33,073 nt of DNA. It comes from Phycisphaerae bacterium. Lineage in GTDB: Bacteria; Planctomycetota; Phycisphaerae; Phycisphaerales; UBA1924. Position 1 is the first letter of the stretch; each line of letters begins with the position of its first letter. Location of the stretch: contig JAEUJA010000246.1 in NCBI GenBank assembly GCA_016793195.1, positions 1 to 33,073 of the forward strand. Direction: 5' to 3'. The position numbers and the translations under genes are program-made. Shown piece by piece: positions 1 through 33,073 of this stretch. The notes beneath the pieces are model-generated. The model made no database searches, had not been told where the DNA came from, and saw nothing but the letters and a program-made list of their open reading frames with translations.

Positions 1-177
1 TCCGGTGCGGGCCGCCTGCCTCTGAATACGCGAAACGGTCGGGGAGCGGCGCAGGGTCCGAATCTCACCCCTCGTTCACCCCAGCGGCGCGTTAACCAGA
101 CCCGCCCGGGCGTTTGAGAGCGCGGAGAGACTTTCGGCCCCTAACCCCGGCGTGGCGACCGAAACGGCGATGCGATG

Positions 178-231
178 TCTCGGACTCGAGAGCGCCCGGC
201 AAATCGTGGACTATCAGGAAGTGCCACGATT
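178..231 (+). other. Paired hairpins upstream of a terminator, possible small RNA body
   Basis: Two inverted repeats lie just before the terminator at 275-304: TCTCG-GACT-CGAGA at 178-191 (5-bp stem), and AATCGTGG at 202-209 pairing with CCACGATT at 224-231 (perfect 8 bp, 14-nt loop). With a terminator and no open frame this resembles the body of a small RNA. No promoter was identified and the strand is inferred from the terminator, so this is tentative. Confidence 0.25.
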
Positions 232-274
232 CCCGAGAGATACGCGCGGTGGGCGAAAGGCCCAGACCGTTAAC

Positions 275-304
275 GAGAAAAGGCCTCTTTACGAGGCCTT
301 TCTC
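275..304 (+). terminator. Strong intrinsic terminator, possibly bidirectional
   Basis: GAGAAAAGGCCTC (275-287) pairs with GAGGCCTTTCTC (293-304) around the loop TTTAC, with only one extra A on the left arm. The arms are A-rich on one side and T-rich on the other, so the element could work in both directions. No protein gene ends nearby, so it must end a transcript from outside the window, an RNA gene, or an unrecognised gene. Confidence 0.7.
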
Positions 305-964
305 AGAACTCCCTGTACAAGACCGTTTCGGAGGGTTGGCGGACCACTCTCGGGGTGGCCCGATAGGTGTGCGATCGATACGGGGCGTTAACGGGGATCG
401 GCGGAAACCGCGTTTTCAGGGCCGCCAGCGGGGTACAAATACTCCAGCCCCGTCCATTGGCGTCGCGGGGTGACCCCCGCGCGGTCCGCCGGGACGATAT
501 GGGCGACGCCCGCGTTCTGCCGCCGCGCCGGCCGGTTGCGGGCAGGCAGAGGATTCTCACGCCGACGAGCGGCTGAGACCGGATCTCGACATCGGGGTGG
601 GTCTAATTGCCGGGTGTGCCGGGGCCGAGTCTCAAAGTCGCACGTTTTCCCTCCCCTGCCCCCGCCCCGGAGCCCCGACGATCGAGGGATGCCGAACCTC
701 GTGCGTCGCCTGTTTGATGTCCTTGCCAGATCTTCTCGGGCCGAGCGTCTGATCCGTCTGGCCAAACCCCTTGGCTCGGCATTCAAGTTACCGGTTTCGA
801 TCGTCAGTCCGCAGACATACCCTCGGTGGACCCGGGATGCCGGCAAACGCCGGCCCAGTTAGAAGACCGAGCGGCCACGAGTTCTCCAAGTTGGTCCGTT
901 GGCGCCGCGCAAGAGTTGCGAGAAGGGTCAGATCCGTCTCGGCGTACGATTCGCTGAAGCGGCG

Positions 965-2155
965 ATGAGAACCGAATCCCACCAATCTGACCTCCCTGAG
1001 CATGAGCTCGTGGCAGTTACCGAGCTTGGCGAACGAGTGAAGGAGCTGCAGTGCCTCTACAAGGTCGCGGCGGTCTTCGCCGAGAGGCGGGGGTCGTTGC
1101 ATGAGTGCCTGACTCGCGTCGTTTCGGTGCTCCCTGCGGCCTGTCGGTTCCCTGATCGGGCCTGGGCGAATATCCGGTTGGATGGAGTCGAAGTCACGAC
1201 GACCACCGAGCGGCCCAGGTTCAGTGCCGCGCGCATCCGCGCACCGCTTCGCGTCGCTGACAAGGAGCGCGGCGAGGTGTTGCTCGCCTACTTGAGCGCG
1301 CCGGGTATCCCGGGCGGTCCCGACGCCGGGGATGCGGGAAAGGCGGAGCTATTCCTCGCGGAAGAACGGTCGTTGCTCGACGCCGTTTCACGCCAGATCG
1401 GCGTGTTTGTGGCGAGCGTCGAGGCCGAGCAGCGCCGCGTCGACATGGAAGCGAGCCTGCGACACGCCGATCGGCTCGCGACGATCGGCCAGCTCGCCGC
1501 GGGGGTCGCGCACGAGCTCAACGAGCCGCTCGGGAACGTGCTGGGATTCGCGCAGCTGGCTCTCAAGGCCGCCGATGTGCCGGTGCAGGTCCGCACCGAT
1601 CTGGGGCGGATCGCGGAAGCGGCGCTCCGCGGGCGTGAGATCATCCGCAAGCTGCTGGTGTTCGCTCGCCAGGCGCCGGCCTCCAAGCAGCCGACGGCGA
1701 TCAACACGGTCGTTGAGGAGGCCATGTTCCTGCTCGAGGCCGGGTGCGAGAACCCGAGTGTCCGCTTCGTGCGCGAGTTGGGGGCGGGGTTGCCGAGTAT
1801 CGCGGCCGACCCAGTGCAGGTCCGCCAAGTGGTGACCAACCTGGTCATCAACGCGATGCAGGCGATCTCCGGGGCGGGCACGATTACGGTGCGCACCGCC
1901 GTCGTGGACGGTGCCGTTGTTCTCAGCGTCGCGGACACCGGCTCGGGCATGACGCCGGAGGTTCTTCGCCGCGTGTTCGACCCGTTCTTCACCACGAAGG
2001 ATGTGGGACTGGGGACGGGGCTGGGACTGGCGGTCGTGCAGGGCATCGTCGCCGGGCACGGCGGGAGCATCGAGGTGGAGTCGGAGCCCGCGCGCGGGAG
2101 CGTCTTCCGCGTGCGGCTGGCCGTCCACGCGGCGGAATCCGCTCGAATACGCTGA
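965..2155 (+). CDS. Soluble sensor histidine kinase, NtrB-like class
   Basis: A cytoplasmic sensor kinase of about 396 residues without membrane segments. Residues about 20-150 look like the GAF-like input domain found before many such kinases (ELQCLYKVA, then VLPAACRFPD, then EERSLLDAVSRQI). The H-box is at about 180-190 (VAHELNEPLGN, phospho-acceptor H183), followed by the N-box (QVVTNLVINAMQA), G1 (DTGSGM), the F-box and G2 (GTGLGLAVVQGI). It autophosphorylates on His and should pass phosphate to the regulator that starts right after its stop. A TTG at 899 would add 22 residues without ribosome-site support; I chose the ATG at 965, although its own Shine-Dalgarno is weak. The signal sensed is unknown; the lack of a transmembrane region points to an internal cue such as nitrogen or redox state. 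Confidence 0.85.
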   Translation: MRTESHQSDLPEHELVAVTELGERVKELQCLYKVAAVFAERRGSLHECLTRVVSVLPAACRFPDRAWANIRLDGVEVTTTTERPRFSAARIRAPLRVADKERGEVLLAYLSAPGIPGGPDAGDAGKAELFLAEERSLLDAVSRQIGVFVASVEAEQRRVDMEASLRHADRLATIGQLAAGVAHELNEPLGNVLGFAQLALKAADVPVQVRTDLGRIAEAALRGREIIRKLLVFARQAPASKQPTAINTVVEEAMFLLEAGCENPSVRFVRELGAGLPSIAADPVQVRQVVTNLVINAMQAISGAGTITVRTAVVDGAVVLSVADTGSGMTPEVLRRVFDPFFTTKDVGLGTGLGLAVVQGIVAGHGGSIEVESEPARGSVFRVRLAVHAAESARIR

Positions 2156-3577
2156 ATGGACGTGATGATCGACGCCGCCCGCATCCTCATCGTTGACGAT
2201 TCACCAGCGACCCGCGAGGTGCTGGAGCGCAACCTGTGCGCCGAGGGGCATGAGGTGGTTTCGGCCGCGAACGTCGCGGCAGCGATGGCGATCCTGAGCC
2301 AGGGGCCGGTCGACCTGGTCATCACCGACCTGCGGATGCCCGGCGCCGACGGCATGGAGCTTGTCCGCCACATCCGCGACCACCACCGAGGCACCGGCGT
2401 CATCATGGTCACCGGGTTCGCGACCGTCGGCGGCGCGGTCTGCGCGATGCGGGAGGGCGTGGACGACTACCTGCCCAAGCCCTTCTCCGATGAGGAACTG
2501 CGGCACGCTGTCGCCGCCGCGCTCGACAAGGTGCGCCAACGGCGGGAGATCGAGGCACCGGGACCGGTCGAGGCCCCCGACGGCCTCATCGGCGCTTCCG
2601 CCGCGATGCAGCGCGTGTATCGCCTCATCGCCCGGGCCGCGAGCGCGAGCGTCCCCGTGCTCATCACCGGCGAGAGCGGGACGGGCAAGGAACTGGTGGC
2701 GCGGGCGATCCACTACCGCGGCCCGCGCGCCTCCGCGCCTTTCCTCGCGGTCAACTGCGCCGCGATCCCCGAGACGCTCATCGAGAGCGAACTGTTCGGG
2801 CACGCGAAGGGTTCGTTCACGGGCGCCACCGCGGCGCGGCAGGGCTTCTTTGTCGCCGCCGACGGCGGGACGCTCTTTCTCGACGAGGTCGCCGAACTCT
2901 CGCCGATCGCGCAGGCCAAACTCCTGCGCGTGCTGCAAGAGCAAACGGTGCAGGCGGTTGGGTCGGACCAGCCCCGCACCGTCGATGTCCGCGTGATCGC
3001 CGCGACCAACAAGGATCTTGAGGGTCTTGCCCGCGAGGGAGGGGGGCGGGAAGGGGGGGGAAAGTTCCGCGAGGACCTGTTCTTCCGGCTGCACGTGCTG
3101 CCGATCGAGGTGCCGCCGTTGCGCGAGCGCGAGGGTGATGTGGTGCCGCTGCTCCGGCACTTCCTGGCGGCCGCGGCGGAGCAGAGTTCAACGCCCGTGC
3201 CCCACGTCACGGACGGCGCTGTGGAGGCGCTGCGGCGCTATTCCTGGCCCGGCAACGTGCGCGAACTGCAGAACCTCACCCAGCGGCTGGTGATCTTCGC
3301 GGATGCGGGGGTGATCGACACGGTGGACCTGCCGACGGTGATACGGTATGTCGCTCAGGCGCCGGACACACAGAGCGAACCGCCGGGCTGGGGGCACCGC
3401 ACGCTCCGCGAGGTCGAACTGGCCCACATCCGCGCGGTGCTCGAGAGCGTGGGCGGGAACAAGACCAGGGCAGCGGCGATCCTCGGCATTGACCGCAAGT
3501 CGCTGCGGGAGAAACTCAACGCGGCGGAATCGGCTCGGGCGCATCGGGGCGATGGGCAGTCCGGCGCGGACGTTTGA
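2156..3577 (+). CDS. Sigma54-dependent response regulator, NtrC type
   Basis: A 473-residue NtrC-type activator. The receiver domain (8-120) has the acidic pair D14/D15, phospho-acceptor D58, T86 and K108. The AAA+ domain (about 143-380) has Walker A GESGTGKE (172-179), Walker B FLDE (241-244) and the sigma54-contact loop as GSFTGA (219-224; usual GAFTGA). The Fis-type helix-turn-helix is at about 418-454. The gene starts at the base after the kinase stop, so the two form a cognate pair. Residues 294-302 hold a Gly-rich insert (EGGGREGGG) just before the FREDLFFRL segment; relatives usually have a short REGKF here. It is encoded by poly-G runs including G8 at 3053-3060. A perfect sigma54 promoter lies 1.15 kb downstream, before gdhA, making that operon the obvious target (inference). 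Confidence 0.93.
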   Translation: MDVMIDAARILIVDDSPATREVLERNLCAEGHEVVSAANVAAAMAILSQGPVDLVITDLRMPGADGMELVRHIRDHHRGTGVIMVTGFATVGGAVCAMREGVDDYLPKPFSDEELRHAVAAALDKVRQRREIEAPGPVEAPDGLIGASAAMQRVYRLIARAASASVPVLITGESGTGKELVARAIHYRGPRASAPFLAVNCAAIPETLIESELFGHAKGSFTGATAARQGFFVAADGGTLFLDEVAELSPIAQAKLLRVLQEQTVQAVGSDQPRTVDVRVIAATNKDLEGLAREGGGREGGGKFREDLFFRLHVLPIEVPPLREREGDVVPLLRHFLAAAAEQSSTPVPHVTDGAVEALRRYSWPGNVRELQNLTQRLVIFADAGVIDTVDLPTVIRYVAQAPDTQSEPPGWGHRTLREVELAHIRAVLESVGGNKTRAAAILGIDRKSLREKLNAAESARAHRGDGQSGADV

Positions 3578-3599
3578 CCGGCGCCCGCCGCGCCCCCCC

Positions 3600-3614
3600 C
3601 CGCGCTCCGCGCGG
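3600..3614. terminator. Short hairpin between convergent genes
   Basis: CCGCGC-TCC-GCGCGG forms a perfect 6-bp stem in the 47-nt gap between the stops of the NtrC-type regulator and the UbiA-like gene. It is preceded by a C8 run, giving a G-rich tract on the other strand. There is no T-tract, so termination is a guess from position and symmetry. Confidence 0.35.
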
Positions 3615-3624
3615 CAGGCCGGGC

Positions 3625-4551
3625 TCATGCCGGCAGCGTCAGTACCGCCCACACGCACGCGGCCTCCACGCCGAAGCGGGCATCCACGAGGTCGCGGATC
3701 TTCGCGGGCCGCCACCAGCGCAGGGCGATCGTCCCCGCGGCCGAGGCAATCGCCCAGGCCGCGCGGCCCGCGAAGGGTCCGACGGGCCAGAGCAGGAGCG
3801 AGGCCGCGAGCGCGAGGCGCAGCCACATAGCGATGTCCCATGCCCGCGCACCGCCGAAGCGCGCCGGCAGCGTCCGCGTGCCGTGGGCGCGGTCGGAATC
3901 CTCATCGTCGATGTCGCAGAGCACCGCATCGGCGTAGATGCGGAGCGTGAGGTACGCGAAGGCCAGCGCGAGCAGGAGCGGCGGGCGCGGGAGGCGCGAG
4001 AAGACATCCGAGATTGACGCCGCGTCGTACCCGCCGGTGCCGACGCCATCCCGCCGCGCCGCCGCTATGCAGACGATCAGCACCGCGAAGCCCGCGATCC
4101 CCGCGCCGACAAACAGGTTCTTGACGACGAAGCGGTCCTTCACGCGCGCCCCCCCACCCGCCGTGCGGGGCCGCCCCGCGTAGAGCAGCACGCCCGCGAT
4201 AGTGGCAAACGTCCCCGCCGCGGCGATGGGGTGGGTGGGATGGATCATCCACCCGCTCACGAGCGACACGACGCCCGCGCCCGCCATGAGCAGCCGGGCG
4301 GCGCGGCGGTGGGTGAACAGGAACGCGAAGCGGTCGGGGTGGGCCTGGCGGTCGGCGGGGTCCAGCCACGCATCGCGGAGTTTCACGCGGTCGAGCAGGT
4401 ACGCGAGCAGGGCCGTGCTCCAGGCATAGAGCAGGACAACCGGCGTGAGCGCGCCCTGCGTGCCCGTGAGTTGCGCTGCGCACACTACCGCGGCCGCGAC
4501 GTACACGGCGGCGAACAAGGCGAGGTGTGCGAGCGGTTGGATCATGCGCAT
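3625..4551 (-). CDS. UbiA-superfamily prenyltransferase-like membrane protein
   Basis: About 308 residues with several hydrophobic segments. UbiA enzymes attach prenyl groups to aromatic acceptors and bind Mg-diphosphate through two Asp-rich motifs. The second motif is clear here (DIDDEDSDRAHGTRTLPARF). The first is recognisable but altered (AYLLDRVKLRD rather than the classical NxxxDxxxD), so the substrate is open; the protein may belong to a divergent UbiA-like family. I chose the first Met of MRMIQPLAHLALF at 4551, directly before the first membrane helix; the frame stays open far upstream but that extension has no protein character and would run through the gdhA control region. It is convergent with the regulator gene and divergent from gdhA, 232 bp away. 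No operon partner. Confidence 0.75.
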   Translation of the reverse strand: MRMIQPLAHLALFAAVYVAAAVVCAAQLTGTQGALTPVVLLYAWSTALLAYLLDRVKLRDAWLDPADRQAHPDRFAFLFTHRRAARLLMAGAGVVSLVSGWMIHPTHPIAAAGTFATIAGVLLYAGRPRTAGGGARVKDRFVVKNLFVGAGIAGFAVLIVCIAAARRDGVGTGGYDAASISDVFSRLPRPPLLLALAFAYLTLRIYADAVLCDIDDEDSDRAHGTRTLPARFGGARAWDIAMWLRLALAASLLLWPVGPFAGRAAWAIASAAGTIALRWWRPAKIRDLVDARFGVEAACVWAVLTLPA

Positions 4552-4641
4552 GTCCACCAGGCGGCGCCCGACCCGCCGCTGGAGAGCCACGCAAGCGGCG
4601 CTCGCGCGGGCGGCCCTCCGCCGACCAAGCGTACGTCCCGC

Positions 4642-4660
4642 GCGGGGTGAAACACCCCGC
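4642..4660. promoter_or_regulatory. Perfect palindrome, candidate enhancer-binding site upstream of gdhA
   Basis: GCGGGGTG-AAA-CACCCCGC is an exact 8-bp inverted repeat with a 3-nt centre. Its centre is about 105 bp upstream of the start predicted from the sigma54 element at 4730-4744, the usual distance for activators of the NtrC class. A related but imperfect copy, GCGGGG-TGAC-CCCCGC, lies at 465-480 upstream of the kinase gene and shares the ten bases CGCGGGGTGA. Binding by the neighbouring regulator is inference. It could instead be a hairpin in the leader of the divergent gene, although it lies upstream of that gene's start. Confidence 0.5.
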
Positions 4661-4729
4661 CGGTTCGTTCCTCTCCGCGCCGCTAGGGCCATCAACCGCG
4701 TTCCCGGCGCGCCGCACGCGGAACGGAGT

Positions 4730-4744
4730 TGGCACGCGGGTTGC
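4730..4744 (+). promoter_or_regulatory. Sigma54 (-24/-12) promoter of gdhA
   Basis: TGGCAC-GCGGG-TTGC matches the sigma54 consensus TGGCAC-N5-TTGC at every defined base, preceded by T and followed by CA. The predicted start is near 4756, leaving a leader of roughly 28 nt to the gdhA ATG at 4784. It lies in the divergent intergenic region, on the correct strand, 1.15 kb from a gene for a sigma54 activator. Confidence 0.85.
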
Positions 4745-4783
4745 CATACCCCCGGTGTCCTCTCAACCCGGAGAAGCATCACC

Positions 4784-6130
4784 ATGTCCAGCGCCACCAT
4801 CGCCGCCCCGTCCAAGCCCCAGCAGTCCGTGCCCGCCACGAACGGCTCCACGCCGGCGCACAACGCCGAACACCCCAAACTCTTCCAGCGCGTGCGCGAG
4901 CAGATGGACCGCGCCGCCGAGGCCGCGGGCCTGGCCCCGGAGGTCCGGAAGATCCTGTCGTCGCCCGCGTGCGAGGTGGCCGTGAACTTCCCGGTGAAGA
5001 TGGACGACGGGCGGGTCGAGATGTTCTCCGGGTATCGCGTGCAGCACAACAACGTGCTGGGGCCGTTCAAGGGCGGCATCCGGTATCACCCGGACGTGAG
5101 CCTTGACGAGGTGCGCGCGCTCGCGGCCTGGATGACGATCAAGTGCGCCCTGGTGGACATCCCCTTCGGCGGGGGCAAGGGCGGCGTCCAGGTCGATCCC
5201 GCGACGCTCAGCCGGCGCGAGGTCGAGCGGATGACGCGGCGGTTCGTCTACGCGCTGGGCGCGAACATCGGCCCGGGGTACGATGTGCCCGCGCCGGATG
5301 TCAACACCGACGCCCGAACGATGGCGTGGATCGTCGATACATACGCCGCCACGCTGCCGCCGCAGGAGCGTTACCGCGCTCTGGCGGTGGTCACCGGCAA
5401 GCCGGTCAGCGCGGGCGGGTCTGTGGGGCGCGAGAAGGCGACCGGGCAGGGCGTGGTCGATCTCATCGGGATGTGGGCGGTGGACCGCCACTGCAAACTC
5501 TCCGACCTCTCGTACACGGTGCAGGGCTTCGGCAAGGTTGGCTCGTGGGCGGCCCGCATCCTGAAGGACAAGGGCGGGAAGTTGATGGCCGCGCAGGATG
5601 TGACCGGGGCGATCAGGGCTCCCACCGCCGCCGGGCTGGACGCCGATGCGCTCGCCGAGCATGTCAAGAAGAAGGGCGGCGTCGCGGGCTTCCCCGGCGC
5701 GGAGACGATCTCGCTCGAAGCGTTCTTCGGCGTCAAGGCGGATGTGTTCATCCCCGCCGCGCTGGAGAACCAGGTGACGGGCCAGTCGGCGCGGCAACTG
5801 AACGTGCGGCTGGTCGCCGAGGGGGCGAACGGCCCGACGACGCCCGAGGGCGACGCCGTCCTTCGCGAGCGCGGCATCGACGTGCTGCCGGATGTGCTGT
5901 GCAACGCGGGCGGCGTGATCGTGTCGTACTTCGAGTGGCTCCAGAACCGCGGCGGCGCGGCGTGGAACGCGGCGGAGGTGGACCAGCGGTTGCGGGAGAT
6001 CCTGGAGCACGCGTACGCCCGCGTGAAGGGAATGGTCGCTGAGAAGTCGCTGGACTGGCGCACCGCCGCGTACGCCGTGGCGCTGCGGCGGATCGAGCAG
6101 GTGTACGCCGAGCGCGGCATTTTCCCGTAA
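4784..6130 (+). CDS. gdhA: Glutamate dehydrogenase (Glu/Leu/Phe/Val dehydrogenase family)
   Basis: About 448 residues. It catalyses reversible reductive amination of 2-oxoglutarate to glutamate. The substrate domain contains GPFKGGIRYHP (K96), MTIK (K120) and the catalytic-Lys motif PFGGGKGG (K132), then PAPDVNT. The NAD(P)-binding Rossmann motif reads GFGKVG near residue 250. The C-terminal signature DVLCNAGGVIVSYFEW is intact. The first ~25 residues (Ala, Pro, Ser, Asn) are an unconserved tail. The start at 4784 is supported by GGAG about 10 nt upstream and by the start of similarity just after it. The gene is first in a same-strand run with rnk-like, hpf, usp and adh genes and follows a perfect sigma54 promoter, so nitrogen control is likely. 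Cofactor preference (NAD or NADP) was not resolved. Confidence 0.95.
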   Translation: MSSATIAAPSKPQQSVPATNGSTPAHNAEHPKLFQRVREQMDRAAEAAGLAPEVRKILSSPACEVAVNFPVKMDDGRVEMFSGYRVQHNNVLGPFKGGIRYHPDVSLDEVRALAAWMTIKCALVDIPFGGGKGGVQVDPATLSRREVERMTRRFVYALGANIGPGYDVPAPDVNTDARTMAWIVDTYAATLPPQERYRALAVVTGKPVSAGGSVGREKATGQGVVDLIGMWAVDRHCKLSDLSYTVQGFGKVGSWAARILKDKGGKLMAAQDVTGAIRAPTAAGLDADALAEHVKKKGGVAGFPGAETISLEAFFGVKADVFIPAALENQVTGQSARQLNVRLVAEGANGPTTPEGDAVLRERGIDVLPDVLCNAGGVIVSYFEWLQNRGGAAWNAAEVDQRLREILEHAYARVKGMVAEKSLDWRTAAYAVALRRIEQVYAERGIFP

Positions 6131-6181
6131 GCGTTGATGAACCCGACCTTGAACACTCCCTCCGAGCACCAAGAGCACCCC

Positions 6182-6604
6182 ATGAACAACCGCACCATCC
6201 ACGTTACGCACCAGGACATGGAGCGCCTGCGAGCCCTGATCGTGTCCTCCGGCGACCCCACCATCGGCGATGACCGCGACCGACCGTACCTAACCACGCT
6301 CGCGGCCGAACTCGACCGCGCGGTCGTCGTCGGCCCCGACGAGGTGCCGCCCGACGTGGTCACGATGAACTCGCGCATCCGCCTGCGGGACGGGCGGCGG
6401 ACGTGGACCATGACGCTGGTCTTCCCCGAGAAGGCCGACCCGGAAGAGGACCGCATCTCCGTGCTCGCACCCCTGGGCGCGGCGATCCTGGGGTGCCGCG
6501 TGGGACAGCCCGTGACCTTCCGCGTCCCCGGCGGCGCGGAGCGCTCGTGCGACATCCTGAGCGTGCTCTACCAGCCGGAGGCGGCGGGCGACCTGCACCT
6601 GTAG
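6182..6604 (+). CDS. Rnk-like / GreA C-terminal domain protein, first copy
   Basis: About 140 residues. Matches the Rnk (regulator of nucleoside diphosphate kinase) pattern: a short helical N-terminal part (DMERLRALI), then the FKBP-like GreA/B C-terminal fold with PPDVVTMNSRIRL, ADPEEDRISVLAPLGAAILG and the ending LYQPEAAGDLHL. Family members bind RNA polymerase near the secondary channel but lack the full GreA coiled coil. I start at the ATG at 6182 (MNNRTIHVTHQDM); an ATG at 6137 would add an unconserved 15-residue stretch. It lies 51 nt after gdhA and 63 nt before a second Rnk-like gene, all one strand, suggesting co-transcription. A role in adjusting transcription during slow growth is inference. 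Confidence 0.85.
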   Translation: MNNRTIHVTHQDMERLRALIVSSGDPTIGDDRDRPYLTTLAAELDRAVVVGPDEVPPDVVTMNSRIRLRDGRRTWTMTLVFPEKADPEEDRISVLAPLGAAILGCRVGQPVTFRVPGGAERSCDILSVLYQPEAAGDLHL

Positions 6605-6667
6605 CGGCTCGCGGCGGTGTTTGAACCCGTTTCATCTTTCGCGTGCCGCGCACGCAAGGAGTGCCCC

Positions 6668-7057
6668 ATGACCACCCAACCGATCGTCAACTCCCTGGAC
6701 TTCGCCCGGCTTCAGCCGCTGCTCACGGGCGCATTTATGGACGCTGCGGTGCTGCGTCTCCGCGCGTTCCTCGACCAAGCCCGGAAGGTCGCGCCGCGCC
6801 GGGTGCCGCCCGATGTGGTCACGATGAACACGCGGGTGCTGGTGCGCCACCCCGGCGATGAAGAACCCGAAACGTACGAACTAACCTACCCGGATTCTGA
6901 GTCTGGCGGGCTGTCCGTTCTCTCGCCGCTCGGGGCGGCGCTGCTGGGCGCTCGCGAAGGCGCCAGCGTCGAGTGCGCGGGCGGGCGTGTGTCGCGGCGC
7001 GTGACCGTCGAGCGGATCGAGTACCAGCCCGAACGTGAGCATCACTTCGATCGGTGA
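6668..7057 (+). CDS. Rnk-like / GreA C-terminal domain protein, second copy
   Basis: About 129 residues and a diverged paralogue of the preceding gene. Shared landmarks are PPDVVTMNTRVLV, then SGGLSVLSPLGAALLG and the terminal EYQPEREHHFD. It differs in the N-terminal helix and in the loop before the LSVLSPLG segment. AAGGAG at 6656-6661, six nt from the ATG at 6668, fixes the start and excludes an upstream TTG-type start. A tandem pair suggests either dosage or division of labour at RNA polymerase. Next is hpf, 30 nt downstream. Confidence 0.85.
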   Translation: MTTQPIVNSLDFARLQPLLTGAFMDAAVLRLRAFLDQARKVAPRRVPPDVVTMNTRVLVRHPGDEEPETYELTYPDSESGGLSVLSPLGAALLGAREGASVECAGGRVSRRVTVERIEYQPEREHHFDR

Positions 7058-7087
7058 ACCCAGATCATCCCCATGAGGAGGCATCAC

Positions 7088-7489
7088 ATGCCCCCGAGAG
7101 CCGTCGACCTGCCCATCCACATCAAGCCCGGCAACCTCCAGACTAGCGCCGCGATCGAGGCGTGGGTTCGCCGCAAGCTCGTCGGCGTGTTCCGGCGTTA
7201 CGGAGCCAAGATGACAGCCATCGAGGTCCACTTCGAGGATGTCAACGGGACCAAGCACGGCGACAACGATGCCCGCTGCGTGATGGAAGCCCGCGTCAAC
7301 GGCCGCGAACCCGTCGCGGTCAGAGCCCGCGCCGATGATCTTTATGCCGCCATCGACGCCGCGGCCCGGAAGCTCGATGCGGCCATCCGCAGAGTCGTCG
7401 AGCGCATCGATACACAGGCGCGTCGGCGATTTCGGCAGCACCGGGCGGGGGATGTTGGTCGCCGGCGATCCCCGGCGAAAGACGCGTAA
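7088..7489 (+). CDS. hpf: Ribosome hibernation promoting factor (HPF/RaiA, short form)
   Basis: About 133 residues of the HPF/YfiA beta-alpha-beta fold: PIHIKPGNLQTSAAIEAWV, then IEVHFEDVNG, then the helix DDLYAAIDAAARKLDAAIRR. These proteins bind the 30S decoding region and silence ribosomes in stationary phase. It lacks the long C-terminal dimerisation domain, so it is the short form; the last 25 residues are Arg-rich and may contact rRNA. AGGAGG at 7076-7081 lies six nt from the ATG at 7088, which I prefer to the ATG at 7073 overlapping it. It sits fourth in the gdhA-led run. The older family name, sigma54 modulation protein, comes from frequent linkage to rpoN; here it lies behind a sigma54 promoter. 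Confidence 0.9.
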   Translation: MPPRAVDLPIHIKPGNLQTSAAIEAWVRRKLVGVFRRYGAKMTAIEVHFEDVNGTKHGDNDARCVMEARVNGREPVAVRARADDLYAAIDAAARKLDAAIRRVVERIDTQARRRFRQHRAGDVGRRRSPAKDA

Positions 7490-7540
7490 GCCGCGGAGTC
7501 CGTGCGTCCGCTGTATACGCCTGACCTTGGAGCGAATCAG

Positions 7541-8455
7541 ATGAGCAATCTCAAGTCGATCCTCGTCGCCGTGGACTTCTCGCCCTGTTCCATCGCGGCA
7601 TTCAGAGTGGCGGCGCGTTTCGCGGAGTGCAACCGTGCCTCATTGCGCGCCGTGCATGCCGTGGCACTCCCGTCCTATGTACCGGCGCCGCACCCGCTAT
7701 TCCCGTTTCCGCTACCCACTCAGGCGGACTTTGTCGCGGATGCGACGACCGCGTGGGCTGTGTTCGCGGCAGCCGCGCCAACGCGCACCGATGTGAAGTG
7801 CGACATTGAGGTGGGCACTCCCCGCGAGATCATTCTCCAGGCTGCCGCCCGCGCGGGCGCGGACCTGCTCGTGCTCGGATCGCACAGCGTGCTCGATGCG
7901 CACAAGGGCATTGGTCCCACCGCCACATCGTGCATGCAGCGAGCAAGAATGAACGTGTTGCTGGTCCGAGAGAACCACGCCGGTCCGTTCAGGAGCGTGG
8001 TGGCCTGCCTCGATTTCACCGACACCTCCAAACTTGCGTTGCAGCAGGCGATCAGGGTCGCCGCGCAGGACGGCGCGGCGCTACACGTTCTACATGTGTA
8101 CGACGACCCCTGGTACGGCCTTGGCCCGCCGGCGGGCGTCAAGGCGCACATGCCCGATTTCAAGGCGCAGCTCAATCGGGGCGTCGAGGACCGCGTGCGA
8201 GAGTTCTGCGCACCCTTCTCGCACGAGCTCAACGCGCTGAAGGCCGGGTTCCACTGCCTTGAGTCCGAGTGGCGGGGCGGCGGGTACGGCCACGCGATCG
8301 TCCGGTTCGTCAAGGAACAGGGATGCGACCTGGCGATCCTAGGGACGCGCGATCGGTGGAACATCCGGGATATGGTCTTCGGTTCAACGGCCGAGCGGGT
8401 GGTGCGCGGGGCGCCGTGCTCCATCCTCGCCGTCAAACCCGATCTCACCGCTTGA
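7541..8455 (+). CDS. Tandem universal stress protein (two Usp domains)
   Basis: About 304 residues, two Usp domains. Domain one (about 1-145) opens with SILVAVDFSPCS and ends at MNVLLVRE; its nucleotide loop is degenerate (GSHSVLDAHKGIGPTATSC). Domain two (about 150-304) keeps the ATP-binding pattern better: GTRDRWNIRDMVFGSTAERV then CSILAVKP. Usp proteins accumulate under starvation and low oxygen; their biochemical job is usually unknown. The ATG at 7541 has GGAG about 8 nt upstream; an upstream GTG at 7502 adds nothing recognisable. Gaps to hpf (51 nt) and adh (45 nt) suggest one transcript. Confidence 0.9.
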   Translation: MSNLKSILVAVDFSPCSIAAFRVAARFAECNRASLRAVHAVALPSYVPAPHPLFPFPLPTQADFVADATTAWAVFAAAAPTRTDVKCDIEVGTPREIILQAAARAGADLLVLGSHSVLDAHKGIGPTATSCMQRARMNVLLVRENHAGPFRSVVACLDFTDTSKLALQQAIRVAAQDGAALHVLHVYDDPWYGLGPPAGVKAHMPDFKAQLNRGVEDRVREFCAPFSHELNALKAGFHCLESEWRGGGYGHAIVRFVKEQGCDLAILGTRDRWNIRDMVFGSTAERVVRGAPCSILAVKPDLTA

Positions 8456-8500
8456 CGGTGGCGATAGAGACAACAACCCAATACTCAATCGGAGCGTTCC

Positions 8501-9574
8501 ATGACAGCAACGATGAAGGCCTTTGTGATGCACGGGATCGGCGAAGTGGGGATCATCGACAAGCCCATCCCGCGGCCCAGCCCGAACGACGCGATCCTTC
8601 GCACGACCGCCGCGCTGATCTGCACGTCGGACACCCACACGGTCGCCGGCGCGATCGGGCCGCGCACGGACCTGACCCTCGGTCACGAGGCGGTGGGCGT
8701 CATCCACGAACTGGGCCAGGCGGTGGCCGCGACGGGGATGTTCAGGATCGGCCAGCGCGTCGCGGTCAACGCCATCACGCCGTGCTACGCCTGCGACAAC
8801 TGCCAGCGCGGCTATTCGTCGCAATGCGGCGGGATGCTCGGCGGGTGGAAATTCGCCAACACCAAGGACGGGAGCATGGCGGAGTACTTCCACGTGAACG
8901 ACGCGATCGCCAACCTCGCGCCGATCCCCGACGGTCTGAGCGACGAGCAGGCTGCGTACTGCTGCGACATGCTCTCGACGGGCTTCGTGGCCGCGGAGTT
9001 CGGGAACATCCCCATCGGCGGGAGCGTCGCGGTCTTCGGCGTCGGGCCCATCGGGATGATGGCGATCGTCGGGGCGCGGCTGCGCGGGGCGGGCCTGGTC
9101 ATCGGGGTGGAGAGCAGGCCGGATCGCACGTCGATGGCCCGGAAGTTTGGGGCCGACCTGGTCGTTGACTTCACGAAGGAGGACCCGGTCGAAGCGATCC
9201 GCAAGGCCACCGGCGGCGCGGGCGTGGACACCGCGATCGAGGCGCTGGGATCGCCCACGACGTTCGCGGCGTGCGTCAGCGCGACGCGGCCGGGCGGGAC
9301 GATCTCCAACATCGGGTATCACGGTGACGGTGACACCGTGCCCATACCGCGACTGGACTGGGGCGTGGGCATGAGCGACAAGACCATCCGCACGGCCCTG
9401 TGCCCCGGCGGCTCGGAGCGCATGGGCCGCCTGATGCGGCTGATCCGCAACGGGCGTGTTGACCCGCTCGCGATGACCACGCACCGCTTCAAGTTCGCGG
9501 ACATCAAGTGTGCATTCACGATGATGCAGACCAAGGAAGACGGCATGATCAAGCCGCTCATCACGTTCGGGTGA
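8501..9574 (+). CDS. Zinc-dependent secondary-alcohol dehydrogenase (TbADH-like family)
   Basis: 357 residues of the medium-chain dehydrogenase family, closest by eye to the Thermoanaerobacter/Clostridium secondary-alcohol dehydrogenases (shared GGWKFANTKDGSMAEYFHVN). It interconverts alcohols and aldehydes or ketones. Catalytic zinc ligands: C41, H61 with E62, and D156 in the CCDMLSTGF segment. A full structural-zinc set is also present (C95, C98, C101, C109), which Thermoanaerobacter TbADH lacks. The coenzyme loop reads GVESRP (E204-S205-R206) where the NADP-specific TbADH has Gly-Ser-Arg; the acidic residue and F224 in place of the TbADH Tyr suggest NAD preference (inference). GGAG at 8491-8494 supports the start. 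It is the last gene of the gdhA-led run and is followed at once by a long hairpin. Confidence 0.9.
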   Translation: MTATMKAFVMHGIGEVGIIDKPIPRPSPNDAILRTTAALICTSDTHTVAGAIGPRTDLTLGHEAVGVIHELGQAVAATGMFRIGQRVAVNAITPCYACDNCQRGYSSQCGGMLGGWKFANTKDGSMAEYFHVNDAIANLAPIPDGLSDEQAAYCCDMLSTGFVAAEFGNIPIGGSVAVFGVGPIGMMAIVGARLRGAGLVIGVESRPDRTSMARKFGADLVVDFTKEDPVEAIRKATGGAGVDTAIEALGSPTTFAACVSATRPGGTISNIGYHGDGDTVPIPRLDWGVGMSDKTIRTALCPGGSERMGRLMRLIRNGRVDPLAMTTHRFKFADIKCAFTMMQTKEDGMIKPLITFG

Positions 9575-9617
9575 GCGTGAACGCGCGTAGCGAACGCAGT
9601 CGTGCGCGTGTTCACGC
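9575..9617 (+). terminator. Long hairpin directly after the adh stop codon
   Basis: Positions 9575-9589 (GCGTGAACGCGCGTA) pair with 9603-9617 (TGCGCGTGTTCACGC) in a 15-bp stem with two G-U pairs and a 13-nt loop. The stem begins at the base after the stop codon. It has no U-tract, so it may end the gdhA-adh transcript, stabilise its 3' end, or attenuate read-through into the next gene. Confidence 0.55.
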
Positions 9618-9655
9618 GCGAGGGGACGACTCGGTGAACGGAGTGAATCACGGTC

Positions 9656-10171
9656 ATGGCTTGGGACATCATCCTCGGCTGCTTCATCATTGTCCTCGCT
9701 CGCATCGGGGATGTCTCGCTGGGGACGATCCGCACCGTGGCGGTCGTCAGCGGGCACCGCGGGCTGGCGTGGCTCTTCGGGCTGCTGGAAGTGACGATCT
9801 GGGTCTTCGCCGTGTCGGCGGTGATCGCCCACATCCGCGCCGAGCCGACCTACGGCCTGGCCTTCGCGCTGGGGGCCGCCACGGGCAACTATGTCGGCGT
9901 CACGCTCCAGCGGTGGCTCCCCTTCGGCGAGCAGGTGGTGCGGGTCTTCACCCGCGAGGGCGCGGCCCTGTTCGAGCGACTCCGCGCCGACGGCTACGGC
10001 GTGACCAAGTTCCAGGGGGAGGGCCGGGACGGCGCGGTCACGATGCTGTTCGTACAGGTGGGGCGCGCCAAGACGCGGCACGTCGTGCGCGCCGCTCGCG
10101 AGATCGACCCACGGTGCTTCTACACCATCGACGACATCCGCGTTGCCAATGGCGTCGGTTCGCCTACATAG
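9656..10171 (+). CDS. DUF5698/DUF2179 membrane protein (UPF0316 type)
   Basis: 171 residues. The N-terminal ~75 residues form about three membrane helices (IILGCFIIVLARIGD, LAWLFGLLEVTIWVFAVSAV, YGLAFALGAATGNYVGV); this is the DUF5698 pattern with the conserved LARIGDVSLGTIRT. The rest is a soluble domain like DUF2179 (VRVFTREGAALFERLRADGYGVTKFQGEG, then FYTIDDIR). DUF2179 domains sit on putative transporters and may bind a small ligand; the function is unknown. It lies 81 nt after adh across a strong hairpin, so it may be a separate unit. GGAG is about 12 nt from the ATG, a weak site. Confidence 0.85.
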   Translation: MAWDIILGCFIIVLARIGDVSLGTIRTVAVVSGHRGLAWLFGLLEVTIWVFAVSAVIAHIRAEPTYGLAFALGAATGNYVGVTLQRWLPFGEQVVRVFTREGAALFERLRADGYGVTKFQGEGRDGAVTMLFVQVGRAKTRHVVRAAREIDPRCFYTIDDIRVANGVGSPT

Positions 10172-10278
10172 GTCACAGACATCGAGAGTGTGGCAATAGA
10201 CACGAGTCGACAGCGGCGAGAAGCCGGCGGAACCGAGCGGAAACCACCGTCGGCGAATCTCGGCACCTGGGCAGTCCA

Positions 10279-10284
10279 TACTCT
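10279..10284 (+). promoter_or_regulatory. Candidate -10 element, leaderless BNR/beta-helix gene
   Basis: TACTCT lies 7 nt before the ATG at 10292, with no Shine-Dalgarno in between. On its own it is a weak match to TATAAT and no -35 is evident; it is listed because the same arrangement recurs before four other genes in this window. Confidence 0.3.
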
Positions 10285-10291
10285 TCCCGAT

Positions 10292-13200
10292 ATGCGCATG
10301 ACCCGGCCACTGACGTTCGCCGTCATTCTGGCATTGTTTCAGTTCGCAGCGCCTGCCGCCGCTATCTCGGGCGCTCACTCTGACGACTCGGACGCCGTCG
10401 TGCGCCTCGACCTCGACGGCGATGCGGCGCGGCAGACGGTGGTGGACAAGGAATCGGGCGTCTACCTCGGCCACGTCTCGACGCTGCTGCTCGAGGACGG
10501 CAAGACGATCCTCGCCGCGTACCCCAAGGGACACGGCAAGGGCCCGATCGTGCTCAAGCGCAGCGAGGACGGCGGCAAGACCTGGTCGCCGCGCCTCCCC
10601 GTGCCCGACTCGTGGGCCACGAGTATGGAGACGCCGACGCTCTTCCGCGTGGACAAGACCGAACGCGGCGAGTCGCTGATCCTCTTCTCCGGCTTGTACC
10701 CCATCCGCGCAGCGCGTTCGGCGGATGGCGGGCGGACGTGGACGGAGCTCGCGCCCATCGGCGACTTCGGCGGGATCGTGGCGATGGGCGGCTTAGCCGA
10801 CCTCGGCGACGGCAAGTTCGCGGCCTTCTTCCACGATGATGGGCGGTTCTTCGCGCCGAAAGGCAAGGCGACCGGCACGTTCACGCTCTACCAGACCGAC
10901 ACGGCGGATGCGGGGTCCACGTGGTCCGCGCCGCGGGCGATCTGGAGCGGGTCGGATGTCCACCTGTGCGAGCCGGGGGTGGTGGCGTCTCCCGACGACC
11001 ACACCTTCGCCCTGCTCCTGCGTGAGAACCGCCGGGTGAAGAACGCGCACGTCATGTTCAGCACGGACAAGGCCGCAACGTGGTCCGCGCCGGTCGAACT
11101 GCCCGCGCATCTCACGGGCGATCGCCACATTGCCGCGTATGCGAAGGACGGTAGGCTGGTCGTGACCTTCCGCTGCATGGCCAAGGACGATCCGTGGAAG
11201 GGCGATTGGGTCGCGTGGGTGGGAACGTGGGAGGAGATCGCGCGGCTGGCGCCCGAAGCCCCGGCGCTGATGCCCGGTGAGACGGCGGCGAAGCGACCGG
11301 GCAAACACGGCAACCGCCGCTCGTACATGTTCCGCCTCAAGGACAACCTGACGTCGTGGGACTGCGGATACCCCGGCCTCGAGTCGCTCGAGGGCGGCAC
11401 GCTCATGGCGACGACCTACGGCACGTGGACCGCCGATGAGAAGCCCTCGATCCTGAGCGTGCGGTTCACGCTCGCGGAACTGGATGCGCTGGCGATGGAG
11501 AACCCGGCACTCTCCGCGCCGATCAAGGAGCCGCTCCTGCCGGGGCGCGAGATTCACGTCGCTCCTCGGCCCGTCGTTCACGGCGACGATTCGGGCGAAG
11601 GGTCGGCCCTGCGCCCCTTCGCCACCATCGAGCGGGCGCGAGACGAGGTCCGCGCGGTTCGGAAGGCCGGAGCACTGCCCGCCGGGGGCATCGCCGTCAC
11701 GCTCCACGCCGGGGTGTACGAACTCGCGGGCACGCTCGCGCTCTCCGCCGAGGACTCGGGCGCGGAGGGCGCACCGATGGTCTACCGTGCTGCGCCGGGC
11801 GAGGACGTCCGCATCTCCGGCGGCAGACGCATCTCCGGCTGGAAGGCCGTCACCGACCCCGCCGTGCTGACCCGCCTCGATCCAGCCGCGCGGGGGCACA
11901 TCGTGCAGGCCGACCTCAAGGCCCACGGCATCACCGACTTCGGCCAGATGGGCGGCGGGTTCGGTCTTTCGGGCGGTCCGGGGTTGGAACTCTTCTTCCG
12001 CGACCAGCCGCAGACGATCTCGCGCTACCCCAACGAGGGCTTCATCACCATCGCCGATGTCCACGGCCCGACGAAGATCGAGCGCAAGAACGCGAAGGCG
12101 TGCGTCGAGGGTGACATTTCGTACGACCCCGGGACCGCCGACCGCGTGGCGCGGTGGAAGGATGAGAAGGAGCCGTGGGCGCTGGGCTACTGGCTGCACG
12201 ACTGGGCCGAGCAGCGGCAGCGGATCGCGTCGATCGACCCCGCGACCAAACGCATGACGCTCGCGCAGCCGTACCACCACTACGGCTACCGCCGGGGCGG
12301 GTGGTTCTACGGCTTCAACCTGCTGTGCGAGATCGACCGCCCCGGCGAGTGGTACCTCGACCGTGAGACGGGCATCATCTACTTCTGGCCGCCTGATACT
12401 GACACGAAGCCGATCCAGGACGGCGAGGCCACCGTCTCCATCCTCGACACGCTCGTCACGCTCAATGGCGCGAAGCACGTCACCTTCCAGGGCTTCACCT
12501 TCGAGGCCGTACGCGGCACCGCGATCCGCATCGACAACGCCGACGGCAACCGCGTCGAGGACTGCACGCTCCGCAACATCGGCTCGTGGGCCGTGAGCAT
12601 CAGCGGCGAGCAGAGCGGCGTCTACAACTGCGAGGTCACCGGCACCGGCGACGGCGGCATCCGCCTCTCCGGCGGCGATCGCAGGATGCTCACCCCCGCG
12701 CACCTCGTCGCCGAGAACAACCACATCCACCACTGGAGCCGCTGGAACCGCATGAACCGCCACGGGATCGCGCTCTCGGGCGTGGGCAACCGGGCCGCGA
12801 ACAACCTGCTGCACGACTCGCCCCACACCGCGATCCACTTCAGCGGCAACGACCACCTCATCGAACTCAACGAGATCCACCGCGTCTGCACCGAGTCCAA
12901 CGATGCCGGGGCGATCTACGCCGGGCGCGACTGGACCATGCGCGGCAACGTCATCCGCCACAACTACCTCCACCACCTCAGCGGCTTTGCGGGCGGGCGG
13001 GAGAAGGGGTGCATCGGCATCTACCTCGACGACATGTTCAGCGGCGTCACGATCACGGGCAACGTCTTCTACGACGTGACGAACGCCGCGTACATCGGCG
13101 GCGGGATGGACAACCGCATCGAGAACAACCTCTTCATCGACTGCAAGCCCGCCGTCCACGTCGATGCCCGCGGCCTGGGCTGGGCCCACAAGTGGCCGGG

Positions 13201-13606
13201 CGAATGGCTCCGCGAGATCAAGGCGAAGGGGACGCTCTCGGGCGTGCGGTTCGACCAGCCGCCGTACAGCGAGCGGTACCCCGAGTTGGCGACGCTCCTC
13301 ACGCGCACGCCCGCCCCGCCCGCGCCGACGGGCAACATCATCGCGCGGAACATCCAGTTCTGTGGGACGTGGGACGACATCGAGAAGCCCGCCGCGCCGT
13401 TGGTGACGCTGGAGGGCAACCTGCTGGGCGTCGATCCGCTCTTCATCGATGCGGCGTGGGCGAGGACGGGCACATCGGCGGGCAGGTTCCGGCTGCGCGA
13501 TGACTCGCCCGCGTTCAAGGTGGGATCGATGGGCGGGGTTGGATTCGAGCGCATCCCCGTGGAGAGGATCGGGCGGGTCACGCGCAGCGCCGAGCGACCC
13601 AAATAA
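10292..13606 (+). CDS. Secreted BNR (sialidase-like) plus parallel beta-helix protein
   Basis: About 1104 residues. A Sec signal peptide covers residues 1-24 (basic start, hydrophobic core AVILALFQFAAPAAA). Residues ~50-400 form a BNR/beta-propeller region with Asp boxes SEDGGKTW (91-98), SADGGRTW (143-150), TADAGSTW (204-211) and a degenerate STDKAATW (257-264). From about 420 a second module starts with the typical GDDSGEGSALRPFATIERAR opening and runs into a right-handed parallel beta-helix (~720-960) with Asn-rich turns (NRVEDCTLRN, NRIENNLF). Likely an extracytoplasmic carbohydrate-active or polysaccharide-binding protein. I cannot identify a catalytic set, and the sialidase F/YRIP motif is not visible, so a named activity is not justified. 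I use the ATG at 10292 rather than a GTG at 10190 because it gives a clean signal peptide. Confidence 0.85.
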   Translation: MRMTRPLTFAVILALFQFAAPAAAISGAHSDDSDAVVRLDLDGDAARQTVVDKESGVYLGHVSTLLLEDGKTILAAYPKGHGKGPIVLKRSEDGGKTWSPRLPVPDSWATSMETPTLFRVDKTERGESLILFSGLYPIRAARSADGGRTWTELAPIGDFGGIVAMGGLADLGDGKFAAFFHDDGRFFAPKGKATGTFTLYQTDTADAGSTWSAPRAIWSGSDVHLCEPGVVASPDDHTFALLLRENRRVKNAHVMFSTDKAATWSAPVELPAHLTGDRHIAAYAKDGRLVVTFRCMAKDDPWKGDWVAWVGTWEEIARLAPEAPALMPGETAAKRPGKHGNRRSYMFRLKDNLTSWDCGYPGLESLEGGTLMATTYGTWTADEKPSILSVRFTLAELDALAMENPALSAPIKEPLLPGREIHVAPRPVVHGDDSGEGSALRPFATIERARDEVRAVRKAGALPAGGIAVTLHAGVYELAGTLALSAEDSGAEGAPMVYRAAPGEDVRISGGRRISGWKAVTDPAVLTRLDPAARGHIVQADLKAHGITDFGQMGGGFGLSGGPGLELFFRDQPQTISRYPNEGFITIADVHGPTKIERKNAKACVEGDISYDPGTADRVARWKDEKEPWALGYWLHDWAEQRQRIASIDPATKRMTLAQPYHHYGYRRGGWFYGFNLLCEIDRPGEWYLDRETGIIYFWPPDTDTKPIQDGEATVSILDTLVTLNGAKHVTFQGFTFEAVRGTAIRIDNADGNRVEDCTLRNIGSWAVSISGEQSGVYNCEVTGTGDGGIRLSGGDRRMLTPAHLVAENNHIHHWSRWNRMNRHGIALSGVGNRAANNLLHDSPHTAIHFSGNDHLIELNEIHRVCTESNDAGAIYAGRDWTMRGNVIRHNYLHHLSGFAGGREKGCIGIYLDDMFSGVTITGNVFYDVTNAAYIGGGMDNRIENNLFIDCKPAVHVDARGLGWAHKWPGEWLREIKAKGTLSGVRFDQPPYSERYPELATLLTRTPAPPAPTGNIIARNIQFCGTWDDIEKPAAPLVTLEGNLLGVDPLFIDAAWARTGTSAGRFRLRDDSPAFKVGSMGGVGFERIPVERIGRVTRSAERPK

Positions 13607-13618
13607 GGAACCACCATC

Positions 13619-13999
13619 ATGGCCGAGCAGCCGCACCCGCACGCCCCCAACCCCGCTCCCACTCCGCAACAACTCGCCGCCCAGCGCCGCGAACTGACGC
13701 CCGACGCGACCACCGCGTTCCTGGCCTTCTCGGGCAAGGTCTTCGCCCCGGGCGCGCTGGACGCCAAGGCCAAGCAGATCATCGCCGTGGCGGTGGCTCA
13801 CGTCACCCAGTGCCAGCAGTGCATCCGGTCGCACACCAGGTCCGCCCTGCGTGCCGGCGCGACGGCGCAGGAGTTGATGGAGGCGGCGTGGGTCGCGGCC
13901 GAGATGCGCGCCGGCGGAGCCTACGCGCACTCGAACGTGATGCTCGCCGCGATCAACGAGGAGCAGAGTACACAAGGCGATCAGGAGGGCCGATCATGA
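13619..13999 (+). CDS. AhpD-like / carboxymuconolactone decarboxylase-family protein
   Basis: 126 residues. The redox motif CQQCIRSH (C65, C68, H72) is the AhpD/CMD active-site pattern CxxCxxxH, within an all-helical domain (DAKAKQIIAVAVAHVTQ... TAQELMEAAWVAAEM). Such proteins act as peroxidases or protein thiol reductants. The first ~28 residues are Pro/Ala/Gln-rich and likely disordered. AAGGAA at 13605-13610 supports the start. The gene follows the beta-helix gene by 12 nt and its stop overlaps the next ATG (ATGA), so the downstream gene is translationally coupled. Confidence 0.88.
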   Translation: MAEQPHPHAPNPAPTPQQLAAQRRELTPDATTAFLAFSGKVFAPGALDAKAKQIIAVAVAHVTQCQQCIRSHTRSALRAGATAQELMEAAWVAAEMRAGGAYAHSNVMLAAINEEQSTQGDQEGRS

Positions 14000-14430
14000 G
14001 CACGGCGCGTGACCAAGTCAGACTCAAGCGCGTGTACGACGACCCGGAACCGGGCGACGGCTTCCGTGTGCTGGTGGACCGGCTCTGGCCCCGCGGCCTG
14101 ACCAAGTCCGCCGCGCGGGTGGACCTGTGGATGAAGGAGGTCGCCCCCTCGACGGACCTGCGACGCTGGTACCACGCGGACCTGACACGCTGGGCCGAGT
14201 TCCGCAGACGCTATAGGGCCGAGCTGGCCGACCGCGCTAGCCCGGCCCACGTTGCGCTCGGCGAACTCCGCGCACTGGTGCTCGCGCACGCCCCCTCACC
14301 CACGCGCGGCGGGAAGGGCAGAGCCGGGAAGCAGGGCGTCACGCTCGTCTACGGCGCCAAGAACGCCGAGCAGAACCACGCCCTCGTGCTGCGCGAGGTG
14401 CTGATAAGCCGATCGGCATCGCGCGGTTGA
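13996..14430 (+). CDS. DUF488 family protein
   Basis: About 144 residues with the DUF488 signature: IKRVYD-like start (LKRVYDDPEPGDGFRVLVDRLWPRGL), then the WMKEVAPSTDLRRWYH block and the closing TLVYGAKNAEQNHALVL. The fold is thought related to rhodanese/phosphatase-type domains; the function is unknown. A ~13-residue Arg/Gly/Pro-rich insert (near 97-110) breaks the conserved domain before the last strand. Start fixed by AGGAGGG at 13983-13989 and the 4-nt overlap with the AhpD-like gene. Confidence 0.88.
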   Translation: MSTARDQVRLKRVYDDPEPGDGFRVLVDRLWPRGLTKSAARVDLWMKEVAPSTDLRRWYHADLTRWAEFRRRYRAELADRASPAHVALGELRALVLAHAPSPTRGGKGRAGKQGVTLVYGAKNAEQNHALVLREVLISRSASRG

Positions 14431-15016
14431 TGAAGGCCCCGCATGACCCGTCAGGCTCCGTAGCAAGCGCTCCGCCCGCGGCCGTCGTGGCCTGTTCAAT
14501 AGCCATCGAGCGCGATCTCCACAACTCCAATCGGCACCCCGATCAAAGCCGTGCCGGCGGGGGAGCCCCACAGATGCTCAGATCGGCCTCACCGTTCGGG
14601 TTGAACCACCGCAGGTCTCTGCCTCCGCGTTCGTGCTCCAGATTGGTAGGCATGCCGGAGCGCGTGACGGATCTAATGTTCCCCAACCGTCCGCATCCTC
14701 GTCCGTGATACCGGCGGTGTCGTCCTTGTTCTTGATCCGCCGCGAGTCGCCGCAGAGAAATACGATCAAGGGGTTCGCGCACACGATCACAGGAATGTCG
14801 GGGTAGGCAAGGCTCAAGGGGACGAGCGCCTGGTCTCGCGCGCTCTACGACTGGGCAGGTGTCGGATTGCCGTCGGCATCCTGCCGATGAGCAGCAAGTA
14901 CGGCGGCGCGGATTCAACAACTCGAAACTGCAATCGCCGTGGTTACGGGCCGCCCTGCGTCCGCGCGACGCCATCCGGGATCCTGCACCGGCGGGCCTGG
15001 CCGAGGCCGCAGCGAA
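14431..15016. other. Gene-poor stretch with decayed coding sequence
   Basis: No intact gene. The minus strand holds protein-like fragments in different frames (listed as a pseudogene at about 14449-14820). The rest shows no motif, RNA gene or clear promoter. The lower GC locally and the broken frames set it apart from its dense surroundings. Confidence 0.5.
14449..14820 (-). pseudogene. Remnant of a minus-strand gene, frameshifted
   Basis: Reading the minus strand, an amphipathic protein-like segment (AYPDIPVIVCANPLIVFL, then DSRRIKNKDDTAGITDEDAD, then GWGTL; about 14655-14820) continues in a second frame as RDLRWFNPNGEADLSICGA (14543-14656) and in a third as GTALIGVPIGVVEIALDGY followed by a stop. 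Composition in each piece is protein-like, whereas the continuation of each frame is not, which indicates at least two frameshifts. The middle piece loosely recalls the LRWFTP...EVDLCGHAT motif of PhzF epimerase-like proteins, but the evidence is thin and I do not assign a family. The 5' end was not found. Confidence 0.4.
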
Positions 15017-15784
15017 TCACGGTTTGCCCGCGACCGAGGCCCCTTCCAGCTTCACGGCCATCGGGAAGAGGATGCTGTTCTCCTTGTGCACGTGCGCGTG
15101 CGTGTCGGCTTCGAGCTCCGCCAGCCCCCCGAGCATCGCCACATAGGTATTGCACGCGCCCGGCGGCGGCGTGAAGCCACCGGTTAGCGCACGCATCTTC
15201 GCGAGCGCATCGCCGGAGTGCTCGTGCTCGATCATCATCATCCGCACCGGGTTCTCGATGCCCCTTCGGGTAGGCGCCCCCCCGCACCCGCACCCACCCC
15301 CACCGCCCCCCACACACCCGGCGCCGCCCCGGCCGGTCGCGAGCGTGCGGATCCACGGGAAGAGGACCTTCTCTTCCTTCATCATGTGCTCGGTCATCTC
15401 GCCCGCGAAGTCGGTGTAGACATCCCGCAGTTCGATCAGCGAGGGCTCGCGCCCGCCGTGCACGGCGGCGACCTTCTCCGTCAGCGCCTGCAACCGCGGC
15501 AGTTCGCGCTTGAGGTACGCATGGTGCTCCTGTTCGATGTGGTCGGCCAGGGCGCCGGCGCCCCGGACCTCCCAGTCCACCGGCGGGCCGTCCGAGCACG
15601 CGGCATCCAACGCTCGCAACTCGTCGAGCACCGCCGTCGCGCTCAGCCCCTTCTTCTCGCACGCCGCGGCGAGCGCCAATCCGCCTCCGCAGCAGTAGTC
15701 GATCCCCAGCCGCTCGAAGAGTCGAGCCCTCGAGGGCTTGTCGGTCACGATCTGTCCGATGGTCGTGCGCGGGTCGATGGTCAT
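15017..15784 (-). CDS. ric: Iron-sulfur cluster repair di-iron protein (Ric/YtfE/ScdA)
   Basis: About 255 residues. The N-terminal ScdA_N domain (TTIGQIVTDKPSRARLFERL then GIDYCCGGG) is followed by a hemerythrin-like di-iron domain with ligand segments HIEQEHHAYL, EMTEHMMKEEKVLFPW, IEHEHSGDAL and HAHVHKENSILFPM. Ric proteins repair Fe-S clusters hit by NO or peroxide and donate or release NO. Between helices two and three lies a striking Gly/Cys-rich loop (about residues 161-178) with CVGGGGGGCGCGG; most homologues have a short Pro/Gly loop. I start at the ATG at 15784 (MTIDPRTTIGQIV); an in-frame ATG at 15835 adds a Pro/His-rich stretch. It is divergent from the MarR gene. NO stress would fit the nitrate-reductase-like operon. 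Confidence 0.92.
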   Translation of the reverse strand: MTIDPRTTIGQIVTDKPSRARLFERLGIDYCCGGGLALAAACEKKGLSATAVLDELRALDAACSDGPPVDWEVRGAGALADHIEQEHHAYLKRELPRLQALTEKVAAVHGGREPSLIELRDVYTDFAGEMTEHMMKEEKVLFPWIRTLATGRGGAGCVGGGGGGCGCGGAPTRRGIENPVRMMMIEHEHSGDALAKMRALTGGFTPPPGACNTYVAMLGGLAELEADTHAHVHKENSILFPMAVKLEGASVAGKP

Positions 15785-15848
15785 CGTGTGCGTCCGTTTC
15801 GGGGGGTGTGGGGTGCCGGGAATCGTGTGCCGCACGATCCCTCGCAGC

Positions 15849-15876
15849 AGTGTAGGATCGAGAAAGTGGACATCAA
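15849..15876 (-). promoter_or_regulatory. Candidate sigma70-type promoter of ric
   Basis: On the minus strand TTGATG (15876-15871) and TACACT (15854-15849) are separated by 16 nt, each matching the consensus at four of six bases. The start would lie about 58 nt before the ric ATG. The hexamer TACACT also occurs as a -10 candidate before moaD. Confidence 0.4.
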
Positions 15877-16050
15877 GGTCGAGATATGCGACCCAGGCCG
15901 AGACCCATCGCGATCACGCGGCGGCCGGATGCCGGTGCGTTCCGAGCCCGGTTCCTGTCCCGTTCGTAAGGACGCCCGCCTCGGTACGGCGACCGCGCGG
16001 CTCGCAGCGGGCGCCCCATCCGAGGATGGGCGCGGGGGCGAGCGGTTTGG

Positions 16051-16080
16051 TTGACGACGATACTTCGGAGTCCATACTAT
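16051..16080 (+). promoter_or_regulatory. Sigma70-type promoter of the MarR gene, leaderless
   Basis: TTGACG (16051-16056), an 18-nt spacer and TACTAT (16075-16080). The GTG start codon begins 8 nt after the -10 element, about where transcription should start, and no Shine-Dalgarno can be fitted in, so the transcript is probably leaderless. Confidence 0.6.
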
Positions 16081-16081
16081 C
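16059..16081. promoter_or_regulatory. Imperfect palindrome over the MarR-gene promoter, candidate operator
   Basis: A 23-nt imperfect palindrome beginning GATA and ending TATC, with a symmetric GGA/TCC core, fills the space from the -35 to the -10 element. MarR proteins typically bind such imperfect palindromes over their own promoter, so autorepression is a fair inference. Confidence 0.45.
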
Positions 16082-16088
16082 TGGGACC

Positions 16089-16874
16089 GTGCCCCGCAAG
16101 CCCCCGACATCCCCGGTCGATGCCCCGACCGCCGCGCAGCGGGTCGTCGCGGGGTTGTCCAAGGTCGCGCTGGTCTTCCGGCACGCGCAGTGGGCGGCGT
16201 CGGGGGAGCGCGGGCTGACACCCACGCAGGCGCAGATCCTCGCGGTCGTCGCGGGCAACCGTGAGCCGCGGGGGGTGGGGGTCAAGGCCGTCGCGGCGCG
16301 GATGGCCGTCACGATGGGGACCGCCAGCGAAGCGGTGGGCGCGCTGGTCGAGAAGGGCCTGCTCCGCAAAGAAGCCGACGAGGCCGACGGTCGCGCCGTA
16401 GTCCTGACGCTCACCGCGCGAGGGAAGCGCGAGGCGACCCGGGCGAGCGAATGGCCCGGGGCGATCGTCGAGGCCGTGGATGCGATGCCCGAGCGCGAGC
16501 GGGCCACGCTCCTGCGCGGGCTGGTGGGCATGGTGCGCACGATGCAGGAGCGCGGCATGGTGCCGACGGCCCGCATGTGCGTGGAATGCCAGTTCTTCCG
16601 GCCCAACGAGTATCCCGGCGAGGCCAAGCCGCACCATTGCCAGTACATCGGCGCGCCCATCGGCGATGCCGACCTGCGCCTCGACTGCGCCGAGATGGAG
16701 CCGACCGGAGCCGACGCGGACACGCCCACGCGGGCGCGGCTGTGGGAGGTCTTCGTCAACGGCCAACCGCTGGATCAACACGGACCCGGGAGGAACGGCC
16801 GCGCGCGGCCCGGGGTTCGTGCGTCAATGTCACGCCGCGCGGATCACGCATCCACCAAAGGAGTATCACCATGA
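16089..16874 (+). CDS. MarR-family regulator with Cys/His-rich C-terminal metal or redox domain
   Basis: About 261 residues from the GTG at 16089. Residues ~15-150 form a MarR winged helix (GVKAVAARMAVTMGTASEAV as recognition region, then the wing DEADGRAVVLTLTARG). It is followed by a Cys-rich module: C164 and C167 (CVECQFF), H182-H183-C184 (PHHCQY) and C200 (RLDC). This looks able to bind a metal or an Fe-S/redox ligand and would make the protein a metal or redox sensor (inference; such MarR variants are known in other bacteria). The ~30-residue tail is Arg/Gly-rich and unconserved. The stop overlaps the ATG of the CxxC thioredoxin-like gene, coupling regulator and small thiol protein. The GTG lies at the presumed transcription start; an upstream in-frame ATG would include promoter sequence. 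Confidence 0.85.
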   Translation: MPRKPPTSPVDAPTAAQRVVAGLSKVALVFRHAQWAASGERGLTPTQAQILAVVAGNREPRGVGVKAVAARMAVTMGTASEAVGALVEKGLLRKEADEADGRAVVLTLTARGKREATRASEWPGAIVEAVDAMPERERATLLRGLVGMVRTMQERGMVPTARMCVECQFFRPNEYPGEAKPHHCQYIGAPIGDADLRLDCAEMEPTGADADTPTRARLWEVFVNGQPLDQHGPGRNGRARPGVRASMSRRADHASTKGVSP

Positions 16875-17107
16875 GCACGAAGGCCACGTTCTATCACGCC
16901 GGCTGCCCCGTCTGCGTCGCCGCCGAGCGCACCGTCGCCGACGCCCTGGACCGCTCGAAGTACAACGTCGAGATCGTCCACCTCGGCCAGCAGAAGGGCC
17001 GCGTCGCCGAGGCCGAGAAGGCGGGCGTCAAGTCCGTCCCCGCGCTGGTCATCAACGGCCAGCCCTTCCACATCAACCACGGCGCGGACCTGTCGGTGCT
17101 GAAGTAA
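16871..17107 (+). CDS. Small thioredoxin/glutaredoxin-like CxxC protein
   Basis: 78 residues. Starts TKATFYHAGCPVCVAAERTV with a C-P-V-C active site and later SVPALVINGQPFHI, where the cis-Pro after Val is typical of the thioredoxin fold. It is shorter than thioredoxin (~105) and closest in size to glutaredoxins and mini-thioredoxins. AAAGGAG at 16857-16863 is seven nt from the ATG and the gene overlaps the MarR stop by 4 nt. Probably a disulfide reductant serving, or controlled by, the Cys-rich regulator. Confidence 0.85.
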   Translation: MSTKATFYHAGCPVCVAAERTVADALDRSKYNVEIVHLGQQKGRVAEAEKAGVKSVPALVINGQPFHINHGADLSVLK

Positions 17108-17118
17108 TCACCGCGCGG

Positions 17119-17133
17119 CGGGCGGGCCGCCCG
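17119..17133 (+). terminator. GC-rich hairpin after the CxxC protein gene
   Basis: CGGGCGG-G-CCGCCCG begins 12 nt after the stop codon, an exact inverted repeat without a T-tract. The position suggests transcript termination. Confidence 0.4.
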
Positions 17134-17179
17134 TGGACACTACTTGGTCGCTCACGCCCGGCGCGGCCACTTCGGTCGC

Positions 17180-17198
17180 GCCGGGTCCCGGACCCGGC
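17180..17198. terminator. Perfect palindrome between convergent operons
   Basis: GCCGGGTCC-C-GGACCCGGC is an exact 9-bp inverted repeat roughly midway between the stops of the CxxC gene (17107) and mobA (17274). It could act as a bidirectional terminator for the two converging operons. No T-tract. Confidence 0.45.
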
Positions 17199-17273
17199 AA
17201 CGCATCGGCGGCTTCGAGATCAATCGCGCCCGCCGCCGACACCGCGTCCCCCCCGGTGGAAACACGCGAGGCC

Positions 17274-17897
17274 TCAGGATCGCACGATTCCCCGCTGTTC
17301 ATGAGCCGCGGGGACATCGCCGGGCAGGTTGACGTTTCTCGCCGCTTCCGGCGCAACGGGCACGGTCAACGCTCCGATCTGCTCCAAGGCGCTGAACAGC
17401 GTGTAGTCGCTTCGCGATACTCTGGCCTCCAGGATTGGCCTGACGTGCTGCGTGTACACCGCGGCGCACGGGTGCAGGCGATCTGTGGAGGCACAGACCG
17501 CATAGGCGCTCGGATGCACTTGCGCGACCTGGAGGATATTTGCGATCTCCACGCCGCTGAAGGAAGGCATGTCCCCCGCCAGTACGAAGATCGGACCCGG
17601 CCATTGGGTGAGGGCTGAAACGATGCCCCCCATCGGGCCGATCCCCGGGTGGAGATCCGGAATGATGCCGTCCGCCAACTGAAGGACGGCGGGATCGCAG
17701 GCCCCGACCAGTTTCACGCGACGGCCGAACACGCCCCGCAGGGCCTGAATGGGCTGTTGGACGAGCACTCGTCCCTCGCTTCCCCAAGGCTCGCGGAGTT
17801 TATCCCGACCGAAACGCTGGCTCCTCCCTCCGACGAGGACGACCGGCTGGACGCTCGTAAGGAAATCGCGCGAGACGAACGGCGTATCAGTTGTCAT
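17274..17897 (-). CDS. mobA: Molybdenum cofactor guanylyltransferase
   Basis: 207 residues. MobA transfers GMP from GTP to molybdenum cofactor, making the bis-MGD form used by the DMSO-reductase enzyme family. The nucleotidyl-transferase signature is LVGGRSQRFGRDKL (20-34; usual LAGGxSxRMGxDK). A Mg/GTP-binding GDM motif (FVLAGDMPSF) and the closing RNVNLPGD (usual NINTPED) are present. The ATG at 17897 overlaps the mogA 3' end by 11 nt. Last gene of the moeA-moaC-mogA-mobA operon. Its presence implies a bis-MGD enzyme, matching the molybdopterin oxidoreductase at 28636-30906. Confidence 0.92.
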   Translation of the reverse strand: MTTDTPFVSRDFLTSVQPVVLVGGRSQRFGRDKLREPWGSEGRVLVQQPIQALRGVFGRRVKLVGACDPAVLQLADGIIPDLHPGIGPMGGIVSALTQWPGPIFVLAGDMPSFSGVEIANILQVAQVHPSAYAVCASTDRLHPCAAVYTQHVRPILEARVSRSDYTLFSALEQIGALTVPVAPEAARNVNLPGDVPAAHEQRGIVRS

Positions 17898-18444
17898 GGC
17901 GGACGACCTTTCCGCCCGCCGGCGTCGCGTCTGGCCGCCCGTCGTCCTGCACCTCCCCGCGCAACGTCTCCACGGCGTGAGGCAGAATGTCGAGGAGAGC
18001 TTCGAGGTTCTCGGTACTTCCTTTGAGTGAGCCGGGCAAGGTCAGGACGAGAGTTCTGCCGATCGTGCCCGCAACCCCGCGCGACAGGAATGTCCGCGGC
18101 GTTTTGGTCATGCACCGGAGACGGGCGAGTTCCATGAGCCCCGGGTGCTCGCGCTCGATGACGCTCCGAGCGGCTTCGGGCGTCACGTCGCGCGGCGCTA
18201 GACCGGTGCCGCCTGTGCTCAGAATCAGATCGATGCCGCGCTCGGGGGTGGACCAACTGACAAAGCAGGCGGCAAGCTGGTCTTGCTCGTCGGGCAGGCA
18301 TCTCGCCTCGACCACTTCAGCGCCGAGGCGAGTTCGGAGCATTTCGGCGAGCGCCGGCCCCGACGTGTCTGTGGCTATGCCGCGTGAGCATCGATCGCTC
18401 ACAGTCAACACAGCGGCGCGGATGGGCCGGTCGGCTTCGCTCAT
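17887..18444 (-). CDS. mogA: Molybdopterin adenylyltransferase (MogA/MoaB family)
   Basis: 185 residues. Activates molybdopterin by adenylylation before molybdenum insertion. Motifs: AAVLTVSDRCSRG (N-terminal strand and loop), ILSTGGTGLAPRDVTPEA (MPT-binding GGTG loop) and LVLTLPGSLKGSTENLEALL. It overlaps moaC by 4 nt upstream and mobA by 11 nt downstream. Assigned to MogA rather than MoaB because the operon has no other candidate for the step. Confidence 0.92.
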   Translation of the reverse strand: MSEADRPIRAAVLTVSDRCSRGIATDTSGPALAEMLRTRLGAEVVEARCLPDEQDQLAACFVSWSTPERGIDLILSTGGTGLAPRDVTPEAARSVIEREHPGLMELARLRCMTKTPRTFLSRGVAGTIGRTLVLTLPGSLKGSTENLEALLDILPHAVETLRGEVQDDGRPDATPAGGKVVRHDN

Positions 18445-18983
18445 CGCCCCTCCTCAAGAGGTACTGCGGTGTAGTCGCCGTGGCGGCCACCGCGCTTCTC
18501 GGTGACGCGGATGCCCTCGATGATCATCGCGTTGTCGATCGCCTTACCCATGTCGATCACCGTCAGGCAGGCGATTGCTACTGCGGTCAGGGCCTCCATC
18601 TCGACACCCGTGCGGGCCTGCGTCCGGACGGTGGCGGTGACCCTGACGCGGCCGGACTCGAGCACGGCCTCCACGTCAACCGCTTCGAGCGGCAGCGTGT
18701 GGCACAGGGGGATGAGTTCGTCGGTGCGCTTGGCGGCGAGGATTGCGGCGACCCGAGCGACATCGAGCACGGAACCCTTCTTGATCGAGTTCTCGCGGAT
18801 CGCACGTTCAAGGTCCGGCGAGACCCGCACGAACCCCTCGGCGGCCGCGGTCCTCGCTGTGACCGGCTTGTCCCCGACATCCACCATCCGAGCCGCGCCG
18901 TCCGCGCCGATGTGTGAAAGACCTTCAGAATTCGCCCCAGGGGTTCTGTCATTCATGGCGTGACTCATCTCCGCACCACACAT
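18441..18983 (-). CDS. moaC: Cyclic pyranopterin monophosphate synthase
   Basis: About 180 residues. With MoaA it converts GTP to cyclic pyranopterin monophosphate, the first step of molybdenum cofactor synthesis. Signature segments: GAARMVDVGDK, SVLDVARVAAILAAKRT, PLCHTLPLE, EMEALTAV, DMGKAIDNAM and VTEKRGG with the conserved Lys residues. Three starts are possible: ATG at 18983 (AGGCGG seven nt upstream), 18968 or 18956; all precede the conserved core, and I choose 18983 for its ribosome site. It follows moeA by 14 nt and overlaps mogA by 4 nt. Confidence 0.92.
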   Translation of the reverse strand: MCGAEMSHAMNDRTPGANSEGLSHIGADGAARMVDVGDKPVTARTAAAEGFVRVSPDLERAIRENSIKKGSVLDVARVAAILAAKRTDELIPLCHTLPLEAVDVEAVLESGRVRVTATVRTQARTGVEMEALTAVAIACLTVIDMGKAIDNAMIIEGIRVTEKRGGRHGDYTAVPLEEGR

Positions 18984-18997
18984 CGTTTGACCGCCTA

Positions 18998-20335
18998 TCA
19001 AGCCCCCGCGGGCCAAGTGTAATAGGGCAGGATCGCGTTCGAGAAGCCCGGGGGTACTTCCACAAAGCCGTCGCTCATGCCCGCCGCGACGATGTCACCC
19101 GAGCCGCGGCCATCGATCAACTCCGCCTGAGGAAGGCCGTTGGCGTCAACGACCAATCGGACCAAGCGGTGCCACCACAAATCGAGCGTCCGACCGTCGG
19201 GATTCCTGACCTCAATGAGCCTCGGGAGGCACTCCGGTGGGGTTCGCTTCGCTCCAGCGCAGGCGGCAAGGACGGGCAGGACGATCCGTACACAGGTGAC
19301 AAGAGCGGAGACAGGGTTGCCGGGGAGCCCGAAGATGGGAAGCGTCTCCGCGGTGTGCGGCGCCGGTCGCCGCACGAGGGCACCCAGCATCGGCTTTCCG
19401 GGTCTCTGCGGAAGTCCGTGGAAGACCACCTCAGCTCCGACCTGTTCGACGGCAGCTCGAACGGGATCGCGGTGCCCCATCGAGATGCCGCCGGTCAGGA
19501 CCACAGCATCGGCGACTTGGCACGCACGCTCCAACGCACCGCCGAGGTTCCCATCGTCACGAATGTGTGACACGCTCGGCACGTTCGCCCACGCGTGCGA
19601 CGCCAGGATTGCCCGCACGGCCGGGGAGTTGCTGTTGCGGATCTGGAAGGTTGATGGCGTGTGATGCGGCTCGATGAGTTCATCACCGGTGGTGATAAGG
19701 GCGATGCGGAGGCGGGCAAAGACCGCCGGTCGAATAATCCCTACCGCTGCAAGCGTTGCCAGCCCTGCTGCCGTGATCACTTCGCCCGCGTGCAGGACGA
19801 CCGTCCCCGCCGGCGCGTTCTCGCCTCGACGACGGATATGGTCTCCTCGCCTGACGCGAGCGGCCGCCGCTCGCGTCACGGAGATTGAAGTGACATCTGC
19901 CGCCCGTCCCGCCGCGTGTTCAATGACGTCCTCCCGCCGAACAACGGTGTCGGCTCCCGCCGGGATTGCTGCGCCGGTCGCGATCCGCACCGCGACAGGC
20001 CGACGAACACCCTCGAAGGACGCTGGGGGCGGCTCGCCAATGCGAGCCTCTCCCACAACCAGCAGTGTGATCGCTTGCACGGTCTCATTCGAGCCCTCAC
20101 CTGAGGGGACGGCCAAGTCAGCGGCGCAGATTGCATACCCATCCATCGCCGAGTAGTCAAAGGCGGGGCTATCCCGGTCGGCGCGGACCTCTTCGGCAAG
20201 GATGCGGCCCGCGGCCCTATCCAACCCCACAACCTCGCTTAGTCGGGCCGAGGGTGACGGGCAAGCGAGTGCGACCAAGGCCGCTACAGCAGCCCCGGGC
20301 GAGTCGAACGCGAATGCCTGACCTCGAAAGCCCAT
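18998..20335 (-). CDS. moeA: Molybdopterin molybdenumtransferase
   Basis: About 445 residues. Inserts molybdate into adenylated molybdopterin. Motifs: the early DSPAFDYSAMDGYAI (typical P-x-F-D-x-S-x-M-D-G-Y-A), GAAIPAGADTVV, the GDELIEP segment, the MPT-binding LTGGISMGHRDPV and LPGNPVSALV. The frame is open far upstream, but similarity starts at MGFRGQAFAFDSPGAAV; AGGAG about six nt before the ATG at 20335 confirms this start. First gene of the minus-strand operon moeA-moaC-mogA-mobA, divergent from moaD with only 46 nt between start codons. Confidence 0.93.
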   Translation of the reverse strand: MGFRGQAFAFDSPGAAVAALVALACPSPSARLSEVVGLDRAAGRILAEEVRADRDSPAFDYSAMDGYAICAADLAVPSGEGSNETVQAITLLVVGEARIGEPPPASFEGVRRPVAVRIATGAAIPAGADTVVRREDVIEHAAGRAADVTSISVTRAAAARVRRGDHIRRRGENAPAGTVVLHAGEVITAAGLATLAAVGIIRPAVFARLRIALITTGDELIEPHHTPSTFQIRNSNSPAVRAILASHAWANVPSVSHIRDDGNLGGALERACQVADAVVLTGGISMGHRDPVRAAVEQVGAEVVFHGLPQRPGKPMLGALVRRPAPHTAETLPIFGLPGNPVSALVTCVRIVLPVLAACAGAKRTPPECLPRLIEVRNPDGRTLDLWWHRLVRLVVDANGLPQAELIDGRGSGDIVAAGMSDGFVEVPPGFSNAILPYYTWPAGA

Positions 20336-20369
20336 ACACGCTCCTGGTATCGCCGCCACCGCCAAACCA

Positions 20370-20375
20370 TACACT
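20370..20375 (+). promoter_or_regulatory. Candidate -10 element of moaD, leaderless
   Basis: TACACT ends 6 nt before the moaD ATG (20382), and no Shine-Dalgarno exists between. The same hexamer serves as candidate -10 for ric. The 46-nt gap to the moeA start must also hold the opposite promoter. Confidence 0.45.
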
Positions 20376-20381
20376 CCCACA

Positions 20382-20636
20382 ATGGAAGTCGAGGTGCTCC
20401 TCTTCGGTGCCGCCGCTACGCGCGAGAAATCGGACCGCGTCACCGTAGTCGTGGGCGCCGAACCGACCGTCCGGGATGTCTTGACGGCGCTCCACGAGCA
20501 GCATCCCGATCTTCGGTTCGCTCTGCCGTCCGCAGAAGCCGGCCGCCTCGCCGTGAACCAGTCTTTCGCCAGAGGGGAACATCCCATCAGAGCGGGCGAC
20601 GAGGTCGCCCTCATCACGCTCGTGGGGGGTGGCTGA
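20382..20636 (+). CDS. moaD: Molybdopterin synthase sulfur-carrier subunit
   Basis: 84 residues, the ubiquitin-like small subunit of molybdopterin synthase. It begins MEVEVLLFGAAAT, has the TVRDVLTALHEQHP helix and AVNQSF, and ends in LVGGG; the C-terminal Gly-Gly is converted to the thiocarboxylate that donates sulfur. The moaE gene follows after two bases, so the two subunits are made together. No moeB (MoaD activator) was found in the window; activation must use an enzyme encoded elsewhere. Confidence 0.92.
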   Translation: MEVEVLLFGAAATREKSDRVTVVVGAEPTVRDVLTALHEQHPDLRFALPSAEAGRLAVNQSFARGEHPIRAGDEVALITLVGGG

Positions 20637-20638
20637 CA

Positions 20639-21106
20639 ATGGCCCCGACGCCCCCGGTCGTCGTCGCTCGGATTGTGGACGAGCCGCTGATCCCAAGGGA
20701 TGAGCGGGTAACTCTCTTCGGCGAGAATTGGACCCCCGCTCGCGATGCTGTTGGCCCTCCACCCGGTGTTGTTGGTGCCGTGCTTCGCTTTGAGGGGATC
20801 GTGCGCCGAGGCGAGCCCAGCGATGCCCACGGCGGCGACGAACGGGAACTGCTGGCGCTCGACTACCAGACCTACGACCCGATGGCCGAGCGCGAACTTC
20901 GCGCGCTGGCCCGCCAAATCGCCGAAGAGCACGTCCTTTCGTCGCTCGTGGCGCTGCACAGCCGCGGGCGCGTAGCCGTGGGCGATGTGTCGTTCGTGTT
21001 GATTGTGGAAAGCCCGCATCGCGCCGAGGCGATCGCAGCGATGTCGGCGTTCATTGACCGGCTCAAGCAAGACGTGCCGATTTGGAAGAAGCCGGTGTGG
21101 AAATAG
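20639..21106 (+). CDS. moaE: Molybdopterin synthase catalytic subunit
   Basis: 155 residues. Large subunit that turns cyclic pyranopterin monophosphate into molybdopterin with MoaD sulfur. Diagnostic segments: VGAVLRFEGIVR, LDYQTYDPMAERELR, HSRGRVAVGDVSFVLIVESPHR and the active-site Lys region DVPIWKKPVWK. It ends right after this region, without the longer tail of E. coli MoaE. A His/Gly/Asp-rich insert lies after FEGIVR. It starts 2 nt after moaD and ends 6 nt before the converging TauE/SafE gene. Confidence 0.92.
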   Translation: MAPTPPVVVARIVDEPLIPRDERVTLFGENWTPARDAVGPPPGVVGAVLRFEGIVRRGEPSDAHGGDERELLALDYQTYDPMAERELRALARQIAEEHVLSSLVALHSRGRVAVGDVSFVLIVESPHRAEAIAAMSAFIDRLKQDVPIWKKPVWK

Positions 21107-21112
21107 CGGCTT

Positions 21113-21859
21113 TCACGAGACCACCAGCTTCGCGCCGGCGATGAGCAGGACGACCGCGAGCAGGACATTGAGAGTGCGAGGTGTCGCTCGCCGGCTGCCG
21201 AGTGTCGCCCCGGTGATGCCTCCGGCCCCCGCGCACGCCGCGAGCAGCCACAGCGAGGTGGGTGGGGTCCAGCCTCGGCTCGCCAGGCCGCCAAGCCCCG
21301 CGAAGGAGTTCACAAGGATAAAGAGGGACGATGTCGCGGCCGTGCGTTTGGGGTCGGCCCAGCCCATGAGCAGAATCACGGGACTCAGGAAGATGCCCCC
21401 GCCCGTGCCGGTCAGCCCCGCGAGGAAGCCCAGTCCCGAACCAACCGCCAAGGCCACCGGCATCGAAGGGGGACGCGGCGCAGACGCCGCCTTGGGGGGT
21501 CGCCATGCGACGAATGCCATGCGCACGGCCGTGAGCACAAGCACGACGCCGATGGCAGCCTTGAGCGCCTGCTGCGGGAGTTGGACGAGGCCGCCCACGT
21601 AGGCCGCGGGGATGGAGGCAACTGCAAATGGCCAGAAGAGCGTCCACGAGAAGTGCCCGGCACATGCGAATTGCGTGAACGCGATGACCGCCACCAGGAC
21701 GTTGATCGAGAGCGCCGTCGGCCGCATGACCGCGGCTTCCACACCAACGAGCGCCATGACGGCGAGGTATCCCGAAGCGCCGGCGTGGCCGACCGAGGCG
21801 TAAAGTGCGCCCACGATGAGGAACAACACGGCGAGGATGGCAAGGGTGTCCGCCGGCAT
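21113..21859 (-). CDS. TauE/SafE (TSUP) family anion permease
   Basis: About 248 residues, roughly eight membrane helices, with the TSUP landmarks VGALYASVGHAGASGYLAVM near the start and LAGLTGTGGGIFLSPVILL at the start of the second half. Family members move sulfite, sulfoacetate and related anions; the substrate here is unknown. The reading frame extends upstream into moaA, but the ATG at 21859 opens the first helix. It follows moaA by 20 nt and is the last gene of the hemerythrin-cupin-AhpD-moaA operon. Link to molybdenum cofactor genes suggests an oxyanion or sulfur substrate, which is inference. Confidence 0.88.
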   Translation of the reverse strand: MPADTLAILAVLFLIVGALYASVGHAGASGYLAVMALVGVEAAVMRPTALSINVLVAVIAFTQFACAGHFSWTLFWPFAVASIPAAYVGGLVQLPQQALKAAIGVVLVLTAVRMAFVAWRPPKAASAPRPPSMPVALAVGSGLGFLAGLTGTGGGIFLSPVILLMGWADPKRTAATSSLFILVNSFAGLGGLASRGWTPPTSLWLLAACAGAGGITGATLGSRRATPRTLNVLLAVVLLIAGAKLVVS

Positions 21860-21879
21860 CGGTGGCCTTATGAGTGGCG

Positions 21880-23034
21880 CTAACCGCCGATCGCCGACAT
21901 CGGCCGCTCGGGCTGGACAAAGTCCGGTGACGTGATCCCGTGGCCGGGCTGCTTGGTCCAAGTCGCGTCGATCAAGAAGTCGGCCAGTTCCGTGTCGGTC
22001 GCACCGGCCCGCAACGGCGAACGCAGATCCCATTCGGTGGTGCTGAACAGGCAGGGCCTGACCTTGCCGTCGGCCGTGATCCGCAGGCGGCTGCACGCCC
22101 CGCAGAAGGGGTTGCTGACGGGCGCGATGAACCCGACGCGTGCCGGCGAATCTCCGTCGAGGTCCGCGAATCGGAATGTCCGGGCCGTGCTGGATGGATC
22201 GTCGTCGCCGCACGCGATGAGCGGGAAGACACGCTCGATGGCGGCGCGGGTCTCAGCAGCGGAGACCCACTTGGAAGAATCCCAGGCGTGAGCCGAGTCA
22301 AGGGGCATGTACTCAATGAACCGCATCTCTACGCCGAAGTTGCGGGCGAGCACCGCGAGTGCGACGGCCTCGTCGTCGTTGAAACCCCGGATGAGCACAG
22401 CGTTGAGCTTGACCGGGGTGAGGCCCTCGTCCAGAGATAACTGCACACCTTTGAGCACCTGGGCGGGGGACGACGACGATCGTGTCAGGCGAGCGAATCG
22501 ATCGGGTCGGAGCGAGTCGATGCTGATAGTCAGGCGTGCCAGGCCCGCGTCCTTCCAGGCCCGCAGAGATTCGCGGCTAAGCAGAGACGCGTTAGTGATC
22601 AGGGCAATCTCGACCTTAGTCGCGACGGCGAGCCCGGCGATGATGTCGGACAGATGGGGATGCAGCGTTGGCTCGCCGCCGGTAAGGCGGACCTTTCGCA
22701 CGCCGAGCGATTCTGCGATCGCGGCGGCGCGGACGATCTCGTCCACGGTCAGGAGCGCTTCGTGCGCCGCGAATCGGACATCCGGCTCCATGCAGTAGAC
22801 GCAGCGGAAGTTGCAGCGGTCCGTGATGCTGATCCGCAGGTCGCGGATCGTTCGGCCGTGGGAATCGACCATCCGACGGCCGGCACGCACGTCCGGCGGG
22901 GCGGAAGCGGGCGCTCGTGCAGGATCTTGCCGCGGGAGTGATTGGCCGACCAACTGCGGGAGAGCAATGCCGCCACCCGCCTCGGCTGGCCGGGGCACGG
23001 AAGCGGTTCTGCTGTCCTGCATCGGGGTCCGCAC
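21880..23034 (-). CDS. moaA: GTP 3',8-cyclase (radical SAM)
   Basis: About 384 residues. Radical-SAM enzyme opening the molybdenum cofactor pathway. The SAM cluster motif CNFRCVYC is C74, C78 and C81; the second cluster uses FCGACSRLRITADGKVRPC. The C-terminus ends in Gly-Gly (MSAIGG), which MoaA requires. Before the usual start (RMVDSHGRTIRDLRISITDR) there are about 54 low-complexity residues (Pro/Ala/Gln/Arg-rich). I keep the GTG at 23034 because GGAG lies about nine nt upstream, but the ATG at 22872 gives the length and start normal for the family. It follows the AhpD-like gene by 21 nt. Confidence 0.93.
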   Translation of the reverse strand: MRTPMQDSRTASVPRPAEAGGGIALPQLVGQSLPRQDPARAPASAPPDVRAGRRMVDSHGRTIRDLRISITDRCNFRCVYCMEPDVRFAAHEALLTVDEIVRAAAIAESLGVRKVRLTGGEPTLHPHLSDIIAGLAVATKVEIALITNASLLSRESLRAWKDAGLARLTISIDSLRPDRFARLTRSSSSPAQVLKGVQLSLDEGLTPVKLNAVLIRGFNDDEAVALAVLARNFGVEMRFIEYMPLDSAHAWDSSKWVSAAETRAAIERVFPLIACGDDDPSSTARTFRFADLDGDSPARVGFIAPVSNPFCGACSRLRITADGKVRPCLFSTTEWDLRSPLRAGATDTELADFLIDATWTKQPGHGITSPDFVQPERPMSAIGG

Positions 23035-23055
23035 GCGTTCTCGCTCCGATCTCCG

Positions 23056-23412
23056 TTAGACACCCCGCTCGAACTGCTCCGTTGCCCATCTCCAGGCGGC
23101 GACGGTTCGCGGGAAACCAACCGTATTCATGCCCAGCAGGATGGCCTGTTCGACTTCGGCGGTCGTCGCCCCGTGCTGCGTCGCCCGACGCACATGACTC
23201 CTCAGGGCCGATTCCAAACCAGCGCCGACACAGATGCCGATCTTGACGAGCGCCAGCGTCTTGGCATCCAGAGGCCCGGCCTCCTCAACCGCCCTGGCGA
23301 TGCTCTCGTGGGCCCGCCCGAGGGCCGGAAACCTCTTCACGAACTCCTTGTACGTTCCGGGAACTTTGCTTGGGGGTGAGTTGTCCTGGTCGGTGTCGCT
23401 GCGTTCCACCAC
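23056..23412 (-). CDS. AhpD-like fold protein without the redox cysteines
   Basis: 118 residues of the carboxymuconolactone decarboxylase/AhpD fold (LDAKTLALVKIGICVGAG, then ALRSHVRRATQHGATTAEVEQAI). Lined up with the AhpD motif CxxCxxxH, both Cys are replaced (L66 and A69) while H73 is kept, so thiol peroxidase chemistry of the AhpD kind is not expected. AGGAGG lies just before two adjacent GTG codons (23412 and 23409); the second has the better spacing (7 nt). Operon: downstream of the cupin by 30 nt and upstream of moaA by 21 nt. Confidence 0.85.
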   Translation of the reverse strand: MVERSDTDQDNSPPSKVPGTYKEFVKRFPALGRAHESIARAVEEAGPLDAKTLALVKIGICVGAGLESALRSHVRRATQHGATTAEVEQAILLGMNTVGFPRTVAAWRWATEQFERGV

Positions 23413-23442
23413 AAAGCCTCCTGGTCATGAAAAGCCCGGTGA

Positions 23443-23847
23443 TCAAGGGTTCTGGGGTGTAGGAGGTTTGGTCGCGAGGGATACCTGAAGCAGGAACACC
23501 GCGCGGGATTGGGCTCGCACGTCGTGCCGGACGCCGGGAGCCATGACGAGCAACATGCCCGCTCGCAGGTGATACCCCTCACCCCCGGCCGTGACATCGA
23601 GCTCGCCCTCGATAGCCTGCACGGTCACGATGCCGCTGGTGGCGTGCTCGGCGAGACCTGCGCCTGCGTCCAGCACGAAGAGCGCCACCGTCCTGCCCGA
23701 GTTCTTGAAGAGCGTCTTCTGCCGATGGCCGTGCTTCTTTGGCGTCGGCTCGGCCTCCAAAGCCGCGGCCTCCGCGTGAAGGTCGAGCGCGAGATGCTCG
23801 GCTGCGAATCGCTCTGACGGAGCCGCGCGTGATCGTTCATCGCTCAT
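23443..23847 (-). CDS. Small cupin-domain protein
   Basis: 134 residues. A single cupin barrel at about 50-125: TVALFVLDAGAGLAEHATSG then AIEGELDVTAGGEGYHLRAG and MLLVMAPGVRHDV. The usual metal His set is reduced: H68 and a late His in GVRHDV are visible, but the GxxxHxH triad is incomplete, so metal binding is uncertain. The ~45 N-terminal residues are charged and unconserved. Its ATG overlaps the hemerythrin stop by four nt. Function unknown; in this operon a redox or ligand-sensing role is possible. Confidence 0.82.
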   Translation of the reverse strand: MSDERSRAAPSERFAAEHLALDLHAEAAALEAEPTPKKHGHRQKTLFKNSGRTVALFVLDAGAGLAEHATSGIVTVQAIEGELDVTAGGEGYHLRAGMLLVMAPGVRHDVRAQSRAVFLLQVSLATKPPTPQNP

Positions 23848-24398
23848 AATGCTTCCTCACTCGAACCGCTATCGGGGTCGTCCACGGACAGCTTGTGTCT
23901 CGCACGGGAACCTGGCCGCCGCTCTTCGATGAAGGTTGCCTCATGCGCCAGGGCCGCCAGCGCCTCCGGGTGGTCGCGCTGCACCTCCTCGAAGAACTCT
24001 CGTTCTTCCCAGCGGATATGGTCGTGCAGCCGCACCCCGACCTCGCGCACGAGTTCCGCGTCGCTCGCCGCCGCCTCCGGTTCGCGCTCGCACCGCTCCG
24101 CCAAACGCCGCAGGGTGGCGTGTTCATCAAGCAGCCGGTCCCGCAGTTCCGGAGAATGGACCAGCGGGAGCAGCAACCGCTCTTCGTCATCAAAGTGTGC
24201 CCGGATCTCCGACCGCCAAGCGTCCACGAACTCGGCGATCGCACGGATGCGATCCGCACGATCCAGATCCGCGGCCTGCCGCAGGCTCCGAGCTTGGATA
24301 AGCCCGCCCATGTGCTCGCGCGACAAGGGCTGGAGCGTGGCATGACGCTTCAGGGGCGGAGTCAGAGGAACCGGTTGCTCGAAGCCGTCGTGCGCCAT
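23844..24398 (-). CDS. Hemerythrin (HHE) domain protein, minus-strand copy
   Basis: About 184 residues. The four-helix di-iron pattern is visible as LSREHMGGLI, HFDDEERLLLPLVH, LLDEHATLRRL and RLHDHIRWEEREFFEE. Such domains bind O2 or NO, or react with peroxide. The reading frame is open another 1.2 kb upstream over the neighbouring genes, but the ATG at 24398 starts MAHDGFEQPVPLTPP. There is no Shine-Dalgarno; a TACTAT hexamer ends six nt before the ATG, so a leaderless message is likely. First gene of the operon running to the TauE/SafE gene; its start codon faces the next hemerythrin gene at 18 nt. Confidence 0.85.
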   Translation of the reverse strand: MAHDGFEQPVPLTPPLKRHATLQPLSREHMGGLIQARSLRQAADLDRADRIRAIAEFVDAWRSEIRAHFDDEERLLLPLVHSPELRDRLLDEHATLRRLAERCEREPEAAASDAELVREVGVRLHDHIRWEEREFFEEVQRDHPEALAALAHEATFIEERRPGSRARHKLSVDDPDSGSSEEAL

Positions 24399-24404
24399 CG
24401 AGTG

Positions 24405-24411
24405 ATAGTAT
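24405..24411. promoter_or_regulatory. Shared overlapping -10 elements of two divergent hemerythrin genes
   Basis: The 18-nt gap between two opposite ATG codons contains TAGTAT on the plus strand (24406-24411, preceded by TGA as an extended -10, five nt before the ATG at 24417). The overlapping minus-strand hexamer TACTAT (24410-24405) lies six nt before the ATG at 24398. Neither gene has room for a leader or ribosome site, so both may be leaderless and compete for polymerase. Confidence 0.55.
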
Positions 24412-24416
24412 TCAAC

Positions 24417-25019
24417 ATGGGCGCCTCGCTGAATATCCTCGGCCGCACCCCCGACCACGGCTTCGACGAACCCCTCGGTCTGCTCACGGACTGCCACCGC
24501 CGGATCGAGAAGTTCCTGGAACTGCTCCAACGCATCGCCCGCGAGTACGACGACAAGCCGCTCGACGCCCAGGCCGTCGACGCGGTGCGCACGGCCAAGC
24601 GCTACTTCGCCCACGCGGCCCCCAAGCACACCGCCGACGAGGAGGAGTCGCTCTTCCCGCGGATGAAGGCCGCGGCGGCGCGCGGGGGGGCGCACGCGCA
24701 GCCTTGCGGGGCGCTGGCGCGGCTCGAACACGACCACGAGCAGGCCGATGCCCTGCACGCGAAGGTCGATGTGCTGCTCGAAGCGTGGCTGGACCTGCCC
24801 AGCGGCGGAATACTCCCGCCCCCCCTTCCGCCCGCGAAGGCCGCGGAACTCACGGCGTTGCTGCACACGCTCCGCGAACTCTACCGCGGGCACATCCACA
24901 CCGAAGAGGCCGAGGTCTTCCCGCTCGCTGGCACGCTGCTCACGCCGAACGAACTCACGGCGGTGGGCGAGGAGATGCGGGCGCGGCGGGGGCTGGGGCA
25001 GGGGCGTGCGGGGACGTAG
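24417..25019 (+). CDS. Hemerythrin (HHE) domain protein, plus-strand copy
   Basis: 200 residues. Ligand-type segments: LLTDCHRRIEKFL, FAHAAPKHTADEEESLFPR, LEHDHEQADAL and HIHTEEAEVFPLA. Between the second and third lies a Gly/Ala-rich joint encoded by a G7 run; a Pro-rich GGILPPPLPPAKA loop precedes the last helix. The open frame extends upstream, but similarity starts at MGASLNILGRTPDHGFDEP; the start at 24417 has no Shine-Dalgarno but a TAGTAT hexamer five nt upstream. Not a recent duplicate of the divergent neighbour: beyond ligand positions the two are dissimilar. Converges with the cytochrome b gene, 47 nt between stops. Confidence 0.85.
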   Translation: MGASLNILGRTPDHGFDEPLGLLTDCHRRIEKFLELLQRIAREYDDKPLDAQAVDAVRTAKRYFAHAAPKHTADEEESLFPRMKAAAARGGAHAQPCGALARLEHDHEQADALHAKVDVLLEAWLDLPSGGILPPPLPPAKAAELTALLHTLRELYRGHIHTEEAEVFPLAGTLLTPNELTAVGEEMRARRGLGQGRAGT

Positions 25020-25066
25020 CCGCCGCATCGCGTTCGCGGTGTTGTCACGCTGATGCCGGGGGACAC

Positions 25067-25789
25067 TCAATCGCCATGACGCTTGCGGTGTTGGCGGTCT
25101 CCGCCGTCGTGCGCCTCGCCGAGTTGCAGACTCACCCCGAGCGCGGGGACCGCAGCCGAGCGGGTGGCCGGGTCGTATGCATTGACCAACGCGGCGGTCC
25201 ACGCACCGGTGATCAGGAGGAACGCCGCCGCGGCGAGCGGGCGCGACGATCGGATGCCCTCGGACTCCGGCACGCTCTTCCGCCCGTGGACCATGCCGGC
25301 GGTGAGGTTCTCGTGGTGTCGCAACGTGTGCACGATGACGCCCAGCACATGCACGCCGGCGACGACAATCATCGCCGACGCGAGCACCTCGTGTACATCC
25401 TTGACCCCCTTGTTCCCGCGTCCCAGCATCACGCCCGTCACCGCCAGGCCCAGCATGAGGGCGAACATCGCGAAGATGGCGTACGCGGAACCGGGGTTGT
25501 GCCCGGCGTATTGCTCCTTGCGCCCAGTCACGACACCCTTGAGCTACCCCGCGACGGCCCGGGGGCCGAACGCGAAGGAGCCGAACCGCGCATGGCGCGA
25601 GCCGACGAAGCCCCAAACCACGCGGAGCACGAGCATCAGCCCCAGCGCCAGCCCGATCATCCCGTGGTAGGGGAACAGCGGGCTGTCATCGCCCTGGCCC
25701 AGTGCGATTACCGCCGCAGCGATGAAACCCCCGGCGAATAGCCAGTGGAAGAGGCGTGTGGGGATGTCCCAGACGAGAGTTCGTCGCAT
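25067..25789 (-). pseudogene. Cytochrome b561-type membrane protein, interrupted by in-frame TAG
   Basis: Read through, the frame gives about 240 residues of a di-heme cytochrome b561 / hydrogenase cytochrome-b-type protein: WDIPTRLFHWLFAG (H15), FPYHGMIG (H43), then DVHEVLASAMIVVAGVHVLG and the C-terminal HTLRHHENLTAGMV. Four membrane helices are expected, carrying electrons between the quinone pool and a partner. Codon 82 (25546-25544) is TAG in the segment GPRAVAG-stop-LKGVVTGRK. No frameshift: both sides lie in one frame and both are conserved-looking; relatives usually have Tyr at this place, one base from TAG. Either a fresh nonsense mutation, a sequencing error, or readthrough. GGAG five nt before the ATG at 25789. 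A restart at the GTG at 25531 would make only a helix-poor fragment. Confidence 0.8.
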
Positions 25790-25868
25790 GGTGAGCTCCG
25801 GACACGAGGTCCGCGTATCGAACGAATACTCGACACGCTTATAGGGACTTAAGGCGCCGGGGTTTCAC

Positions 25869-25886
25869 GGGTTCGTGCCCGAACTC
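25869..25886 (-). terminator. Hairpin downstream of the anion channel gene
   Basis: On the minus strand GAGTTCG-GGCA-CGAACCC gives a 7-bp stem (one G-U) about 60 nt after the channel gene's stop and before the cytochrome b gene. It is followed by GTGAAACC rather than a T-tract, so only a moderate terminator candidate for the six-gene operon. Confidence 0.35.
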
Positions 25887-25948
25887 GGCCCTGTAGCGGA
25901 GAGTCGGGACGGGGATTTAGCCGCCGCCTCGCACGAGCTGACACACGT

Positions 25949-27091
25949 TCACTTGCGCACGCGAGCGTTCACGCACACCGCATACCCCATCCCCGCCACC
26001 GCCAGCGCCCACGCCGCGAGGGAGACGTAGCAGAACACCGGCGGCAGCACGCCCAGGAACGGCGGCAGGTCGATGGCCGAGTCCATCCGCGCCGTCGCCA
26101 CCGAGTACATCCCCAGCGGGAAGACCGCGCCGAAGTAGAGCGGGTCGTAGCGAAGCGGGAACCGCCTCACGATGTGCCGCCACACGCCCAGGATCAGCAG
26201 CATCGGAATCCACCACGTCGCCGTCGCCCAGAACAGGAGCGTCGCCCCCTTGATGAACGGGAGCAGGTCGCGCACAAGCCCCCTCGCGGCGATGCCGGAG
26301 TCTTGGCCCCCCCCATCCTTCACCGCCAGCAGCAGCGTCGCCCCCGCCAGCGTCGAGATCGCCATCGCCCCCATGTTGATCCAGTACGGCGGGGCCAGGT
26401 CCGACGGCTTGAACGGGAAGAACGTGTAGCGGTAGAAGATCAGCGCGATGATCCATACATAGAGCATCGCTCCGCCCAGCCACATCACCAGGGCGATGAA
26501 GAGCAGCCCCTCGCTGTGGCCGTGGCCTTCGATCCCTTCCGCGCCCGCGGCCCCCGCCAACTGCCCCGCCAGCACCGCCACCGCCTGCGTCGCCACCACG
26601 CTCAGCAACCACCCGCCGCTGATCCCGTCGGCGAGCGTGGGCTTGACGGCCTTGACCGTCAGCACCGTGAAGATGGTGTACGTCAGCACCGCCCACAGGA
26701 CCGTGCCGAGGATCCATAGGCCCCACGCGAGATTCGTCATCCCCCCGATCAGCAACGCCTGCGACCCCAGCACGCACGCGCCCGGCACCATCGTGAAGAA
26801 CCCCACGCTCTTGTTGTGGTTGGAGAAGTCGGCGATGAGGCGCGGGCGGTGCCGCGTGAGGCGGATGAGCGTGAGCGCCCAGAGGGCCGCGAAGAAGACG
26901 AGGTTGAGCCAGAACATGCCGCGCGAGAGCGCGGCAAACCCCTGGATCCACGCCGCGAGCGAGACAATCCCCGTCGCCATCACCAGCGAGAAGTACGAGG
27001 GGTGCAGGTTCGCGGCGGCACGGTCGAGCATGGACATCGGCGGCTGGGCGGGCTGGGGAGGGGGGGCTGCCGCGACGGGCGGGGTGCTCAT
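25949..27091 (-). CDS. TDT / SLAC1-TehA family anion channel or exporter
   Basis: About 380 residues, some ten membrane helices. The opening HPSYFSLVMATGIVSLAA is typical of the tellurite-resistance/dicarboxylate transporter family, which includes bacterial TehA and the plant SLAC1 nitrate/chloride channel. Later helices (LFIALVMWLGGAMLYVWIIALIF; IKGATLLFWATATWWIPMLL; YFGAVFPLGMYSVATARM) also fit. The N-terminus is a Pro/Ala-rich tail. The ATG at 27091 overlaps the DUF6755 stop by four nt; the frame continues upstream as a shadow. Last gene of the molybdoenzyme operon, so nitrate or nitrite passage is a reasonable inference. A C8 run lies inside the gene (26307-26314). Confidence 0.87.
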   Translation of the reverse strand: MSTPPVAAAPPPQPAQPPMSMLDRAAANLHPSYFSLVMATGIVSLAAWIQGFAALSRGMFWLNLVFFAALWALTLIRLTRHRPRLIADFSNHNKSVGFFTMVPGACVLGSQALLIGGMTNLAWGLWILGTVLWAVLTYTIFTVLTVKAVKPTLADGISGGWLLSVVATQAVAVLAGQLAGAAGAEGIEGHGHSEGLLFIALVMWLGGAMLYVWIIALIFYRYTFFPFKPSDLAPPYWINMGAMAISTLAGATLLLAVKDGGGQDSGIAARGLVRDLLPFIKGATLLFWATATWWIPMLLILGVWRHIVRRFPLRYDPLYFGAVFPLGMYSVATARMDSAIDLPPFLGVLPPVFCYVSLAAWALAVAGMGYAVCVNARVRK

Positions 27092-27408
27092 CGCGGCCTC
27101 TCTAGCAGGTAGAGGTAGCGGAGCAGGCCAAGATTGAGCACGAGACAGACAAGGCTCGCCCCGAGCGCGGGCCACGCCACCGCGTGGTCGCCGCCGAGGA
27201 AGGCGTTCATGGTCGCGGTGAGCAGCCACAACTGCATGAGGGCGATGATGAGCACGATGCACAGGATGCCCGTCACGATGGCCGTGCGGTTCTGCTCGGC
27301 GAGGCGCGAACGTGCGATGCCGGAGCGCGGCGGGCTCGGGGGGGCCGGTGCGGACACATCACCCGGCGCGTTCGCACAAGCCGATGGGTTGGGACGCGGC
27401 GGGGTCAT
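27088..27408 (-). CDS. Small two-helix membrane protein (DUF6755-like)
   Basis: About 106 residues. A Pro/Ala/Ser-rich cytoplasmic-looking start is followed by RTAIVTGILCIVLIIALMQLW and WPALGASLVCLVLNLGLLRYLYLL, two membrane helices. The pattern fits the uncharacterised DUF6755 family as I remember it; function unknown. Its start overlaps the Rieske stop and its stop overlaps the channel start, each by four nt, so all three are translationally coupled. Probably an assembly or anchoring subunit of the complex. Confidence 0.75.
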   Translation of the reverse strand: MTPPRPNPSACANAPGDVSAPAPPSPPRSGIARSRLAEQNRTAIVTGILCIVLIIALMQLWLLTATMNAFLGGDHAVAWPALGASLVCLVLNLGLLRYLYLLERPR

Positions 27409-27947
27409 ACCGTGCGCTCCTCCACGCTCGTGGCGTAGACGTTGCCGTCGCGCACCTCGAGGACGATCCGCGACAAAGGCCGACGCGGCGGCCCGGCCAG
27501 CGGGCGGCCCGTCGCCAGATCGAACGATCCGTGGTGGCACGGGCAGCGCAGACACCCCGAGGGCACATCCGGCGTTACCGGGCACGACAGGTGCGAGCAC
27601 TTGTTGCTGTACGCGAGGAACTCGCGATCACCCGCGCGAACCAAGAGGCACGAGTCGTGCTCGCCTGGGTAGAAGAACAGCGCGGCCTGCCCGACGGCGA
27701 TCTCATCGACGCGGGCGATGGCCTTCGGTCCCGCGCCGCCTCCTTCGCCCCGCAGCGTCTTGAGCGCGATCCACCCCTGGCCCGCGACGAACGACGCGCT
27801 GATGAGCACCATGAACTTGGTGAACTCACGGCGGGCCACAAAGTTGTCCTGCTGTGTGTCGATAGGGAAGTCCTGCCGCCACCTGGGCTGGGCGTCGCTC
27901 GGACGGCCGTTGGGCGTGTGGACACGGATGGGTGTAGGGTCTGCCAT
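27405..27947 (-). CDS. Rieske [2Fe-2S] protein with Tat-type membrane anchor
   Basis: 180 residues. A twin-arginine motif (R39-R40-E-F-T-K) precedes a hydrophobic helix (FMVLISASFVAGQGWIAL), as in Rieske subunits of quinol oxidoreductases. The cluster ligands are C117/H119 (CSHLSC) and C135/H138 (CPCHHG); C122 and C137 can form the disulfide of high-potential Rieske proteins. Extra Cys at 132. The soluble domain should lie outside the cytoplasmic membrane, while the catalytic molybdoprotein shows no Tat signal, a topology puzzle. GGAG five nt before the ATG at 27947. Its stop overlaps the DUF6755 start. Confidence 0.92.
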   Translation of the reverse strand: MADPTPIRVHTPNGRPSDAQPRWRQDFPIDTQQDNFVARREFTKFMVLISASFVAGQGWIALKTLRGEGGGAGPKAIARVDEIAVGQAALFFYPGEHDSCLLVRAGDREFLAYSNKCSHLSCPVTPDVPSGCLRCPCHHGSFDLATGRPLAGPPRRPLSRIVLEVRDGNVYATSVEERTV

Positions 27948-27980
27948 TGGGAACTCCGATCAGGCGGCGGGCGGCCGCGT

Positions 27981-28619
27981 TCATCTCGCGCCATTGAGCA
28001 CGCCCAGCGAGACCGAGCGCGGTGGGGCGTGCTCCTCCATTGCCGCCGTTACGTCGATGTGCTCGGGCCGTTGGCCCGCCACGCTCTTAGGTCCCATCAT
28101 CTTCACCTTGGTCGTGATGGTCTGATTGCCGAACTGGAAGCGATCGATCGGGGCCGCTTGCGGCCGCAGGGCCTCGATCTCCTCGCGCGTCCCGAAGAAC
28201 AGCGCCTGGCTCGGGCACACGCTCGCGCACATGGGCTTGAGGCCCACCGACGAGCGGTCGTAGCACATGTCGCACTTCATCATCAGCTCGAACTCGACCT
28301 GCATCTTGGGCACCCCGAACGGGCACGCTAGCACGCAGTTGTTGCACGCGATGCAGCGCGGCTTGCGGGCCGACTGCACCACGCCGTCCTCGCTCCGCTT
28401 GATTGCGTCGGCGGGGCAGACCTCGGCGCACGTCGGCGAGTCGCAGTGCATGCAGATCACGGGAATGGTCTGCGTCGAGTGGGCCCGATCCACCGTCTCC
28501 AGGTGGATCATGGAGTGCCCTTTGTGCGTGTCGCACTCGGTACACGCCTGCACGCACGCCTGGCACCCGATGCAGCGGGAGGCGTCGATGTAGAAGTTGA
28601 GGTGGCTGGGGACACTCAT
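27981..28619 (-). CDS. Four-cluster ferredoxin-type electron-transfer subunit
   Basis: 212 residues. Four Cys groups: [40 protein letters not shown] and CDMCYDRSS...CASVCP, enough for four [4Fe-4S] clusters in the DmsB/NrfC/NarH-like pattern. It should pass electrons between the membrane subunit or Rieske protein and the molybdenum subunit. No signal peptide, matching the molybdenum subunit. GGAG six nt before the ATG at 28619; 16 nt after the molybdenum gene. Confidence 0.92.
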
Positions 28620-28635
28620 GGCGACTCCGATAGGT

Positions 28636-30906
28636 TCATCCCTGCTGTGGCTCCAGGCGTCCGGCCCACTCGGGCGGCCCATCGGCTTTGCGCACGCGGG
28701 CCGCGCACACCTTGTACTCAGGGATCTTCGAGATCGGGTCCTGGGCGGAAATAGTGAGTTGGTTCGCGCTCTTGCGCCCGGGCCAGTGGTAGGGGATGAA
28801 AATGGTGTCGGGGCGGATCGTGGTCACGACCATGGCGCGGAGCGTGCAGTCGCCGCGGCGGGACTCGGCCGTCACCCAGTCGCCGTCCTTGATCCCCATC
28901 GTCTCGGCGAGGCGCGGGTGCATCTCGATCCGCGGCTCGGGGTACTGGTCCACCAAAGGGCCGATGCGGCGGGTCTGGGTGCCCGAGAGGAACTGGCTGA
29001 CCACGCGCCCGGTGGTGAGCATGAGCGGGTACTCCGCGTCGGTCACCTCCGCCGGCGGCGTGTACGGCGCGACATTGAAGCGGGCCTTGCCGTCGGGGAA
29101 GTAGTACGGGCCCGCGCCCTTGGCGATCGGGTTCCACGAGTTCGGCTCGAACAGGCGCGGCGTACCGGGGTGGTCGATGGGCTTGCCGTCGGGTGATTCG
29201 GAATAGCACGGCCAGCAGACGCCGTACTGCCGCTCAATCTTCTCATAAGTGATGCCGGAGTAGTCCGCAACGCCGCCCTTGCTGGCCGTGCGGAGTTCGT
29301 CGAAGATCGCGCGGGGCGAGTCGAACGTGAAGCCGGTGGGGCGCTCCAGCGCGGCGGCGATGTCCTGCACGATCTTCCAGTCCTGCCTCGCGTCGCCGGG
29401 GCATTCCACCGCCTTGTTGATCTTGATGACCTTGCCTTCGATCTGCGTGACGACACCCTCATCCTCTTCCTGCAGCGAGCCGGGGAGCACGATATCCGCG
29501 TGACGCGCCGTTTCGTTCATGAAGAAGTCGATGGTGACGTAGAACTCGAGTTTGCCCAGGGCGCGGGCGATGAAGCTGTTGTCCGGGAGCGAGACCATCG
29601 GGTTGAAGCAGAGCGAGATCAGGCCCTTGATCTCGCCCGCGTCGATCTTGCGGAACATCTCGTAGCAGTCGACGCCGGGACCGGGCAGGTCGGGCTCGGC
29701 GATGCCCCAGAGCTTGGCGATGTGGGCGCGGTGCTCGGGGTTGGAGATGTCGCGCCAGCCGGGAAGCTGGTCGCACTTCTGCCCGTGCTCGCGTCCGCCC
29801 TGGCCGTTGGCCTGGCCGGTGATGGTGCCGTAGCCGCACCCCTCGCGCCCGATGCGCCCCGACGCCAGAACGATGTTGATGGCTCCGAGCACGTTTTGCA
29901 CGCCGTGGGAATGATGCTCGATCCCGCGGGCGTGCATGAGGAAGCTGGTCTTGGCTGTACCCCACCAGTCCGCGGCCTGCCGGATCAGCCGCTCGGGGAT
30001 GCCCGTCACCTCGGCGGTCTTGGCGGGGTTCCAGGAGGCGACGTGTTCGGCGACCTTGTCGAAGCCGACGGTGAACTGCTCGATGAACGGCCGGTCGATC
30101 CACCCCTTCTCGATCATCAGGTGCAGCACGCCGTTGAAGAGGGCGATGTCGCGCCCCGGCTTCACAGGCAGGAACAGGTCGCAGGTGCGGGCCAAGGGCG
30201 TGATGCGCGGATCGACGACGATGATCTTCGCCCCGTTGTCGCGGGCCTGCCAGACGTACTCGGTCGTGATCGGGGCGCACTCGGCGACGTTGGCCCCGCT
30301 GATCCAGATCAGCTCGGCCTTGGGAATGTCGCTCCACGGGTTCGCGGCCCGGTCGATGCCGAACGCCTTCTTGTTCCCTGCGCCCGCGCTCACCATGCAC
30401 AAGCGCCCATTGTAGTCGATGTAGGGGGTTTTCAGGCACACCCGGGCGAACTTGCCCATGAGGTAGGCCTTCTCAACGGTGAGGCTCGCGCCGCTCAGCA
30501 CGCCCATCGCCGAGTTGCCGTAGGCCTTCTGGATCCGCGCGATCTCGGCGGCGACGCGCGCGATGGCCTCCTGGTAGCCCATCGGGCTGAAACCCTCGGG
30601 CGCGTTGGCGTCCCGCTTGAAAGCTGTGAGCAGCCGATCCGGGTGAGCGCCCTGGAGATACCGCTTGACGCCCTTCGGGCAGAGCATGCCCCGGTTGAAC
30701 GGGAAGTCATACCAGGGCTCGAAGCCGGTGACGACGTTGTCCTTCACCTTCAGTTGAATCCCGCACTGCTGGCCACAGAAGCAGCAGTGGGTTTTCACGA
30801 GGCGGTCCGGCTCCGCATCCGTGGCGAGGCGCATCGGACCCGAGCGGGCGACATGCGGACCGAAGCGGTCCAGGATCGGCAGGAGGTTTGAAGGGGGGTT
30901 GGACAT
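28636..30906 (-). CDS. Molybdopterin (bis-MGD) oxidoreductase, NapA/NarB-like catalytic subunit
   Basis: 756 residues, DMSO-reductase superfamily. The N-terminal [4Fe-4S] motif is C41-x2-C44-x3-C48-x27-C76, followed by CPKG. The likely molybdenum ligand is C170 in [11 protein letters not shown]; Met after the Cys is the NapA/NarB nitrate-reductase pattern, whereas formate dehydrogenases have (Sec/Cys)-His. MGD-binding segments: [34 protein letters not shown] and the C-terminal domain [20 protein letters not shown]. No Tat signal is seen (start [12 protein letters not shown]), so it is probably cytoplasmic. AAGGA lies about five nt before the ATG. Nitrate is the leading substrate, but the unusual partners (Rieske, NarI/HdrE-like) mean another oxyanion cannot be excluded. 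Confidence 0.9.
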
Positions 30907-30923
30907 GAGAATCCTTCTGTCGA

Positions 30924-32072
30924 TCAAGCCTGCTCGGCCGTCGTAGCGGGGGCCGACGCGGCCTCCATCATCTCCGCAACATCCACGATCCCGGGGCGGT
31001 CGCTCACCTCGCGGCCGCGCCCGGCCTGCCACAATCGGCCTTGCGCCAGCGCCATGCTAAGACGGCGGCAGCGCGGACAGATGTACTGGTAGTGGCCGAC
31101 TGAGTCTCCCCGCACCCCCGGCATCTCGTAGGAATACCCCAGCTCGCGCTCGACCCGAATGAGGTCTTCGACATGCGCCTTCGAGGCAAACGGCTGCGCG
31201 CAGTTCCGGCACGCAGCCTGCTCGCCGGTTCTACCGGCGTCCTTGTAGAACGACACACCGAGCTGCGCCGGACGCTGGAAGATGTGGAAGAACTTGCCGA
31301 ACGGCAGCCAGAGCAGCGTGAAGATCACGCACGCGGCATGGACGATCGCCAGGAAGTCGTAGGCGTACCCCTTCATCCATGTGTAGCTAGCCGTGAGCAT
31401 CAGCCCGGTGATGCTCACCGCGAAGAGCAGGATGAGCGGCAGGAAGTCCTCGCTGAACTGCTGCACGGCCTCAGCGCCGCGATCGCGCATCCGCCGCCTC
31501 ATCGCGATCATCACTCCCGCGATGACCAGAAACGAAGCCCACACCAGGCCGTGGAAGATCAATCCGCCGAGCACGCTCCCAATCCGGAAACTGAACGTGG
31601 GAAAACCAAAGACGTACACGCGGTATCGCTCGAAGTCGTCGGCGGGCGTCTGGAAGTGGATCCACCCGAACACCAGCGGGAAGGTGATCGCCCCCGCCAG
31701 CAGGCAGCCCCACATGATGAGCCAGTGGGCGGCCCAGCGGGTTCGACTCCGCCGGAAGATGAAGTTATTGAACGCAAAGACGCCGACGACGCGCTTGGGC
31801 CAGGCGGCGAGGTTGGCGAGGAGCCGGTCACGCGAGAAGAACACCTGCCAGCCGCGCCGCCAGAAGAGCGCCGTCGGCGGGCGCTGCAGCCACATGGAGT
31901 AGCGGTACGTGATCCCAAACACCGCGAAGAGAGTGGCGAATGTGTAGCCAACGAGCGCGGCGTCAAAGTGGGCGAGATTGCGCGAACCGATGGCGATCAG
32001 AGCCGCCACGAGGAGTGTGGCCGCAACCCCTTGTGCACCTGCCCTGACTGTCTCTCGATTCAAGGATGGCAT
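30924..32072 (-). CDS. NarI/HdrE-like cytochrome b-type membrane subunit with zinc-ribbon tail
   Basis: About 382 residues. Five to six membrane helices with candidate heme His residues in [27 protein letters not shown] and [13 protein letters not shown]; the last resembles the end of NarI/HdrE-type proteins. After the membrane part, C-x2-C (CRNCAQPF) and later CPRC (YICPRCRR) make a zinc-ribbon or rubredoxin-like knuckle in the cytoplasm. It is probably the quinol-reactive subunit. The ATG at 32072 has GAGG five nt upstream. First gene of the operon; TACACT at 32122-32127 on this strand is a possible -10, without a clear -35. Confidence 0.85.
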
Positions 32073-32253
32073 CGTCACCTCGCATACTGATCGGCGCCAA
32101 GCCGACATCCACGGTTGCGAGAGTGTAAGCCGGACGGTGCGGACGGGCGGCTCTCTTGGTCGGAAGCCGTGGGGAGATCAGGGATGGATCGGTTTCGCCC
32201 ACCGCCTGACAATCGAGTGCGCCTCCCTCGACGATCGGCGACTTCGCCCGTTG

Positions 32254-32685
32254 TCACGCAATACCGATCGTTCGGTAGACTCGCACGACCGGGGGCTCTT
32301 GGAGCAGACCGCGCCATTCCGCGAGCAGGGCTTTCATTTGCTCCACCTCGGCGATGCGGAGCTGGTCAAGTGCGAAGGCAGCCTCATCGACATACTCAAC
32401 ACGCTCGATGTACCGGCCGGGCCGTTGATCGTCCCGCAGGAGCGTGACGCGAATGCCGCCCGGCTGCTCGTAGAACGGAACGGCTCGGCGTAAGAACGCC
32501 AAGAGGTCGGTGAGTCGCGGCTCAGCAACGCTGATCTCAAGGTCCAGCACGACACGGCCGGGACTTTCCATCTCGGCAAGGGTAGGAGCATCGCCGGCAA
32601 CAAGGATGCGTCGCTCACGGCGAGGGACATGGTCCAGCTGCCCATCGAGCTCACCGACCTCAAGGTCGTTCAACCTCGCGGTCAT
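32254..32685 (-). CDS. Small protein, possible dimeric alpha/beta-barrel (monooxygenase-like)
   Basis: About 143 residues. The core (after MESPGRVVLDLEISVAE) reads like a ferredoxin-like dimeric alpha/beta barrel: a strand, a helix (PRLTDLLAFLRR), strands GIRVTLLRDD and RYIERVEYVDEAAFALDQ, a long helix and a last strand PVVRVYRTI. This recalls the antibiotic biosynthesis monooxygenase-type fold but without a diagnostic motif. The start is uncertain: ATG at 32685 (chosen), TTG at 32703 or ATG at 32571, the last at the start of the conserved-looking part. It lies 181 nt before the molybdoenzyme operon; whether linked is unknown. Confidence 0.6.
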   Translation of the reverse strand: MTARLNDLEVGELDGQLDHVPRRERRILVAGDAPTLAEMESPGRVVLDLEISVAEPRLTDLLAFLRRAVPFYEQPGGIRVTLLRDDQRPGRYIERVEYVDEAAFALDQLRIAEVEQMKALLAEWRGLLQEPPVVRVYRTIGIA

Positions 32686-32736
32686 CGCCTTCGGCGCGGA
32701 CAAGCGCCTTCCCGCGAATGTGTGGCCGAAGAGAAA

Positions 32737-32756
32737 GCCCCGGCGAAGGCCGAGGC
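32737..32756 (-). terminator. Intrinsic terminator after the small winged-helix-like gene
   Basis: On the minus strand GCCTCGGC-CTTC-GCCGGGGC makes an 8-bp stem (one T-G) followed by TTTCTCTT. It starts 23 nt after the stop at 32779, so it separates that gene from the next one downstream. Confidence 0.6.
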
Positions 32757-32778
32757 GTGAGGGGGGGCACCGATGCGT

Positions 32779-33054
32779 TCAGACGCTGGGGCCCTTCTCG
32801 CGGAGGGCGTGGAACTCGACCATCGCGTCCTCGTAGGGGGCGGCTCCTGCGGCGGCGTGGTTGCGCCCGCCCGCAAGGACGACCACGCTCCGCTCCTTGA
32901 GGAAGGCGAAGGCGACGGCCGCCTGCGTAACGGGGATGTTGGCGGCGTGCCGGAGGTCTTCGAGGTTGAACGGGCTGGTTGCCTCGGCCACCGCATGGGC
33001 GACCGCCTCGAACGCGTCCTCCGGGCACCGGTGCTGGTACGGTTCGCCCTTCAT
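32779..33054 (-). CDS. Small winged-helix-like protein of unknown function
   Basis: 91 residues. The middle (FNLEDLRHAANIPVTQAAVA then FAFLKERSVVVLAGGRNHAA) has a helix-turn-helix plus wing look: two helices, then a strand pair ending in basic residues. I do not recognise the family. A GGAG nine nt before the ATG at 33054 supports that start; a GTG at 33072 adds six residues. It lies at the window edge and is followed by a terminator, so it ends a unit that may continue outside. Confidence 0.6.
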   Translation of the reverse strand: MKGEPYQHRCPEDAFEAVAHAVAEATSPFNLEDLRHAANIPVTQAAVAFAFLKERSVVVLAGGRNHAAAGAAPYEDAMVEFHALREKGPSV

Positions 33055-33073
33055 GGGAACGATGCTCCGCACC

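What the first reader, a model, noticed from the sequence alone, without database searches (positions are those of the whole stretch)
28636..32072. Molybdoenzyme operon pairing a NapA/NarB-like catalytic subunit with a NarI/HdrE-like zinc-ribbon membrane subunit and a Tat-type Rieske protein
Six genes run on one strand with gaps of 16-33 nt or 4-nt overlaps: membrane cytochrome b-like with a Cys4 knuckle, bis-MGD oxidoreductase (C170-Met), four-cluster ferredoxin, Rieske, DUF6755 and TDT channel. This mix matches neither NarGHI, NapABC nor a formate dehydrogenase. The Rieske protein would face outward (RRxFxK) while the molybdenum and ferredoxin subunits lack signals, suggesting a membrane complex or bc1-like electron bifurcation or loop that oxidises quinol on one side and reduces nitrate, or another oxyanion, on the other.
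Basis: partly seen in the sequence, partly recalled or inferred. Interest (0 to 1): 0.82.

Follow-up and report, generated by a model that had tools for sequence, protein, structure and literature searches.

The report
Unrecognised membrane-bound bacterial nitrate reductase complex
A block of six neighbouring genes in a Planctomycete encodes what looks like a separate, so far unnamed type of membrane-anchored nitrate-breathing enzyme, kept in the same gene order across about ten bacterial phyla; its nitrate/nitrite carrier seems interchangeable with a plant-like anion channel.

Summary
On the minus strand (32072-25949) lie a NarI-like cytochrome b with a Cys4 knuckle, a NasC-type bis-MGD oxidoreductase, a four-cluster ferredoxin, a twin-arginine Rieske protein, DUF6755 and a SLAC1/TDT channel. 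The five-gene core recurs in the same order and strand in 72 of 74 sufficiently long loci from about ten phyla. The catalytic subunits form one clade (SH-aLRT 100) beside assimilatory NasC, outside formate dehydrogenases, with Cys-Met at the molybdenum. The membrane subunit has four near-invariant histidines and the NarI fold (Z 12). Directly downstream sits either SLAC1 (45 loci) or the nitrate/nitrite carrier NarK (19), never both, with repeated swaps on the tree. None of 11 carriers among 101 relatives encodes a siroheme nitrite/sulfite reductase; most have NrfA or NosZ. Best reading: a quinol-linked, dissimilatory nitrate reductase that places a NasC-type catalytic subunit on a NarHI-like electron chain, plus an outward Rieske protein of unknown role. 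A 2020 survey stated that this catalytic clade lacks such partners, and I found no published description in the library held. Activity, substrate and topology are untested.

The parts
30924..32072 (-). Membrane subunit, 382 aa, six predicted TM helices; NarI-like dihaem cytochrome b (H116, H174, H245, H263) with a C-terminal Cys4 knuckle (C288, C291, C332, C335)
28636..30906 (-). Catalytic subunit, 756 aa; NasC-type bis-MGD oxidoreductase with one N-terminal [4Fe-4S] site and C170-M171 at the Mo; no signal peptide seen
27981..28619 (-). Four-cluster ferredoxin subunit (DmsB/NrfC/HybA type), 212 aa; 16 cluster cysteines plus one more, all invariant
27405..27947 (-). Rieske [2Fe-2S] protein, 180 aa, twin-arginine motif ARREFTKF, one long membrane helix, extra disulfide-type cysteine pair
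27088..27408 (-). DUF6755, 106 aa, small hydrophobic protein, probable two-helix accessory subunit
25949..27091 (-). SLAC1/TDT-family channel, proposed nitrate/nitrite channel; replaced by NarK in 19 related loci
17274..23034 (-). Molybdenum-cofactor genes downstream (MoaA 23034-21880, MoeA-like ending at 18998, MoaC 19016-18441, MogA/MoaB 18444-17887, MobA-like 17897-17274); neighbourhood, not part of the complex
15017..15835 (-). RIC/YtfE iron-sulfur repair protein; relatives of it lie near the operon in 17 other loci; neighbourhood, not part of the complex

Best explanation
The operon encodes a quinol-dependent, membrane-bound nitrate reductase used for dissimilatory nitrate reduction, in which a NasC-type catalytic subunit has been placed on a NarH/NarI-like electron chain. 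Shown by sequence: the parts, their conservation, the NasC kinship and the NarI-like fold. Inferred: quinol is oxidised at the membrane subunit near its outer haem (H174/H245); electrons cross to the inner haem (H116/H263), enter the four-cluster ferredoxin, reach the catalytic subunit's [4Fe-4S] cluster and the Mo-bis-MGD, and reduce nitrate to nitrite on the cytoplasmic side. Nitrate and nitrite cross the membrane through the adjacent SLAC1 channel or, in other species, NarK. Nitrite then feeds the periplasmic ammonifying nitrite reductase NrfA where present. The Rieske protein, anchored by a twin-arginine helix and probably outside, and DUF6755 are constant parts; most likely the Rieske centre is a high-potential one-electron port near the outer quinol site, exchanging electrons with periplasmic carriers. 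That last step is a guess.
For: Gene order fixed in 72 of 74 loci across about ten phyla. Catalytic clade SH-aLRT 100 next to NasC, outside formate dehydrogenases; Cys-Met in all sequences. Near-invariant four His and invariant Cys4 in the membrane subunit; top eight structural matches are NarI, Z 11.5-12.0; hhalign pairs H245/H263 with the two C-terminal His of E. coli NarI (weak); charges place the Cys4 end on the cytoplasmic side. NarK or SLAC1 downstream, 19 versus 45, never both, Fisher p 2.6e-13, label changes forced 6 or more times on supported branches. Siroheme nitrite/sulfite reductase absent from all 11 carriers among 101 relatives and from 16 of 42 carriers overall. NrfA in 20 and NosZ in 16 of 42. 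RIC, Crp/Fnr, Rrf2 and nos maturation genes near other copies.
Against: No biochemistry. 26 of 42 carriers do have a NIR_SIR protein, so assimilation is not excluded there. The window's own genome also has a NapA-like gene. NirK is rare among carriers, and 12 of 42 carriers lack NrfA, NirK and NosZ. The sequence match of the membrane subunit to NarI is weak, its Foldseek E-values are not significant, and Z 12 is within the range that unrelated helical bundles can reach (note). Carriers were not compared with a matched background outside the window's order.
Confidence: 0.72

Rival explanations
1. It is an assimilatory nitrate reductase that draws electrons from the quinol pool instead of ferredoxin or NADH and serves nitrogen nutrition.
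For: Catalytic subunit is closest to NasC; several carriers are cultured organisms not known to me as nitrate respirers (Sorangium, Singulisphaera, Herpetosiphon); 26 of 42 carriers have a NIR_SIR protein.
Against: 0 of 11 carriers among the window's relatives have any siroheme nitrite/sulfite reductase, including one single-contig genome, G039. No nirB/nirD next to this operon in the annotated Deinococcus records, whereas a NasC-type gene of Deinococcus taeanensis sits beside nirBD. RIC, Crp/Fnr and nos genes are recurrent neighbours.
Confidence: 0.17
2. The Rieske protein carries the whole molybdenum-ferredoxin module to the periplasm by hitch-hiking on its Tat signal, as in arsenite oxidase AioBA (from general knowledge), so catalysis is periplasmic.
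For: The Rieske protein is the only one with a twin-arginine motif (71 of 72); its closest solved structures are AioB.
Against: NarK or SLAC1 is directly adjacent, which a periplasmic enzyme would not need; the Cys4 end of the membrane subunit is predicted cytoplasmic; the Rieske helix looks like a permanent anchor.
Confidence: 0.08
3. It oxidises formate: a membrane-bound formate dehydrogenase variant with unusual partners.
For: Top solved-structure sequence matches are formate dehydrogenases; the Fdh-alpha HMM scores 556 bits.
Against: The NasC HMM scores 776 bits; the tree separates it from formate dehydrogenases (FDH group 98, complex plus NasC 100); the His after the Mo ligand in formate dehydrogenases is Met in every member; neighbours include nitrate/nitrite carriers.
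Confidence: 0.03

Closest known systems
NarGHI respiratory nitrate reductase
   Same: Same layout: Mo subunit without signal, four-cluster ferredoxin, dihaem NarI-fold membrane subunit, NarK next door in many loci
   Different: Catalytic subunit is NasC-type, not NarG; no NarJ seen in the operon; extra Cys4 knuckle, Rieske protein and DUF6755
Assimilatory nitrate reductase NasC/NarB
   Same: Sister of the catalytic subunit; 43% identity to a Paenibacillus nitrate reductase next to nirB
   Different: Scores 776 bits against an NCBIfam NasC cut-off of 1100; known NasC neighbours are nirBD. PMC7331816 states that members of this clade lack the four-cluster and membrane-anchor partners
Arsenite oxidase AioAB
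   Same: Mo subunit encoded beside a twin-arginine Rieske protein; AioB is the closest solved Rieske structure
   Different: AioA has no amino-acid Mo ligand (PMC7331816) and is only distantly related; this set has a ferredoxin and a cytochrome b
Caldithrix Nap cluster with Rieske/cytochrome b
   Same: Nitrate reductase genes next to a Rieske protein and a cytochrome b (PMC5317091)
   Different: Caldithrix uses periplasmic NapA and a bc1-like cytochrome b; here the cytochrome is NarI-type and the reductase NasC-type
QmoC/TcuB/EtfD-type NarI-like membrane proteins
   Same: Weak sequence hit to QmoC and TcuB, structural match to EtfD, Z 11.4
   Different: No fused iron-sulfur domain; C-terminal Cys4 knuckle instead

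Membership tests
NarGHI | NarG-type catalytic subunit | tested here: not met
   narG HMM 59 bits against cut-off 1084
NarGHI | NarI-fold dihaem membrane subunit | tested here: met
   Z 12 to NarI; His conserved 84/84, 82/84, 84/84, 84/84; haem binding itself not tested
NarGHI | Four-cluster ferredoxin subunit | tested here: met
   16 cluster Cys invariant in 72 sequences, though the NarH HMM is far below cut-off
Nap | NapA over its curated cut-off, with Tat signal and NapB/C partners | tested here: not met
   NapA HMM 247 bits against 930; no Tat motif in the catalytic subunit and no multihaem cytochromes in the operon
NasC assimilatory nitrate reductase | NCBIfam NF047855 over cut-off | tested here: not met
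   775.8 of 1100 bits
NasC assimilatory nitrate reductase | Sister position in a tree and Cys-Met active site | tested here: met
Formate dehydrogenase | Clade membership and (Sec/Cys)-His active site | tested here: not met
Arsenite oxidase AioAB | AioA-type catalytic subunit | tested here: not met
   arsenite_ox_L HMM 133.5 against cut-off 359; Cys ligand present
Nitrate reductase (activity) | Reduces nitrate to nitrite | not testable with these tools
   needs enzyme assay
Cytochrome bc1-like bifurcating complex | bc1-type cytochrome b with a Qo site for the Rieske protein | tested here: inconclusive
   membrane subunit looks NarI-type; bifurcation itself not testable
SLAC1/TDT channel family | PF03595 over cut-off | tested here: met
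   166.5 bits against 27.9
SLAC1/TDT channel family | Conducts nitrate or nitrite | not testable with these tools
   inferred from exchange with NarK

The most novel reading that the evidence does not exclude
A separate type of respiratory nitrate reductase in which quinol electrons are split at the outer face: one through a Rieske centre to periplasmic nitrite or nitrous oxide reduction, the other through two b haems to cytoplasmic nitrate; bacterial SLAC1 channels act as its nitrate/nitrite exchangers.
Probability: 0.15. Interest if true: 0.92.

Novelty: new variant of a known kind. Interest (0 to 1): 0.72.

Why it matters
Nitrate reduction is usually surveyed with narG and napA as markers. 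In 32 of 42 carriers examined neither was found at the threshold used, so Planctomycetota, Acidobacteriota, Myxococcota and Chloroflexota carrying this gene set may be missed as nitrate reducers or filed as assimilatory. It also puts a respiratory-type electron chain on an enzyme clade said to lack one, and gives a direct lead for a function of bacterial SLAC1 channels. In Deinococcus records the membrane subunit is annotated as an MFS transporter, which hides the complex.

Tried and rejected
Formate dehydrogenase, NarGHI, Nap and arsenite oxidase were each tested by HMM score and tree and rejected as membership. Tight coupling to NirK was tested and not found (5-6 of 42). Foldseek of the membrane subunit gave mainly seven-helix receptor noise with no E below 0.001; only the second alignment separated NarI and EtfD from the rest. 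Sequence search of solved structures with the membrane profile and with the SLAC1 protein found nothing useful. Charge around the Rieske helix did not settle its orientation. No paper in the library mentions DUF6755, and nine further paper searches found no description of this gene set; subscription papers are not held. Complex structure prediction was not possible (single chains only).

Full report
What is there. The window is contig 66 of a 3.6 Mb, 84% complete draft genome; its closest named relatives are Phycisphaerales/Planctomycetota (100% identical membrane subunit in a record titled Planctomycetota bacterium). On the minus strand six genes run from 32072 to 25949 with gaps of 17, 16, 33, -4 and -4 nt. 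Pfam and NCBIfam identify the molybdenum subunit, four-cluster ferredoxin, Rieske protein, DUF6755 and SLAC1 channel. The membrane subunit has no Pfam hit at 0.001 but a weak kinship to TcuB and QmoC.

Conservation. The same five genes, in the same order and strand, occur in Deinococcus megaplasmids (57-60% identity for the catalytic and ferredoxin subunits, 47% membrane, 40% Rieske). There they are followed by a NarK-like nitrate/nitrite transporter, and the membrane subunit is annotated as an MFS transporter. A scan of 84,980 species genomes with the membrane subunit gave at least 259 relatives; the best 80 loci come from Planctomycetota (26), Acidobacteriota (19), Myxococcota (14), Chloroflexota (11), Armatimonadota (3) and others, by record title. 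Of the loci with enough sequence, 72 of 74 carry membrane-Mo-ferredoxin-Rieske-DUF6755 in that order; in the two exceptions, L021 and L090, DUF6755 lies elsewhere in the genome.

Conserved chemistry (72-84 sequences). Membrane subunit: H116 84/84, H174 82/84, H245 84/84, H263 84/84, and the four knuckle cysteines invariant. Catalytic subunit: the [4Fe-4S] cysteines, C170 and M171 invariant. Ferredoxin: 17 cysteines invariant. Rieske: both cluster boxes plus the extra cysteine pair invariant; twin-arginine motif in 71 of 72. The AlphaFold model of the membrane subunit (pLDDT 84.5) aligns best to NarI of NarGHI (Z 11.5-12.0, rmsd 4.6-6.1 over about 180 residues) and to EtfD (Z 11.4), with the next rows at Z 7.9 and below. 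Against E. coli NarI, hhalign pairs H245 and H263 with the two C-terminal histidines, which established work describes as haem ligands. The hydrophobicity and charge profile fits six helices with both ends inside, so H174/H245 would bind an outer haem and H116/H263 an inner one. This pairing is inferred.

What the catalytic subunit is. In a tree with reference Nas, Nap, Fdh, Aio and Phs sequences the 28 complex members are one clade (SH-aLRT 100), beside NasC (complex plus NasC 100; 87 for joining the Paenibacillus NasC) and separate from formate dehydrogenases (98). It scores below the curated NasC cut-off, so I do not file it as NasC. PMC7331816 states that no member of the NasA/NasC/AioA/NapA clade is associated with the canonical four-cluster or membrane-anchor subunits; this gene set is an exception.

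Transport. In 68 loci with room downstream, 45 carry SLAC1, 19 NarK, 4 neither and none both (Fisher p 2.6e-13, which ignores kinship). SLAC1 directly follows DUF6755 in at least 34 loci and NarK in at least 17. On the catalytic-subunit tree the SLAC1 label changes at least 6 times on well-supported branches and 11 on the best tree; in kinship-independent pairs, NarK presence never goes the same way as SLAC1 and goes the opposite way in about 5 of 6 (sign-test median p 0.06, limited by the number of pairs). A fully supported sister pair (L026, L028) differs. SLAC1 acting as a nitrate/nitrite channel is therefore a strong lead, not a demonstration.

Assimilatory or respiratory. Among 101 relatives, 11 carry DUF6755; none of the 11 has a siroheme nitrite/sulfite reductase, while 22 of the other 90 do. 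Of the eight carriers in the window's family, all have NosZ and seven NrfA; NosZ and NrfA are also common in non-carriers of that family, so this alone is weak. Of 42 carriers from all phyla, 7 have NarG, 4 NapA, 20 NrfA, 16 NosZ, 6 NirK-like, and 16 lack NIR_SIR; 32 have neither NarG nor NapA at the threshold used. The window's genome has NrfA, a partial NosZ, a NapA-like gene, and no NarG, NirK or NIR_SIR found. This favours a dissimilatory role in this lineage; carriers with NIR_SIR could still use it for assimilation.

What is not shown. No activity, substrate, haem, complex formation or topology has been measured. The role of the Rieske protein is open: its motif and extra cysteine pair favour an outward position and its closest solved structures are AioB, but the charges on both flanks of its helix are positive. 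DUF6755 is only known to be constant. Whether the set has been described in papers not held here cannot be excluded.

Noticed in passing
window 25070-25864, minus strand: A cytochrome b561-like gene just downstream of SLAC1 is interrupted by one in-frame stop codon in the window and in L011; L012 and L024 have an uninterrupted frame.
   Followed up: partly
window 17274-23034, minus strand: Molybdenum-cofactor cluster MoaA, MoeA-like, MoaC, MogA/MoaB, MobA-like.
   Followed up: yes
window 899-9574, plus strand: Histidine kinase and sigma-54-type response regulator pair, glutamate dehydrogenase, nucleoside diphosphate kinase regulator, and by eye a hibernation factor, universal stress protein and alcohol dehydrogenase: looks like a low-oxygen or stress regulon.
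   Followed up: no
window 23443-23847; L038, L049, L068: A small cupin gene recurs near the operon in 15 loci and directly follows the membrane gene in some.
   Followed up: partly
L006 6774-7886, L007 6889-8001, L009 7889-9001: Membrane subunit annotated as MFS transporter in public Deinococcus records.
   Followed up: yes
L013, L020: Records titled Vicinamibacteria and Cyanobacteria carry membrane subunits 93% and 81% identical to the planctomycete one; probably mislabelled or contaminated bins.
   Followed up: no
L040 6466-7131, L006 15506-16255: FmdE-family genes recur near the operon in 7 loci.
   Followed up: no
L019, L023, L063, L068: Nitrous oxide reductase maturation-type (NosD/ABC) genes lie upstream of the operon in some loci; NosD was identified by HMM in L063, the others by clustering only.
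   Followed up: partly
G000 contig 245, 16410-18059 (L003): The window's genome also encodes a NapA-like protein (RLCMASAVT active site) that groups with NapA.
   Followed up: partly
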